Of a DNA stretch of 64,000 nt, positions 1 to 64,000 are shown piece after piece (position 1 is the first letter of the stretch; every line of letters starts with the position of its first letter). The translations under genes were made by a program, and so were the position numbers. The notes beneath the pieces are model-generated. The model had not been told where the DNA came from. It did not search any database and saw only the letters and a program-made list of their open reading frames with translations. The DNA comes from Prevotella sp. (GTDB lineage: Bacteria > Bacteroidota > Bacteroidia > Bacteroidales > Bacteroidaceae): contig JAFTQG010000013.1 in the NCBI GenBank assembly GCA_017462915.1, positions 81,908 to 145,907 of the forward strand. The letters run 5' to 3'.

Positions 1-1
1 T

Positions 2-538
2 CCTGTGCTCAACATGTCTTCAATAAGCAAGACCAGCGGTGACGCTGTCGTCTCTGTCAACGTGAAGAATACCGGCAAGCGCGACGGTGCTGAGGTCGTG
101 CAGGTATACGCCACATTCGGCGGAAACAGCTGCTACGGCAATCTCAACAAGCGCCTTGTAGGCTTCAAGCGTGTGGAGGTGAAGGCAGGCGAGACGGTGA
201 AGGCCGAGATACCGGTGTCTTACCGCAGCCTCGCATACTTCAATACCGAGGCTCATAACTTCCAGGTGCCGGCATGTACGGTGACCCTTGAGGTGGCAGC
301 AAACTCTGCCGACGAGAATGCCAAGAAGATTTCCCTCAATGCGCAGGCAGGTGTTGCGGAGGATTCATACATCTCCACACACATCGATGAGTTCCCTGTT
401 GTCTCCACCAGCAGTCAGCTCGCCAAGACAGACCATGTATACACCGTTATGGGAGCATACGTCTGCCCGGCATCGGAGTACGACAAGTTGCCGAAGGGCG
501 TGTATATCCTCAATGGATACAAATACATAAAGAAATAA
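2..538 (+). CDS. C-terminal part of a GH3 glycoside hydrolase (partial)
   Basis: The reading frame is open at the left edge, so this is the 3' end of a longer gene. About the first 105 residues match the fibronectin III-like domain that closes many GH3 beta-glucosidases and beta-xylosidases: the stretch VSVNVKNTGKRDGAEVVQVY, then LVGFKRVEVKAGE, then a Leu-Ala-Tyr-Phe segment, is characteristic. The last 35 residues (YDKLPKGVYILNGYKYIKK at the end) resemble the short sorting tails of type IX secretion cargo, so the enzyme may be secreted through that system. The catalytic barrel is outside the window, so substrate cannot be judged. It ends 35 bases before a strong terminator, which separates it from the GH95 operon. 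Confidence 0.75.
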   Translation, partial: PVLNMSSISKTSGDAVVSVNVKNTGKRDGAEVVQVYATFGGNSCYGNLNKRLVGFKRVEVKAGETVKAEIPVSYRSLAYFNTEAHNFQVPACTVTLEVAANSADENAKKISLNAQAGVAEDSYISTHIDEFPVVSTSSQLAKTDHVYTVMGAYVCPASEYDKLPKGVYILNGYKYIKK

Positions 539-572
539 CGGAAAGGTTGTTTGATATTTTTTAAATCCGTTC

Positions 573-623
573 TCTCCTCTCTCTTCTCCGGCCTCAGTGT
601 CGAGAATTGAGAGGAGATTTTTT
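573..623 (+). terminator. Rho-independent terminator of the GH3 gene
   Basis: A perfect 9-bp stem, TCTCCTCTC pairing with GAGAGGAGA, is followed directly by six T residues. It lies 35 bases after the GH3 stop codon. Confidence 0.8.
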
Positions 624-978
624 ATTGTCGGGTGTCGATAGAGGGTTTGGAAGGTTTTACGCAATATTCTCACAGGGAGAGAAGACGGTGATATACTTGT
701 TTGGTGTTGATGTAAAAGGTTATATGTCAGTGCTTTTGTTGTATGGGTGTTAAATGATGCGCTTACCTGTAGAGCGTGCAGAAGCTCTTCGACAAGCATT
801 CTCACCGACAGTGTAGGGACATACCGTGGTGTGTCCTCAATGCGTGAAACGCGATGCAAAGCATTTTCCAAACGACATTTTCTTTCATCCACGGATATTA
901 CAATGCTATATTGCCTTTTGTGATATGTAATATCCTTAAATACAGATTGTTACAACAAGAGTATCTTTTCCCGTGCCA

Positions 979-1066
979 AAAGGTGACCTTCTGTCGTGCA
1001 AGACGTCACCCTTTGCTATGCAAAACGTCATCTTTCGCACGGTAAAATGTCACCCTTTGTTTTCCC
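979..1066. repeat. 22-bp repeat array, locus 1 (four units)
   Basis: Four units of exactly 22 bp start at 979, 1001, 1023 and 1045. Each begins AAA or AGA and has a GTSACC-like core at unit positions 5-10 (GTGACC, GTCACC, GTCATC, GTCACC), followed by a T-rich stretch and a variable end. The array lies 136 bp upstream of the GH95 promoter. The same unit recurs at 18796-18921 and 51573-51682. Confidence 0.85.
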
Positions 1067-1201
1067 TTTCCTTATGTGCGCCGTTGCAGACTGTCAGCCG
1101 TCCCTCGGGCGCAGGTATGCCGTGATTCTCTGAAAAATGCCGTATCGGCTGGTTTTCAGAACCGTAAAAACAGCTATTCAGTGAAATAAAGTGAAATAAG
1201 A

Positions 1202-1232
1202 TTTGATATTTAAAATATATTTTGTAACTTTG
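1202..1232 (+). promoter_or_regulatory. Bacteroidetes-type promoter of the GH95 operon
   Basis: TTTG at 1202-1205 and TAACTTTG at 1225-1232 are 19 bases apart, matching the Bacteroidetes consensus TTTG-N19/21-TANNTTTG. The first start codon follows 26 bases after the -7 box. The span from 540 to here otherwise holds only the terminator and the 22-bp array. Confidence 0.85.
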
Positions 1233-1258
1233 CAACACTAACCCAAACTAACATCTGA

Positions 1259-3721
1259 ATGAAGAAAAGCATTATAGCATTGGTGTTTACAATGCTCTGC
1301 ACGCTCACAGTGAGCGCGCAGCAGTACCGTTTGTGGTACAATTCTCCGGCTGAAGTATGGACAGAGGCATTGCCTCTCGGCAACAGCCGTCTCGGTGCGA
1401 TGGTCTACGGCATCCCTACAACGGAGCGTCTTCAGCTCAACGAGGAGACTATCTGGGCAGGACAGCCTAACACCAACGCCAACAAAAACTCCCTGAAATA
1501 CTACAAGAAAGTGCAGGAACTTGTCTTCGCCGGCAAGTTTGTAGAGGCGCAGCAGATGGCCGACGAGCATCTCATGTCGGGCAGCAACAATGGTATGCCT
1601 TACCAGACATTCGGCGACCTGACGATTTCCACTCCCGGACACGTCTCCTACACCGACTACGAGCGCTGGCTCTCCCTCGACTCCGCGATAGCCGTGACGC
1701 AGTATACCGTCAACGGCGTGCGCTACAGACGCGAGGCCATGACGTCCTTCACCGACAATGTCATAAAGGTGCGCCTCACCGCTTCCCGTCCGGGCAGCAT
1801 ATCCTTCAATGCCAATCTCTCGTCTCCGCACAACGATGTCATCATCAAGAGCGACGGCAAGGAAGTCTCCCTCGAGGGCGTCACGCCTACCCATGAGGCA
1901 CTGAAAGGCAAGGTGAAGTTCCAGGGCCGTCTTGCCGTGCAGACAAAGGGCGGAAAATCCCTATCGCGTGACGGCATCATCTGTGTCGAGGGCGCCGACG
2001 AGGCAATCGTCTATGTCAGCATCGCCACGAACTTTGTCAACTACAACGACATCTCCGGCGACGAGGCAGCGAAGTGCAAGGCCTATCTGCGCAAGGCGAT
2101 GGCCGACGACTACGAGGCAGACAAGAAAGCCCATGTGGCATATTTCCAGCAGTTCATGAACCGCTCGAAGCTCTGGCTTGGCCCTGACAAGTTCAGCCAT
2201 CTCACCACTTCACAGCGTGTGGAGCAGTTTGCGAAGAACAACGACAATTACCTCGTGGGCACATACTACGCCTTCGGCAGATACCTTCTCATCTGCTCCT
2301 CACAGCCCGGCGGACAGGCAGCCAACCTCCAGGGCATCTGGAACGACAAGCTCATGCCGTCATGGGACAGCAAGTACACCTGTAATATAAACCTCGAGAT
2401 GAACTACTGGCCGTCGGAAGTTGCCAATCTCACCGAGCTTAACGGCCCTCTCTTCAGCCTTATCAAGGATGTCAGCACTACCGGCGCCGCCACGGCAAAG
2501 ACCATGTACGGCGCAGGAGGATGGGTATTGCACCACAATACCGACATCTGGCGCATCACAGGTCCTGTAGACCGTGCCGCCTCGGGACTGTGGATGACCG
2601 GCGGTCCATGGCTCTGCCAGCATCTGTGGAACCACTGGCTCTTTACCGGCGACAAGGCTTTCCTCAAGGAATATTACCCTATAATGAAAGGCGCGGCACA
2701 GTTTGTCGACGAACTTCTTGTCAAAGACCCTAACACAGGGTATCTCGTCATCTGCCCTTCCGTGTCACCTGAGAATCTCCATCCTGCCGACAATGGCAGC
2801 AAGAACATAGCCTCCGGCTGCACGATGGACAACCAGCTCGTGGCTGAAATCTTCGGAGAGGTGGCGCAGGCAGCCGCCATCCTCGGCGTAGATGCCGACC
2901 TCGCCGCGCACTATCTCGCACGCACGAAGCTGCTCACCCCTGGCACAATAGGCAAGTGGGGACAGCTGCAGGAGTGGGCGCAGGACTGGGACAACCCGAA
3001 GGACGACCACCGTCATGTCAGCCACCTCTACGGCCTGTATCCCGGCACCTCCATCTCTCCTTTGCGCACGCCGGAGCTTTTCGATGCCGCGCGCACATCG
3101 CTGATACACCGCGGCGACCCGTCTACAGGCTGGTCTATGGGCTGGAAGGTATGCCTCTGGGCACGTATGCTTGACGGAGAGCATGCCTACAAGCTCATCA
3201 AGGAACAGCTGAAACTCACCGACGACAAGTTCGTGGCCTACGGAAAGAATAAGAAGAAGGGTGGCACATACGGCAATCTCTTCGATGCACATCCGCCGTT
3301 CCAGATAGACGGCAACTTCGGTTGCACCGCAGGCATTGCAGAGATGCTCGTCCAGAGCCACGACGGCGCTGTCTATCTCCTCCCGGCAATACCGTCGGTA
3401 TGGAGCGAGGGCAAGGTCACAGGCCTCCGTTGCCGTGGCGGATTCGTCATCGACGAACTGGCATGGAAGGACGGCCGCATCACCGTCTGCAAGATACGCT
3501 CCACGATAGGAGGCAACCTCCGCATACGTACGGCACTGCCTCTCAAGGGTAAAGGCCTCCGCAAGGCGAAAGGTTCTAATCCTAACCAGCTCTTCACGGT
3601 CCCTGTGACTCTCGAGACAAAAAACAATTCGGAGGTGAAGCTGAATCCTGTCAACCTGCCGAAGACATTCCTCTACGACATAAAGACAACTGCTAACCAA
3701 GTGATTACAATAAAGAACTAA
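1259..3721 (+). CDS. GH95 family alpha-L-fucosidase / alpha-L-galactosidase
   Basis: An exported enzyme with a signal peptide (MKKSIIALVF to SAQ). The N-terminal block LWYNSPAEVWTEALPLGNSR with GAMVYG and LQLNEETIWAG is the GH95 signature. The catalytic core carries NINLEMNYW at 376-384 (the Asn pair used in GH95 catalysis), Glu505 in SPEN as likely general acid, and Asp684 in QIDGNFG. At 820 residues the length is normal for the family. Known GH95 members remove terminal alpha-L-fucose or alpha-L-galactose; in RG-II loci a GH95 member removes the L-galactose cap of side chain A. The neighbours (GH140, GH137, probable GH138) favour the L-galactosidase role by inference. It is first in a long operon, and the next gene starts one base after its stop. 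Confidence 0.85.
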   Translation: MKKSIIALVFTMLCTLTVSAQQYRLWYNSPAEVWTEALPLGNSRLGAMVYGIPTTERLQLNEETIWAGQPNTNANKNSLKYYKKVQELVFAGKFVEAQQMADEHLMSGSNNGMPYQTFGDLTISTPGHVSYTDYERWLSLDSAIAVTQYTVNGVRYRREAMTSFTDNVIKVRLTASRPGSISFNANLSSPHNDVIIKSDGKEVSLEGVTPTHEALKGKVKFQGRLAVQTKGGKSLSRDGIICVEGADEAIVYVSIATNFVNYNDISGDEAAKCKAYLRKAMADDYEADKKAHVAYFQQFMNRSKLWLGPDKFSHLTTSQRVEQFAKNNDNYLVGTYYAFGRYLLICSSQPGGQAANLQGIWNDKLMPSWDSKYTCNINLEMNYWPSEVANLTELNGPLFSLIKDVSTTGAATAKTMYGAGGWVLHHNTDIWRITGPVDRAASGLWMTGGPWLCQHLWNHWLFTGDKAFLKEYYPIMKGAAQFVDELLVKDPNTGYLVICPSVSPENLHPADNGSKNIASGCTMDNQLVAEIFGEVAQAAAILGVDADLAAHYLARTKLLTPGTIGKWGQLQEWAQDWDNPKDDHRHVSHLYGLYPGTSISPLRTPELFDAARTSLIHRGDPSTGWSMGWKVCLWARMLDGEHAYKLIKEQLKLTDDKFVAYGKNKKKGGTYGNLFDAHPPFQIDGNFGCTAGIAEMLVQSHDGAVYLLPAIPSVWSEGKVTGLRCRGGFVIDELAWKDGRITVCKIRSTIGGNLRIRTALPLKGKGLRKAKGSNPNQLFTVPVTLETKNNSEVKLNPVNLPKTFLYDIKTTANQVITIKN

Positions 3722-3722
3722 T

Positions 3723-5198
3723 ATGAAAAAGATTATTGCTCTATCAACACTCTTCCTCGCCCTCACGGCGAGTACAGCCTTTGCGGCAGGCAACAAGAAA
3801 CCATGGGATAACGGAAAGCTGAAGGTCTCTGAGAATTCCCGCTTCCTTCAGCACGAGAACGGTGCACCGTTCTTCTGGCTCGGCGAGACAGGATGGCTTC
3901 TCCCTGAGCGCACCGACCGCGCCGAGGCTGCCTATTATCTTCAGCGTGTGCGTGAGGCAGGATACAATATGGTGCAGATACAGGTCATCGACGGTGTCCC
4001 AGCCTATAACCATTACGGACAGATGTCCAACATAGACGGCTGGAATTTCCAGAATATCAATAAGAAAGGCGTCTATGGCTACTGGGACCACATGGACTAT
4101 ATAATCAGGCAGGCAGAGCATGAAGGCATATACATCGGCATGGTATGTATATGGGGCGGTCTTGTGAAGGCTGGGCTGCTGACCAAGGAAGAAGCAGTGA
4201 AATACGGCACATTCCTTGCCAACCGTTATAAGGATGCACCGAATATCGTGTGGATTATGGGCGGTGACATCCAGGGAGACATCAACACCGAGGTGTGGAA
4301 CACCCTCGCCACGACCATCAAGTCTATCGACAAGAACCATCTCATGACATATCATCCACGCGGACGCTATACCAGTGCGAAGTGGTTTGCCAAGGCTCCG
4401 TGGCTCGATTTCCACATGTTCCAGTCGGGACACCGCCGCTACGGACAGCGCATGGGCAACAAGGACTATCCTATCCCTGACAATACCGAGGAGGACAACT
4501 GGATGTATGTCGACTCCACATGGGCATACAAGCCTATCAAGCCTGTCATCGATGCAGAGCCTTCGTATGAGGACATTCCGCAGGGACTGCACGATGCCAA
4601 CGAGAAGCGCTGGCTCGCCTGTGATGTACGCCGTTACGCCTACTGGTCTGTGTTCGCAGGAAGTTTCGGACATACCTACGGACATAACGCCATAATGCAG
4701 TTCCTCAAGCCAGGCTACGGCACGAGCTACGGCGATGCCGGAGACGTGAAGACATGGTACAAGGCCATGCAGGACCCGGGCTTCTCGCAGATGCAGTTTG
4801 TCAAGAGGCTCATGCTCACATTCCCGTTCTTCGACCGTGTGCCGGACCAGAAAGTCATCTCAGGCGAGAACGGAAAGCAGTATAACCGCCTTATCGCCAC
4901 ACGCGGCAAGGACTATCTTATGGTCTACAACTATACCGGACGGGACATGAAGCTGGATCTGCGCACCATCTCCGGCAAGACAAAGAAGGTCTTCTGGATG
5001 GATGCGGCAACAGGCCATCTGACATATATCGGCGAGGTTGCCGACAAGATACAGACATTCCGTCCTGCCTCTTCAAATGACGGTGTCAATGACGGCGTGC
5101 TCATCGCCTTCGATGCAAAGAAAGACTATCTCAAGTCGGACATGACTGTCATCCCGGAGCAGAGCGACTGGAAAAACCTTAGAGACCTCAACGAGTAA
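3723..5198 (+). CDS. GH140 family apiosidase (DUF4038 plus C-terminal beta domain)
   Basis: An exported protein of 491 residues with signal peptide ending near TASTAFAAG. The core (about 30-380) is the DUF4038/GH140 TIM barrel: FFWLGETGWLL, WIMGGDIQGD and PVIDAEPSYED are its conserved blocks, giving Asp182 and Glu279 as likely catalytic residues. The C-terminal 90 residues form the small beta domain that Pfam calls a putative collagen-binding domain. Characterised GH140 enzymes cut D-apiose from the galacturonan backbone of RG-II, releasing side chains A and B, so the call agrees with the surrounding genes. It is 1 base after GH95 and 3 bases before the BNR gene, so translation is probably coupled. 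Confidence 0.8.
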   Translation: MKKIIALSTLFLALTASTAFAAGNKKPWDNGKLKVSENSRFLQHENGAPFFWLGETGWLLPERTDRAEAAYYLQRVREAGYNMVQIQVIDGVPAYNHYGQMSNIDGWNFQNINKKGVYGYWDHMDYIIRQAEHEGIYIGMVCIWGGLVKAGLLTKEEAVKYGTFLANRYKDAPNIVWIMGGDIQGDINTEVWNTLATTIKSIDKNHLMTYHPRGRYTSAKWFAKAPWLDFHMFQSGHRRYGQRMGNKDYPIPDNTEEDNWMYVDSTWAYKPIKPVIDAEPSYEDIPQGLHDANEKRWLACDVRRYAYWSVFAGSFGHTYGHNAIMQFLKPGYGTSYGDAGDVKTWYKAMQDPGFSQMQFVKRLMLTFPFFDRVPDQKVISGENGKQYNRLIATRGKDYLMVYNYTGRDMKLDLRTISGKTKKVFWMDAATGHLTYIGEVADKIQTFRPASSNDGVNDGVLIAFDAKKDYLKSDMTVIPEQSDWKNLRDLNE

Positions 5199-5201
5199 GA
5201 C

Positions 5202-6977
5202 ATGAAAAGTGAAATATTGTCAATTATACTGATGGCAGGGGCTGTTTCAGCCTCTGCCCAGTCTGCTTTTCCACAGCACAAGTACACTGTGGTGGGTTCA
5301 AATATCCGTGCCGGTGCAAATATGGTCGCCGTAGGCGATACCGCCGGACAGGCAGTCTTCGAGATAGCGCAGCGCGATATCGTGCCTTTCACACAGCAGT
5401 GTGTGGAGCAGGGCAGGCCGGCCTTTACGGCAAAGGCTGCCAATACACCTTATTATAATGTGCGCATGGCGCTCCCTGTCCCCTCATGCTATACCCCTAC
5501 AGAGCAGGGCGAGAAGGTCGGACTTGACTGGGGCGTATATACTCATCTTCATTCGGCGGGCATGGAGGTGTTGCCAAACGGCGACATCCTTGCCGTATAT
5601 TTCTCCACCCCTGTGGGAAAGGCAGAGGCAGACACCTGCACGACGTTCGTGCAGTGCCGCCGCAGATATGGCTGTGACGAGTGGGACATGCCGGAACTCC
5701 TGTTCACAACACAGGGAGGCAACGACCAGTCGGCACTGCTCTTCACAGACAAGGACACCCTCTGGTTCTTCGGCGGTGGACGCGGCATGACGGATTATGT
5801 GCCTTTCCGCATCATGAAGTCCACGGACAACGGTGCGACATGGACATTCTCTGTCCCTCAGATGGACAGGAAACTGGAGCGTTACACCGCACAGCCGATA
5901 TCCAATGCCTTCCGCAACAAGAAGGGAGAGCTCTTTGTCGCCATCGACGGCAAAGGTGCGCAGAGCTTCCTTCTCCGCAGTCAGGATGGCGGTGTGACAT
6001 GGCACGATATGGGCGGCAGGACAGACAGCCGCCATTCCACTATCGTCATGCTTGACGATAACGGCACACTCCTCTCCGCAGCAGGCAAGAACAACAGCAT
6101 CAACGGCTGGAATCCGCAGAATATCTCTCACGACTGGGGTGCTACATGGGAGAAGGGGACACCGTCACCGTTCCCTCCTGCCGGCACGGCACAACGCCCT
6201 TGCATCATCCGTCTGGAGTCGGGAGCCCTCTGCATCGTGGGCGACTCTTACATGCACAAGAAGAAAATAGCCCCTCCTAAGGGATGGAAATACGGCAACG
6301 AGTGCTTCGTCGCCATCTCCCGTGATAACGGCAAGACATGGAAATACAAGACACTCCCTGTCACACTGCCGCAGCATCACCGTGTGACATACCCTTCCTT
6401 GGGATACGTCACTATGCGTCAGGGACAGGACGGGCTTATCCATGTCCTCACGACGACCAATTATCCTGGACTCGAGATTGAGTTCAACGAGGCTTGGATA
6501 GACAGCGACATCGTCACGGCGAAGGATGCCGAAGGCTCTGTCTACGGCAAGCAGTCGGCACTCACACCGCTGGCAAAGTCGGGATACTATGTGCTTGACG
6601 GAAAGAAGACCTACACTTTCCCGAACGGAAAGCCGCAGTATGAGGTGACATACAAGAACGGCAAGAAGGTCGGCACTGAGACTTTGTGGCGTGAGGACGG
6701 CACAAAGGTGTGGGAGTGGGTGCGCAACAGCGACAACACCGCACGCTGGTCACATTACCGTCCTAACGGCATGGTACGTCTCATAAGCCGCTGGGACATC
6801 AATCCTGAACCTCGCGACCTTGTCGGAGTACATCTTACAGGTGCCATTGCCAATATGTACACGTGGGAATACGACAAGGTTGGTATGCAGGTCGAGGCTT
6901 ACCGCTTCAACGACGGTGTGCTCGACGGCTCCAACAAGCAGGGCATAAACAGTGCTATCCTTAACGAGGGAAAATGA
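5202..6977 (+). CDS. Exported BNR beta-propeller hydrolase (sialidase-like) with MORN-like tail
   Basis: Signal peptide (MKSEILSIIL to SASAQ) followed by a sialidase-type propeller with at least four Asp-box motifs: STDNGATW, SQDGGVTW, SHDWGATW and SRDNGKTW. The segment at about 450-540 has MORN-like repeats (FPNGKPQYEVTYKNGKKVG, LWREDGTKVWEW, YRPNGMVRLISRW), an unusual partner. No arginine triad could be assigned with confidence, so true sialidase activity is not supported. Because the operon looks aimed at RG-II, a hydrolase or lyase for one of its keto-sugars (Kdo or DHA), perhaps related to GH33 or GH143, is the best guess. Substrate is unproven. The gene sits between GH140 and GH78. Confidence 0.6.
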   Translation: MKSEILSIILMAGAVSASAQSAFPQHKYTVVGSNIRAGANMVAVGDTAGQAVFEIAQRDIVPFTQQCVEQGRPAFTAKAANTPYYNVRMALPVPSCYTPTEQGEKVGLDWGVYTHLHSAGMEVLPNGDILAVYFSTPVGKAEADTCTTFVQCRRRYGCDEWDMPELLFTTQGGNDQSALLFTDKDTLWFFGGGRGMTDYVPFRIMKSTDNGATWTFSVPQMDRKLERYTAQPISNAFRNKKGELFVAIDGKGAQSFLLRSQDGGVTWHDMGGRTDSRHSTIVMLDDNGTLLSAAGKNNSINGWNPQNISHDWGATWEKGTPSPFPPAGTAQRPCIIRLESGALCIVGDSYMHKKKIAPPKGWKYGNECFVAISRDNGKTWKYKTLPVTLPQHHRVTYPSLGYVTMRQGQDGLIHVLTTTNYPGLEIEFNEAWIDSDIVTAKDAEGSVYGKQSALTPLAKSGYYVLDGKKTYTFPNGKPQYEVTYKNGKKVGTETLWREDGTKVWEWVRNSDNTARWSHYRPNGMVRLISRWDINPEPRDLVGVHLTGAIANMYTWEYDKVGMQVEAYRFNDGVLDGSNKQGINSAILNEGK

Positions 6978-7028
6978 TACAGATGCTTTCCTGAATAATA
7001 TAAATGTAATCTATATAACTGACCTTAT

Positions 7029-10000
7029 ATGAACAGAAGACTCATTATCGCCATCATGGCGCTCTTTTCGCTCACCGTTGCCGTGGCAAAGCCCAAGGCT
7101 GTGCGCCTCGTCACGGAAAATATGGAGAATCCTCTGGGACTGAGCACACATACACCGCGTTTCTCATGGCAACTGGCAGACGCTAAGAAAAACACCATGC
7201 AGACGGCTTACCGTATCATGGTGGCGTCAGACCCTGAGCTCCTCAAGGAGGGAAAGGCAGACCTGTGGGACAGCGGCATGGTGCAGAGCGATGCCTCTAT
7301 ATGGATAGACTATGCTGGTAAGGCTCTGAAAGACAACCAGAGATGTTTCTGGACCGTGCAGGTGAAGACCAACAACGGCATGACAGGATGGGCAGAACCG
7401 CAGGAGTTCGGCATCGGACTTACCGCCGACAGCCACTGGACAGGCCGTTGGGTGGGCATAGACCGCCTGCTGGAAGGTGAGTCTCTGGGCTATAAGACCC
7501 GTGTAAATGCACGCTATCTCCGTGGCGAGATTGCGCTTGACCCGGGCAAGACCGTGAAGCGCGCCACGGCATACGTCGGCGTACTGGGTTATTATCAGTT
7601 CTATGTCAACGGCGAGCGTCAGGGCGATGAAGTTCTTGCACCTGGCCAGACAGACACGCGCCGCTCCATCATATATAATACATTTGACATCACCAAGAGT
7701 CTCGTCTCTTCTGCCACGACGGGCGGAAAGGCGTGCATGGGTGTCATCCTCGGCAACGGCAGGACTGTCCCTCCGCGCTATCACAAGCATTACAAGATAC
7801 CGTTCCTCGGATTCCCTACGTGCCGCATGACGATTATCGTCGAGTATACGGACGGTACACAGAAGAAGTTCGGCTCTTCGGAGAAGTGGAAGATTACCGC
7901 AAACGGTCCTATCCGCTCCAACAATGAGTATGACGGTGAGGTCTATGATGCACGCAAGGACCTCGGCAAATGGAACTGTGTAGGCTATGACGACTCGTCA
8001 TGGCAGACGGCTGAGCGTGTCACTCTCCCTCTCGGCGAGCTCCACGGACAGACCGCTCCCAACATGACTGTCGCCCATCATATCAAGCCTGTCAGCATAA
8101 AGAAGACGGGCCGCGGCACATTCATCGTGGATTTCGGCCAGAATATGGCAGGATGGGTGCAGATGAACATGCGCGGAAATGCCGGCGATACAATAAAGAT
8201 AAAGTATGCGGAGCGTCTTGACGAGAAGGGCGACCTGTATATCAAGAATATCCGTGACGCAGAGACAGAGGACAGATATATATGTTCCGGTAAGGAGAAC
8301 GGCGCGCCATGGCATTCCATCTTCTCATACCACGGCTTCCGTTTCGTGGAGGTGAAAGGCATGAAAGACCTTGCCGCTTCAGACCTTGAGGCACAGACAG
8401 TGACCGACAAGCTGGAGTTCATCGGCAATTTCTCCACGAGCAACGATGTCTTGAACCGCGTGTACAGCAACGCCTGGTGGGGGATCTACTCCAACTACAA
8501 GAGTTTCCCTATCGACTGCCCTCAGCGTAACGAGCGCCAGCCGTGGCTCGGCGACCATACAGTGGGCTGTCTCGGCGAGTCGTTCCTGTTCGGCAACGAG
8601 CGCCTTTACTCAAAGTGGATGCGAGACATCTACGAGACACAGCGTTATGACGGTGTCCTCTGCGACGTAGCTCCGGCATACTGGACATATTACAACGATG
8701 ACGTGACATGGCCTTCGGCATTGCCTTTCGGATGCGAGATGATTTACCGCCAGTTCGGCAACAAGCAGCCAATCATAGACTCCTATCCATATATAAAGAA
8801 ATGGATGAAGCATGTCTTTGATGATTATATGAAGGATTATATCATCACACGTGACAATTACGGAGACTGGTGTGTGCCGCCTGAGGATCTGAAACTCATC
8901 CATTCGCAGGACCCTGCACGCAAGACCGATGGCAGACTGCTGTCTACAGCTTATATGATACGCAACCTGCGCCTGATGCAGGAGTATGCGGAGATACAGG
9001 GACTCACTGCCGACAAGCAGGAATATGCTGACCTCGAGAAGAAGATGACGGAGGCTTTCAACAAGACTTTCCTCACCGAGAAGCACGGCACATCCGTGCG
9101 TCCAGGGCATGTGCTCTATCCTGACAGCGTGTTCTACGGCAACAACACCTCCACGGCAAACCTTCTTCCGCTGGCTCTCGGTATCGTTCCCGAGAACTGC
9201 AAGGAGGAGGTAGTGAAGAATCTCGTCACTGATATCATCACGAAAAACAAGGGACACATATCCTGTGGAGTGATAGGCATCTCATGGCTCATGCGCGGTC
9301 TCTCCGACAACGGTTACGCCGATGTCGCCTATCTTCTTGCCACAAACCGCACATACCCTTCATGGGGATACATGGCGGAGAACGGAGCCACGACAATCTG
9401 GGAACTGTGGAACGGTGACAAGGCAAATCCTGCGATGAATTCGGGCAACCATGTCATGCTCCTCGGTGACCTCCTGCCATGGTGCTACCAGCATCTCGGC
9501 GGCCTGCGCAATGCCGATGGTTCTGTGGCATACAAGCACATGGTGCTCCGTCCGAACTTTGAGATACAGGAACTCGACAGTGTCGACATGTCATATAACA
9601 CTCCTTACGGCAAGGTTGTGTCAAAGTGGGAGAAAGACCTTGAGAAGGTCCGCTGGCAGGTGGAGATTCCTGCTAATACCACGGCAGACATCTGCCTCCC
9701 TGACGGTACGGTGAAGACAATCGGTTCAGGTGCGTATACCTTCGAGAGCAAGTTTGACCTCATGCGCAACAATACACGTCCTACACTCGACAATCCTGTC
9801 ACACAGAATGCCGAGATAGCCGATGCGGAGTTCGTTTACAAGCCGACAGACTTCCCGGAGTGCCACTCTGCCTCCATAGTAGAGCTTAAAAACGGTGACC
9901 TTGTGGCAACATATTTCGGAGGAACAAAGGAGCGCAACCCTGATGTATGTATATGGACACAGCGCAAGGCAAAGGGCTCCGACACATGGAGCGAGCCTGT

Positions 10001-11099
10001 TCTCGCTGCCGACGGTGTCTTCCGCCTCGGCACAGCGGACGCTGAGATTGCCGGAATCAACGATCAGTCCACTCCTGCCAACAAGGGTTACATAAAGCTG
10101 GCTGAGGCCTTGAAGCTGGTGCCGAACTATTTCTATTCGGCAAAGAAAGCCCCTGTTTCCACAAAATCTGCTGATGACGAGCAGGAAGAGGAGTGGGCAG
10201 GAAAGAAACCTAAGGCTGTCGCTGCCACACCTGCGGACAATGCTGCCGCAGAAGGTGCATTGAAGGACTTCCGCCGTAAGGCCTGCTGGAATCCTGTGCT
10301 CTTAGAGATGCCTTCAGGAGAGCTTTGGCTGTTCTTCAAGATAGGCCTTTCGGTCAGTGACTGGACAGGATGGATAGTGAAGAGCAAGGACGGCGGCAAG
10401 ACCTGGGGTGAGCGCCAGCCTCTTGAGCGCGGCTTTATAGGTCCTGTGAAGAACAAGCCGGAGATTATCGCAGACCGTCTTGTATGCCCGTCAAGTACAG
10501 AAAATAAGGGTGGGTGGAAGTTCCATTTCGAGATAATGGACCTCAAGACAGGCAAGTGGAAGTATGTCGGACCGGTAGAGCGCGAGCTGTCTGTCCTCAC
10601 GACAGATATGAATCCTGACGGCACGCTTATAACAAACGACACCGTGAAGGAGCACAAGCCTATGCCTATCTACTGCATCCAGCCATCCATACTCCGTCTG
10701 AAAGACGGTCGCCTGCAGGCTGTAGGCCGCACACGCAACGGCAAACTGGCATCTACATACAGTAGCGACAACGGCGATACATGGACAAAAGTGACGTTGC
10801 TTGATGTACCACAGAACCAGTCTGGTACAGACGCCGTGACACTGAAGGACGGCCGCCACGTACTTATATATAACAACTTCTCCACGCTCCCGGGCACTCC
10901 TAAGGGCCCGCGCACGCCATGCTCGCTTGCCATCTCCGACGACGGCATACATTGGCAGCACTTCATCACGCTCGAAGATTCGCCGATAAGCCAGTATTCT
11001 TACCCAGCCATCATCGAGGGCAAGGACGGTTCGCTGCACTGCATATACACATGGAGACGCCAGCGCGTGGCATATAAACGCATCGTGCTGAAACCTTAA
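7029..11099 (+). CDS. GH78 alpha-L-rhamnosidase fused to a BNR propeller domain
   Basis: A 1356-residue exported protein. Residues 20-920 are a complete GH78 rhamnosidase: N-terminal block ENPLGLSTHTPRFSWQL, the acid motif DCPQRNERQPWLGD with Glu502, and the base motif ATTIWELWN with Glu792. Residues about 926-1356 are a second domain of the BNR/sialidase type (SASIVELKNGDLVATYFGG, then SKDGGKTWGE and YSSDNGDTWTK Asp boxes). An acidic linker (DDEQEEEWAGKK, about 1050) interrupts the propeller. GH78 removes alpha-L-rhamnose. In RG-II, side chain C is rhamnose linked to Kdo, so a rhamnosidase joined to a keto-sugar hydrolase could remove both sugars in turn; this is inference. It lies 51 bases after the BNR gene. 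Confidence 0.85.
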   Translation: MNRRLIIAIMALFSLTVAVAKPKAVRLVTENMENPLGLSTHTPRFSWQLADAKKNTMQTAYRIMVASDPELLKEGKADLWDSGMVQSDASIWIDYAGKALKDNQRCFWTVQVKTNNGMTGWAEPQEFGIGLTADSHWTGRWVGIDRLLEGESLGYKTRVNARYLRGEIALDPGKTVKRATAYVGVLGYYQFYVNGERQGDEVLAPGQTDTRRSIIYNTFDITKSLVSSATTGGKACMGVILGNGRTVPPRYHKHYKIPFLGFPTCRMTIIVEYTDGTQKKFGSSEKWKITANGPIRSNNEYDGEVYDARKDLGKWNCVGYDDSSWQTAERVTLPLGELHGQTAPNMTVAHHIKPVSIKKTGRGTFIVDFGQNMAGWVQMNMRGNAGDTIKIKYAERLDEKGDLYIKNIRDAETEDRYICSGKENGAPWHSIFSYHGFRFVEVKGMKDLAASDLEAQTVTDKLEFIGNFSTSNDVLNRVYSNAWWGIYSNYKSFPIDCPQRNERQPWLGDHTVGCLGESFLFGNERLYSKWMRDIYETQRYDGVLCDVAPAYWTYYNDDVTWPSALPFGCEMIYRQFGNKQPIIDSYPYIKKWMKHVFDDYMKDYIITRDNYGDWCVPPEDLKLIHSQDPARKTDGRLLSTAYMIRNLRLMQEYAEIQGLTADKQEYADLEKKMTEAFNKTFLTEKHGTSVRPGHVLYPDSVFYGNNTSTANLLPLALGIVPENCKEEVVKNLVTDIITKNKGHISCGVIGISWLMRGLSDNGYADVAYLLATNRTYPSWGYMAENGATTIWELWNGDKANPAMNSGNHVMLLGDLLPWCYQHLGGLRNADGSVAYKHMVLRPNFEIQELDSVDMSYNTPYGKVVSKWEKDLEKVRWQVEIPANTTADICLPDGTVKTIGSGAYTFESKFDLMRNNTRPTLDNPVTQNAEIADAEFVYKPTDFPECHSASIVELKNGDLVATYFGGTKERNPDVCIWTQRKAKGSDTWSEPVLAADGVFRLGTADAEIAGINDQSTPANKGYIKLAEALKLVPNYFYSAKKAPVSTKSADDEQEEEWAGKKPKAVAATPADNAAAEGALKDFRRKACWNPVLLEMPSGELWLFFKIGLSVSDWTGWIVKSKDGGKTWGERQPLERGFIGPVKNKPEIIADRLVCPSSTENKGGWKFHFEIMDLKTGKWKYVGPVERELSVLTTDMNPDGTLITNDTVKEHKPMPIYCIQPSILRLKDGRLQAVGRTRNGKLASTYSSDNGDTWTKVTLLDVPQNQSGTDAVTLKDGRHVLIYNNFSTLPGTPKGPRTPCSLAISDDGIHWQHFITLEDSPISQYSYPAIIEGKDGSLHCIYTWRRQRVAYKRIVLKP

Positions 11100-11121
11100 A
11101 CCAGTAATAATACTTCCGTAA

Positions 11122-11157
11122 CGCTCCGAGGCCTGACAATGTCATGGCCTTGGAGCG
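11122..11157 (+). other. Intercistronic hairpin without U-tract
   Basis: CGCTCCGAGGCC pairs with GGCCTTGGAGCG (one mismatch) around a short loop. No T-run follows, so it is more likely an mRNA processing or stability element than a terminator. It lies between the GH78 and GH138-like genes. Confidence 0.5.
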
Positions 11158-11204
11158 CGGAATGAGAAACCGGAAAAATAACAAGTATTTTTGAGAAACA
11201 CTAT

Positions 11205-14045
11205 ATGAGAAAACTTATCGCAACCATTTCCCTGCTCACATTCTCCCTTTTTGTCATGGCAGAGAGTGTGAACATCGTGACACCGAAAGGTGCAGGCAAT
11301 AGAGTATGTTACGCTGCGGAGTATCTTCAGAAGAAGCTCCAGCAGCAAGGATTCACCGTCACCGTCACTGCCGACGGCAAAGAAGACAAGCATGCGACAC
11401 ACCGTGTCACGCTTGATGTCATCACCGATGTCAACGCCGAGCTTGCCGCCCGCAAGAAACAGATGCAGAAAGACCGCCGTAAAGGCTATTCTGTAGAGAC
11501 GGTAGACTCGTTTATCACCAAGAAGGAAGGCTTCACGATTACTTCCGTGACACTCGGCAGCAAGCAGCGCGGTCTGAAAGCACGCATCAGTGTTGTCGGC
11601 AACGACGGCACAGGATGTATCTATGGCTGTGGCGAACTGGCAGAGCAGATCAAGAAGCACGGCATAACAGACCTTCCGGGAATGATAAAAGACGCTCCAG
11701 AGATGGTGCTCCGCGGCGGATGTATCGGTGTCCAGAAGCCGTATCTCCTGCCGGGACGTATGGTCTACGAGTACCCTTACACCCCGGAACTCTTCCCGTG
11801 GTTCTACGACAAGCAACACTGGATAGACTATCTTGACATGCTTGTCGAGAACAGGATGAACTCCGTGTACCTCTGGAACGGACACCCTTTCGCCTCGCTG
11901 GTCAAGCTGAAGGACTATCCTTTTGCCGTAGAGGTCGATGATGCGACATTCGAGAAGAACAAGGAGGTGTTCGCTTTCCTCACAAACGAGGCAGACAAGC
12001 GCGGCATCTTCGTGATACAGATGTTCTACAATATCCTTGTCTCAAAGCCTTTTGCAGAGCATTACGGCATCAAGACACAGGACCGTCACCGCCCGATTAC
12101 TCCGCTTATCCAGGACTATACCCACAAGTCCATCCAGGCATTCATAGAGAATTATCCTAATGTAGGTCTTCTTGTATGCCTCGGCGAGGCGATGGATACG
12201 TATGAGGACGACGTGGAATGGATGACAAAGACCATCATCCCTGCCGTGAAGGACGGTCTGAAGACCCTCGGCAGGACAGACGAGCCGCCGATCCTCCTGC
12301 GTGCCCATGACACAGACTGCAAGATGGTGATGGAGGCATCCCTGCCTTTGTACAAGAACCTCTATACCATGAACAAGTACAACGGCGAGTCGCTCACCAC
12401 ATATACCCCACAAGGCCCTTGGGGAGAGACCCACCGCTCGCTTGCCGCCCTTGGTTCTACACATATCTCAAACGTGCATATCCTTGCCAATCTGGAACCA
12501 TTCCGCTGGTCTTCCCCTGACTTCATACAGAAGACAGTGAACGCGATGCACAATGCACACCACGCCAATGCCCTGCATCTGTATCCGCAGGCATCCTACT
12601 GGGACTGGCCGTACTCTGCCGACAAGCTCGCCGACGGCTCGCGCGAGAAGCAGCTTGACCGTGACTGGATGTGGTACTCCGCATGGGGACGCTACGCCTG
12701 GAACTGCCATCGCGACCGCAATGCAGAGACCGTCTTCTGGGACGATACGCTTGCACAGACCTACGGCACGACAGCCGAGAATGCCGCACGTATACGTGAA
12801 GCCCTTGAAGAGAGCGGCGAGATAGCCCCTAAGCTCCTCCGCCGTTTCGGCATTACAGAGGGCAACCGTCAGACTCTCCTGCTCGGAATGTTCTGCTCTC
12901 AGCTTGTCAACCCTTACAAGTACACTGTCTATCCTGGATTCTACGAGAGCTGCGGCCCTGACGGCGAGAAACTCATAGAGTATGTTGCCAAGGAGCATAA
13001 CGCACCGTTGCCGGTGAACACTAACTTCCCCAACAATGTCAATCCTAAGCTCAATGTCAAGGAACATGTAGGAGAGCTTCCTCTCGACATCGTCCGTCAG
13101 TGCATGGAGCACGGCGACAAGGCTGTCAAGGCGATAGAGGCGGCACGTAAAGACATAGGCAAGAACAATGCTGAGTTTGACCGTCTCGACAAGGACATCC
13201 ACTGCTACCGTGAGTTCGCGTATGCTTTCGGACTTAAAGTCCGCGCCTGCGAGCATGTCCTCAACTATAAGTACACCGACGATATCTCCGAGCTCGACAA
13301 GGCTGTGCCGCTTCTTGAGGAAAGCCTCGACCATTACCGCCGTCTCGTTTCCATAACAAACGACACATACCTCTATGCCAACAGTATGCAGACATCCATG
13401 CGTCGCGTGCCTATCGCAGGAGACAACGGCAAGATGAAGCACTGGAGCGAGCTGCTTCCTAAATACGAGGAGGAGCTTGCAAACCTGAAGAAGAACATCG
13501 CACAGCTCAAGTCTCCTTCCACAGAGGGTAAGAAAAACGACATCAAGCCTCTGCGTCCTGCAAAGGTTGTCCTGACGGATAACGCCCGCACCGTAAGGCT
13601 TGAGAAAGGCGCGAAGCTGTTCAACGACCTCGACTCCGTGGTCACAGACTACGGCAAGGAGCTTGAAGGTATGCAGGCATACGTGTTCTCCTCAAAGGCA
13701 CAGCGCAACGAAGGCACCGTCGTGGAGTTCTCCTGCGACAAGCCTGTGACGCTCCTTGTAGGATATTTCCGTGACGACCAGCGCAAGTATGCCCGTGCAC
13801 CGAAACTGGAGATAGACGCCACAGCCAGCGAATACGGTCAGCAGGACCCTTGCTATACATCGGCACTGCGCATCAACGGTATGCCGCAGGTCAATGTCCA
13901 TCCTTACAATTTCGCTGCCGGCAAGCACCGCCTGCAGTTGCCGAAGGGATTCCTTGTCGTTCTCGGCTACACATCCGACAAAATCAATCCTCGCGATGCA
14001 GGCCTCTCAGGTGCCGACAGCTCGATAGACTGGCTGTTCTATTGA
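11205..14045 (+). CDS. Large exported glycosidase, probable GH138 alpha-galacturonidase
   Basis: 946 residues with signal peptide (MRKLIATISL to VMAE). Residues 20-150 form the small alpha/beta domain that precedes the barrel in GH67, GH115 and GH20 enzymes (NIVTPKGAGNRVCYAAEYLQ, then GNDGTGCIYGCGELAEQI). Residues 165-560 look like a TIM barrel (WIDYLDMLVENRMNSVYLWNG, DEPPILLRAHDTDC, LYPQASYWDWPY) and the rest is helical then beta-rich. The sequence does not carry the usual GH115 blocks. In Bacteroides RG-II loci a GH138 alpha-D-galacturonidase is encoded beside the GH137-GH2 enzyme, the same arrangement as here, so GH138 is proposed. A GH115-type glucuronidase is the alternative. Confidence 0.5.
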   Translation: MRKLIATISLLTFSLFVMAESVNIVTPKGAGNRVCYAAEYLQKKLQQQGFTVTVTADGKEDKHATHRVTLDVITDVNAELAARKKQMQKDRRKGYSVETVDSFITKKEGFTITSVTLGSKQRGLKARISVVGNDGTGCIYGCGELAEQIKKHGITDLPGMIKDAPEMVLRGGCIGVQKPYLLPGRMVYEYPYTPELFPWFYDKQHWIDYLDMLVENRMNSVYLWNGHPFASLVKLKDYPFAVEVDDATFEKNKEVFAFLTNEADKRGIFVIQMFYNILVSKPFAEHYGIKTQDRHRPITPLIQDYTHKSIQAFIENYPNVGLLVCLGEAMDTYEDDVEWMTKTIIPAVKDGLKTLGRTDEPPILLRAHDTDCKMVMEASLPLYKNLYTMNKYNGESLTTYTPQGPWGETHRSLAALGSTHISNVHILANLEPFRWSSPDFIQKTVNAMHNAHHANALHLYPQASYWDWPYSADKLADGSREKQLDRDWMWYSAWGRYAWNCHRDRNAETVFWDDTLAQTYGTTAENAARIREALEESGEIAPKLLRRFGITEGNRQTLLLGMFCSQLVNPYKYTVYPGFYESCGPDGEKLIEYVAKEHNAPLPVNTNFPNNVNPKLNVKEHVGELPLDIVRQCMEHGDKAVKAIEAARKDIGKNNAEFDRLDKDIHCYREFAYAFGLKVRACEHVLNYKYTDDISELDKAVPLLEESLDHYRRLVSITNDTYLYANSMQTSMRRVPIAGDNGKMKHWSELLPKYEEELANLKKNIAQLKSPSTEGKKNDIKPLRPAKVVLTDNARTVRLEKGAKLFNDLDSVVTDYGKELEGMQAYVFSSKAQRNEGTVVEFSCDKPVTLLVGYFRDDQRKYARAPKLEIDATASEYGQQDPCYTSALRINGMPQVNVHPYNFAAGKHRLQLPKGFLVVLGYTSDKINPRDAGLSGADSSIDWLFY

Positions 14046-14055
14046 TAATGTATTG

Positions 14056-14093
14056 CCGCAGTGGAGCGGGCGGAAAGCCTTGCTCCACTGCGG
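14056..14093 (+). other. Intercistronic hairpin without U-tract
   Basis: A perfect 12-bp stem, CCGCAGTGGAGC with GCTCCACTGCGG, in the gap between the GH138-like and GH137-GH2 genes. No T-run follows. It resembles the hairpin at 11122-11157 in position and design. Confidence 0.5.
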
Positions 14094-14158
14094 ACATTAT
14101 AACGCCTGTGACACTGATGCAGGCATGAAAAGGATTTATACTATACATATATAATATA

Positions 14159-17100
14159 ATGAAACACATACTTCTGGCTGTCCTGTCATTCCTTTCGCTT
14201 TCATCCTCGGCACAGCAGGTGTCCAAGGAGGTCATGACAGGCATTTACAATGAGGTGAAATCGCCGTACAAATACGGCATGGTCGTTGCCCCTGCAGACA
14301 ACGGCCACAAGATAGACTGCCCTACAGTCTACCGCGAGGGTGACAAGTGGTACATGACATACGTCATATACAACGGTTCCGACGGACTTGATGGCCGTGG
14401 CTACACGACATGGCTGAGCGAGAGCGACGACCTCCTCCATTGGCGTACCGTAGGCTGTATCCTCGACTACAAGGACAGCGGATGGGACATGAACCAGCGC
14501 GGAGGATTCCCTTCCCTCATCGACTGGGACTGGGGCGGCGACTACCGCATAGGGACATACAAGGGAAAGCACTGGATGACGTATATCGGCGGCGAAGGCA
14601 CCGGTTACGAGGGAGTCCGCGCACCGCTCTTCATCGGACAGGCATGGACAGACGTTTCCATGCGCGACGGCATAGACACCTCCGTCACCACGGCACACGA
14701 ATGGCAGTCGCTCGACAAGCCGCTCCTGCATATCAACGACAAAGGAGCACAGTGGTGGGAGAAACTCATACAGTATAAGTCCACCGTCTATGAAGACAAG
14801 CGCAAGACATTCGGGAAACGCTTCGTGATGTTCTACAACGCAGGAGGCGTCAACCCTGCCAACAATCTCAAGGCAGAGCGCATCGGCATTGCGCTCTCCA
14901 ACGACATGAAGAAATGGGAACGCTATAAGGGCAACCCCGTCTTCACCCACGAAGCCCCGGGAATCATCACAGGAGACGCCCAGATAGTCGACTTCACCAA
15001 GTGGGAGCGCGACAACGCAACCTCCGCTTCCGCCTCTTCAGGCGTGAAAGAACAGCCGCTCTATGTCATGTTCTACTTCTCCGCATTCAGTCCGCAGAGG
15101 AAATACAACGCCTTCAACACCTTTGCCGTGTCACGCGACCTCGTCCACTGGCAGGACTGGGACGGCGACGACCTCGTATGGCCTACGAAGCAGTATGACG
15201 AGATGTTCGCCCACAAGAGCTATGTCCTGAAGCACAATGGCGTGGTCTATCATTTCTACTGCGCCGTGAACAACGACGGACAGCGTGGCATAGCCCTTGC
15301 TACATCACGCCCTATGGGCAAGTCTGATGTCGCTTTCCCTGCTCCGCAGCGTAAGGCAAAGCGCACCGTGACATCGCTCTCCGAAGGATGGAAGTCTACG
15401 CTGACAGCCTCCAACGATGCCGCCGCGACAGGCAAGGTATGGCAGGGCAATGTCCCGCACAACTGGGATGACTACTACGGATACAGCCAGAAGAAGCACG
15501 GAAACCTGCACGGCTCGGCACTTTACGAGAAGACATTCCGTGCCAGCCGTGTGCAGGGCAAGCGCTATTTCCTCTATTTCGAGGGCCTCGGCTCCTATGC
15601 CACAGTGACTGTCAACGGCAAGCAGTTCGGACGCAGGCCGGTAGGCAGGCTGACATACACCATAGACATCACCGACTGCATCAATGACGGCGACAACCGT
15701 CTGACAGTGCTCTGCGACCATCCCGAACTCATCACCGACATGCCTTGGGTATGCGGAGGATGCTCTTCAGAATGGGGCTTCTCCGAAGGCACCCAGCCTT
15801 TCGGCATATATCGTCCTGTAAGCCTTGTCGAGACAGACGAGATACGCATCGAACCTTTCGGTGTCCATGTATGGAACAGCGAGACCTGCGACACCGTCTT
15901 CATAGAGACAGAGGTGAAAAACTACGGCGATGCCGTGGCGGAGTTTGAGGTTGTCAACAACTTCAACATGGCTTCCGGCAAGCGCGTCTTCCGCTGCACT
16001 GACAAGGTGAAGCTCAATCCGGGCGAGACAACGACAGTGCGCCAGCAGGCAAAGGTGGAGACCCCTGCGCTATGGTCACAGGAAGACCCTTATCTCTATA
16101 AGGTAGTCTCCATGGTGAAGCGCGACGGCAAGACCACAGACCAGGTGGAGACGCCTTACGGCATACGCACATTCTCATGGCCTGTGACGCGCAAGGACGG
16201 CGACAACCGCTTCTATCTCAACGGCAAACCGGTGTTCATCAACGGCACATGCGACTATGACCATCTCTTCGGCAGCAGCCACGCATTCAGCCAGGAGCAG
16301 ATAGAGTCGCGCATGAAGCTCATCCGTCAGGCTGGATTCAATGCCTACCGCGAGGCTCATCAGCCACACAGTCTCCTCTATCAGCAGATAGCCGACAAGG
16401 AGGGTATGCTCTTCTGGAGCCAGTTCTCTGCACATATATGGTACGACACGCCGCAGTTCCGCGAGAATTTCAAGCAGCTTCTGCGCCAGTATATCAAGGA
16501 ACGCCGCAACTCTCCGTCAGTCGTCATGTGGGGACTGCAGAACGAATCGACCCTTCCGAAGGACTTTTCCGAGGAGTGCACGGCGATAATCCGCGAGCTT
16601 GACCCTGTACGCCGCCCTGTGACAACATGCAACGGCGGCGAGGGAACAGACTGGAATGTCATACAGAACTGGAGCGGGACATACGGCGGAACGGCTCTCA
16701 ACTACGACAAGGAGCTGAAACAGCCTAACCAGCTCCTTAACGGCGAGTACGGCGCATGGCGCACGATAGGCCTTCACAGCGAGGCTCCTGCCGACTCCCT
16801 CCGCAAGGAGAAGTCTTATAGCGAGGAGCGCGCCACCGACCTCCTCGAGACCAAGGTGCGTCTCGCAGAGGAGGCTCGCGACAGTGTCTGCGGACACTAT
16901 CAGTGGATATTCGCCACACATGACAATCCGGGACGTGTACAGCCGGACGGCGCATACCGCATGGCAGACAAGATAGGCCCTGTAAACTACAAGGGACTCC
17001 TTACCTCCTGGGAGCAGCCTGCCGACATGTACTATATGTACCGCTCCAACTATGTCTCTCCTGACATCGACCCTATGGTCTATATCAATAGCCATACGTG

Positions 17101-18373
17101 GGCAGACCGCTTCAAGATTACCGGCGCGCGGCGCACGGATATCGCCGTCTACTCCAACTGTGACAGCGTGCGTCTTTATAACAGCGCCGACGACAGCCAG
17201 TATCTCGGACGTAAGAAGAACGCCCGCAAGCCGGGCACGCACATGCTCTGGGAGCACCGTCTCATACAGTATAATGTGCTTCGTGCCGTAGGATACAGAG
17301 GCGGCAAGGCAGTGGCGGAAGACATCATCATCCTTGAGGGACTGCCCGAGGCTCCTGCTTTCGAGACCCTCTACGGAGGTTCTGCCGTGGTTCCCGTGGC
17401 GGCTGACGTGCATCCTGTCAGTCTCAAGCCTGTCGAGGGACAGAACTATGTCCTCCGTCTTAACTGCGGCGGCGACTCCTATACCGACACTTTCGGCAGC
17501 AGATGGCAGGGCGACAACCTCACATACAGCCGCTCCTGGGACGGTATACGTGCTTCCCAAGGCACTATCCATGAACCTATACACGGCACACGTGACTGGG
17601 GACTCTTCCAGACCTTCCGCTTCGGACGCCACAAGCTCGCCTATGATTTCCCGCTCCCTGACGGCAAGTATACCGTGGAGCTGTATTTCGCTGAGCCGTG
17701 GCTCGGACTTGGCGGCGGACTGAAGACGGAGTGTGACGGCGAACGCCTGTTCTCTGTCGCTGTAAACGGCGAGACAAAGGCGGCAGACATTGACCTCTGG
17801 GCTGAGGCAGGCCATGCCGGAGCGTTCCGCAAGACCATGGATGTGGAGGTGAAGGGCGGCAAGCTCACCCTCTCTTTCCCTGAGGTGAAGGCTGGACAGG
17901 CTGTCATCTCCGCCATTGCCATACGCACGGCAGACGCCTCAGTGAAGCCTCTTGCCGACAAGAGCGAGGAGGGTTTCTGGGCGAAAGTCGACAGTGATAG
18001 GGTAGAGAAACTGCCGAAATCCATGCTCCCTGCCGACGACGAGGCGTTCCCGGCGTCACGCTACACGCTCGACAAGAAGAAGGAATTTCTCATCAAGCCT
18101 GGCGTTGCACGCGAATATGCGCTGCGTTTCCGCTATAAGAACGTCGGCGCGCCGATTACGGCACAGCTCCGCATCGTGGACCAGAAGGGCACAGTCCTTG
18201 TGGACCGTGAGATGAAATTCCCTACTACTCCTAAGAAATTCAAGCTCGTCTCCACGACGACTGGCACGCAGATCAATGCCGGAAACTATCAGGTGCAGCT
18301 CCTTGTCCCGGGCACAAAGAAGCCTGTTGCCGGCGCGACACCTATAGAGTTTGAATACCTTGAGGTGCAGTAA
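14159..18373 (+). CDS. GH137 / GH2 / malectin fusion: beta-L-arabinofuranosidase plus beta-glucuronidase
   Basis: A 1404-residue exported protein. Residues 20-400 form a five-bladed propeller of the GH137 kind (GYTTWLSESDDLLHWRTVG, GIALSNDMKKWERYKGNPVF, FAVSRDLVHWQDWDG). Residues about 410-930 are a GH2 enzyme with sandwich, Ig and barrel parts; Glu796 in MWGLQNES is the acid/base and Glu863 in LLNGEYGAW the nucleophile. Residues about 1095-1260 are a malectin/CBM57 domain (LRLNCGGDSYTDTFG). The same order is known from the B. thetaiotaomicron RG-II protein BT0996, whose GH137 removes the terminal beta-L-arabinofuranose of chain B and whose GH2 removes beta-D-glucuronic acid of chain A. This is the strongest single pointer to RG-II. 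It is last in the operon, with a terminator 248 bases downstream. Confidence 0.85.
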   Translation: MKHILLAVLSFLSLSSSAQQVSKEVMTGIYNEVKSPYKYGMVVAPADNGHKIDCPTVYREGDKWYMTYVIYNGSDGLDGRGYTTWLSESDDLLHWRTVGCILDYKDSGWDMNQRGGFPSLIDWDWGGDYRIGTYKGKHWMTYIGGEGTGYEGVRAPLFIGQAWTDVSMRDGIDTSVTTAHEWQSLDKPLLHINDKGAQWWEKLIQYKSTVYEDKRKTFGKRFVMFYNAGGVNPANNLKAERIGIALSNDMKKWERYKGNPVFTHEAPGIITGDAQIVDFTKWERDNATSASASSGVKEQPLYVMFYFSAFSPQRKYNAFNTFAVSRDLVHWQDWDGDDLVWPTKQYDEMFAHKSYVLKHNGVVYHFYCAVNNDGQRGIALATSRPMGKSDVAFPAPQRKAKRTVTSLSEGWKSTLTASNDAAATGKVWQGNVPHNWDDYYGYSQKKHGNLHGSALYEKTFRASRVQGKRYFLYFEGLGSYATVTVNGKQFGRRPVGRLTYTIDITDCINDGDNRLTVLCDHPELITDMPWVCGGCSSEWGFSEGTQPFGIYRPVSLVETDEIRIEPFGVHVWNSETCDTVFIETEVKNYGDAVAEFEVVNNFNMASGKRVFRCTDKVKLNPGETTTVRQQAKVETPALWSQEDPYLYKVVSMVKRDGKTTDQVETPYGIRTFSWPVTRKDGDNRFYLNGKPVFINGTCDYDHLFGSSHAFSQEQIESRMKLIRQAGFNAYREAHQPHSLLYQQIADKEGMLFWSQFSAHIWYDTPQFRENFKQLLRQYIKERRNSPSVVMWGLQNESTLPKDFSEECTAIIRELDPVRRPVTTCNGGEGTDWNVIQNWSGTYGGTALNYDKELKQPNQLLNGEYGAWRTIGLHSEAPADSLRKEKSYSEERATDLLETKVRLAEEARDSVCGHYQWIFATHDNPGRVQPDGAYRMADKIGPVNYKGLLTSWEQPADMYYMYRSNYVSPDIDPMVYINSHTWADRFKITGARRTDIAVYSNCDSVRLYNSADDSQYLGRKKNARKPGTHMLWEHRLIQYNVLRAVGYRGGKAVAEDIIILEGLPEAPAFETLYGGSAVVPVAADVHPVSLKPVEGQNYVLRLNCGGDSYTDTFGSRWQGDNLTYSRSWDGIRASQGTIHEPIHGTRDWGLFQTFRFGRHKLAYDFPLPDGKYTVELYFAEPWLGLGGGLKTECDGERLFSVAVNGETKAADIDLWAEAGHAGAFRKTMDVEVKGGKLTLSFPEVKAGQAVISAIAIRTADASVKPLADKSEEGFWAKVDSDRVEKLPKSMLPADDEAFPASRYTLDKKKEFLIKPGVAREYALRFRYKNVGAPITAQLRIVDQKGTVLVDREMKFPTTPKKFKLVSTTTGTQINAGNYQVQLLVPGTKKPVAGATPIEFEYLEVQ

Positions 18374-18620
18374 TGCCTCTCTGCCGTCACCTTTGCGGCA
18401 TCCTGCCGTGAGATATGGCGTGTGAAAGATGCGGTTGCGTACGGTTATGTGGATACCACACGGTTATTCGGTTGGACGGTATGACTTCAGTCTCGGCTAT
18501 TCCGGCTATATCGGCTATCACCGTAAAAACCTTGTAATATGTCCGCTGTTACGGCGAATGACAGGCGCGACCGGTTGGTTTCACATGAGGAATTAATTGA
18601 ACATGATTAATGTATTATAT

Positions 18621-18648
18621 AAAGGCTGCCCCTTTCGGGGTGGCCTTT
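18621..18648 (+). terminator. Terminator closing the glycosidase operon
   Basis: AAAGGCTGCCCC, TTTC loop, GGGGTGGCCTTT, then an AT-rich tail. It lies 248 bases after the GH137-GH2 stop codon; nothing else was recognised between 18374 and 18795. Confidence 0.7.
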
Positions 18649-18795
18649 ATACATTTTAGAGAGTCTGTGTTACGGCAAAACAGGCTGATATGCAAAAAAA
18701 AACTCTAAAACACCTTAACCATCATGAGACGTAAATATAAATAATTCAGCGAGATATGCACTCTTTCATGCGTCACGCCGTGAAGTGTGCTTGTA

Positions 18796-18921
18796 AAGTG
18801 TGACCTTTCACATAGCAAAAGGTCACCTTTCGCACGGTCAAGTGTGACCTTTTACACGGTCAAGTGTGACCTTTTACACGGTCAAGTGTCACCCTACACG
18901 CGGTCAAGTGTCACCTTTTTT
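18796..18921. repeat. 22-bp repeat array, locus 2 (five units plus a partial)
   Basis: Units start at 18796, 18818, 18840, 18862 and 18884, with a partial one at 18906; all are exactly 22 bp. Units 3 and 4 are identical. The core GTGACC or GTCACC always falls at unit positions 5-10 and most units end in CGGTC. The array lies about 300 bp upstream of the -7 box of the lipoprotein gene. Confidence 0.9.
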
Positions 18922-19222
18922 ATGGACTGTTTTGTCCGTTTATCCTCTCTCTTTGCTGTCTTGTCCTGTATCTCGTCTTGCCGCGCTCGTAATGCCCTTG
19001 CCGTAGAGGTTGTGATGTGACAAAAAATGATAAAAACGAAGGCAGGGCAGGCTCGTTTATCCTGCTGGGTATGAAAGACGAAAGCTGAAATCCTGTATGC
19101 AAAATGAAGCGGTTTTTAAGTCTAATTCATGTTTTTAGGTTAAATAAAACTAAAATACATAGATATTGTGTTAATATTTGTTACCCCCCCCCTATTTAGT
19201 GCGCGCTGTCAGGTAAAAAACG

Positions 19223-19230
19223 TATCTTTG
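19223..19230 (+). promoter_or_regulatory. -7 box of the lipoprotein gene, with nearby poly-C tract
   Basis: TATCTTTG fits the TANNTTTG -7 consensus, 87 bases before the start codon. No clean TTTG is found 19-21 bases upstream. A run of nine C residues sits at 19184-19192, just upstream of where the -33 box would be. Confidence 0.5.
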
Positions 19231-19316
19231 TGAAGAGAAGGAATTTATCTATTGGTGATTTGTCCATTTCTGGAATCTATCTAAATAATTATCCACATTA
19301 CTAAAACTTAACCACT

Positions 19317-20009
19317 ATGAAGAAAATCATCAATTTGTTACTTGGAGTAATTGTCTGCGCTTGCATAGCAGGGTGTAAAGACAACAGTATTCCTGCCGAC
19401 GGGCAATTAGGACAGTTGCCGGGAATTGTGAAGAAATACGGCGATGAGCTTGACGCCCTGAAAGCCAAGCTTGAGAATAGCAGCGACACAAAGGAGATGC
19501 AGGCTATCGTCGAGAAGGGAATGGCTATCAAGAAAAAGGCTGAAGGAGAGGTCAAGGCATTGGCGGATGAACTCGTCGGGAAGGAAATACCCGGCGAGGT
19601 GGCACAGAATGTCCCCGTGAAGATATTGTCGCCTTTCAAGATAAAGGATATCAGGAAAGACGGTACAGTGCAGCTGGAATGTGAGGTAGAACTGACGGCT
19701 GACTGCGGCTATACGCCCGACGGCTCTGTATTCAATCTGTCCAATATACGGGTTATGGCAGTGGGAAAGGACGAGACCGATGCCTATGTGCACAACGGCG
19801 GTGGTTTCCGGGCTGAAAAATATGCCGACGTGTACCCGAAAGGTTCCAAGGGGACGGTCTCTACATTCCTTGCTGTAGAAGGATGGAACGTGGAGATGAT
19901 GGGCAGGCTGTCGAAACTCGTGATAGTGGACAAGACAGGCGACACATTCAAAAGCGTGAAGGAAGCCAACAGAACGGCGAAAAACGATTACGAAAGCATC
20001 AGCAAATAG
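19317..20009 (+). CDS. Putative lipoprotein, unknown function
   Basis: 230 residues with a lipoprotein signal: a hydrophobic stretch (IINLLLGVIVCACIAGC) in which Cys20 (AGC followed by Lys) is the probable lipidation site. Residues 35-85 are rich in Glu, Lys and Ala and probably form a coiled coil. The second half looks beta-rich (PFKIKDIRKDGTVQLECEVEL, LSNIRVMAVGKDETDAYV). No family was recognised. The next gene encodes another small exported protein with a similar beta-type second half ending in a sentence-like RVMAV/RAMAVDEDGN block, so the two may be related and work together. There is a poly-C tract in the promoter region. Confidence 0.65.
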   Translation: MKKIINLLLGVIVCACIAGCKDNSIPADGQLGQLPGIVKKYGDELDALKAKLENSSDTKEMQAIVEKGMAIKKKAEGEVKALADELVGKEIPGEVAQNVPVKILSPFKIKDIRKDGTVQLECEVELTADCGYTPDGSVFNLSNIRVMAVGKDETDAYVHNGGGFRAEKYADVYPKGSKGTVSTFLAVEGWNVEMMGRLSKLVIVDKTGDTFKSVKEANRTAKNDYESISK

Positions 20010-20069
20010 ACATTGCTGCTTGCTGATTGTATTTTTTTGAATCGATAAACAATAAAACAACAACTCATC

Positions 20070-20690
20070 ATGAAGAAATCACTATTGACATTGGCGTGCA
20101 TGATAGCCATGACTTTCTTTGCACCGCAGACAGCCGACGCACAGTTAGGAAAACTCCTTAACAAGGCCACGAAAGCCTTGAAGGACGTGAACAAAAGCCT
20201 CGAGAGCCAAAACGGGCAAGCTGCCGATAATGCAGACGGGCAAAATACAGCAAAGGTCGCGGCAGTGCCTGTCCCTGGTGGCGGGGAGATGCTTAACCCT
20301 CTCGCCGCCGTGATGGATGTGGAGCTTGTAGGAGCCTACGGCAAAAGCACTTCCATGAATTACGGATATGTTTACCTGGTGCTGAAGGTGAAGATGAACA
20401 TGAACAAGAGTTCAGCCTCCTTCGGCAGCGCGAACAATGTAAGGGCGATGGCCGTAGACGAGGATGGCAACAGCTATCCTATCAACACCATGGGCGCCTT
20501 CCCGAAGAATGTTACAGAAGGTGTGTTCGTAAAGGTCGTGCTCGACGATAAGGACTTGTGCTTCACGGACGTGAAGAAGACAGCCAAGACCATGCAGCTG
20601 ATACGCCTCGGAGTTTATATCGACGGCACCCACAGGGATGTAATAACATTCAAGAATGTACCGGTACAGTGGGATGTGAATCCAGAATGA
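20070..20690 (+). CDS. Small exported protein, unknown function
   Basis: 206 residues with a signal peptide ending at QTADAQ. A short helical stretch (LGKLLNKATKALKDVNKSLES) and a low-complexity linker rich in Gln, Asn and Ala lead into a beta-rich domain from about residue 75 (VMDVELVGAYGKSTSMNYGYVYLVLKVK). The block NNVRAMAVDEDGNSYPINTM recalls NIRVMAVGKDETDAYV in the upstream lipoprotein, so the two may share a fold. It starts 60 bases after the lipoprotein gene, on the same strand, and ends before a strong terminator; the pair is probably one transcript. No function can be assigned. Confidence 0.6.
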   Translation: MKKSLLTLACMIAMTFFAPQTADAQLGKLLNKATKALKDVNKSLESQNGQAADNADGQNTAKVAAVPVPGGGEMLNPLAAVMDVELVGAYGKSTSMNYGYVYLVLKVKMNMNKSSASFGSANNVRAMAVDEDGNSYPINTMGAFPKNVTEGVFVKVVLDDKDLCFTDVKKTAKTMQLIRLGVYIDGTHRDVITFKNVPVQWDVNPE

Positions 20691-20709
20691 TGACCGGTTG
20701 AAGTCTTAC

Positions 20710-20750
20710 ACAAGTCCCGCAATGCAATCCATATGCACTGCGGGACTTGT
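20710..20750 (+). terminator. Terminator after the two small exported proteins
   Basis: ACAAGTCCCGCA pairs with TGCGGGACTTGT; the stem continues with TGCA on each side of a short loop. It starts 20 bases after the stop codon. Confidence 0.75.
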
Positions 20751-20846
20751 ATATGTATATCCACCATGATATACAGCGGATTACCTGCAATGATATTATG
20801 TTTATGTTAAATAAATGTAAAAATAAACATTCCGTGGCTCGCACTT

Positions 20847-20878
20847 TTTCTGTATATCAATAATTATGTGTAATTTTG
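20847..20878 (+). promoter_or_regulatory. Promoter of rplM-rpsI
   Basis: TAATTTTG at 20871-20878 is a good -7 box; TTTC at 20847-20850, 20 bases upstream, is a near match to the -33 TTTG. Confidence 0.6.
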
Positions 20879-20884
20879 CAGTCC

Positions 20885-21017
20885 GATTATGCCTGGAGGC
20901 TTTCTTAGAGCCTCCGTGTGTCGTAGTGTTAATAGTCATGCATTTGGCCGTGTATGGCGGTTAGTGAATCTGCGCACAGAAGAATGTTTTTTAGTAGTAA
21001 AATTTTTAATTGAAGAA
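20885..21017 (+). promoter_or_regulatory. rplM mRNA leader with hairpin
   Basis: About 130 bases lie between the promoter and the rplM start. Near the 5' end GGAGGC (20893-20898) pairs with GCCTCC around a short loop. Long leaders on ribosomal protein operons often bind one of the products; that this one does so is inference. Confidence 0.4.
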
Positions 21018-21479
21018 ATGAACACTTTAAGTTACAAGACTATTTCCGCGAACAAGGAGACAGTAAAGAAGGAGTGGGTCGTGGTCGACGCAACAGACCA
21101 GGTAGTCGGTCGTCTCGCTTCAAAGGTAGCCAAGCTCATCCGCGGTAAGTACAAGCCAAACTTCACCCCTCATGTAGACTGTGGTGACAATGTTATCATC
21201 ATCAACGCCGCTAAGGTCGTTTTCACTGGCAAAAAAGAGACCGATAAGGTCTACACACGCTACACAGGCTATCCTGGCGGACAGCGTTTCACTACTCCTG
21301 CACAGCTCCGTACACGCAAGGACGGTGTGGAGAAGATGCTCCGCCATGCAGTGAAAGGCATGCTCCCGAAGGGCCCTCTCGGCCGCAAGCTCCTCAACAA
21401 CCTCTATGTATACGAGGGAACAGAGCACCAGCAGCAGGCTCAGCAGCCAAAGGCTATTGATATTAACCAGTACAAATAA
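21018..21479 (+). CDS. rplM: 50S ribosomal protein L13
   Basis: 153 residues, full length for L13. It binds 23S rRNA early in assembly of the large subunit. The start at 21018 is chosen because it gives the family N-terminus (MNTLSYKTISANKETVKKEW) and follows the GAAGAA stretch; the open frame extends further upstream but into the leader. Conserved blocks WVVVDATDQVVGRLAS, GKYKPNFTPHVDCGDNV and VEKMLRHAVKGMLPKGPLG are all present. The C-terminal 20 residues are Gln-rich, as in other Bacteroidales. rpsI follows 13 bases downstream, the near-universal rplM-rpsI pair. Confidence 0.97.
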   Translation: MNTLSYKTISANKETVKKEWVVVDATDQVVGRLASKVAKLIRGKYKPNFTPHVDCGDNVIIINAAKVVFTGKKETDKVYTRYTGYPGGQRFTTPAQLRTRKDGVEKMLRHAVKGMLPKGPLGRKLLNNLYVYEGTEHQQQAQQPKAIDINQYK

Positions 21480-21492
21480 TTAGCAGGTAAAG

Positions 21493-21879
21493 ATGGAACA
21501 GATTAATGCACTCGGTCGCCGTAAGAGCTCTGTAGCTCGTGTGTATCTCACAGAAGGTACAGGCAAGATCACAATCAACAAGAAGGATTTAACACAGTAC
21601 TTCCCATCAGCTATCCTCCAGTACGTGGTTAAGCAGCCACTCCAGCTCCTTGAGGTAGCAGAGAAGTATGACATCAAGGCAAACCTTGACGGTGGCGGCT
21701 TCACAGGCCAGAGCCAGGCTCTCCGCCTCGCTATCGCACGCGCACTCGTCAAGATCAACGCCGACGACAAGAAGGCTCTCCGCGCAGCAGGCTTCATCAC
21801 ACGTGACGCACGTTCTGTAGAGCGTAAGAAGCCAGGTCAGCCGAAGGCACGCCGCCGCTTCCAGTTCTCTAAGCGTTAA
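21493..21879 (+). CDS. rpsI: 30S ribosomal protein S9
   Basis: 128 residues, full length. The N-terminal ALGRRKSSVARVYLTEGTG, the central GGGFTGQSQALRLAIARAL and the basic C-terminal RRRFQFSKR are the S9 signature; the terminal Lys-Arg contacts P-site tRNA in the ribosome. It is co-transcribed with rplM. Confidence 0.97.
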   Translation: MEQINALGRRKSSVARVYLTEGTGKITINKKDLTQYFPSAILQYVVKQPLQLLEVAEKYDIKANLDGGGFTGQSQALRLAIARALVKINADDKKALRAAGFITRDARSVERKKPGQPKARRRFQFSKR

Positions 21880-21929
21880 ACCGGAACGCCACATATTATT
21901 ATATACAGTAATAAAGGCTTTTCAGAAGA

Positions 21930-21985
21930 GAACAGCAGTTTAGCATCTAAACCGGCGAGACCCGCTCGGCTACTCGTCGGCTGAT
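21930..21985 (+). promoter_or_regulatory. Structured leader upstream of rpsB
   Basis: Two adjacent hairpins: GTTTAG-CAT-CTAAAC at 21938-21952, then CCGGCGAG pairing with CTCGTCGG (one G-U pair) at 21952-21980. No T-run follows. The 148-base gap and its structure suggest a ribosomal-protein leader that could be controlled by S2; this is inference. Confidence 0.45.
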
Positions 21986-22027
21986 TCTAACAAAGAATTA
22001 AAAAGAACGTAAACAACTTAAGAAAAA

Positions 22028-22825
22028 ATGGCAAGAACAAACTTTGACCAGTTACTCCAGGCAGGCTGTCATTTCGGACACCTCCGCCGCAAGTGGAATC
22101 CAGCTATGGCTCCTTACATCTTCATGGAGCGCAACGGCATTCATATCATCGACCTGCACAAGACTGTCGCTATGACAGACACCGCTGCAGAGGCTCTCAA
22201 GCAGATAGCAAAGTCAGGAAAGAAAATCCTGTTCGTCGCTACTAAAAAACAGGCTAAGGACATTGTTGCCGAGAAGGCAGCAAGCGTGAATATGCCATAC
22301 GTCAACGAACGTTGGGCAGGCGGTATGCTCACCAACTTCCCTACAATACGTAAGGCAATCAAGAAAATGACGAACATCGACAAGATGATGGCTGACGGTA
22401 CATTCTCCAACCTCTCAAAGCGTGAGCTCCTCCAGATTTCACGCCAGCGTGCGAAGCTCGAGAAGAACCTCGGTTCTATTGCCGACCTGACACGTCTCCC
22501 GTCTGCACTCTTCGTGATTGACGTTGCCAAGGAGCACATCGCCATCGCTGAGGCTCACCGTCTGGGCATTCCGGTATTCGCTATCTGCGATACCAACTCT
22601 GACCCTAACAAGGTCAGCTTCCCAATCCCAGCCAACGATGATGCAAAGGACTCTATCAACGCTATCCTCGGCGCTTGCTGCCAGGCTATAGCAGAGGGTC
22701 TTGAGGAGCGCAAGGCAGAGAAGGCCGACGAGAAGGCCGCTGCCGAGCAGGCAGAGGAAGCCGCTGAGGGCAAGAAGCGCGCAGGTCGTGCACGCAAGGC
22801 TGAGGCTGAAGCTGCTGCAGAGTAA
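22028..22825 (+). CDS. rpsB: 30S ribosomal protein S2
   Basis: 265 residues. Family blocks LLQAGCHFGHLRRKWNPAM, IIDLHKTVAM, ILFVATKKQAKDIV, NERWAGGMLTNF and AIAEAHRLGIPVFAICDTN are all present. The last 40 residues are an Ala/Glu/Lys-rich extension typical of Bacteroidales S2. It is followed 86 bases later by tsf, the usual rpsB-tsf pair. Confidence 0.97.
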   Translation: MARTNFDQLLQAGCHFGHLRRKWNPAMAPYIFMERNGIHIIDLHKTVAMTDTAAEALKQIAKSGKKILFVATKKQAKDIVAEKAASVNMPYVNERWAGGMLTNFPTIRKAIKKMTNIDKMMADGTFSNLSKRELLQISRQRAKLEKNLGSIADLTRLPSALFVIDVAKEHIAIAEAHRLGIPVFAICDTNSDPNKVSFPIPANDDAKDSINAILGACCQAIAEGLEERKAEKADEKAAAEQAEEAAEGKKRAGRARKAEAEAAAE

Positions 22826-22911
22826 TATTTTTTCAATACAGATAGATGTAAAGATGCAAATCATGTTTGCATCTTTACATCTTATTAACCCTTTAAATAA
22901 AAGAAAACACA

Positions 22912-23904
22912 ATGGCTGTATCAATGGAAGACATCAAGAAGCTCCGCGCCATGACAGGTGCCGGTCTTGCTGATGTCAAGAAGGCTCTCACAGAGGCTGA
23001 GGGCGATATGGACAAGGCTAAGGATATCCTCCGCCAGAAGGGTCAGGCAATCGCTGCAAAGCGTGCTGACCGTGAGACATCAAACGGTTGCGTACTCGCA
23101 AAGGTAGGCGAGGGCTTCGCCGCTATCATCGCCTTGAAGTGCGAGACTGACTTCGTCGCAAACGGCGCTGACTACATCAAGCTGACACAGGACATCCTCG
23201 ACGCTGCTGTAGCGGCAAAGGCTAAGTCTGTAGAGGAGGTGTCTAACCTCACACTCGCTAACGGACAGAAGGTCGCTGACGCTGTCGTAGAGCGCTCTGG
23301 CGTTACAGGCGAGAAGATGGAGCTTGACGGATACATGTTCCTCGAGGGTGACAACATCGACGCTTACAACCACATGAACCGCAACGGTCTCTGCACACTC
23401 GTGCAGACAAACAAGCCGGCAGCTGAGCAGGCTCACGCTGTTGCAATGCAGGTTGCTGCCATGAACCCTGTCGCTCTTGACGAGAAGTCTGTGCCACAGG
23501 CTACTATCGACGAGGAGTACAATGTCGCTGTCGAGAAGTCAAAGCAGGAGCAGGTTCACAAGGCTGTTGAGGCTGCGCTGAAGAAGGCTGGCATCAACCC
23601 TGCACACGTTGACTCTGAGGACCATATGGAGTCTAATATGGGTAAGGGATGGATTACCGCTGAGGATGTCGCCAAGGCAAAGGAAATCATCGCTACCGTA
23701 TCTGCTGAGAAGGCTGCAAGCCTCAATATGCAGATGATCGAGAACATCGCAAAAGGCCGTGTCAACAAGTTCTTCAAGGAATCTTGCCTCCTCAACCAGG
23801 AGTTCATCCAGGATTCCAAGCAGACTGTAGCACAGTATCTCCAGGCTGCCGACAAGGAGCTGACAGTAGTCGCTTTCAAGCGCTTCACACTCCAGGCAGA
23901 TTGA
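22912..23904 (+). CDS. tsf: Translation elongation factor Ts
   Basis: 330 residues. EF-Ts is the nucleotide exchange factor for EF-Tu. The N-terminal UBA-like domain (IKKLRAMTGAGLADVKKALTEAEGD) is intact, followed by the core with GKGWITAEDV and MQMIENIAKGRVNKFFKESCLLNQEF near the C-terminus. The length is above that of E. coli EF-Ts (about 283), in line with Bacteroidales orthologues. Confidence 0.97.
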   Translation: MAVSMEDIKKLRAMTGAGLADVKKALTEAEGDMDKAKDILRQKGQAIAAKRADRETSNGCVLAKVGEGFAAIIALKCETDFVANGADYIKLTQDILDAAVAAKAKSVEEVSNLTLANGQKVADAVVERSGVTGEKMELDGYMFLEGDNIDAYNHMNRNGLCTLVQTNKPAAEQAHAVAMQVAAMNPVALDEKSVPQATIDEEYNVAVEKSKQEQVHKAVEAALKKAGINPAHVDSEDHMESNMGKGWITAEDVAKAKEIIATVSAEKAASLNMQMIENIAKGRVNKFFKESCLLNQEFIQDSKQTVAQYLQAADKELTVVAFKRFTLQAD

Positions 23905-23932
23905 TTCTGTGAGGAAACGAATATAGATAATG

Positions 23933-23982
23933 AAGTCTCCGTTCTTGCCAAGTCAGATGGCGGACGGAGACTTTATTGTTCT
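23933..23982 (+). terminator. Terminator of rpsB-tsf
   Basis: A perfect 10-bp stem, AAGTCTCCGT with ACGGAGACTT, then TATTGTTCTT. It begins 29 bases after the tsf stop. Confidence 0.75.
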
Positions 23983-24077
23983 TATGCCGAAATGCAGATT
24001 CCGCGCATGATGTCCGTCTTGACTTTTGACTATGCACGGGAAGACCGTATGACATTCTGTCTATCATAGCTGACTTT

Positions 24078-27000
24078 TTGCATATTAAGCCTGACTTTAC
24101 CGTAAACGATTGTTCGCTGCGACTTGTCTTTAAGGTAGCAGCGAGGGCGTTGAGACCTAACCTTCATGCAATTACCGGAGCATTGAGATTCTTGTTTTTC
24201 ATATCGCTTTTTCTGTCCGTCACTATATGCCGGGCGGATTTCTTCTGCCGTAAGCGCGACTTTGCGGCGGCAGACGGACTTATGCAGAGCCATATATCCA
24301 ATGTGCAGCAGGACAGGAACGGTTTCATGTGGTTTGCTACATGGAACGGCCTGATACGCTATGACGGTTACGGTTTCCATACGTTTAAGCCCATATTATG
24401 CTCTGACAATACAATCTATTCAAACAGGATTTACAACATAAAGAACAGCTCTACGGGCGATATGTGGTGCGTATCGTCAGACAACAGACTGTTCTCTTTC
24501 AGTTCCGCCACATGCCGTTTCACGGACATACAGAGACGTATCAGCTGCATAGACGGCAAGAAAGTGAAGGTCCTCACTCCGCTGAAGAACGGCTATACAT
24601 GGGTCACGTTCAAGGATTATTCCTGCATACGCCTTTCCGATGCAGACCCTTTAAGGCGTTACAGATACTTTGCGGCAGGTTCCAAGTCGCTGAAAGGAAG
24701 CCGGAGGATATACAGTATCTGCATGGATGAGGAAGGCTATGAATGGATACTCACCGACCGTGGCGCAATAAACGTAAGCAAGGGACAGTTCATTCCGGGA
24801 CAGTTCCGTCATGTACACAGCATAGCCGGGTACACCGTCCTTATCAGTCGGGACGGCACGCTGCTAAGGATGACGTCGCGAGGCAGCAAGGAACGTCTCA
24901 TGATTGCCGGCAAGGAGAAGATAGAAATACGCTATGTCGTGTGCTCGGGAAGCCATGTTGTATGCGCGACGGATAACGGTATCTGGACTTTCAATATAAG
25001 GACGAGGAAGTCGATGCACTGCAATACAGCCCCTGTCATATACCTTTTCAAGGATTCGCGACAACGCATCTGGTCTTTCGGAGACAGCAATTCCGTCGGT
25101 CTCATGACCGATGCCGGGACAGGAACTGTAAAGACATTGGAAGCAATGCCAGCATCGCCAGGAGAGCTGATGAAGAATCCTCAACTGATACTTGAGGACA
25201 ACATGCACAATATAATACTGAAGCCCTGCCGTGGCGTGCTGTCATATTATGACGAAGATGCACAGACGTTGAAGGAATGCTCGTTCTACAATGACAGTGC
25301 CAAGGAGACTTACGCTCCGAAAGACATAAAGAAATTCCTCATAGACAGAGACAACAACCTGTGGGTGTTCCATGCCGGCGGTGCCGACTGTATCAGTTTC
25401 AGTCCTGCATTCTTCACACATTGGGAGAATGGGGCGGAGCAGGAGACGCGCGCCCTTATGGCCGATGCCATGGGACGCTATTGGGTCACGGACAGGACAA
25501 ATGCCGTCAGGCTTTTAGACCGTGACATGCGCCCTGCCGGATATATGGGCAGGCAGGGTAAGATAGCCAAGACGTACAGCGCATTCTCCGGTATGCCGAT
25601 GTATTGCATAAAGGAATCCCCTGACCATGGCGTGTGGATCGGCACGAAAGGCGAGGGCGCATACCTGCTCGAACCGCGCGACAACCGCCGTACGGAGTAT
25701 GCCGTAAAGCATTTCCGCCATGACGCAAGAGACCGCTATTCCCTGAGAAGCGACTCCGTATACGACATCGCCTTTATCAGCGGCAAGGTATTTATGGCAT
25801 CTTACGGCAATGGCTTGTCTGTGGGAATGAAGACAAAAGACGGATGGCGCTTTGACAGGATAAAGAACCAGCCGTCAGGGATGAAAGTCCGATGTATCGT
25901 TGACTGCGGTGGCGGCATACTGCTTCTCGGCACTGCCGACGGACTTGTGACTGCCGACATGAGGAATGCCAATCGCCCGAAGTTCTATACAAACAAGTAC
26001 CGTAATGAATCCTGGGGACTGAAAGGCAACGACATCATGAGTATCGTGCGATGCGGCGGACACTACTATGTCTGTGTCTTCGGAAGCGGAATCAGCAGGA
26101 TAGACTCACGCAATCTGCTAAGCGACAGCCTCCGTTTCACCAACTATATCATCCCGTCTGTCGGCACGGCAGACCAGATAAAGACAGCTGTCGTCGACGG
26201 AGACTGCATCTGGATAATGTCGGAGCAGTCCATAACATGCTTCTCTTCACGCTCCGGCCACCATTATACATATACACACGACTATTTCATAGGCGACTTC
26301 TCATTCTCCGAAGCCCAGCCTGTGATACGGGACGGATATGTCACTGTCGGCACCTCCGACGGCCTCCTGTCGTTCTCAGGTAACGAGATAGTGCAGGCGG
26401 CAGACAGCAGAAGGATAGTCGTCACAGGTGTACAATATCAGAACGAGACAGCGATGATGCCGCTGAACGACATGGACAGGTTCGTCATACGTCCCGAGCA
26501 GCGCAGCTTCTCGCTCTATCTCTCGTCTATGGAGTACGGCGGACGCAAGGACAGGCGTTTCAGATACATGCTCCAGGGGCACGACAGCGGATGGAACTAC
26601 GCGCCCGGCAACCAGCCCACAGTTGTCTACAACAGCATTCCGCCGGGAGAATACAGCCTGCTGATAGAGGCGACAGACGACAACGGCCAGTGGGGAAAGA
26701 CATCCAAAACGATAAGCATCGTGGTTACACCGAGGTTTGTCGAGACCGTATGGTTCCGCCTGATACTCATAATACTTGCCTTGACCGTCGTGCTGGGCAT
26801 GGCATACGCCATCGGGTATTTCAAGCGAATGCGGAATATAATACAGCGGAAATACTCCCTGCTCCTCACAGTTGACGAACTCAGCGGTGGCATACGTGTG
26901 AAGGACAACAAGCCACAGGCAGGAGAGGACGAGGACAAAGACCGCCGTTTCATAGAGCAGTCGGCACGCTTCCTTAACGAAAACCTTACCAATCCAGACC

Positions 27001-27281
27001 TTGTCGTGGAGGATTTCGCACGCTGTTTAGGCATGAGCCGCACAGCCTATTACAACAGGATGAAGCAGATCACAGGGCTGTCCCCTGTCGATTTCATAAA
27101 GCAGATGCGTATAAAGAAGGCCTTGAAACTCCTTGATGAAGGCGGGCTGTCCATTGCGGAGGTAGCCTATCGGGTAGGATTCTCAGACCCGAAATACTTC
27201 TCAAGATGTTTCAAAGCCGAAATGAATATCACCCCTACACAGTATATGGAAAACCGTAAGTCGGGGCAGGAGACTATCTGA
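24078..27281 (+). CDS. Membrane-spanning propeller sensor with AraC output domain, no kinase
   Basis: 1067 residues. A hydrophobic segment at about 37-53 (FLFFISLFLSVTI) is the export signal or first membrane anchor. Residues 60-790 carry Reg_prop propeller repeats (SHISNVQQDRNGFMWFATWN, YDGYGFHTF), then a Y_Y_Y domain ending PPGEYSLLIEATDDNGQW. One membrane segment follows (about 890-912, LILIILALTVVLGMAYAIGY), then about 45 residues and an AraC-type HTH (about 957-1060, with VEDFARCLGMSRTAYYNRMK). Hybrid two-component regulators of this type normally add kinase, ATPase and receiver domains and exceed 1300 residues; here all three are absent, so ligand binding outside would act on DNA binding directly. 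Nearby pectin genes are likely targets (inference). Its last 205 bp are duplicated at 47204-47408. The only in-frame ATG near the start is at 24078. Confidence 0.8.
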   Translation: MHIKPDFTVNDCSLRLVFKVAARALRPNLHAITGALRFLFFISLFLSVTICRADFFCRKRDFAAADGLMQSHISNVQQDRNGFMWFATWNGLIRYDGYGFHTFKPILCSDNTIYSNRIYNIKNSSTGDMWCVSSDNRLFSFSSATCRFTDIQRRISCIDGKKVKVLTPLKNGYTWVTFKDYSCIRLSDADPLRRYRYFAAGSKSLKGSRRIYSICMDEEGYEWILTDRGAINVSKGQFIPGQFRHVHSIAGYTVLISRDGTLLRMTSRGSKERLMIAGKEKIEIRYVVCSGSHVVCATDNGIWTFNIRTRKSMHCNTAPVIYLFKDSRQRIWSFGDSNSVGLMTDAGTGTVKTLEAMPASPGELMKNPQLILEDNMHNIILKPCRGVLSYYDEDAQTLKECSFYNDSAKETYAPKDIKKFLIDRDNNLWVFHAGGADCISFSPAFFTHWENGAEQETRALMADAMGRYWVTDRTNAVRLLDRDMRPAGYMGRQGKIAKTYSAFSGMPMYCIKESPDHGVWIGTKGEGAYLLEPRDNRRTEYAVKHFRHDARDRYSLRSDSVYDIAFISGKVFMASYGNGLSVGMKTKDGWRFDRIKNQPSGMKVRCIVDCGGGILLLGTADGLVTADMRNANRPKFYTNKYRNESWGLKGNDIMSIVRCGGHYYVCVFGSGISRIDSRNLLSDSLRFTNYIIPSVGTADQIKTAVVDGDCIWIMSEQSITCFSSRSGHHYTYTHDYFIGDFSFSEAQPVIRDGYVTVGTSDGLLSFSGNEIVQAADSRRIVVTGVQYQNETAMMPLNDMDRFVIRPEQRSFSLYLSSMEYGGRKDRRFRYMLQGHDSGWNYAPGNQPTVVYNSIPPGEYSLLIEATDDNGQWGKTSKTISIVVTPRFVETVWFRLILIILALTVVLGMAYAIGYFKRMRNIIQRKYSLLLTVDELSGGIRVKDNKPQAGEDEDKDRRFIEQSARFLNENLTNPDLVVEDFARCLGMSRTAYYNRMKQITGLSPVDFIKQMRIKKALKLLDEGGLSIAEVAYRVGFSDPKYFSRCFKAEMNITPTQYMENRKSGQETI

Positions 27282-27288
27282 CGATACG
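27084..27288 (+). repeat. 205-bp direct repeat, left copy (end of the AraC regulator)
   Basis: Matches 47204-47408 with a single mismatch (C at 27212, T at 47332). It covers the last 65 codons of the regulator, its stop codon and seven bases beyond. The two copies bracket a 19.9-kb insertion. Confidence 0.95.
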
Positions 27289-28054
27289 TTTCCCTCCGTG
27301 TCCGCCGTCGTTTATTATGTAGACACCATGCGGCAGACTGCCCGTATCGCCTTCCTTCCCTGCACAGTTTGCCTTAACTGAAAGTCATAGTTTTTTATTT
27401 GTTGGTAATATGAGTTGGATTCTTTTATGGCACCAAATGTCATATGTTATGCCGGATGCCTTGAATGGGTATACAAATGGATGCCTTTGTCTGGATATCA
27501 TGGAGTAGCCAAGTCATTATTATTGTTTTTCCAAATATCAACATTCTGAAAAAGTTTATCGGAATATATACTGATATAACTGTATAACTGTAATATAGCA
27601 GTATACTATCAATTTATTTTGAAAATATTTGGATATATTACGAAATTTCCCTATCTTTGCCACGTCATAGCCTTGCTGAAAGCCCACGAGGGGCAGGGAG
27701 GGCGTGACACATATACATAATAGAAGCGTTACTGTACGCTTTGGATTTGACATCCTGAGAATCTCGCAAATTCATCTGTTCGTCAAAAACAAAGCAACGG
27801 GGACGCCACATGGGACGTATTATATTTTGCCGATACTGCACTGTTGACATGTTGTCAAGGTGTATGTGGGCATATATATACATCATCGTGGGGCTTTCAG
27901 CGTTGCTCGTTTCGACGAACAGGGCAATGCGAGAGCCTTCAGGATGTGGAACGAGTGACAGGACTGGCTCCACGTTTTTGTTTGTGTATGCTCAATCAAT
28001 AATTCTTTTACTGCCATTCTGGAGTCGGTGACAAATAAAAACGTGCTAAACAAT
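27289..28054 (+). other. Intergenic region with promoter and long leader of the LRR gene
   Basis: No gene was recognised. A promoter fits well at 27628-27659: TTTG (27628-27631), 20 bases, TATCTTTG (27652-27659). The leader to the LRR start is then close to 390 bases, unusually long. Short open frames on both strands in this leader look like chance. Confidence 0.5.
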
Positions 28055-28756
28055 ATGAGTACATTTACTAAAAGAGTCTGTATTTCTGCCATTTGCCTGA
28101 TAATGGCAGTAGTTGTCTATGCCTACGATGCTGCAATTGATGGCATCTATTATGATCTAAACACCGAGAACAAAGAAGCAAGCGTAACGTATTCTTCATA
28201 TGATTATGCTTCTTATTCTGGCATAGTCACCATTCCCAATTATATTAATGTTGAAGGAACAGGCTATTCTGTGACAAGCATCGGAGAATTAGCGTTCGAG
28301 AATTGCGAAAATCTGACATCTGTCACAATTCCAAACAGTGTGAAAACTATAGGGAATTGTGCTTTTTGGGGATGCAGAGGCTTGGTGTCGGTGACGATTC
28401 CAAATAGTGTGACAACCATAGGAATTAGTGCTTTCCAAGGTTGTCGTAGCCTGACATCTCTCACAATTCCAAACAGTGTGATAAGTATCGGAGACCTTGC
28501 TTTCCAAGATTGTAGCGGACAGACGTCAATAAAAGTGGAGCCTGGTAATCCTGTTTACAACTCGGCTGGAGATTGCAATGCAATAATAGAAACAGCAACA
28601 AAAACATTGATTGCAGGATGCAAGAACACGATTATTCCTTCGGACATTACAGCAATAGGTGATGATGCTTTCTCGGGTTGCAAAGGGCTTAAATCTATTG
28701 CAATACCCAACAACGTGACACGCATCGGAAAAAGAGCTTTCCACTTTTGTATTTAG
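28055..28756 (+). pseudogene. BspA-like LRR_5 surface protein, 5' part (split by the element)
   Basis: The start at ATG 28055 gives a signal peptide (MSTFTKRVCISAICLIMAVV to AYA); an upstream GTG in frame is less likely. From about residue 60 there are LRR_5 repeats of 23 residues with the pattern LTSVTIPNSVTTIGxxAFxGC. The frame ends in a stop six bases after the Cys codon at 28748, where the mobile element begins. The missing remainder is at 46013-46960; joining the two gives about 546 residues with the 23-residue spacing kept. BspA-like proteins are adhesins of the cell surface. As it stands this part lacks its sorting tail and is probably not functional. Confidence 0.85.
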
Positions 28757-28940
28757 AAGGGTGTAACCAACTGCATATAATGAAAAACACTTGCAAATAA
28801 ACCGTTGATTATCAGCACTATTCTAATTTTAACACTTCGCAGTCAGTTTTTGGTGCTTCGACATTTTCCGCATAATTTTGTGACGTATTTCTATCGCGGT
28901 GAATGTACGGGGCTTTATTTTTGCCACAAAATTCAAGTCC

Positions 28941-29060
28941 GGCGACAAAGGTTGACAACGGTTTACAGACGGTGACAAAAGGCTGGTCGAAATGCGAAAG
29001 TTGTCACAACAGTTAAGCAGGTTGATAACAGGTGACAATAGTTGACTTCAGTTCACTTCC
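28941..29060. repeat. 10-bp-phased repeats at the left end of the element
   Basis: Read in steps of ten bases from 28941, four decamers (GGCGACAAAG, GTTGACAACG, GTTTACAGAC, GGTGACAAAA) are followed by forty degenerate bases and four more (29021-29060: GTTGATAACA, GGTGACAATA, GTTGACTTCA, GTTCACTTCC), all in phase. An inverted copy (TTGTCACAAC) is at 29001. They end 48 bases before the first gene of the element. Confidence 0.7.
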
Positions 29061-29107
29061 CGATGGAATACACAGAAAAGAGTGTAAAACATTAAAATAA
29101 GGGAAGC

Positions 29108-30043
29108 ATGAAGACAACCAAGAAGTGCGCATTTTGCGGCAGGGAGTTCACCGCCAACAGCGGAATGCAGAAATATTGTTCTGTTAGCTGCGCTGACGAA
29201 GCCAAGAAAGAGAGAAAGAAAAGGAATGATGATTTCCTTAAGGCGGCAGAACCTGTTATAGGACTGAGGCAGCAGGAGTACCTCACATTCTCCAAGGCGG
29301 CAATCCTAATGGGCTGCTCGCGCCAGTACATTTATAAGCTTGTGTCACAGGGCAAGCTGAAAGCCTCACGCATCAGCAGCCGCATGGCTATCATCCGCCG
29401 TGCCGACATCGAGAGGATGCTGGAGGGTAACCCTTATAATAAGGTAGTGTTCGGCAACCGACCGAAACCATCAATTCTTAAGCAGCGTCAGAAGAAGCAG
29501 GAAACCGCACCCGTTTCTGACGAGCCTTTGACTTACCTTTCCGGCGAGGAGGTGATGTCTATTTATAAAGTAAAGCAGATGTGGCTTTACACCACCGCCA
29601 AGCACAACCAGATACCCATGTGTCGTATTGCCGGAAAGAACTATTACAGCAAAAGCCATGTGGAAGACTGTCTTGGACTGACCGTTGACACCTCTACTAT
29701 TACCGAATGGCTCACAACTGATGAAGTGTTCGAGGAGTTTAGCATGAAGCCGAGCGCCATTCGTGCCTACGCATACCGCCACAGTATTCCCACGAAGAAA
29801 GAGTACGGCATCACCTATTATTCAAAGACACACCTTGCAGAGCTGCGACAGATGGACATGGTGGCAGACGAACGCTATTGTACCGTGGAATATGTGTCAG
29901 AGAAATACGGATTGTCGAAAGCCAACATCCACCATATCACCAAAGTTCATGGCATAGAGAAGAAGAAAGTGGGTGTAAGAAACCTACTTTTACGTGCCGA
30001 TGTAGAGCGTGCGATGGCGGAAAGAGCCGCAAAAGGACTGTAA
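29108..30043 (+). CDS. Zinc-finger / helix-turn-helix DNA-binding protein of the element
   Basis: 311 residues. The N-terminus has a four-Cys zinc knuckle (C7, C10, C24, C28 in KCAFCGREF and KYCSVSCAD). Residues about 55-100 are an excisionase-type HTH_17 domain (LTFSKAAILMGCSRQYIYKLVSQGKL), and two further HTH-like blocks follow (LSGEEVMSIYKVKQMWLYT; CTVEYVSEKYGLSKANIHHI). Proteins of this kind sit just upstream of tyrosine recombinases in Bacteroidetes mobilizable elements and help direct integration or excision. A good ribosome site (AAGGGAAGC) precedes the ATG, and 10-bp-phased repeats lie just upstream, possible binding sites. Confidence 0.75.
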   Translation: MKTTKKCAFCGREFTANSGMQKYCSVSCADEAKKERKKRNDDFLKAAEPVIGLRQQEYLTFSKAAILMGCSRQYIYKLVSQGKLKASRISSRMAIIRRADIERMLEGNPYNKVVFGNRPKPSILKQRQKKQETAPVSDEPLTYLSGEEVMSIYKVKQMWLYTTAKHNQIPMCRIAGKNYYSKSHVEDCLGLTVDTSTITEWLTTDEVFEEFSMKPSAIRAYAYRHSIPTKKEYGITYYSKTHLAELRQMDMVADERYCTVEYVSEKYGLSKANIHHITKVHGIEKKKVGVRNLLLRADVERAMAERAAKGL

Positions 30044-30109
30044 ATTCGTTCCTTTTCCATTGATAATACGTTTATCTGTCAATTATCATCATTAACTGCT
30101 ATCAACGGC

Positions 30110-30128
30110 ATATCATTCAGTTCCTTTG
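30110..30128 (+). repeat. 19-bp direct repeat in the integrase leader
   Basis: ATATCATTCAGTTCCTTTG occurs here and again at 32503-32521, each upstream of an element gene. The 30 bases before it are also similar in both places. Confidence 0.75.
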
Positions 30129-30182
30129 TAGCATGGAGATAGTCTCCACCAAGTAACATTCATAAATAACAAAGAAAAGACT

Positions 30183-31307
30183 ATGAGTAATATCTGTAAG
30201 ACCGTGAACCTTTATACGCGGAAAATCAAGGGAGGCAAAATGCTGTCCTATTTCCTCGATTATTATCCCGGCTACCGTGACGAGACCACCAACAAAGTGC
30301 TGCGCCACGAGTCGCTCGGTATCTACATTTATGCACATCCGAAGACACAGCGCGAGAAAGACTACAATGCACGGCTGTCGGAGAAAGCCGAAGCCCTGCG
30401 ATGCCGTAGATACGAGGAGATTGTAAATGAGCGTTACGAGTTCTTCGACCGCAATAAACTCAACGGCAGCTTCATTGACTACTTCAAGAAATACGCCGGG
30501 AAGAAAAACTCACGCTATGAGCAGGCGTTCCTGCACTTCAACCGTTTTACAGGTGGCAAATGTACCTTTGCCGAAATCACTGTGGAGCTGTGCAACAAGT
30601 TTCTGGAGTATTTGCGCACCACGCATCAGGTAATCCATACCAAGCGCAAGTTGCACACTAATACCATAGCCAGTTATTGGTCTGCGTTCCTTGGCACGCT
30701 CCATGCCGCCCACCGTGACAGGAAGATAAAGGAGAATCCCTGTCCCTATCTGGAACGCGCCGAAAGCATTCCGACAGACAAAGTTGGACTGTCAGCGGAA
30801 GAACTCATACGGTTGGCGGAAACACCTTGTGAAGTCCCCGTCCTGAAAACCGCCTTCCTTTTCTCCTGCCTTACAGGACTTCGAAAGAGCGATGTCAAGG
30901 CATTCTCATGGGAAATGATACAGCCCGAAGCCGACGGCACTCTCTATATCACCACCCGTATGCAGAAGACAAAACAGATTGTCCACAATCCCATCGGGGA
31001 CGAGGCACTGGCTTTGATAGACAGCGGCACAAGAGAGGGGCTTGTATTCCCCGGTTTCAAGGATAACATGACACAGACTGCACTCAAACAATGGATAAAG
31101 GCGGCAGGAATCACAAAAAATATCACCTACCATTCAAGCCGCCATACATATTGTACCCTGCAACTGGAATCCGGAACGGACTCCCGAACCGTACAGGAAC
31201 TTGTCGGTCATAAGAACCTCACCACCACGCAGCAGTATCTTGACAGCGTTGACAGCAGGAAGAAGGAGGCGGCAAACCGCATCACATTGAAACGTAAGAC
31301 GGAATAG
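30183..31307 (+). CDS. Tyrosine recombinase (integrase)
   Basis: 374 residues. The N-terminal region (1-90) is the arm-binding domain and 95-190 the SAM-like core-binding domain of Bacteroidetes integrases. The catalytic domain carries Arg234 (TGLRKSD), His317 and Arg320 (YHSSRHTYC), His343 (LVGHKN) and the nucleophile Tyr352 (QQYLDSV), so it appears active. It would recombine the element's attachment site with a chromosomal site, here inside the LRR gene. It lies 139 bases after the zinc-finger/HTH gene and its leader carries the 19-bp repeat shared with 32503. Confidence 0.93.
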   Translation: MSNICKTVNLYTRKIKGGKMLSYFLDYYPGYRDETTNKVLRHESLGIYIYAHPKTQREKDYNARLSEKAEALRCRRYEEIVNERYEFFDRNKLNGSFIDYFKKYAGKKNSRYEQAFLHFNRFTGGKCTFAEITVELCNKFLEYLRTTHQVIHTKRKLHTNTIASYWSAFLGTLHAAHRDRKIKENPCPYLERAESIPTDKVGLSAEELIRLAETPCEVPVLKTAFLFSCLTGLRKSDVKAFSWEMIQPEADGTLYITTRMQKTKQIVHNPIGDEALALIDSGTREGLVFPGFKDNMTQTALKQWIKAAGITKNITYHSSRHTYCTLQLESGTDSRTVQELVGHKNLTTTQQYLDSVDSRKKEAANRITLKRKTE

Positions 31308-31340
31308 CGTCATTCTATCGTTTTTGCTGTCTTACAAGCG

Positions 31341-31378
31341 ATTGGAGTATGATTTTGAGTATGAAATCATACTCCAAT
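31341..31378 (+). terminator. Strong hairpin after the integrase gene
   Basis: A perfect 15-bp stem, ATTGGAGTATGATTT with AAATCATACTCCAAT, around an 8-base loop, 33 bases after the integrase stop. The following bases are AT-rich but not a clean T-run, so it may act as terminator or as a protein-binding dyad. Confidence 0.5.
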
Positions 31379-31502
31379 ATTAATTTGTCATAAATTGCTG
31401 CGTTTATCTGCGACTATTTTCGCATATACCCAAACCTCCATAGTAACTTTGCTGTAAATAACCGTCAACAAGACATAATATCGAACAATAAAATTATAGA
31501 AC

Positions 31503-32279
31503 ATGAGAAATTTGACTACGATTATCAGCAAAGAGACATGCCTTTTCTATGGTCTTCCCGGCACAGCTATCCTTGCCGTGTCACTTATCCTGTCCTGCAA
31601 AGTCGGCAATGACTTTGCAGGGAGCACGTTTGTAAACACAGTTTCTTTCTTTGGCAGCAATGTCCTGTTATGGCTGTTGTATCTGGTATTGTTCCAGTAC
31701 CTGCCTGTTGACTTGATGAGGATTTGGCTGTCAAGGAAGAATCTCGTTAGCATTAAAGCAACAAAAAACAATGCGGATATAGGAACCGTTGCCACTCCTG
31801 TCAGCATCGTTCATCCTATGACCGCCGAAGAATACAAAGCCCACTGTGCCGAGTTTGAGCGCAAAAAGCAGGAGGAACACCAAAAACTTGTCAAGCCTAT
31901 CATAGATTATGTAGGCAGGGTGATGTCACCATTCATGGAGGAAGCAGAACTTGACCTTCTCCGCAATGAGATTCAGGCATGGTGTGATAATCCGAATCAT
32001 AAGCCCAAACCTGTCAAGTTAAAAACGGTTCATGACTATAAGGACAAACTGAAGACTGTCTCTTTCAAGCATTTCATCTGGAATATAGCTGCAAGGCTTG
32101 GATTTGGGAATGGATATTCCGGGAAGATACAGGCCGATTTCATCAAGTCATTGTTCCCAAATGAATTGAAAGATGTAGAATCCAAATCATTGGAAAGAAG
32201 TCTGACAAATTCACCTGATGACGGTCACATAAAACTTGACAGGCCCAAGCATACAGACAATTATATTTTCCACTTTTAA
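31503..32279 (+). CDS. Element-encoded membrane protein, unknown function
   Basis: 258 residues. Two membrane segments lie near the N-terminus (about 17-32, GTAILAVSLILSC; about 46-70, FFGSNVLLWLLYLVLFQYL); the remainder is hydrophilic and charged, probably cytoplasmic, with a Glu/Lys-rich helix around 110-130. No family was recognised. A -7 box (TAACTTTG, 31444-31451) lies 51 bases upstream. Its place between the integrase and the second HTH gene suggests an accessory role in the life cycle of the element, but nothing in the sequence says which. A terminator follows at 32313-32340. Confidence 0.6.
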   Translation: MRNLTTIISKETCLFYGLPGTAILAVSLILSCKVGNDFAGSTFVNTVSFFGSNVLLWLLYLVLFQYLPVDLMRIWLSRKNLVSIKATKNNADIGTVATPVSIVHPMTAEEYKAHCAEFERKKQEEHQKLVKPIIDYVGRVMSPFMEEAELDLLRNEIQAWCDNPNHKPKPVKLKTVHDYKDKLKTVSFKHFIWNIAARLGFGNGYSGKIQADFIKSLFPNELKDVESKSLERSLTNSPDDGHIKLDRPKHTDNYIFHF

Positions 32280-32312
32280 CTACAACCGTCTTATTCTAAC
32301 AACTATAATGCA

Positions 32313-32340
32313 GGGAGGCTCTTACGGGCTTCCCTTTTTG
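32313..32340 (+). terminator. Terminator after the membrane protein gene
   Basis: GGGAGGC and GCTTCCC pair across a short loop, followed by TTTTTG. Confidence 0.7.
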
Positions 32341-32502
32341 TTATATGTCATAGTATTCTGTGTTGCTTATTGGTTGCAATACAGCACCTGCTTATATTTC
32401 CTTATTCCCTACTTTTTCCCCTTCTTTTTACGCCCTATTCCTTGATAGTACAGTTTTCTCAGGATTATCTGCCGATTATCATCAATAATCTGTATCACAG
32501 GT

Positions 32503-32521
32503 ATATCATTCAGTTCCTTTG
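32503..32521 (+). repeat. 19-bp direct repeat upstream of the second HTH gene
   Basis: Identical to 30110-30128 (ATATCATTCAGTTCCTTTG). It ends 22 bases before the start codon and contains TTCCTTTG, a near match to a -7 box. Confidence 0.75.
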
Positions 32522-32543
32522 CCGCAACTTAATTTTCAAAAGT

Positions 32544-32915
32544 ATGACAAACGAACTTACATTCAACGACCTCCCGCAGGTCGTGGCCGAGCTTCGGGAT
32601 GAGGTAATCGGCATGAGGCAGATGCTCACCAGTCTGCAAAAGGAGAAAGGACAACGCAAAGAGAACACCCACCGCCCAATGTCGGTGGAGGAAGCAGCGG
32701 AATATCTGAAGATACCGTTGCGCACCCTTTATATGAAACTGGGTAACGGCACCATTCCTGCCACAAAGCCAGGCAAGCGGTATGTCCTTTATCAAGATGA
32801 ACTTGACAAATGGCTGGAGTGCAACCGCAAGAATCCCGTTCCTCTGACCGATGAGGAACAGAACGCAGCCATTCTTGCTGCCAATAGACGCAAGCCCAAC
32901 AAAAGGACATGGTAG
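32544..32915 (+). CDS. Excisionase-type helix-turn-helix protein
   Basis: 123 residues from ATG 32544; the open frame runs further upstream but that part is hydrophobic nonsense over the leader. Residues 20-45 look coiled-coil (VVAELRDEVIGMRQMLTSLQ). Residues 48-100 are an HTH_17 domain (MSVEEAAEYLKIPLRTLYMKLGNGTIPATKPGKR), the fold of phage excisionases and of small DNA-binding proteins next to plasmid and element replication genes. The next gene starts at or just after its stop codon, so the two are co-translated. Confidence 0.8.
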   Translation: MTNELTFNDLPQVVAELRDEVIGMRQMLTSLQKEKGQRKENTHRPMSVEEAAEYLKIPLRTLYMKLGNGTIPATKPGKRYVLYQDELDKWLECNRKNPVPLTDEEQNAAILAANRRKPNKRTW

Positions 32916-32917
32916 TT

Positions 32918-33955
32918 ATGGAGAATGTTGACGAGAATAACATCAAAGGTAAGGTTTCCTCTACACAACAGCCTTTCAATGTGATAGCCGCCATCGGTGC
33001 GGAACTGGAGTGTCAAAGGCAAAAGGCGAAGAACGTACCTGAGAGGACAGGCATGTTCACGGTCAGGACGGCAAACCGCACCATACAGGAGGCGGCAAAC
33101 CGCCCCGACCCTGTACCGCTCTGGAAATCGCTCTGGTATGAGGGAGAAGTGTGCTGCCTGTTCGCTGACAGCAATCTCGGCAAATCCATCTATGCCGTGC
33201 AGATAGCAAGCAGCATAGCCAAAAGCCGTAAAGTCCTCTATTTTGACTTTGAACTGTCCGACAAGCAGTTCCAGCTGCGCTATACTGACGAGACAACAGG
33301 CAAGTGTCACGAGTTCCCTCCCGACCTGTACCGTGTGGAGATAGCAAGGGACTATGAATATCCTGACACCAGCTTCGAGGATGCGCTTATCATGGAGATA
33401 GAGAAACTGTCTGTAGAAGCGGAATGCAAAATCCTGATAATCGACAATCTTTCCTATCTGTGCCTGACTTCAGAGAAAGGCGAGGACGCAGGAAAGCTGA
33501 TGTCAAGACTGATGGAGCTGAAACGAAAGTACGGGCTTTCGATGCTGATACTGGCTCACACACCCAAGCGTCCGCTGAACATGCCCATCACGCAGAACGA
33601 TCTTGCCGGGAGCAAGAAACTGTATAACTTCTTTGACAGCGTTTTCGCCATAGGCAAGTCCGCCAAGGATGGGAACCTCAGGTATATCAAGCAACTCAAA
33701 GTCAGATACGGGAGTTTTGAGTATGGTGCGGACAATGTAATTGTATGCTCCATTGAGAAGAATGACGACTTCCTGCAATTCGTGATAGTGGGCTATACCA
33801 CAGAAGCTGTCCACCTTAAGGAGATAACAGAGGAAGAAAGAGCCAGATTAAAGAATGAAGCCAAGGCATTACACTCGCAGGGCGTTTCATACCGTGAAAT
33901 CGGGAAACAGCTCAACATATCAAAGACCACGGCAGAAAGATACTGCAAGCCATGA
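32918..33955 (+). CDS. RepA-like AAA ATPase (replicative helicase-type)
   Basis: About 345 residues; ATG 32918 avoids overlap with the upstream gene, while ATG 32909 in the same frame would overlap it by seven bases. The RecA-like core carries a Walker A variant FADSNLGKS (86-93 counted from 32909) and Walker B ILIIDN, the AAA_25/RepA arrangement of plasmid and mobilizable element replication helicases. The C-terminus has a short HTH (SYREIGKQLNISKTTAERYC). With the adjacent primase gene it probably copies the element after excision or transfer. The GTCCC-rich segment just downstream may be its binding region. Confidence 0.8.
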   Translation: MENVDENNIKGKVSSTQQPFNVIAAIGAELECQRQKAKNVPERTGMFTVRTANRTIQEAANRPDPVPLWKSLWYEGEVCCLFADSNLGKSIYAVQIASSIAKSRKVLYFDFELSDKQFQLRYTDETTGKCHEFPPDLYRVEIARDYEYPDTSFEDALIMEIEKLSVEAECKILIIDNLSYLCLTSEKGEDAGKLMSRLMELKRKYGLSMLILAHTPKRPLNMPITQNDLAGSKKLYNFFDSVFAIGKSAKDGNLRYIKQLKVRYGSFEYGADNVIVCSIEKNDDFLQFVIVGYTTEAVHLKEITEEERARLKNEAKALHSQGVSYREIGKQLNISKTTAERYCKP

Positions 33956-33979
33956 GGAACACAACCGGAGTGCATGATG

Positions 33980-34165
33980 TTCCAAGTGTCCCACTTTTCC
34001 CCTATGGGAACATGGTACAAACAGGACTGTTCGGGACACATGGGACAGTTACTTTGTACAAACAATGCTCTATTCCAAGTGTCCCTGTGTGTCCCGTCTG
34101 TCCCACCGTCCCAGTCATCCCAGTCATCCCAGTCGTACTGGGGCACACAGGTGGGACATGGTGGA
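33980..34165. repeat. GTCCC/GGGAC-rich segment, possible iterons
   Basis: Within about 185 bases there are nine copies of GTCCC or GGGAC on the two strands. TTCCAAGTGTCCC occurs twice (near 33980 and 34073), and a 9-bp unit CCCAGTCAT is repeated in tandem around 34110-34132. The segment lies between the RepA-like ATPase and primase genes. Open frames through it are low-complexity and were not called. Confidence 0.55.
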
Positions 34166-34198
34166 CAGATGCAAGGCAATAAATAAAGTGAACCGATT

Positions 34199-35256
34199 AT
34201 GAGATATGAGCTACAGAAATACCGGACAAGGAACGACAGGCATACCTGCCCCAAATGTGGCGGTCGGCATTGCTTCACCTATTACGTGGACGAGAACGGA
34301 CAACCGCTTGACAAATCCGTGGGCAGGTGCGACCATGAGAGCGGATGCGGCTACCACTATCCACCGAAAGAGTACTTCAAAAACCATCCAGACAGGAATT
34401 TGTCTGAAACACGGCAATATCCGAACACGGTTATCAGAAAGGACACTCATAGGAACAAGTCCATTGATACCGTTCCAATGGAATATGTCAGACGCTCACG
34501 CAGTGACAACAGCCATCTGATACAATTTCTCTTTTCCCTGCAAAAGGATAATGAGGCGGATCTCAAACGTGTATTGGAAGACTACCGTATAGGAGCGACC
34601 CGGGATGGGGATATTATTTACTGGCAGATTGACAAAGATAACCGTGTGCGTGGTGGAAAGATTATCGCATATAACAAGGAAGACGGACACCGCATCAAAG
34701 ACAAGGGTGTGAACTGGGTACATTGTCTGTTGAAAAAGCAGGCAGTGTTCAATCAGGATTGGACACTCACACAATGCCTGTTCGGCGAACACCTGCTGTC
34801 GGCATCGGCAAACCGCGACAAAGTGGTGGCTGTGGTGGAATCCGAGAAGACTGCCGTTGTCTGTGCAATCCAATATCCAGACTGCGTATGGCTCGCCACA
34901 GGAGGGAAAGCCAGTTGGCTATTGACAAGATGAAGGTGCTTGCCGGGAGGACGGTCATCTTCTTCCCCGACGTGGACGGCTACCGTGATTGGACGGAACG
35001 GACAAAAGTTTTTTCCTTTTGTCGCAGTGTCACGGTTTCGGACTTCTTGGAGAGGAACGCCACAGAGGAAGACCGTGCCGCAAAGGTGGACATTGCCGAC
35101 CTCATACTCCACCAATGGAAAGAGGACAAGCAAAGGGATGAGAACCCACCTCTTGCCGCTGTGGAAAGGACACTCCGTGAGATGGTCAGACGCAATCCTG
35201 CCTTGCAGACTCTTATAGACACGCTCGGTCTTGTTCCTGTCGTGGAAGACGGATGA
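34199..35256 (+). pseudogene. Toprim/DUF6371-type primase with a one-base frameshift
   Basis: The first frame (34199-34933) encodes an N-terminal zinc finger (CPKCGGRHCF, then CDHESGCGY) and the start of a Toprim-like core (VVAVVESEKTAVVCAIQYPD). It runs into LATGGKASWLLTR and a stop. The second frame continues the protein as SQLAIDKMKVLAGRTVIFFPDVDGYRDW to 35256. Restoring one A in the run at 34907-34909 gives LATGGKSQLAIDKM, the expected family sequence and about 352 residues. So a single-base loss explains the break. It may be a true mutation or a homopolymer sequencing error. The role would be primer synthesis for element replication, alongside the RepA-like ATPase. Confidence 0.8.
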
Positions 35257-35568
35257 AGCCCGGCTTGCCGGTTATAGGGCTTGCCGCTCATATAGCCCAC
35301 TATAACTACACGCTTCGCTTCCGTAGTTGTGGGCTCTCCCGAGGGGCTGGGCGTTGCCCCGTCCCACTTATGGCTCTGCCCTAAGAACCCGGTCGGAGGC
35401 TGTCAGCCCCCAACACCCCTGACCAAAGAGTGACCCTCTCTTTGGAATCTCCGCTCAGAGGTCTCGACCCCTGAGAACCCCGAGCAGGAAGTGACCCTCT
35501 CCCTGCACCCTCCGATTAAGGCTCCGCCCTAATGACCCTTTCCCTATTGTAAATCTGTAAACATCATT
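35257..35568 (+). other. Hairpin-rich region, candidate oriT
   Basis: 312 bases without a gene, directly upstream of the relaxase. Four inverted repeats stand out: CCCAC..AACTAC with GTAGTTGTGGG; CCAAAGAG with CTCTTTGG; CTCAG with CTGAG; and GCAGG with CCTGC. The CCAAAGAG and GCAGGAAG hairpins share the same loop, TGACCCT. Relaxase genes are normally preceded by their nick site, so this is the likely transfer origin; the nick cannot be placed from sequence alone. Confidence 0.55.
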
Positions 35569-37125
35569 ATGCCTATGGCACAGAAGACATCAATCAACAT
35601 CAAGCCCTGCAACATCGGAAGCAGCGAGGCGCACAACAGGCGGACAGCGGAATACCTCGCCCATATCGGCAAGGATAAATTCTATGTCCGCACCGACCTT
35701 ATGTCGGCAAACGAGACATGGGTAGCACCTGATTTCGGCGGCACTTCGCTGTCGGAACGCTACAATCAGATAGCCGCGATGGTAAAGGAGAAGACAGGTC
35801 GGGCGATGCAGACCAAAGACCGGGAGCGTGTGAATAAGAAGACGGGAAAGGTGACCGTCGTGCGCGGCAGCACTCCGCTCAAAGAGGGTGTCGTGGTAAT
35901 CAAGGATGATACCACGCTGGAGCAGTTGCAGCATTTCTGCGAGGTGTGTAAGGAGCGGTGGGGAATCACGGCTTTGCAAATCTTCATTCACCGTGACGAG
36001 GGGCATTATGGAATTCCCGGAGAGACCGCCACATGGAAGCCCAACCTTCACGCCCATATCGTATGGGACTGGATGAACCACGACACAGGAAAATCCTGCA
36101 AGCTGGACGAGAAAGCCATGAGCGACATGCAGACGCTCTTGGCTGAGTGTCTTAACATGGAGAGGGGCAACTCAAAGGAGCAGACGGGAAAGGAGCATCT
36201 TGAACGCGTCGACTTCATCATCGCCAAGCAGAAGCAGGAAGCCGAACAGGTAAAGGCGGAAAAGGAAGCAGCCGAAGCTGACAGGGATGCCGCGATCCGT
36301 GAAACGGACAATGCCAAATCCGAACATGAAAAGCTACAAATCGGGAACGAGGAGAAGCAACGGCGCAGCGAGGAACTTGACAGCGAAATCGCCGAAAAGG
36401 AGGAACGTGCGAGAGAGGTTGACAGGGAGAACTCGGACAGCATAAAGTCCGGCATCGCCAACCTTTTCGGCAAGGGCAAGTACGCAGCCATCGAGCAGGA
36501 GAATGAGAGGCTGAAAGCCGAAAACGAGCATATCAAAGAATCCTTCCCCGATGCCGTCAGGAAAGAGGTTGCGAAACGGACGAAGGCACTGACCGAGGCG
36601 AAGCGGACGGTCGAACTGGAGCGTGACAGTGCCATGGCAATCGCTGACACTTATGAATCCGAGAGGGACACGGCTCTGCGGCAGCTTCGGGAGCAGAAGA
36701 CCGGGGAGCAGCACCGCATCAGCATGGCGGTGAGCCGGGCAACGGCGGAGAAGGACAAGACCATAGAGCGGTTGCAGGGTGCGCTGAAATCGAGCCGGGA
36801 TATTTTGAATATCATCGCCGATATTCTCTACAAGGCAAGCGAGGTGTTCAGGCGAGCCATTGAAGCGATTATCCATTTCGCCACGGAGCGGCACAAGTCA
36901 ATCTTCTCTCCCTCCGAAGCCGCAGACATCAAGAGCGTGATGCAGAGCTACGGCGAGACCACCGAGCAGCAGAAAGCGGTCGGCGCATGGCTCTGTGACT
37001 ATGCGGAACACCGACAGCCCTTTGATGAAATAAAACATCGCCACACACTCAACGAGGTTGGCGATGTCGCGGAAGGTCGGTATGATTGGAAAATTGACAG
37101 AGGGCGAGGTGGAATAAGTTTGTAG
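35569..37125 (+). CDS. MobV-family relaxase
   Basis: 518 residues (a start six bases later, MAQKTS, is equally possible). Residues 1-210 are the Pre/Mob domain; the metal-binding motif is clear: HRDEGH from His141 and PNLHAHIVWDW with His161 and His163. Residues 215-430 form a long coiled coil rich in Glu and Lys, and the C-terminus is helical. It would nick the oriT upstream and lead the strand into a recipient through a conjugation pore supplied by another element. The absence of tra genes around it marks the element as mobilizable rather than self-transmissible. Confidence 0.92.
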   Translation: MPMAQKTSINIKPCNIGSSEAHNRRTAEYLAHIGKDKFYVRTDLMSANETWVAPDFGGTSLSERYNQIAAMVKEKTGRAMQTKDRERVNKKTGKVTVVRGSTPLKEGVVVIKDDTTLEQLQHFCEVCKERWGITALQIFIHRDEGHYGIPGETATWKPNLHAHIVWDWMNHDTGKSCKLDEKAMSDMQTLLAECLNMERGNSKEQTGKEHLERVDFIIAKQKQEAEQVKAEKEAAEADRDAAIRETDNAKSEHEKLQIGNEEKQRRSEELDSEIAEKEERAREVDRENSDSIKSGIANLFGKGKYAAIEQENERLKAENEHIKESFPDAVRKEVAKRTKALTEAKRTVELERDSAMAIADTYESERDTALRQLREQKTGEQHRISMAVSRATAEKDKTIERLQGALKSSRDILNIIADILYKASEVFRRAIEAIIHFATERHKSIFSPSEAADIKSVMQSYGETTEQQKAVGAWLCDYAEHRQPFDEIKHRHTLNEVGDVAEGRYDWKIDRGRGGISL

Positions 37126-37230
37126 TCCCGTTTTCAATGTTCACTGTTCCAAACAGTGTTGGAAATCGTATGTTTCGATTTTATAACAACCAACCCTTTT
37201 GACAGTTATGCATTGACTGGTTGCTTGAGG

Positions 37231-37793
37231 TTATTTTATTTTTGCCCTAATCCGGCTCAGGCTTGTTTGTGTAATACCTAAATATGTAGCTATGCTTCCG
37301 AGAGGTAAGCGTTGCAGCAAATCCGGATTATTCTTCAGCAATTCGCTGTAACGCTCCGAGGCGATGACAGAAAGCATGGAAATCAACCTTTCTTCGGCAG
37401 CAAGCAATTCCATCTCGGCATATCGCCGTCCCCAATTAGCAATATGTAAGTCCTGCAAAAATAAATCCTGTAATTTTTTCGTGATAATACATACAAGATT
37501 GAGTCTTCCATCAGCTCCATCGTCTCATATCCTGGCTCGTCGTTCACATAGCCTTTCAAGGAAACAATAGTCGCTCCCTCTTTGCCAAACCAAAAGGTAA
37601 TTTGCTTTCCGTCCACCGGAGTATATGCGCGGACAATGCCTTTCTTGATGAAAAAGATGTTCTTCTCCACCTTACCTCTTTTCAACACCTGGAATCCTTT
37701 GGGATATGAAACTTCCGTTAAGCATCGCTGCAATTTGTGCAAAGACGCATCCGGCATGGCGTATCTCTTATTAATGATTTCTTTTATATCCAT
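37231..37793 (-). pseudogene. Crp/Fnr-family regulator with a one-base frameshift
   Basis: Read on the minus strand from ATG 37793, the first frame gives a cyclic nucleotide-type effector domain (IFFIKKGIVRAYTPVDGKQITFWFGKEG) up to VLSRK. The rest, LQDLHIANWGRRYAEMELL to the HTH (LPLGSIATYLGITQTSLSRIRAK), is in another frame ending at 37231. Adding one A to the run at 37474-37479 (T on the plus strand) gives SRKKLQDLFLQDLHIANWG and restores about 188 residues. The gene is divergent from the SMR-MFS-phosphatase operon, which it probably regulates. Two direct repeats in the shared promoter region are likely operators. Confidence 0.8.
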
Positions 37794-37870
37794 ATTCTTT
37801 TTTTGCTGTATTTGGTGTGCAAAATTATAAAATTTCACACGAAAACGAAAGTGAATGGTTGTTTTTTTTG

Positions 37871-37904
37871 CAAATGCAAAATCCGTTTTTGTCAAATGCA
37901 AAAA
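37871..37904. promoter_or_regulatory. Candidate operator between the Crp-like regulator and the exporter genes
   Basis: CAAATGCAAAA occurs at 37871-37881 and 37893-37903, 22 bp apart (two helix turns, same face). A -7 box for the rightward operon, TACTTTTG, is at 37925-37932. A leftward -7 box (TAATTTTG on the minus strand) is at 37820-37827. Confidence 0.5.
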
Positions 37905-38018
37905 GCTTTTAGTTTTTTTTTGCTTACTTTTGCACCCGAATTTAAAATTATAAAATGAATTAATAAATGAAATAAGCAAATTAATTAGTAAATATAACAA
38001 ACAAATAAATTAGTAAGT

Positions 38019-38345
38019 ATGAATTGGATAATTTTATTGTTCGCAGGATTATTTGAGGTGAGCCTCACGTTCTGCTTGGGAAAAGCGAGAGCAGCATCAG
38101 AAATTTGGTTTTATCTGTGGGGGAGCGGTTTCCTTGCTTCCACCATTCTGAGCATGGCTTTGCTCGCCAAGGCGGTGCAGACTTTGCCTTTGGGCACGGC
38201 CTACGCCATCTGGACAGGCATCGGGGCAGTGGGTACGGTTTTGATAGGAATATTCGTTTTCAAGGAACCAGCCACTCCCATCAGGCTTTTCTTCCTCTTC
38301 ACGCTCATTGCTTCCTTGATTGGATTGAAGATTGTGTCATATTAA
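38019..38345 (+). CDS. SMR-family small multidrug / guanidinium exporter
   Basis: 108 residues with four membrane segments. The membrane-embedded Glu (FEVSLTFCLGKA, Glu13) that carries protons in this family is present, and GTAYAIWTGIGAVGT is the SMR signature. The TGIGAVGT version is closer to the SugE/Gdx branch (quaternary ammonium and guanidinium export) than to EmrE, but a single sequence cannot settle this. It is the first gene of an operon with an MFS exporter and a phosphatase, 18 bases between SMR and MFS. A divergent Crp-like regulator lies upstream. Confidence 0.88.
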   Translation: MNWIILLFAGLFEVSLTFCLGKARAASEIWFYLWGSGFLASTILSMALLAKAVQTLPLGTAYAIWTGIGAVGTVLIGIFVFKEPATPIRLFFLFTLIASLIGLKIVSY

Positions 38346-38363
38346 AAAAAGAGAGGCGAAAAA

Positions 38364-39557
38364 ATGAAGTATGAATTGAGAGAGAACCAAGGTATTCCGG
38401 CACCTCTGCTGGCTCTGATGGCAGTAGCTACCGGACTTTCCGTTGCCAACTGCTATTACAACCAGCCCTTGCTGGGCAGTATGGCAAAAGAGTTTGCGGT
38501 AACAGACTTTTCGGCCAGCATGGTAGCTACCTTGACCCAGATTGGATATATGGCAGGACTTCTGTTTGTCATTCCACTTGGTGACTTGCTGTCAAGAAAG
38601 AAACTTATATTGGCAAACTACATTATTTCGGCATCTGCATTGCTTTCAATAGCAGTTTCACCAAATATATATTGTATGTGGATAGCATCTTTTTTCGCAG
38701 GTGCATCGTCCGTTATGCCGCAATTCTTCATCCCTTTGGTATCATATAATTCTTCTCCCGTACACAAAGTCCGTAACGTGGGTATCATACAATCATGTCT
38801 TCTCATCGGTATCTTGGGGGCTCGTGTCGTCAGTGGATTATTGGCTGACACATATGGCTGGCGTTCTGTTTATTTCGTGGCAAGTTTCTTTATGCTTGGC
38901 TGTTTTGCAATGATTCATAGAATGTTGCCGTCATTACCGCCTCTCAAACAGGACACATATTTAAATCTTTTGAAATCATTACTGCGGTTGTTTGCAAAAT
39001 ACCCTTATCTTCGTGTCGCATCACTAAGGGCATCATTGGCATACGCTTCATTCTTTGCATTGTGGAGCTGCCTTGCATTCAGATTGAAACAGGCTCCGTT
39101 CTATGCAAGTGACAACATTATCGGCATACTCGGTCTATGCGGATTAGCGGGGGCCTCGACGGTGGTGTTCATTAGCGGCTATATCCCGAAATACGGGGTG
39201 AGATTCTTTTCAGTCATAGGAGCTTGCCTGATGTTATTGACATGGATAATTGCACTGTATGGAGATAACAGCTATTTGTGGATAATCATAGCTATTCTGT
39301 TGATTGATGCCGGGATGCAGTGTGTGCATCTGTCAAATCAAGCCAGCGTGGTTGCATTGGACGATTCAGCCATAAATAGGATAAACACAGTCTATATGAC
39401 AGTCTATTTTCTTGGCGGTTCAGTCGGGACTTTTGTCGCAGGCTTGTCTTGGGAGCATTTCAGTTGGACGGGGGTAGTATGCACGGGAATATTTTTCATA
39501 GTGGCTTCCCTCCTTGTCAATTGCTCAAAACAAAAAGTTAATCCGGCGGGAATGTAA
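38364..39557 (+). CDS. MFS exporter
   Basis: 397 residues with about 12 membrane segments and no signal peptide. The loop after segment 2, GDLLSRKK, is the MFS motif A position (G-D-x-x-x-R-K). NCYYNQPLLGSMAKEF near the N-terminus is shared with the YnfM/arabinose-efflux type of drug exporters. It follows the SMR gene by 18 bases and precedes the phosphatase gene by 30. Substrate unknown; co-transcription with an SMR exporter suggests one class of toxic small molecules. Confidence 0.85.
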   Translation: MKYELRENQGIPAPLLALMAVATGLSVANCYYNQPLLGSMAKEFAVTDFSASMVATLTQIGYMAGLLFVIPLGDLLSRKKLILANYIISASALLSIAVSPNIYCMWIASFFAGASSVMPQFFIPLVSYNSSPVHKVRNVGIIQSCLLIGILGARVVSGLLADTYGWRSVYFVASFFMLGCFAMIHRMLPSLPPLKQDTYLNLLKSLLRLFAKYPYLRVASLRASLAYASFFALWSCLAFRLKQAPFYASDNIIGILGLCGLAGASTVVFISGYIPKYGVRFFSVIGACLMLLTWIIALYGDNSYLWIIIAILLIDAGMQCVHLSNQASVVALDDSAINRINTVYMTVYFLGGSVGTFVAGLSWEHFSWTGVVCTGIFFIVASLLVNCSKQKVNPAGM

Positions 39558-39587
39558 CATATTCATTTTATAAATAAATCCGCTCCA

Positions 39588-40034
39588 ATGAAGATTGTAT
39601 TTGTGTGTACCGGTAATGCAAGCCGCTCGGCAGTTGCCGAGGTCATATTGAGAAAAATGATTCAGGAAACAAGCCTTGAAGACATTGAGATTCTATCATG
39701 TGGAACAGATGTCCCATACGGGCAAGAACGTGAAGGAATCATGTGTCAAATAGCGGCGGAGCATGGATATTCGATGGGTGGTAAGGCAGTGATGATAACT
39801 GCGGAATTGGTTAATGCAGCCGACCGAATCATTGTTATGACAAGGCAACATAAGACCGAAGTGATGCGGTTATTGGATCCATCACACTGGAATCGTATCG
39901 CATTATTCAACGACATCTGTTTCGGAGAATCTTCAGACCTCCCGGATCCTCACTATCAGTCAGCACAGGTATATTACACCTGCTTCAAAGCCATCGAAAA
40001 GGGTTGCAGGGAGATAGTCAGAAAACTGAAATAA
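39588..40034 (+). CDS. Low-molecular-weight protein tyrosine phosphatase / arsenate reductase-like
   Basis: 148 residues. The phosphate-binding loop VCTGNASRS holds the nucleophile Cys7 and Arg13 (CX5R), and the acid Asp120 lies in the conserved DLPDPHYQS. These are complete, so the enzyme should be active as a LMW-PTP. Proteins of this fold also include thioredoxin-coupled arsenate reductases, but the three extra Cys of that group are not arranged here in a convincing way. It is third in the SMR-MFS operon; its role there is unknown. The gene ends 21 bases before the stop of the hsdR remnant on the opposite strand. Confidence 0.85.
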   Translation: MKIVFVCTGNASRSAVAEVILRKMIQETSLEDIEILSCGTDVPYGQEREGIMCQIAAEHGYSMGGKAVMITAELVNAADRIIVMTRQHKTEVMRLLDPSHWNRIALFNDICFGESSDLPDPHYQSAQVYYTCFKAIEKGCREIVRKLK

Positions 40035-40054
40035 TCGAACCCTTTTCACCATCT

Positions 40055-40186
40055 TTAAGTTGTTTTCTGGGAGTTATTGTACCCGGCTTGTTTCTTGGAC
40101 TGTATATAATATTGATTTTCAGCAGTGGTAAGCAATTCCTTGACAATGATGGCTTCAAGCCCTTTCTCTGATATGTCTGTTGCCAT
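40055..40186 (-). pseudogene. Remnant of hsdR (type I restriction subunit), N-terminus only
   Basis: On the minus strand an ATG at 40186, 15 bases after the upstream gene's stop, opens a 43-codon frame starting MATDISEKGLEAIIV. This matches the N-terminus of HsdR proteins (TDxSEKGLExxI) for roughly 28 residues, then becomes unrelated and stops. A full HsdR has about 1000 residues, so the motor and nuclease domains are gone. The exporter/phosphatase cargo lies directly beyond, so the loss probably accompanied its arrival. Confidence 0.65.
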
Positions 40187-40201
40187 AAGCGTGCTCTTGT
40201 T

Positions 40202-40420
40202 TTACAATTCCTGCTTTAATTCTTCATACAAATCGACTGGTCCCAAGTGCCAGTATTTGGTGCCCTCAGACGATAGCTTCTTGTATAACTTTGAACGATA
40301 GATGCGGTTGATGGCTTCGGTGATACTGATACCTTTGTCTTCAACCATCCATTTGGTAAGCCACCCTATCTTAGATGGCAATAGCAAATACAAGTTGTCT
40401 TGTGTTATTGTTGCGCTCAT
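40202..40420 (-). CDS. Small DUF3990-associated protein
   Basis: 72 residues. It reads [20 protein letters not shown], then [20 protein letters not shown] and ETKYW-like [16 protein letters not shown]. Small proteins of this type are found next to DUF3990 genes; they resemble an antitoxin-like helical protein. Its ATG overlaps the DUF3990 stop (ATGA), so it is translationally coupled. It is third in the triad and followed by the hsdR remnant. No function is established; binding or neutralising the DUF3990 protein is the natural guess. Confidence 0.65.
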
Positions 40421-40905
40421 AATTCTACTTTTATTGATTCAATGAACTTTATGGCGGTCAACGACTTCTCTGTATGAAAAAGATATTGATCCACCAGTTT
40501 GTATGTTTTCAACTCCTGAATAAGGGTCGGCATACTGATGATGCCTCCTTCATAGAGAGTGAACTGAGTATAAACACTGTCGTCAGCCACAGGACCATAC
40601 ACGATGTCATAGTCGTGAGTAAAGCCTCGCTCTGTTCGATTCTTCATGACAAAGTTCACCCATTCCTCTGTGGGCTTCTTGAACAGGAGCACTTTCATGC
40701 TCTCCAAGGCATTGTCATCCAATTCGTACACATTCACATGCCCCACGTCCACACCTTTATCTTTTATCCTTCGCTCCACCAGCTTCTTAGCCTGTGCAAA
40801 AGATGTTGTTGTGTAGAATCCGGAACCATAGTCAAGCGAACGGTTTGGCTGCCGTATCTCCGGACTTTCAACAATCTCTATACTCCCGTGATATATCTTG
40901 CTCAT
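40417..40905 (-). CDS. DUF3990 protein, ADP-ribosyltransferase-like fold
   Basis: 162 residues. It opens with YHGS, then [23 protein letters not shown], and has [44 protein letters not shown] and [10 protein letters not shown]. These blocks define DUF3990 (PF13151), and the YHGS..GFYTT arrangement resembles the NAD-binding face of ADP-ribosyltransferases of the H-Y-E type. That enzymatic role is inferred. It starts with an ATGA overlap on the DUF3791 gene and ends with an ATGA overlap on the next small gene. Such a layout suggests a toxin flanked by two small partners, built into a restriction-modification operon. Confidence 0.8.
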
Positions 40906-41117
40906 TTCTTTCTGTTGTTAATCATTTCATCTATTTCTTCTATCAGCCAATTGTGTCCTTGGGTATGGAGTACATCATAGAACTCACAGAAGTGTTCCGT
41001 TATACCATATTGTTCAAACAGATTCACCACATCTTCTGTTGTCATGTTTTTAGCCTTAGCGTATTGTTCTATACAGAATGATACAAATTGGGCTCTTTCT
41101 TCTACTTCGCTTTTCAT
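40902..41117 (-). CDS. DUF3791 protein
   Basis: 71 residues from ATG 41117, chosen because it forms an ATGA overlap with the hsdS stop; the longer open frame reaches into hsdS. The sequence [40 protein letters not shown] and [13 protein letters not shown] is the DUF3791 (PF12668) pattern. DUF3791 proteins are commonly encoded beside DUF3990 proteins. It is probably all-helical and cytoplasmic; an antitoxin or adaptor role is inferred. Confidence 0.8.
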
Positions 41118-42394
41118 TGCGTATCTCCTTTCTGTGGCTCTGCCACACATATTTGCCCTGTCACGGCATCGCTTATTAGACGTTGCTTGAACTCTTTCAG
41201 ATAGTCTATCTCTGCCTGTAGGTCTGCCATGTATTGGTCTATCTTTGATAGTTTTGAATCTATGTACTTGACTATAGCTTGCTGCTCGGAGAGAGGGGGT
41301 AGCATAATACTATTTTTGCGCAACATATCATAATTAATGTTTTGTCCCTCTCTTATTCCCGTCACGCAAGTCTGTAAAAGGCAGATAAATGGGTGTGACT
41401 TAAAGAGGTATTTTATATAATTTGAATCAACTTCCTCTGATGGTTCTAAAATAGTATATGCCGCACTGATGATACCTTGATAATAGGCATATTCGATGCC
41501 ACCTTGAAACGACCTCAAACTGATTACGAAATCACCGACCTTCACAAGTTTCAGTCCTTCTAGTCCTTTGTTTACAACAACGACCCTGTTTTCATACATT
41601 TCTTGAGGTATGACTCCATATTTTTGTGTTGCACAAAGCACAGGCTCGTTTGGAAATCCCTTTTCAGAGCGTTCCTTGAATAAGAATTTAATTTTTCTTG
41701 TTCCCCAATGTTCTGGTATCATGCCAATCCAAGGTATGCCCGAATCTTTCATAGGAGCATTCGGATTCAGACCTTTGGTTACCACATTTGCAATCTCGGA
41801 TTGCCTTAAGCTGTCAAGCAGCTCTCTCTCTCTCTGCGCAACATATTGTTCGATTTTAGAGGTTTTTACTTTCAAATAGTCGGATATAACTAATTGCTCT
41901 CGCAATGGTGGAATAGGCAATAAAAATCTATTCAAATTATCAGATGGCAAGCGCCATCTACCTTTGTTGGACACACCTCTTCCCAAATTGTAAAATATAC
42001 GAGCTTTGTAGCACAATTGGAAGATGAAAAGGTAGAATGATTTATCAATAATCACTTTTCTCCGTGTTCTGAACGTTTTATAATCAGGACTTGTTACACC
42101 TTTTTGTGTGGAACAATCTACATATCCAGTCAATAAGTCCATCGAATTCATTACATAATCCCCTGGACAAACTATTTGATATTTTGAATAGTCGCTTGCT
42201 ATTTGTCCCTCATTGCTCTCTATGTCCTTTACTTTAAGCCCTTTTTGAGTTACAGAGAGGACATTATAGCCAAGACAATTTGCAAGATCTTTCTTAATAA
42301 GAAATATTCTTCTGAATTGCTTTATGTCCCAATGGTTTGGAATGACACCCATCCATTCGCCACAAGTATCTTTATAATCATTATATCTTTTCAT
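41114..42394 (-). CDS. hsdS: Type I restriction-modification specificity subunit
   Basis: 426 residues with two target recognition domains, each opened by the usual W-x-x-x-I-P-x-H-W motif (GEWMGVIPNHWDIKQFRRIF at about 13; GIPWIGMIPEHWGTRKIKFL at about 218) and each followed by a conserved helical spacer (LPIPPLREQLVISDYLKVKTSKIEQYV; LPPLSEQQAIVKYIDSKLSKIDQYM). It directs the methyltransferase to a bipartite DNA site. It lies 24 bases after hsdM and overlaps the DUF3791 gene by ATGA. With hsdR truncated it can still support methylation. Confidence 0.93.
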   Translation of the reverse strand: MKRYNDYKDTCGEWMGVIPNHWDIKQFRRIFLIKKDLANCLGYNVLSVTQKGLKVKDIESNEGQIASDYSKYQIVCPGDYVMNSMDLLTGYVDCSTQKGVTSPDYKTFRTRRKVIIDKSFYLFIFQLCYKARIFYNLGRGVSNKGRWRLPSDNLNRFLLPIPPLREQLVISDYLKVKTSKIEQYVAQRERELLDSLRQSEIANVVTKGLNPNAPMKDSGIPWIGMIPEHWGTRKIKFLFKERSEKGFPNEPVLCATQKYGVIPQEMYENRVVVVNKGLEGLKLVKVGDFVISLRSFQGGIEYAYYQGIISAAYTILEPSEEVDSNYIKYLFKSHPFICLLQTCVTGIREGQNINYDMLRKNSIMLPPLSEQQAIVKYIDSKLSKIDQYMADLQAEIDYLKEFKQRLISDAVTGQICVAEPQKGDTQ

Positions 42395-42418
42395 ACAGAA
42401 TAATCATGCTATCAGGAG

Positions 42419-44512
42419 TTAAACATTCAATATTTCTTCGAGTGCACCCTTCAGCCTGTTTTCAATATTTTCTATGTCTGCAGTGATTTCTGATATGGGA
42501 CGCAGTTCAACAGGTTTGTAAAAATACTTAGTGAAGGAAAGTTCGTAACCTACCACCACCTCGTCAGCATTGTAGAACGCATCGGGAGCGTATGGTAGCA
42601 CTTCGTTCTGCATAAAAGCATCGATACCGCCAGTGTATAGCAACGGAACTTGCTCCACATCCCGAAGGTAGGCATCCACTGCCACTGGACTATCCAGTTT
42701 TGTAGGCTTTATATGGCAAGCTTCTGCGTCTTCGTCGCGCTTGCCAAGATGTTTGCGGACAAGACTTATTTTAGATGCAGGTACTTTCACCTTCATCTGC
42801 TCTAACATAAGGAATAGGGCAAAGTCTCCCACAGGATGACCGCCCAGATTCTTGCGCCATGCTTCTACGACACGCTGCAACAACTGCACATCGTCCTTGT
42901 TCTTCAATTCAGGAAGTTCAATGTCCTCCAGCTTCTCGTAGGTCAAACGTAAAGGTCGTTCCACCGTCACCTTGTAATAACCGAATTCCTGATTGGGGAA
43001 TATTTTGCTCTGTTCCGTTTCTTTGAAGTCCGTTAGCATTTGAAGAATAGCCTTTCGGTCATCTTCGCTTGTTTCGCAATTTTTCTCCCCAAGGTTCTTG
43101 CGCAATGGCGTACATTGTTTGGTGGCATCTATCAGTTGCACAAGTCCCTTCCTACGTTCTTCTTTTCGATTAGTTACTACCCAAACGTATGTCCCGATAC
43201 CTGTATTATAGAAATCCTTTTCAGGCATGGCTATGATAGCTTCAAGCAAATCGTGCTCGATGATATATTTGCGCAGATTGCTTGCTCCGCTACCAGCATC
43301 ACCCGTAAACAGCGAAGAACCATTATGTACTTCAACAATTCTGGTACCCAATACCGTATCGTCAACCATACGGCTGACGTTGTTAGCAAGGAACAGCATC
43401 TGACAGTCGCTGATGTCGGGCAGGAAACATATTTCTTCCCGTTCTTCTCCGCTTCCAACTGCAATAGTAAAACGGGAATCGGTAAACTTGGCTTTCTCCG
43501 TTTCTTTCAGTCCACGTTTCTTCAAGTCCTCTTTCCACGGAGTACCAAAAGGTGGATTGGAGATACAAAAGTCGAATGTTTCGCCTGAATGACCGTCGCG
43601 TGAGATAGTAGAGTCGAATGCGATAAACTCTCTTTCTTCGCCTGCAAACGTATATTGGAATGATTTAATCTGTCCGGAAATCATCAAGTCGGCCTTGCAA
43701 GTTGCGTAAGTTTCCGGCAACAGTTCTTGTCCGTAGATATGAATGACCGCATTCTTCCCACGCTCCTTGGCAATCTGCTGAATACGTTCTTGCGCAATCG
43801 TAAGAATACCACCTGTGCCACAGGCACCATCATAGACTTTGTAGGTCGAGTCGGTGATTTTGTCCTCAATCGGGATGATGGCAAGGTCTGCAAGCAAGTG
43901 GACATAATCACGGGGTGTGAAATGTTCTCCGGCCTCGGTCACATTGTTTTCCTCATTGAACTTGCGCAGCAGTTCCTCAAACATTGTGCCTACGGTATGG
44001 TTGTCAAGGGCAGGATGCAGGACGTTCCCCTCTTCATCCAATATAGGCTTGGCACTGAGATTGATTTTATCGGACGTAAACTTTTCAATGATACTGCCCA
44101 AACGTTCCGCTTCGGTAAGGTTGTCCACGATTTGGCGCAAATGAAGTTTCTCGATAATGTCAAGCACATCCTTGCTGTAACCATTCATATACTCAATGAA
44201 GTTCATTTTCAAGCGCATCGGGTCGATTTCGCTTTTCAATGTCTTCATCGTAAATTTTGAAGTGTTGTAGAAAGGATAACCTGTTATATTGTAAAGAACA
44301 GGGGCTTGATTTTCAATGTGATTTCTGTCAAGTTGCTCTTTCATCTGCAACACCTGTTCTTTTGTCGGCTCTAACAATACGTCAATCCGTCGAAGAACCA
44401 ACATAGGCAGGATTATCTTCTTGTATTCGCCTTTGTTGAAGGCATATACAAGTACATCTGTCGCAATGTTCCATATAAATGAGAACAGTGAATTATATTG
44501 GCTTTGTTCCAT
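42419..44512 (-). CDS. hsdM: Type I restriction-modification methyltransferase subunit
   Basis: 697 residues. The helical HsdM_N domain (about 5-170) precedes an N6-adenine methyltransferase domain with the AdoMet loop YDGACGTGGIL and the catalytic NPPFGTPW (Asn319). The C-terminus is about 150 residues longer than in classical HsdM and ends in a helical segment (ISEITADIENIENRLKGALEEIL) that may contact HsdS. It is preceded 12 bases upstream by a small XRE regulator. The full operon reads xre-hsdM-hsdS-DUF3791-DUF3990-small-hsdR remnant. Confidence 0.93.
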   Translation of the reverse strand: MEQSQYNSLFSFIWNIATDVLVYAFNKGEYKKIILPMLVLRRIDVLLEPTKEQVLQMKEQLDRNHIENQAPVLYNITGYPFYNTSKFTMKTLKSEIDPMRLKMNFIEYMNGYSKDVLDIIEKLHLRQIVDNLTEAERLGSIIEKFTSDKINLSAKPILDEEGNVLHPALDNHTVGTMFEELLRKFNEENNVTEAGEHFTPRDYVHLLADLAIIPIEDKITDSTYKVYDGACGTGGILTIAQERIQQIAKERGKNAVIHIYGQELLPETYATCKADLMISGQIKSFQYTFAGEEREFIAFDSTISRDGHSGETFDFCISNPPFGTPWKEDLKKRGLKETEKAKFTDSRFTIAVGSGEEREEICFLPDISDCQMLFLANNVSRMVDDTVLGTRIVEVHNGSSLFTGDAGSGASNLRKYIIEHDLLEAIIAMPEKDFYNTGIGTYVWVVTNRKEERRKGLVQLIDATKQCTPLRKNLGEKNCETSEDDRKAILQMLTDFKETEQSKIFPNQEFGYYKVTVERPLRLTYEKLEDIELPELKNKDDVQLLQRVVEAWRKNLGGHPVGDFALFLMLEQMKVKVPASKISLVRKHLGKRDEDAEACHIKPTKLDSPVAVDAYLRDVEQVPLLYTGGIDAFMQNEVLPYAPDAFYNADEVVVGYELSFTKYFYKPVELRPISEITADIENIENRLKGALEEILNV

Positions 44513-44524
44513 GCTTTCTGTTTT

Positions 44525-44734
44525 CTAAATATTTCTCGACTCGTTCAAGAGGTCTCTCATTTCAACACCGAGGAGTTGGGCTACCTCGTGTAATGTTTGT
44601 AAATTTGGCTGGGCAGCATTGCTACACCAACGAGAAACAGTGGACTCACTGACTTGTAGTTGCGCAGCTAACCATTTTCCTGTCTTCTTTTTTAATACCA
44701 AGACCACTTTTATACGATTTAGTTCCTTGTCCAT
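44525..44734 (-). CDS. XRE-family regulator of the restriction-modification operon
   Basis: 69 residues: almost entirely an HTH_3 domain (LKKKTGKWLAAQLQVSESTV, then SRWCSNAAQPNLQTLHEVAQLLGV). Small XRE proteins are frequent first genes of restriction-modification operons, where they delay or limit expression. A -7 box (TATATTTG on the minus strand) is at 44758-44765, just upstream, with a weak TTCG 20 bases beyond. Confidence 0.85.
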   Translation of the reverse strand: MDKELNRIKVVLVLKKKTGKWLAAQLQVSESTVSRWCSNAAQPNLQTLHEVAQLLGVEMRDLLNESRNI

Positions 44735-44757
44735 ATTAAATATATTGATATTGGATG

Positions 44758-44789
44758 CAAATATATTGTTTTTAAATGAGAAAAACGAA
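44758..44789 (-). promoter_or_regulatory. Promoter of the restriction-modification operon
   Basis: On the minus strand TTCG (44786-44789), 20 bases, TATATTTG (44758-44765). The -7 box is exact, the -33 box differs by one base. From here to 45133 no gene was recognised. Confidence 0.5.
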
Positions 44790-45133
44790 TAAATATCAAG
44801 AAAACAGTTGATTTACAGTCTAATTTTAACTTCTATTCGCTTTTCATGCTGGCTTTACGCCAAAATTCCCCTAAAATAAAGATGAATAGGATTTGTATAG
44901 AATACAATATTTCTCCGTGCTATTATAACACGTATATATGTTTCAAAAATTGCCGTTAAGTTGATATATAATTATTCACATCTGCTGTATAACAGCAATA
45001 TATACCAACAGAGGTGCAACGAAGGTAAAATACAATAAATTCAACTATTATTCGTTGTATAAACAAATAGAAAGAAAGGAGCAGTCCTGACAAAGCGGCA
45101 ACTCTGTCAGTACTAAATAAAAAGACGAAAGAT

Positions 45134-45358
45134 TTAACCCTCTGGTGGGTATGGATCATTACCATAGCTATGCTTTTCACGAATACGTCCATCTAATCCG
45201 TGTATAGCGACTTCTTGACCGTTCTTAATAGCAATTTCGCGAGCACGCACAAACGCTTCTTGCTGTGTTCTGAAATTTCCAGAACTGCGTTGAGCATTTT
45301 CTTGCTTAACTTTCCATTGGTCGCCATTATGAACAACATGAATGTTCTTGCCAGCCAT
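45134..45358 (-). CDS. DUF2188 protein
   Basis: 74 residues from ATG 45358, preceded by AGGAGG at good distance; the longer open frame is not needed. The sequence NIHVVHNGDQWKVKQENAQR, then SSGNFRTQQEAFVRAREIAI and VAIHGLDGRIREKHSYGNDP, is the DUF2188 (PF09954) pattern: a small beta-alpha-beta protein often found on mobile elements. Its function is not known. Confidence 0.8.
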   Translation of the reverse strand: MAGKNIHVVHNGDQWKVKQENAQRSSGNFRTQQEAFVRAREIAIKNGQEVAIHGLDGRIREKHSYGNDPYPPEG

Positions 45359-45743
45359 ATTTACCTCCTTTCTGTTCTTAGTGGCAACATGTTTCAGGTT
45401 GCCGTTATACATACAGCTCACACTATCAGTCTATATATTGTGGGCTGTTTTTCTTTGAATTCTTATTCTCAGTGTGTCAGGGGAGAAATCTATAAAAGCC
45501 TGTGGAAGTCAGCTCTTAAATAAAAGAAATGTTATCCAATATATCATATTGCAACAAGTGTGCCAAATCTAATCGTCTGCCAAAATGTCATAACGAAAAT
45601 CTTTATTCTTATCAAGGAAAGCCAATCATAAAAAAGTAAGCTATAATCGTAGCAATAATAGCTATTAGGATTCAATTTAGAAAAGATGCAGCAAATCGGT
45701 GGACAGGCATAAACCTGATACTACAAGAAAGGGGAATTGGGGT

Positions 45744-45866
45744 ATGAAACCAATACACGTAAAGCTAATATGTGGGATGGTGTTCATGCTTGGAATGAGT
45801 TATCTTCTTCCAGAGTGGACAATTGGATTATTCTGTTCGGAGACTATATTTTATTTTAAGGCATAA
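45744..45866 (+). CDS. Possible 40-residue membrane peptide
   Basis: ATG 45744 follows a purine-rich GAAAGGGGAATTGG stretch. The 40-codon frame has a hydrophobic centre (LICGMVFMLGMSYLLP) and then WTIGLFCSETIFYF. The rest of 45359-46012 holds nothing recognisable. Too short to be sure; it may be chance. Confidence 0.25.
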   Translation: MKPIHVKLICGMVFMLGMSYLLPEWTIGLFCSETIFYFKA

Positions 45867-46012
45867 AAGCGACTTTAACTCCGAATTAGTGCAAAAATAA
45901 GCTAAAAATGTTAAATATACATATCCCTTCAATGTATCAATAAACTTCGCTCCACTTTTCTATCGTATTAACCATAAATAACTGATATTCAATAACATCT
46001 ACATACTCATAT

Positions 46013-46960
46013 TGCAGCAGCTTGACATCGGTGACGATTCCGAATAGCGTGACGATCATCGAAGATGGTACATTCAGAGGCTGTTTCAGTCTGACAGATG
46101 TTATAATTCCAAACAGCGTGATAAGGTTCGGTGAAAATGTGTTCGATTATTGCAATTTGACATCTATTACAATCCTTGCAACAGTTCCACCAACACTTAA
46201 TCAGACATTTGGCATCATGGATAAAAGTGAATGTACATTGTATGTGCCAAAAGAGTCAATTGAGCTGTACAGGACTGCAGACGAGTGGAATGAGTTTGAA
46301 AAAATGCAAGGAATTATTTCTGTCAACGGAGTGTATTATTCCGAAGACATGTCTACTTTATTGAAATACTCCGAAGATAATACTGGTAGTTTTGACGTTC
46401 CTGGTTATGTGACAAAAATCGGGAATAATGCTTTCGTAAATTGCTCTGGTCTGACAAGCGTATCTATTCCCGTCTCTGTGACAAACATAGGTCATAATGC
46501 GTTTGCCGGATGTGCTGAATTAACAGATGTCTATATCGCTACGAGACAGGACGACGGGGCACAGAGTGCTAAGAAAATGTTTGTAACGGATTATGATAAT
46601 TCTGTTATAAGCATTGGAGATTATGCTTTTAATAACTGCCCGAAACTGGCAAACATTTATTCTTTCGCGACAATTCCTCCAACAGTAGGGAACGAAGTCT
46701 TTACAAATGGACAATATGGTGCGGTGAAAGTCTATGTTCCCACAGGCTGCGTGGATACATATAAGAAGGCTAATGGATGGAGTGATTTCTATTACATATC
46801 GGAATTTAGTCCGACAGGAATAGAAAATATGACTACAGATGTAAATGGCACTGACGCAGAATATTACGACCTCAACGGAAGAAGACTGTTCAAAATGCAA
46901 CGCGGTATTAATATGGTACGTTGTGAGGATGGCAGTGTCAAGAAGGTTTTGATAAAATAA
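46013..46960 (+). pseudogene. BspA-like LRR_5 surface protein, 3' part
   Basis: Starts at the Cys codon 46013 and continues SSLTSVTIPNSVTIIEDGTF, in exact 23-residue phase with the 5' part at 28055-28750. It contains several more LRR_5 repeats and a C-terminal tail (about 35 residues) with YDLNGRRLFKMQRGINMVRC and a basic VKKVLIK end, like type IX secretion tails. There is no start codon or ribosome site of its own, so it is not expected to be made while the element is integrated. A terminator lies at 47067-47099. Confidence 0.85.
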
Positions 46961-47066
46961 GTCCCGAGAATATTATACAACGTCAATCATTATAATTCTC
47001 AAAAAAATGTCTGGCGGACGAGACTGTATCGTCCGCAGATCCGTGAAATCATTAGGTTAATAGAGG

Positions 47067-47110
47067 CACCTGCTGTGCAAATGAGTGCTACAGCAGGTGT
47101 CTCTTTGTAT
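47067..47110 (+). terminator. Terminator of the LRR gene
   Basis: A perfect 10-bp stem, CACCTGCTGT with ACAGCAGGTG, followed by TCTCTTTGT. Confidence 0.75.
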
Positions 47111-47203
47111 TGTAAATGCCTTATTTTTATTATACAGGTAGATAGCTTGTGTGAGAAAACATTTTTCCGGCTTTGAATGATTATGATTTCATTAATACTG
47201 TCT

Positions 47204-47408
47204 CCTGTCGATTTCATAAAGCAGATGCGTATAAAGAAGGCCTTGAAACTCCTTGATGAAGGCGGGCTGTCCATTGCGGAGGTAGCCTATCGGGTAGGAT
47301 TCTCAGACCCGAAATACTTCTCAAGATGTTTTAAAGCCGAAATGAATATCACCCCTACACAGTATATGGAAAACCGTAAGTCGGGGCAGGAGACTATCTG
47401 ACGATACG
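47204..47408 (+). pseudogene. Duplicated 3' end of the AraC regulator (right copy of the 205-bp repeat)
   Basis: Encodes the last 65 residues of the regulator's HTH domain (SPVDFIKQMRIKKALKLLDE onward) with no change in protein sequence, and continues seven bases past the stop. There is one mismatch to 27084-27288. It has no promoter or start of its own that fits the HTH domain. Downstream lie the shared terminator and the pectate lyase, which is probably the original neighbourhood of the regulator. Confidence 0.93.
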
Positions 47409-47454
47409 ATTTTCCCGGAATATGGTGTTTGCTATCACAGCAGGACATTAACAT

Positions 47455-47494
47455 CAACGGCATTGATGGATACAGAAAACCGTCAATGCCGTTG
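47455..47494. terminator. Bidirectional terminator between regulator end and pectate lyase
   Basis: A perfect 12-bp stem, CAACGGCATTGA with TCAATGCCGTTG. It serves the rightward regulator end and the leftward PL1 gene, which converge here. Confidence 0.7.
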
Positions 47495-47525
47495 CTTTGT
47501 ATATATCAGAATATACGTTTTGCAC

Positions 47526-49334
47526 TCATTTCCTTACAACCTTTGTGACGTTTCCGCCCTTTCTTACTATATTCACACCGCTTGCGGCGTCCGTCATTCT
47601 CCGTCCGTTAAGGTCGTGGAAGACAGCATTTTCAGCATCGGAAGCCCACTGTGTGCTTATTCCTGTGGCAAATCCGCCCTCACCCTGTATGGCGACAAGC
47701 CTGCCCTGATATGACGTTATCGCCTCTTTCAGAGCCGTGTTCACATCGTGATTGTCATCATCCACACTGTTGTCGAAAGACCATTTCAGGTCGCCGCCGT
47801 CCATGCGTCCGGCGTATGCCGTCACCTTCTCAGGCACATCGGCAGGAGCGTCAGGCAGGCTCTCGTACATCGTCTCCGCAGTATCGAAGTTGGAGTAAGC
47901 CCAGTTGCCCTTTACAGAAGTCACCGTCTCAGGGACACGCTCGTCGCGGGAGCTCACGAGATACGCGTCAAACTGTGTGGCGTGCTCTGTCTGGTAGACA
48001 AGTTTCGGAGTGTTCTCGGCAAAGATATTGTCATACGCCTTCGTCATGCCGCCGTCCTGTCCCGAGAATGTGCCTTTCAGAGTGTATGTCCCCGTCTTCT
48101 CATCATAGCTGTCCGTGCCCTGTCCCGATATCATTATAGGACGCTTCACGTTACGGAAATAGTTGCCTTCGACGAATGCCGACGACTCGGTCGTATTGCC
48201 TATGCCGTAGACCGACACACCGTCGTAGTAGTTGTTGTAGATATGTGCTGTGGTGTAGTGCAGTCGCGGACAGCGCGAGTCGGTATGGTCAAACCAGTTG
48301 TGGTGGAAACTTATCATCAGCGTCTGCTTCTCTCCGGTGGTGCCGCCGCAGCCCATCACCTTTCCGCTGTCCCAGAAATGGTTGTAGCTTATGGTGATTT
48401 GAGACGAGTTGTATTTCATGTCGATGCTTCCGTCACCCTTCACCTGGTCGGCATCCCTGCCCGGTTTGCCGTAGAAGAAGTCGATATTGTGCAGCCAGAT
48501 GTTGGTGTTGTCGGTGTCCATGGATATGGCATCGTCGCCGAAAAGCATTATTCCGACATTGCGTATCTCTATATTGTGGGCACGCTTGAAGCAGATACCG
48601 TATCCGTAGAGCGTTGCGTCCGTGCCTATGCCCTCAAGAGTGATGTTCTCTATGAGGCGCGACGAGTTGTTGGAACCCTGCAGATTGATATAGTTGCCGT
48701 CCTTCAGCCCCTCGAATTCCTCAGCCTTTACAGCCCCTATGACACGTATGATGAGCGGTGTCTTGTCGTATCCCTTGCCGTATGCCGAGAGGATATTGGC
48801 GAGACCCGTATAGGAAGCAAGTTTGCCCTTGCTGTCCGCGACATCGCAGGTGATGCTGTTCACCGTCTCCGCAGATACATATAAGACACGTGCACCCTCC
48901 TTCGGCGTGCCGTCCATGGTGTACGCTCCCGGGACATTGCCTCCTGAAAAGGCGAAGCCCTCCCTGTTGTTCGGCGATACAGACATGGCAGGAGTGACAG
49001 CCGTGTCTATCTCCTTGCCCGTGCTGTCGAGAGCCTTCACGGTGACGGTATATACGCCGGCCTTCAGTCCTGGTATGTCCGCCCGCATGTATCCCGGATA
49101 TTTGCGTATCAGCGGCGTGGCGATTTCCTGTCCTGAAATCCCTTCTCCGCTGTACGAAACCTTATAACATACGGCGTTATCTACAGGCTGCCATGTGACG
49201 AAAGCCGTCTCCAGCCATCCTCCATACTGTCCGATTGTCATGGCGTTCATGCAGTTTACAGTAAGAAATGCAATCACCAGCGCGACAAGTCCTGCCACGC
49301 TGTGTCTTTCAGAGATAGTGTTTTTCTTTTTCAT
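47526..49334 (-). CDS. PL1 family pectate lyase with N-terminal Fn3-like domain
   Basis: 602 residues with an export signal (LVALVIAFLTVNCMNA). Residues 35-125 look like a fibronectin III-type domain (ETAFVTWQPVDNAVCYKVSY). Residues 130-500 are a right-handed beta-helix of PL1: NITLEGIGTDATLYGYGICF, NIWLHNIDFFYGKPGRDADQVKGDG (calcium-binding region), ISFHHNWFDHTDSRCPRLHY with the catalytic Arg. The C-terminus (FHDLNGRRMTDAASGVNIVR, then basic) is a type IX-like tail. The enzyme cleaves polygalacturonate and would complement the RG-II operon. It converges on the duplicated regulator tail. A -7 box (TAACTTTG, minus strand) is at 49420-49427. Confidence 0.9.
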   Translation of the reverse strand: MKKKNTISERHSVAGLVALVIAFLTVNCMNAMTIGQYGGWLETAFVTWQPVDNAVCYKVSYSGEGISGQEIATPLIRKYPGYMRADIPGLKAGVYTVTVKALDSTGKEIDTAVTPAMSVSPNNREGFAFSGGNVPGAYTMDGTPKEGARVLYVSAETVNSITCDVADSKGKLASYTGLANILSAYGKGYDKTPLIIRVIGAVKAEEFEGLKDGNYINLQGSNNSSRLIENITLEGIGTDATLYGYGICFKRAHNIEIRNVGIMLFGDDAISMDTDNTNIWLHNIDFFYGKPGRDADQVKGDGSIDMKYNSSQITISYNHFWDSGKVMGCGGTTGEKQTLMISFHHNWFDHTDSRCPRLHYTTAHIYNNYYDGVSVYGIGNTTESSAFVEGNYFRNVKRPIMISGQGTDSYDEKTGTYTLKGTFSGQDGGMTKAYDNIFAENTPKLVYQTEHATQFDAYLVSSRDERVPETVTSVKGNWAYSNFDTAETMYESLPDAPADVPEKVTAYAGRMDGGDLKWSFDNSVDDDNHDVNTALKEAITSYQGRLVAIQGEGGFATGISTQWASDAENAVFHDLNGRRMTDAASGVNIVRKGGNVTKVVRK

Positions 49335-49730
49335 CTTTATGTTTTTTTAGGTGGTTGTTGTGATAATTATGTTCAGTATGTTTCCTTTCGCTATACGGTG
49401 TCCTTCTTCGATGCAGGTGCAAAGTTAGTAATCCAGCATCAAGAAGTGGCTTAATAATTGGTAAAACATGGTGGAAAAATTGGCAAAACGCTGTTTTACA
49501 CGATGAAAGGCGCCGCGCTCTCCCTGTAAATGCCTTCTGCTTGATGGTCTCCGTCACTGTGTTTTTCTTGTCGGAAATGCTGGTTTTGCAAGTCGGTAGA
49601 GCATATTCTGTTGCTTCGTCAGAGGCTCTGTTTGGGTTGAAGTGTAATGCAATACTTGAAAATAAAAAAAGTTAAAATTCTCTTGTTTTGTCCATTCAAT
49701 CAAATTTTTACAGTAATTTCGCAAGCGAAA

Positions 49731-49878
49731 GTCGTTTGAAAAAGTGGCAGTATCTGCAAAAAGTCGTTTGAAAAAGTGGCGGAACTGGTACAAAAGTCGC
49801 TTGAAAAAGTGGCGGTATCTGTAAAAAGTCGTTTGAAAAAGTGGAACAACTGACATGAAAGTCGTTTGAAAAAGTGGA
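49731..49878. repeat. Five 32-33 bp tandem repeats ending at the ATPase start
   Basis: The 17-base block GTCGTTTGAAAAAGTGG starts at 49731, 49763, 49796, 49828 and 49861 (spacing 32, 33, 32, 33; the third copy has one change). The 15-16 base spacers differ but are AT-rich and alike. The fifth copy ends in the ribosome-binding stretch, four bases before ATG 49882. Possible promoter just upstream: TAATTTCG at 49714-49721. Confidence 0.9.
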
Positions 49879-49881
49879 GAT

Positions 49882-51204
49882 ATGCTTAAAAGAAAGATAG
49901 AAGACACACTAAAAGCGTGGAAAGAAGAGGCAGGTCACAAGCCTCTTGTCGTCAAGGGGTGCAGACAGTGTGGCAAGACTTTCTCGGTGAGAAAGTTTGC
50001 CAAGGACAATTATGCCAATACGGTATATCTTAACTTTATTGAGGAACCGCATTATATGCTGGCGTTTGAAGGCTCGAAAAAGGTTGATGATATCACGATG
50101 AATATCACGGCGATGATGCCCGATGCAGTATTCGAGGAGGGGAAGACCTGTCTTGTGCTTGATGAGGTGCAGGATTGTCCCGCGGCACGGTCAGCATTGA
50201 AATTCTTTCAGATAGACGGGCGTTATGATGTGATAGCTACAGGTTCGCTGCTGGGAGTAAAGGGATATGGCGAGGGCAAAGGCTATAGTTCTGTTCCTGT
50301 CGGTTATGAGACACATCTGAATATGTATCCGTTGGATTTTGAGGAATTTCTATGGGCGTGTGGCATGACACAGGAAATCATCAGCAGGATAAGGGCGTGT
50401 CTGGATACAGAGCAGCCTGTACCGGAAGCTTTGCACCAGCGCTTTCGACAGTTGTTGCTTCAATATACGGTGGTAGGTGGTATGCCCGATATTGTCAGTT
50501 TGTTTGTTGACAGCCGTGATATGGGCAAAGTGCTTGCCGGCCAGCGAAGCATTGTTGCCAGTTATGAGGAGGATATGATAAAGTATGCGCCCGACCGTGA
50601 CAAGCCGCGCATAAGGGAATGCTTTGAGTCCATACCACGACAGTTGGGAAAGGAAAACAAGAAGTTTCAGTATTCGCTCATAAGAAAAGGTGCTAAAGCC
50701 TCGCAGTATGCAGGAAGCATACAGTGGATTGAGGATGCCGGCATTGTCTGTCGCTGCCGTAATCTGAACATCACAGAGCTTCCTTTGGACGGGAATGCCA
50801 TGGAAGATGTTTTTAAAATGTATATGGTAGACACAGGACTTTTCATCTCCATGCTTGAAGATGGAACTCAGTTTGACATATTGCAGGGAAAGCTTTATGG
50901 CTACAAGGGCGCCATATTCGAGAATCTCATAGCCGATATCTTTGCCAAGATGGGACGCAGACTCTATTATTTCCGTAAGGATTCAGGTCTGGAGGTGGAT
51001 TTTGTGATGCGTTATCAGGGAGAGTGTGTCTTGGTGGAGGTAAAGGCACAGTCGGGTAATGTGAAGAGCAGCAAGACCATTCTGGCGCATCCGGAGAAGT
51101 ATCATGTAAACAGGCTTGTGAAGTTGGGCGACTATAATGTCTGCCGTCAAGAAAAAATGCTTGTCCTTCCGTTGTATATGGCTTTTCTTCTGAGGGAATT
51201 GTAG
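49882..51204 (+). CDS. AAA ATPase of the DUF4143 type
   Basis: 440 residues. Walker A is GCRQCGKT (26-33) and Walker B LVLDEVQD (91-98), in the AAA_14 domain; sensor-type GSLLGV follows. The C-terminal third is DUF4143, which ends in a nuclease-like fold (YFRKDSGLEVDFVMRYQGECVLVEVKA; the E-V-D...E-V-K pattern resembles PD-(D/E)XK enzymes). These ATPases are abundant in Bacteroidetes, often many per genome, and their role is not known. The start codon abuts a five-unit repeat array, which suggests a repeat-dependent control of expression. Confidence 0.85.
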   Translation: MLKRKIEDTLKAWKEEAGHKPLVVKGCRQCGKTFSVRKFAKDNYANTVYLNFIEEPHYMLAFEGSKKVDDITMNITAMMPDAVFEEGKTCLVLDEVQDCPAARSALKFFQIDGRYDVIATGSLLGVKGYGEGKGYSSVPVGYETHLNMYPLDFEEFLWACGMTQEIISRIRACLDTEQPVPEALHQRFRQLLLQYTVVGGMPDIVSLFVDSRDMGKVLAGQRSIVASYEEDMIKYAPDRDKPRIRECFESIPRQLGKENKKFQYSLIRKGAKASQYAGSIQWIEDAGIVCRCRNLNITELPLDGNAMEDVFKMYMVDTGLFISMLEDGTQFDILQGKLYGYKGAIFENLIADIFAKMGRRLYYFRKDSGLEVDFVMRYQGECVLVEVKAQSGNVKSSKTILAHPEKYHVNRLVKLGDYNVCRQEKMLVLPLYMAFLLREL

Positions 51205-51257
51205 GATACATGTCGCACTCTAAGTATACCGTGTGATTTGCGTGTGCTTCCAAATAG

Positions 51258-51454
51258 AAGTAAGTCAACAAAATTAAACGATATTATGTGTAACAAAGTA
51301 AGCGTCAAAATCTTGTATGTATAAAGTTTGCTCTTTTTGGCTGTTTTCGCCTTGTCACTCAGTCACATAGCCCGCTATGTTCCTTCGTTCCAAGACTAAA
51401 ACATCTCAAAAATAACTACACTTTATACTATACATTAATTTTGTTGACTTACTT
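51258..51454. mobile_element. MITE-like element, copy 1 (197 bp)
   Basis: Ends in perfect 20-bp inverted repeats: AAGTAAGTCAACAAAATTAA (51258-51277) and its complement (51435-51454). The interior shares long identical stretches with copy 2, including a palindrome CATAGCCCGCTATG. No open frame. The rest of 51205-51828 holds the 22-bp array and a promoter. Confidence 0.85.
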
Positions 51455-51572
51455 ATGATAAAAAAGTATTTCAATTCTTGCAGCAATAAGAAAAATTCAT
51501 GACATCCACAGTCTGCAATGCCTTTGCCGAAACGGTTACAAGACAATAAAGGTAAAGACTAAACGTCTTGTC

Positions 51573-51682
51573 AAAGGTGACCTTTTGCGCAGTGAAAGGT
51601 CACCTTTCGTGTGATGAAGTGTCACCCTTCGCCCGGTAAAAGGTGACCCTCCGCTTCCTCACCCGTGACCTGTGGCCTGCAT
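51573..51682. repeat. 22-bp repeat array, locus 3 (five units)
   Basis: Units start at 51573, 51595, 51617, 51639 and 51661, exactly 22 bp each; the last is degenerate but keeps GTGACC in phase. The array ends 76 bp before the promoter of the FAH-family gene. Confidence 0.88.
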
Positions 51683-51758
51683 CATGATACCATTCTGCCC
51701 TGCGAACCGTGATTTTTGCCGTTTTTGATGCAAGTTTTCCTAAATTATGCTCCTTACA

Positions 51759-51790
51759 TTTGAATATTACAGTGATTTTGATTATCTTTG
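51759..51790 (+). promoter_or_regulatory. Promoter of the FAH-family gene
   Basis: TTTG (51759-51762), 20 bases, TATCTTTG (51783-51790): an exact match to the Bacteroidetes consensus, 38 bases before the start codon. Confidence 0.85.
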
Positions 51791-51828
51791 CTGTCCGAAT
51801 TTCTTAATATATCAAAAATTAGGCACTA

Positions 51829-52467
51829 ATGAAGATATTTGCAGTGGGTATGAACTATGCCCTACACAATAAAGAGATAAAAACGACGTTATTACAACAG
51901 AGTGCAAGCGATTCTGCAGAGCGCGACCCTGTCATATTCACCAAGGCAGACTCAGCATTGCTGAAAGACGGGAAGCCGTTTTTCCTCCCCGATTTCATGG
52001 GGCAGGTGGACTACGAGACAGAGCTTGTCGTGCGCATCTGCCGTCTCGGCAAGAGCATTCCCGAGCGTTTTGCCCACCGTTACTACGACGCTGTGACGGT
52101 AGGCATAGACTTCACAGCGCGCGAACTGCAGAAGAAGCTGCGCGAGGAAGGGCAGCCGTGGGAGATATGCAAGGGCTTCGACGGCTCTGCCGTTATCGGC
52201 GAGTTTGTCGGGAAGGAAAAGTTCCTTGACATGCAGGCCATACATTTCAATCTCGACATAGACGGCAAGACCGTGCAGGAAGGATGCTCCTCGCAGATGA
52301 TTCACACCGTGGACCGCCTGATAGCATACATCTCGCAGTATTTCACGCTGAAGACCGGCGACCTGCTGTATACGGGCACGCCGGCAGGTGTCGGCCCGGT
52401 GAGCATCGGCAATCACCTCGAAGGCTATCTCGAAGGGCGCAAGATCCTCGATTTCCACGTAAAATGA
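51829..52467 (+). CDS. Fumarylacetoacetate hydrolase-family protein
   Basis: 212 residues, the short form of the FAH fold. The metal-binding acidic residues are in the expected blocks (VDYETELVVRICRLGKSIPE; VGIDFTARELQ), with KGFDGSAVIGEF, CSSQMIHTVDRLIAYIS and GDLLYTGTPAGVGPV following. Members hydrolyse or decarboxylate beta-keto acids such as acylpyruvates and oxaloacetate; which one here is not clear. It has its own promoter and stands alone between repeat-rich regions. Confidence 0.9.
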   Translation: MKIFAVGMNYALHNKEIKTTLLQQSASDSAERDPVIFTKADSALLKDGKPFFLPDFMGQVDYETELVVRICRLGKSIPERFAHRYYDAVTVGIDFTARELQKKLREEGQPWEICKGFDGSAVIGEFVGKEKFLDMQAIHFNLDIDGKTVQEGCSSQMIHTVDRLIAYISQYFTLKTGDLLYTGTPAGVGPVSIGNHLEGYLEGRKILDFHVK

Positions 52468-52593
52468 CGGACTTTTGCGGTTATGCGGTCCTACGGTTAT
52501 GCGGTTGTACGGTATGATAGATATCCGGCTCTGCACCGTAACCCCACAGTCCACAACCCGATAACCCGCAACAGGAAAGCTAAGCGACCTGAA

Positions 52594-52877
52594 AAGTAAG
52601 TAAACAAAATTAAACGATATAATCTATAACGAAATGAATAGTAAAATCTTGTATGTATAAATTTGGTTGTTTGGATATTGGTTGTTTGGTTATTTTGTTG
52701 TCAGCAACAACACTAACCACTAAACGACTAAACCACAAAACGACATCAGCTTGTTCTTTTCGGCTGTTTTCGCCTTTGCACTCAGTCACATAGCCCGCTA
52801 TGCTCCTTCGTTCCAAGACGAAAACATCTCAAAAACAACTGCGCTTTATATCATACATTAATTTTGTTCACTTACTT
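52594..52877. mobile_element. MITE-like element, copy 2 (284 bp, with an internal insert)
   Basis: Terminal inverted repeats AAGTAAGTAAACAAAATTAA (52594-52613) and 52858-52877, one change between them besides the family sequence. An 87-bp segment (about 52662-52748), absent from copy 1 and itself containing a hairpin (TTGTTG-TCAG-CAACAA), interrupts the shared interior. The element ends 17 bases before the porU start, so it forms most of the porU 5' region. Confidence 0.85.
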
Positions 52878-52894
52878 AATAATTACTACAACTG

Positions 52895-55800
52895 ATGAAA
52901 GCGGTACGCTACATACTTGTCATGACGCTTGTTCTGATGGCAGATGCCGTCGGAGCACAGCGGTTCTTTAACCTCACGGCAGAGGATGTCAATGTCGACT
53001 CCATGCTGCCGAAGGTGAGCCACAACATGCCGTTGCCGCTTGATTATGAGGACTCTGTGTACGTCTGTGAGATACTCTACCCGGAGTTTATCGACATGCC
53101 GCAGAAAGACATCGACAGCTATCACCGTCTGTCGTCGCAGGAGCCGTCCTCGCTCCCCGATGTCATGCAGACCGTCACCGTCGACAGAAAGCAGCCAAGT
53201 ATGCTTTTCTCCCTCACGCCGATAGTCTTCCGCGACGGCAAGTACCGCTTCCTCGTCAGCTTCATGCTGAAGGTCGAGGCGTTTCCCAAGAACCTTTCCG
53301 CCAAGAACGGCAACCGTTCAGACCGCCGTCAGGCAGCGAGGATTACGCCGGAGGAGCGCTATGCCGAACATTCTGTGCTCCGAGAAGGCTCCTGGGCGAA
53401 GATTGCCGTGCCGTCGACAGGCTTCTACCAGCTTACCGACGATGTCGTGCGGAGAGCTGGTTTCACGGATATAAACAAGGTGAAGATATACGGCTATGGC
53501 GGAAATCTCGTGCCGGAGATTCTCTCTCCGGAATACATAAAGGAGACAGACGACCTGCATGAAGTGCCCTCCTGTATAGTCAACGGCCGCCGACTGTTCT
53601 ACGCCAAGGGTCCTGTGTCATGGGAGAGCATCTCCTCTGATGTCAGGATACGGAATCCATACTCGGCGAAAGGCTACTATTTCATCACCCAGTCTGACAC
53701 CGAACCGCTTATCGTGAGCGATGAAGAGATGCTGGCGGCCAACTATCCCGCGGCAGACGACTACCATAGCCTGCACGAGGTGGACGACTACGCATGGTAC
53801 GAGGGAGGACGAAACCTCGCGGAGTCGACGACTATTCCTCTCGGCGGCAGCAGGACATACTACCTTGATACTCCGGGAGACGCCACAAGCGGCGTGCTCT
53901 CCGCCTGTGTCACGGCAGGTGTGAACAGCACGTTCCGCCTGACAGTGAACGGACAGGATTTCCCGGAGGAGCACATCACCCTCTCGCAGGAGTATGACAA
54001 GGCGATGTATACCCCTGTGAAATACAATGTGCAGACACATCCCGTAGACACGATAACGCTCACCTGCCTCTCGGGAGGCCCCTTGCGTCTCGACTATCTG
54101 TCGCTGCGCACAGCCACTCCGCGCCCTGCTCCCGACTTGCAGAACGGCACGTTCCCTGCGGCAGAGTATGTCTACCGCATCATGAATCAGGACCATCACA
54201 ACGACTCTATCGTCGACATGACGATAATAATCCCCACCTCGCAGGCTCTGCTGGCACAGGCCACGAGGCTGAAGGAGCATCATGAGAGCCATGACGGCCT
54301 GTCGGTGCGCATCGTTCCTGCCGACGAGCTGTACAACGAATTTTCAAGCGGCACACCCGATGTCTCGGCATATCGCCGCTACATGAAGATGCTCTACGAC
54401 CGCGGAGACAGCGAGAAGTATCCGAGATACCTGCTCCTCTTCGGCGACTGCAAATGGGACAACCGCCTCCTCTCTCAGGGATGCAGAGGCATAAATGCCG
54501 ACGACCAGCTGCTTTGCTTCGAGAGCGAGAACTCATACAATGCGGAGCTCAGCTTCGTTTCAGACGATTTCATCGTGATGCTCGACGACAACGAGGCACT
54601 TCTGCGCAACGGCTCGTATTCCGGCACGCCAGACGTGGCTGTCGGCAGATTCCCTGTCACGACGCCTGCCGAGGCGAAGATTCTTGTCGACAAGACCATA
54701 TCATACGTCGAGAACGCCAATGTCGGCGACTGGCAGAATACCGTGATGTTCCTCGGCGACGACGGCGACAACAACCTTCACATGCGCGATGTCAACTATG
54801 TCGCTGACGCCGTGATCTCCGGTTTCCCGGGATTCAATGTCCGCAAGGTCTACTGGGACGCCTACAGCCGTGTCGTTTCCGCCACAGGAAACAGATACCC
54901 TGACGTGGAGAGCGCGATAAAGGCACAGCAGAAAGCCGGCGCGCTCGTCATCGACTATGCAGGTCACGGCGGCCCTAACGCCATCTCCCACGAGTATGTG
55001 CTGCGCCTTAGCGATGTCCAGGACTTCAGAAACACCAATCTCCCGATATGGATTACCGCCTCGTGTGATGTCGGTCCGTTTGACGGCACGGCATCTACCA
55101 TCGGCGAGACGATAGTCACCAACGACAAGGGCGGCGGCGTGGCGTTCTTCGGAACGACACGAACCGTGAGGGCATATTACAACAGATACATGAACGAGGC
55201 GTTCCTCACATCCCTCCTCACGTCTGCCGACGGCCGACGGACCACGCTGGGAGAGGCGAACAGGAGTGCCAAGACACAGCTCGTGACGTCGGGACGCGAC
55301 ATGACGCTCAACAAGCTCCATTACTCGCTGCTCGGCGATCCGGCTCTTGCCCCTAACACTCCGCTGTACCGATGTGTCGTGGACAGCATCAACGACGTTG
55401 ACCTGTCGGAGGGCGAGATGCCTGCGGTGCGCGCCAACAGCAAGGTGCGTATCATCGGCCATATCGACAGGGACGGCAACGCCGTGGAGGCTTTCGACGG
55501 ACGTATCTCCGTCATGGTGCGCGACAATGCCGAGGCTTGCACGACATTAGGCAATTCAGACGCCGCGCCGTTCCAGTACACCGACCGCACGAAAATCCTC
55601 TATTCCGGCACTGACAGTGTGCGCAAAGGCAGGTTCGAGATCAGCTTCGCCGTGCCAAAGGACATAAACTATTCGGACCAGAGCGGACTTGTCACGATGT
55701 TCGCCTATACCGCCGACGCCTCGATGACTGCCAATGGCGAGACCGACCGCTTCCTCGTGGGAGGCACGGAGGAGATATTCAACGACTCGATAGGACCGTC

Positions 55801-56446
55801 AATGTACTGCTATCTCAACTCCCCGATGTTCGTCAACGGCGGCGATGTCAACACCACTCCGTATTTTATCGCGGAGATAAGGGACAATGACGGCATAAAC
55901 GCGTCCGGCGCTGGCGTCGGTCATGATATGCAACTGGCAATAGACAACGATGCCGCAAGGACATACAACCTTAACGACTGTTTCCAGTATGATTTCGGAA
56001 CATACACGTCGGGCACCGTACATTTCAGCATTCCTGAACTGACGGAAGGACGCCATACCCTGCGGTTCCGTGCGTGGGACATACTCAACAACCCTTCTGT
56101 GACAACACTATCGTTCAACGTAGTGAGAGGGCTGGACCCGAACTATCTCGATGTCTATGTCACGAAGAATCCTGTCCGCGAGGTCACCTCGTTCATTGTC
56201 TCCCACGACCGTGTAGGTTCTCCTGCCGATGTCGACATCGAAATCTTCGACATGAGCGGACGTCTCCTGCACAGAATCTCAGACAGCTCTGCCTCGGATA
56301 CCGCCACCTCGCGCATAGACTGGGACGGCAGCGTTGCAGGAGGAGTAAGGCTTGCCACGGGAGTCTACCTCTACCGTGCGCGCATTGCCAGCGACGGCGG
56401 CTCCAAGACGACAAAGGCGAAGAAGATTGTCGTGCTCAGCGACTGA
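52895..56446 (+). CDS. porU: Type IX secretion sortase PorU (C25 peptidase family)
   Basis: 1183 residues with signal peptide (MKAVRYILVMTLVLMADAVGAQ). The central gingipain-like C25 domain (about 420-790) carries the catalytic His691 in DYAGHGG and Cys724 in ITASCDVG. A beta-rich C-terminal part ends with an FlgD-like segment (VDIEIFDMSGRLLHRI, GGVRLATGVYLYRARI). PorU cuts the C-terminal signal from cargo emerging at the outer membrane and attaches the protein to lipopolysaccharide. porV follows 111 bases downstream. A MITE-like element ends 17 bases before the start codon. Cargo candidates in this window are the GH3, PL1 and LRR proteins. Confidence 0.93.
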   Translation: MKAVRYILVMTLVLMADAVGAQRFFNLTAEDVNVDSMLPKVSHNMPLPLDYEDSVYVCEILYPEFIDMPQKDIDSYHRLSSQEPSSLPDVMQTVTVDRKQPSMLFSLTPIVFRDGKYRFLVSFMLKVEAFPKNLSAKNGNRSDRRQAARITPEERYAEHSVLREGSWAKIAVPSTGFYQLTDDVVRRAGFTDINKVKIYGYGGNLVPEILSPEYIKETDDLHEVPSCIVNGRRLFYAKGPVSWESISSDVRIRNPYSAKGYYFITQSDTEPLIVSDEEMLAANYPAADDYHSLHEVDDYAWYEGGRNLAESTTIPLGGSRTYYLDTPGDATSGVLSACVTAGVNSTFRLTVNGQDFPEEHITLSQEYDKAMYTPVKYNVQTHPVDTITLTCLSGGPLRLDYLSLRTATPRPAPDLQNGTFPAAEYVYRIMNQDHHNDSIVDMTIIIPTSQALLAQATRLKEHHESHDGLSVRIVPADELYNEFSSGTPDVSAYRRYMKMLYDRGDSEKYPRYLLLFGDCKWDNRLLSQGCRGINADDQLLCFESENSYNAELSFVSDDFIVMLDDNEALLRNGSYSGTPDVAVGRFPVTTPAEAKILVDKTISYVENANVGDWQNTVMFLGDDGDNNLHMRDVNYVADAVISGFPGFNVRKVYWDAYSRVVSATGNRYPDVESAIKAQQKAGALVIDYAGHGGPNAISHEYVLRLSDVQDFRNTNLPIWITASCDVGPFDGTASTIGETIVTNDKGGGVAFFGTTRTVRAYYNRYMNEAFLTSLLTSADGRRTTLGEANRSAKTQLVTSGRDMTLNKLHYSLLGDPALAPNTPLYRCVVDSINDVDLSEGEMPAVRANSKVRIIGHIDRDGNAVEAFDGRISVMVRDNAEACTTLGNSDAAPFQYTDRTKILYSGTDSVRKGRFEISFAVPKDINYSDQSGLVTMFAYTADASMTANGETDRFLVGGTEEIFNDSIGPSMYCYLNSPMFVNGGDVNTTPYFIAEIRDNDGINASGAGVGHDMQLAIDNDAARTYNLNDCFQYDFGTYTSGTVHFSIPELTEGRHTLRFRAWDILNNPSVTTLSFNVVRGLDPNYLDVYVTKNPVREVTSFIVSHDRVGSPADVDIEIFDMSGRLLHRISDSSASDTATSRIDWDGSVAGGVRLATGVYLYRARIASDGGSKTTKAKKIVVLSD

Positions 56447-56557
56447 CAGTCTCCATACCTGTAGCATAAGAAAAAGACAGGTATCCGGCAGGCGATGATG
56501 CCATGGCATGGTGTCCCGGGATACCTTAGACAAGCAAAACAATAAACATAACATACA

Positions 56558-57745
56558 ATGACAAAGAAATTAGGCTCGCTCCTTGTTCTCCTTATGGTGG
56601 TGACGGTCTCCGTTGCCGAAGATGAAAAGAGGAACATGTTCAACCCCATCCATACAGCCCTCGTCTCTCAGACGATAGCCCCTGACGCCCGTGGCGGCGG
56701 CCTCGGCGATGTCGGTGCTGCTACAGATCCGGATGTCGCCTCACAGTATTGGAACCCGGCGAAGTATCCTTTCTGCATCTCGCGTGCAGGAGTGTCGCTC
56801 AACTATACTCCATGGCTTCGCCAGCTTGTAGGGGATATGGACATCGCATACCTTTCCGGATACTACCGCATAGGAGAGTATTCCGCCATTTCCGGCTCTA
56901 TACGCTATTTCTCTCTCGGTGAGGTGTTCTTTGAAGGCAATGAGGACATGTCGATAAAGCCTTACGAGATGTCGGTCGATGTGGCATACTCCATGATGCT
57001 CAGCCAGAAGTTCTCCCTTGCCGCCGCTGTGCGTTACCTCCGTTCTGATATGTCATACAGCCAGACAGAGGAGACATCTGCGGCAGGAGCGTTCGGCGCA
57101 GACATCGCCTGCTACTACCAGGACTATATCAATCTCGGCAGCCGCGAGTGTCAGCTCGGCCTCGGTCTCAATGTCTCAAATATCGGTTCCAAGATTACTT
57201 TCGGAGGTTCGACCCGCTCTGAGTTTATCCCTACCAATCTCAGGCTCGGCGCTTCGCTCATGATTCCGATAAACGAGTACAACAGATTCACCATCGCTGC
57301 CGATGCCAACAAGCTGCTTGTGCCGTCTTATCCTTCCATGGAGAAGTATGAGGAGGCTAAGGCAAACGGCGAGACCAATGCCGCTACGCTTGACGAGTAT
57401 GCCGATGAGGTGTACTATGATGTAGGTTCCATCTCGGGCATGTTCAAGAGTTTCTCCGACGCTCCTGGCGGTTTCAAGGAGGAGCTTGACGAGATACAGT
57501 GGAGTGTCGGTGCTGAATACGTCTACAACGACAAGTTCTCGCTCCGTGCTGGTTACCACCACGAGGCAGAGAGCAAAGGCAACAGAAAATATTATACTGT
57601 CGGTGCAGGATTCAGAATGAATGTGTTCTCTCTCGATGTCGGATATGTCATATCCAAGGCGAAGACCAGTCCGCTCGACCAGACACTGCGTTTCTCCCTC
57701 GCATTCGACATGGACGGAATAAAGGACTTGTTTGGCAGACGCTGA
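56558..57745 (+). CDS. porV: Type IX secretion outer-membrane protein PorV
   Basis: 395 residues, an outer-membrane beta-barrel of the FadL type with signal peptide. The N-terminal block NPIHTALVSQTIAPDARGGG with LGDVGAATDPDVASQYWNPAKY is typical of PorV, and the barrel closes with alternating aromatic strands (FSLDVGYVISKAKTSPLDQT, LRFSLAFDMDG). PorV carries cargo from the translocon to PorU. It follows porU directly, the usual pair. The 111-base gap contains an inverted repeat (AGGTATCC with GGATACCT). Confidence 0.93.
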   Translation: MTKKLGSLLVLLMVVTVSVAEDEKRNMFNPIHTALVSQTIAPDARGGGLGDVGAATDPDVASQYWNPAKYPFCISRAGVSLNYTPWLRQLVGDMDIAYLSGYYRIGEYSAISGSIRYFSLGEVFFEGNEDMSIKPYEMSVDVAYSMMLSQKFSLAAAVRYLRSDMSYSQTEETSAAGAFGADIACYYQDYINLGSRECQLGLGLNVSNIGSKITFGGSTRSEFIPTNLRLGASLMIPINEYNRFTIAADANKLLVPSYPSMEKYEEAKANGETNAATLDEYADEVYYDVGSISGMFKSFSDAPGGFKEELDEIQWSVGAEYVYNDKFSLRAGYHHEAESKGNRKYYTVGAGFRMNVFSLDVGYVISKAKTSPLDQTLRFSLAFDMDGIKDLFGRR

Positions 57746-57884
57746 TGCTTCTGCCTGACAAGCCCTTCTTTTGTCTGTATTACAGTGACAGAGCCTGCCG
57801 CTGCCGGGTGATAAGCAGGTGAGCAAGGCCGGTTTATGGTGTACGGCAGCACTGTCTGCCATCATGAAAAAAGAATCCGAAAAT

Positions 57885-58364
57885 ATGAAGATACGTGTCG
57901 GAATGGGCTTTGATGTCCATAAACTCGTTGAAGGCCGTGACCTCTGGCTCGGCGGAATAAAGATAGAACACTCCTTGGGACTCCTCGGACACAGTGATGC
58001 CGATGTCCTCATCCATGCCATTTGCGACGCCATGCTCGGTGCCGCAAATATGCGTGATATAGGTTTCCACTTCCCTGACACTGCGGAGGAGACAGACGGG
58101 ATAGACTCGAAGATACTCCTGCGCAAGACGCTTGACCTCATCATGCAGAAGGGTTACAGGCTGGGAAATATAGACGCCACGGTCTGTGCCGAGCGTCCTA
58201 AGCTCAATCCGCATGTCCCGGCGATGAAGGAATGTCTCGCCGGAGTTCTCGGATGTGACACTGACGATATATCAATCAAGGCGACAACGACCGAAAAGCT
58301 CGGCTTTACAGGCCGTGAAGAGGGCATCTCTGCATACGCCGTGGTGCTTCTCGAGAAGGCGTAG
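57885..58364 (+). CDS. ispF: 2-C-methyl-D-erythritol 2,4-cyclodiphosphate synthase
   Basis: 159 residues from ATG 57885, which gives the standard N-terminus MKIRVGMGFDVHKL; ATG 57864 in the same frame is possible. Metal ligands Asp10 and His12 (GFDVHKL) and His44 (GHSDADVLIHA), and the C-terminal KATTTEKLGFTGREEGISA, are complete. It performs the fifth step of the non-mevalonate isoprenoid pathway. It lies 139 bases after porV and may share its transcript. Confidence 0.96.
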   Translation: MKIRVGMGFDVHKLVEGRDLWLGGIKIEHSLGLLGHSDADVLIHAICDAMLGAANMRDIGFHFPDTAEETDGIDSKILLRKTLDLIMQKGYRLGNIDATVCAERPKLNPHVPAMKECLAGVLGCDTDDISIKATTTEKLGFTGREEGISAYAVVLLEKA

Positions 58365-58500
58365 CCTCTTTACGTGCATCCGCTCCGTAGCGCATTGTCT
58401 GCCTTTTGCAGCCTTGTGGTAGCCTTGCTGTCACGGCTTTGTTGCCCTTACAGCGTATATTTGCCTTTTCTGACGTAGCATATAACCTTTTAAAACATAA

Positions 58501-61695
<3,195 letters not shown>

Positions 61696-61829
61696 TCCTC
61701 CGCGCCCTCCCCGCGTGCTTTGCATAGTCACCTTCACGGCATTTTCCCCAGAACCGACGCGCAGACATACATCACCCTGTCTCCGCTCCATTGAAGGAAT
61801 CTGCCTATAGAAATAAACGAAACGATAAG

Positions 61830-61866
61830 GGGTGCTGTTCAAAATTGAACTGCACCCTCTTTTATA
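61830..61866 (+). terminator. Terminator after the beta-galactosidase
   Basis: GGGTGCTGTTCAA pairs with TTGAACTGCACCC (one mismatch), followed by TCTTTTATAT. Confidence 0.8.
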
Positions 61867-61905
61867 TCTTTTTGATGAGAATAAAGTTCATTTAGGCATA
61901 AGTTT

Positions 61906-61973
61906 ACAAAAATCTGTATAAATGAAGAATAAAGGCAAGTATATTACTCAATCTTCATTTATACAGTTTTTGT
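61906..61973. repeat. Large inverted repeat between the GH2 and DJ-1 genes
   Basis: A perfect 15-bp stem, CTGTATAAATGAAGA (61914-61928) with TCTTCATTTATACAG (61952-61966), extended by ACAAAAA/TTTTTGT on the outside, around a 23-base loop. It could terminate the leftward DJ-1 transcript or be a small palindromic element. Confidence 0.65.
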
Positions 61974-61992
61974 GTGGTGCAGGTGAAAGCTC

Positions 61993-62568
61993 TTATTTCT
62001 TCGCTTCGCTGATGAGATGGGTGTACATCATGCCGTCTTGAAGGGATTTGGAGACGGTCTTTCCGCAGAGCATTTCGCAGAGGGTGTAGGCATAAGGGAA
62101 TGTTGCGGCAGGACCTTCTCCAGTCACTACATTGCCGTCGACAGTGACGAGCTCACCGGTGTATGTCGCGCCATCGAGATAATCCTCGAAGCCGGGATAG
62201 CAGGTGCAACGCTTGCCTTTGCTGATGCCCAAAGAACCGAATATCATCGGGCCGGCACAGATGGCAGAGACAAGTTTGCCGGCGTTGTACTGCTTCTGTA
62301 TCGCCTCGCGCACAAGAGGGTGGTTGCAGAGATTCTCTGCTCCTGGGAGTCCGCCGGGAATCATCAGAAGGTCGGCATCGCTGAAGTCGGCGATGTCTTC
62401 GATGAGAGCATCGGCTGTGATACGGACATTATGTGCTGTGGTTACCTCGAGGTTTCCTGTCGTGGATACGATACATACGTCCACGTCGGCTCTGCGGAGC
62501 ACATCTACGGGAATCAGAGCTTCGACTTCCTCTGTTCCATTGGAAATGAATTCATAAACTTTTGCCAT
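61993..62568 (-). CDS. DJ-1/PfpI family protein
   Basis: 191 residues from ATG 62568; the open frame extends upstream but only this start gives the family N-terminus (MAKVYEFISNGTEEVEALIP). The nucleophile elbow VSAICAGP places the reactive Cys at 104, with the acidic GTEEVE partner near the N-terminus, and GEGPAATFPYAYTLCEML follows as in DJ-1. Members are deglycases, chaperones or redox sensors; the exact role is not settled. It is transcribed alone from its own promoter. Confidence 0.9.
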   Translation of the reverse strand: MAKVYEFISNGTEEVEALIPVDVLRRADVDVCIVSTTGNLEVTTAHNVRITADALIEDIADFSDADLLMIPGGLPGAENLCNHPLVREAIQKQYNAGKLVSAICAGPMIFGSLGISKGKRCTCYPGFEDYLDGATYTGELVTVDGNVVTGEGPAATFPYAYTLCEMLCGKTVSKSLQDGMMYTHLISEAKK

Positions 62569-62688
62569 GGCTTTTGTTATTTTAAAGTGTTGGTTTCTTG
62601 CGGAATAAAACAATATGGAGACCGTCTCGCTGTCTCCTGCTTCCGAATCTTGTGGCGAGAAGATTCTTTTCACGGAAGCTCTCTTCTG

Positions 62689-62719
62689 CAAAAGTACAGT
62701 TTTTCCCTGATTCTCCAAA
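62689..62719 (-). promoter_or_regulatory. Promoter of the DJ-1 gene
   Basis: On the minus strand TTTG (62716-62719), 19 bases, TACTTTTG (62689-62696): a full match to the Bacteroidetes consensus, 121 bases before the start codon. Nothing was recognised between 62720 and the NAD kinase promoter. Confidence 0.8.
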
Positions 62720-62910
62720 AGAAATAAAATGAAAAATAATATAAAACAACCGATTTCTTTTGTTTTTCGTGGATTTGTTCCTGATATTTCTGTGGTGTAT
62801 GGAGAAATTGCCGCATGGTTTTGGAATGAATATACTCTGTAAATTGTGCAGCAGACGGCATATGATATTTTCATGGCTCAGTGAGGATATTATAAACTTT
62901 TGTCATGATT

Positions 62911-62943
62911 TTTCTTTTTTCTTAATTAAAATGTTTAATTTTG
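62911..62943 (+). promoter_or_regulatory. Promoter of the NAD kinase gene
   Basis: TAATTTTG at 62936-62943 is an exact -7 box; TTTC at 62911-62914, 21 bases upstream, is a near match to -33. A MITE-like remnant lies between it and the gene. Confidence 0.55.
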
Positions 62944-62957
62944 CAACAGCAACAGTT

Positions 62958-63019
62958 AAGTAAGTCAACAAAATCAAACGATACTGTGAGCAAGTAAGCC
63001 AAATCATGGACTTACTTGC
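62958..63019. mobile_element. MITE-like element, copy 3 (short derivative)
   Basis: Starts AAGTAAGTCAACAAAATCAA, 19 of 20 bases as in copy 1, continues ACGATACTGTG, then ends in its own hairpin GCAAGTAAG / CTTACTTGC. The interior of the longer copies is missing. It falls in the leader of the NAD kinase gene. Confidence 0.65.
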
Positions 63020-63059
63020 AGTGTATTAGTTTTCTGCAAAAGATTTATAGTGATAATTG

Positions 63060-63956
63060 ATGAATAAGAAACTCAGTTTTGCCATTTTCGGCAACGAATA
63101 TCAGGCAAAGAAGTCGGCGGCGGCACAGACGGTGCTGGCATTGCTTGCCGAGAGAGAGGCGGTGGTTTACATGGAGCGCCTTTTCTATGATTTCCTTACG
63201 GAGGAGCAAGGCCTTGCGGTATCTGTTGCCGGGACATTTGCCGAACTGGACTTTGATGTCGATTTCGTCATCTCCATGGGAGGCGACGGCACATTTCTCA
63301 AGGCCGCCAATATGGTGGGAGACCGTAATGTCCCTATCGTCGGGATAAACACGGGGCGTCTGGGATACCTTGCCGACATACCTGACACGGAGGTGGAGCG
63401 TGCTTTGGAGATGCTGTATGACGGAGATTTCGTCACGGAGAACCATGCTGTGATAGAGGCGGAGCTGGTCGTGGAGTGTGACGGCAGGCGCGAGATAGCC
63501 TTGGAGCACGCGCTGAACGACATTGCTGTGCTGAAGCAGGACAACGCCTCGATGATAACGATAGGTACGAGAATCGACGGCGAGCCTCTTGTGACGTATA
63601 TGGCTGACGGACTGATAGTCTCCACGCCGACAGGCTCAACGGCCTATTCCCTGTCGAATGGCGGTCCGATAATAATGCCTCAGACCGATGTGCTGTGTCT
63701 GACGCCTGTCGCGCCTCACAGTCTTAACATCCGTCCGATAGTGGTGCCGGCGACGGCGGAGATAACACTCGAGGTGGAGAGCCGTTCGCATAAGTTTCTT
63801 GTCGCTGTCGACGGCCGTTCGGAGAAGCTGCCTGAGACGACGCGCATCACTGTCCGTCGTGCAGCATACGATGTGAGAATTGTGAAACGCAGCTGCCATA
63901 ATTATGTGGATACCCTGCGTGGCAAGATGATGTGGGGCGCCGATAACAGGGCGTAG
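63060..63956 (+). CDS. nadK: NAD kinase
   Basis: 298 residues from ATG 63060 (an in-frame TTG lies one codon earlier). It makes NADP from NAD and ATP. The GGDGTFL motif (74-80) with the catalytic Asp76, the NTGRLGYLAD segment, ALNDIAV, and the glycine-rich TPTGSTAYSLSNGGPII are the NadK signature. Length is normal. A short MITE-like remnant lies in its leader. Confidence 0.95.
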   Translation: MNKKLSFAIFGNEYQAKKSAAAQTVLALLAEREAVVYMERLFYDFLTEEQGLAVSVAGTFAELDFDVDFVISMGGDGTFLKAANMVGDRNVPIVGINTGRLGYLADIPDTEVERALEMLYDGDFVTENHAVIEAELVVECDGRREIALEHALNDIAVLKQDNASMITIGTRIDGEPLVTYMADGLIVSTPTGSTAYSLSNGGPIIMPQTDVLCLTPVAPHSLNIRPIVVPATAEITLEVESRSHKFLVAVDGRSEKLPETTRITVRRAAYDVRIVKRSCHNYVDTLRGKMMWGADNRA

Positions 63957-63960
63957 AATG

Positions 63961-64000
63961 ATAACCCTAACCCTGACTTTAACCCTAACCTTAACCCTAA
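63961..64000. repeat. Telomere-like CCCTAA hexamer repeats
   Basis: After the nadK stop the sequence reads as imperfect tandem AACCCT units (about six, with AACCCTGACTTT and AACCTT variants) and runs to the window edge, so its full length cannot be seen. Confidence 0.8.

Follow-up and report, generated by a model that had tools for sequence, protein, structure and literature searches.

A conserved DUF3791-DUF3990 gene triad in a Prevotella type I restriction-modification operon is likely a toxin-antitoxin-like module and the known candidate PDC-M13

The triad, its operon and its catalogue entry

The window is a 64,000-nucleotide stretch of the genome of a Prevotella sp. and carries a type I restriction-modification (RM) operon (Table 1). 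Three small genes, here called A, B and C, follow hsdS, and the sequence shows a 4-base ATGA overlap where hsdS meets A, where A meets B and where B meets C. A sequence-only reading of the window had described this trio 3' of hsdS, with every start overlapping the prior stop, and had pointed to YHGS and GFYTT in the DUF3990 protein (B). The arrangement was confirmed and both motifs were found.

The same reading placed an hsdR remnant after C. The ATG at 40186 opens approximately 19 codons that by eye resemble an HsdR start (MATDISEKGLEAIIVKELL against MPTQMNERSLEDLIVKYLT in locus L146). The claim is weaker than first put, as two HsdR proteins searched against the window by tblastn gave no significant match at the putative remnant. 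Because the frame continues into unrelated sequence after these approximately 19 codons, the operon in the window has no usable R and comprises M and S only. The PF04313 matches of the genome lie at C7 and C41 (handles unrelated to gene C), with none at the triad operon.

The operon appears to be the cargo of a mobile element that split a BspA-type gene. Two parts of this leucine-rich-repeat gene (28028-28756 and 46022-46960) flank an integrase-bearing stretch of approximately 17 kb. No direct or end repeats bounding this element were found. Upstream of the operon (45134-45421) there is a gene for a DUF2188 protein that matches another PADLOC candidate, PDC-S16 (4.8e-32).

Table 1. Features of the operon and the surrounding element in the window; the roles given for A, B and C are predictions.
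Feature	Position	Strand	Evidence and remarks
Probable integrated mobile element	28757..46018, ends approximate	.	integrase, element genes, RM operon, triad
Tyrosine integrase	30183-31307		PF00589 E 1.3e-20
HTH protein, Cro/C1-type, 69 aa	44525..44734	-	PF13443 E 6.1e-8; operon's first gene
hsdM, 697 aa	42419..44512	-	PF02384 E 9.8e-40; PADLOC MTase_I E 1.5e-214
hsdS, 426 aa	41114..42394	-	PF01420 E 6.8e-17; PADLOC Specificity_I E 1.7e-100
A: DUF3791 protein, 71 aa, predicted antitoxin 1	40902..41117	-	PF12668 E 8.7e-18; PDLC04433 E 1.9e-37 (PDC-M13A)
B: DUF3990 protein, 162 aa, predicted ADP-ribosyltransferase-type toxin	40417..40905	-	PF13151 E 3.9e-47; PDLC04438 E 8.2e-62 (PDC-M13B)
C: 72 aa, remote A homologue, predicted antitoxin 2	40202..40420	-	PDLC04441 E 2.4e-34 (PDC-M13C)
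Possible hsdR remnant, ~19 codons, 15 bases past C	40130..40186	-	by-eye likeness to HsdR starts of L146-L148

The three proteins match the PDC-M13 A, B and C models of PADLOC-DB 2.0.0 (E values in Table 1). Membership of PDC-M13 is taken here as three adjacent proteins matching these three models and was judged from the model matches; by sequence the window triad does not differ from PDC-M13 in any way. The module had been put forward as possibly undescribed, which does not hold, since it is this catalogued candidate, reportedly one of the candidate systems of Payne et al. 2024. B also matches PDC-M10A (PADLOC, 5.1e-33). C matched no Pfam family, and NCBIfam and PHROGs searches with A, B and C returned no result. 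According to the available part of PMC12988326, the PDC systems derive from a 'guilt-by-embedding' screen in defence systems and most still await validation. In rumen genomes 3,324 copies of PDC-M13 have been counted, placing it among the highly abundant candidates (PMC13356809, available in part). No experiments on PDC-M13 were found among the open-licence, non-preprint articles of PMC.

Arrangement and neighbourhood of the triad

The arrangement of the triad was compared across 100 loci, comprising the window, 80 named loci, 18 stretches from the genus and one from the window's own genome. The named loci are the best 80 of at least 560 relatives found with a profile of 20 B proteins and are thus biased towards the B of the window. 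Gene order could be read in 95 loci as ABC (48), BCA (42) or CAB (5). These are the three cyclic permutations, and the remaining three orders are absent from the 95 resolved loci. Order was unresolved in the other five, four of them at contig ends. When 98 B proteins (94 carrying an order label) are placed on a tree, at least 4 changes of gene order are required as compared to 34.8 with shuffled labels, which indicates that gene order tracks the B clades, the tree being a quick one with weak support on 40 of its 95 inner branches. Tandem remnants in L079 and L125 suggest that the permutations could arise by duplication followed by loss of an end.

The 4-base overlaps are widespread across the 100 loci and are therefore a trait of the module and not of the RM operon. 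The gap between A and B is -4 in 38 of the 57 measured, and that between B and C in 48 of 89. A 4-base overlap also joins B to upstream genes of other kinds, for example in L084. The genome of the window contains a second complete triad (L002, 591-1557) with the same ATGA overlaps. It begins 18 bases past a prmA-like gene (named by eye), and no RM gene occurs within the 2.8 kb examined.

Type I RM genes were found in three of the 100 triad loci (the window, L034 and L080) in a scan with multiple seeds and flanks whose length varies by locus. A census of 101 genomes of the genus, in which matches to A, B and C were clustered, is not selected through B and covers one genus. Its B matches that span 400 bases or more number 74, unscreened for inner stops. 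At least three of these have an hsdS gene no more than 5 kb away (the window, G001:C47, which is L034, and G095:C8), a lower bound counted among the Methylase_S matches listed. Approximately 0.4 would be expected if hsdS loci are roughly assumed to number 1.5 per 3 Mb. The best plasmid match, from Segatella copri DSM 18205 (B 80% identical), shows no RM gene in its 16-kb gene table, which is incomplete.

These counts bear on the claim of the sequence-only reading that the triad guards the modification system. In a PrrC-like arrangement of this kind, HsdM and HsdS would restrain the triad and the cell would be killed when modification fails. PrrC, which adjoins EcoprrI, is an RNA nuclease linked to its Hsd partner. 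A guard of this type fits the overlap that joins hsdS and A, the gene order of L080 (hsdS, an OLD-like ATPase, the triad and the start of HsdR) and the two further census loci less than 5 kb from a Methylase_S match. It does not fit the scarcity of RM genes beside triads, be it three of 100 loci or at least three of 74 census B with the window included, nor the RM-free triad in the same genome, the loss of hsdR from the window or the frequency of ATGA within and ahead of triads elsewhere. We consider it very improbable. The guard claim was not borne out, as RM genes are beside 3/100 triads, the same genome has a triad free of them and no usable hsdR is present. The proposed search for triads beside hsdS gave a result that, as far as RM is concerned, largely amounts to the triad being rarely near defence genes, the outcome that had been named as counting against the idea. 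An RM-specific role was rejected on three counts (3/100 loci, the second triad, at least 3/74 near hsdS), and the triad probably has no mechanistic link to methylation.

Several triads do have defence genes as neighbours. L080, from a member of the Planctomycetaceae, combines hsdS (Specificity_I 8e-59), the OLD-like ATPase (9.7e-26), the triad and the HsdR start (REase_I 1.9e-14). In Blautia caecimuris DSM 29492 (L127) a triad of order BCA lies within a BREX operon, after BrxC and PglX and before PglZ and BrxL. A ZorA-like gene lies downstream in L057, with half of the model matched (2.5e-40), and a type II methyltransferase is a neighbour in L069 (8.4e-114). The remaining immediate neighbours are mostly ordinary by eye. 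No excess of defence genes was visible in PADLOC searches of 80 upstream and 90 downstream neighbours against 127 genes at least 4 kb away; members were counted per family, the families overlap and excess was judged by inspection.

The triad also occurs on mobile DNA. B relatives are present on 74 plasmid records, 42 of them from Bacteroides, and pBF9343 carries a DUF3791 gene, a DUF3990 gene and a small unnamed gene followed by a zeta-toxin gene. Nine phage records and 33 viral contigs have B relatives as well. All three genes are present in 16 of these contigs, B alone in 11, and B with one or a doubtful partner in 6. The forms of viral B that stand alone are mostly longer and diverged, and their partners may either have escaped detection or really be lacking. 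Viral loci L219, L227, L233-L235, L238, L240 and L244 encode a longer B (~190-225 aa) with no adjoining A or C, a possible use of the enzyme by phages.

A selfish addiction module with no role in defence, whose presence in defence operons is ordinary operon hitch-hiking, would be in keeping with the ordinary neighbours, the lack of a visible PADLOC excess and the 74 plasmid records. Triads embedded in BREX (L127) and in type I RM operons (the window, L080) argue against it, as does the discovery of the PDC families through embedding in defence systems (PMC12988326, from the part available). We regard this explanation as a serious possibility that falls short of being probable.

Because relatives of the operon carry other toxin-like genes between their hsd genes, what recurs seems to be the gene slot and not the triad, and this slot is a possible site for cargo. 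Locus L147, the hsdM of which is 78% identical to that of the window over 522 residues, has a ParE-like gene (9856-10155) between hsdS and an intact hsdR, with a score of 20.2 bits that lies below the Pfam cut-off of 23. L150 encodes two Fic proteins, at 7600-8475 and 10413-11474, one in the hsdM-hsdS interval and the other in the hsdS-hsdR interval. PrrC-type systems are similar in having an extra defence or toxin-like gene among the hsd genes, and the accessible text of PMC12629846 describes second defence systems such as PrrC within type I loci. They differ from the triad, which has adjoining RM genes at only 3/100 loci.

Three other settings were noted, all named by eye. In L119 (4447-8905) a triad lies between nadB-like and nadC-nadA-like genes of NAD synthesis, which is notable for a predicted NAD-using toxin and possibly due to chance. 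A lone C gene follows an MNT-HEPN-like pair in L212 (888-1909), and a triad precedes a similar pair in L084 (10972-12261).

Loss of B and the nature of the three proteins

In the genus census the 74 clusters with a B of at least 400 bases comprise ABC (61), CAB (1), BC (6), AB (5) and B alone (1). Clusters with a shorter B (b) were AbC (7), Ab (10), bC (1) and b (4), while those without B were AC (23), A alone (13) and C alone (10). Twelve B were short of a partner (the 11 loci L194-L204, and L042). On re-inspection the missing partner was present in nine, one of which had an XRE-A fusion with a weak C, so that both partners adjoin 71 of the 74 B. The B lacking full partners are in L197 (A frameshifted), L199 (no C) and L204 (B alone). 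Two full triads are doubtful, G104:C18 with C over 43% of the model and G008:C17 with a short A and an inner stop in B. By the printed open frames G008:C17 is the only short one (56) of the 61 ABC clusters.

At thirty loci A and C both have matches while the B between them is absent or broken; one of these, L177, was excluded for a run of N inside B. In 24 of the 29 others the frames of A and C are both open over at least 60 codons, and in five (L163, L170, L171, L175 and L179) one of the partners is shortened, has no start or is truncated at a contig end. Loss or breakage of B with intact partners thus occurs at 24 loci, as against two to five the opposite way. A sign test of 24 against 2-4 gives 1e-5 to 2e-4, with loci that are not fully independent. 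Ten loci with A and a truncated B stand outside this count, among them G111:C16 and G121:C92, which are cut by contig ends.

Scars of B are legible in nine of the 23 A-C gaps read, a set that leaves out L179. Seven retain a YHG/FHG start and two an end. The 23 gaps have 21 different lengths, and losses of B within one genus share ancestry. In L156, a relative of the window triad, DNA identity is 83% for the A part and 85% for the C part taken together with the B end; all that is left of B is this end and 33 inner bases. Genes that by eye resemble a DpnII-type RM set (L249, 3187-5852) lie near the B-deleted relative of the window triad. Two marks of a toxin-antitoxin system, adjoining partners and an antitoxin that may outlive the toxin, were both found in the genus (71/74 B and 24 B-loss loci). 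Among the sequence evidence, this pattern of loss is the strongest that B would be a toxin.

A and C look like two diverged paralogues of one small antitoxin. Comparison of 97 A with 96 C proteins by hhalign gave a probability of 86 and a score of 29.7 over 55 columns, nearly the full length. Sixty column shuffles of this comparison scored 8.9 on average (SD 1.9, maximum 15.4), and hhalign of reversed C, of A against B and of C against B gave nothing. A smaller A-C test gave 45%. One C protein, from viral contig L218, exceeds the Pfam cut-off for DUF3791 (29.5 over 25 bits) and several further C proteins match the A profile. A and C are naturally fused in L155 (G015:C96), where B is gone and a single open frame of 166 codons from its start contains both.

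Fusion to an XRE-type HTH is a usual build of a self-regulating antitoxin, and a DNA-binding domain is common but not required in type II antitoxins. Such an HTH is fused to DUF3791 in L202 (885-1352), L211 (492-959) and L236 (2092-2571). L202 is the only one of these that is a full triad, while L211 has A alone and L236, a viral contig, has A and B. Pfam searches matched no DNA-binding domain in the A or C of the window.

Additional small genes accompany some triads. A fourth gene of ~102 aa (LPKG...YYYLKYRDGKKVVSKYIG) lies directly upstream of B in 11 loci (L082, L088, L090, L094, L099, L101, L104, L110, L112, L118 and L126) and overlaps it by 4 bases in eight; one member had no Pfam match. 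The viral contigs L228, L230 and L231 have a second C-like gene after A-B-C.

The B proteins were examined in a set of 96 selected by length and E-value from 103 hits. All 96 share H6, D25, G27, F30, Y31, W82, R90, G104, A107 and D109. H6 and Y31 are the conserved His and Tyr of the ADP-ribosyltransferase superfamily, in which the His belongs to motif 1 and the Tyr to motif 2. HGS and FGxGFY presumably echo the PARP signature. No invariant Glu, the third residue of the H-Y-E class, is present in the 96 proteins, and the candidates for a third catalytic residue are D109 (96/96), Q140 (95/96) and D100 (93/96). PDB sequence searches with B alone and with a B profile gave no relevant match. B is under constraint, with dN of 0.119 and a saturated dS of 2.0 against Segatella copri; dN/dS is saturated for A and for most pairs.

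Published accounts of the domain point the same way. DUF3990 is a member of Pfam's ART clan (PMC7955679, as far as the accessible text goes), and in the available part of PMC4524185 it is the sole recognised domain of the Rhs5 tip, with a predicted immunity gene adjoining. Rhs effector tips thus resemble B in having DUF3990 at the toxin end (PMC4524185, PMC10763514 and PMC12165300, each seen in excerpt), and differ in being secreted fusion proteins as opposed to free-standing genes. The same excerpts call the function of DUF3990 unknown.

The sequence-only reading had proposed an ADP-ribosyltransferase-type toxin with two partners. The invariant His and Tyr, the asymmetry of loss, the XRE-A fusions and the Rhs tip support it, and B is likely the ADP-ribosyltransferase-type toxin of the triad. 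B might instead cleave NAD or be non-enzymatic, with A and C as regulators that have a role of their own. The want of an invariant Glu among the 96 B proteins and the clusters of A alone (13) and C alone (10) would agree with this, which we judge to be quite unlikely given the invariant His and Tyr, the ART clan assignment (PMC7955679, accessible text) and the scars of B between retained A and C.

A proposed mechanism and the systems nearest to it

From these comparisons of sequence we consider it moderately probable that the triad, parked in a type I operon, is an autonomous toxin-antitoxin-like module in which two paralogous antitoxins hold a toxin of the ADP-ribosyltransferase type. B would use NAD+ to attach ADP-ribose to a component of the cell. 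A and C, the homology of which was found above, would bind B jointly as diverged copies of one antitoxin. The ATGA overlaps may serve to couple translation so that B is never made without A and C. Were A or C lost, degraded or captured, for example in phage infection, B would be freed and growth would stop. The module is found as a unit in operons that are otherwise unrelated, and here it lies in the slot between hsdS and the lost hsdR on a probable mobile element. This explanation is weakened by the 11 of 33 viral contigs in which B stands alone, by the missing invariant Glu of B, by the shared ancestry of B losses within one genus, by the five B-loss loci with a damaged partner and by the lack of a DNA-binding domain in the A of the window.

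Among known systems CmdTAC is the closest wiring model. As is proposed for the triad, an ADP-ribosyltransferase effector is restrained by two partners from one operon (PMC11618068, available in part; PMC11445053). Compared by description, CmdC is a chaperone released by a capsid protein whereas the partners in the triad are DUF3791-like paralogues. The analogy cautions that B by itself may do no harm should it require a partner to fold. In a triad wired like CmdTAC one partner would fold or activate B and the other neutralise it; B alone would seem harmless and B with one partner toxic. CmdT alone is indeed not highly toxic while CmdT with CmdA is (PMC11445053), and A and C both accompany B in the 95 of 100 loci with a resolved order. 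We nonetheless find such wiring unlikely, for A matches DUF3791 only, C matches no Pfam family, neither matches a SecB-like chaperone, and the homology between A and C is not what an antitoxin paired with a chaperone would show. Membership of CmdTAC itself was rejected because neither A nor C has a Pfam match to a SecB-like chaperone.

DarT/DarG, an ADP-ribosyltransferase toxin with a neutralising neighbour, also resembles the triad as proposed here. DarG has a macrodomain. A and C are different in that they are ~70 aa long and have no macrodomain match in Pfam, and membership of DarTG was rejected on this absence.

The autonomous toxin-antitoxin-like reading may be taken one step further. Two diverged copies of one antitoxin fold could both be required, in a cyclic order, and the A-C remnants could have been selected to protect from incoming triads or from addiction; we offer this tentatively and hold it to be rather doubtful.

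The window triad is real and conserved. It is the known candidate PDC-M13, and it is likely toxin-antitoxin-like and not a guard of RM. Relative to the literature read, the reading of A and C as twin antitoxins, the cyclic orders, the asymmetry of loss and the XRE-A fusions are new additions to its catalogue entry. The mechanism proposed for PDC-M13 is likewise new relative to the open-licence PMC literature, for an entry that already exists. The triad also cautions that function should not be inferred from embedding alone. An anonymous and abundant triad now has a concrete hypothesis, which states which protein would be the toxin, that two related proteins would hold it, and that the RM setting would be incidental.
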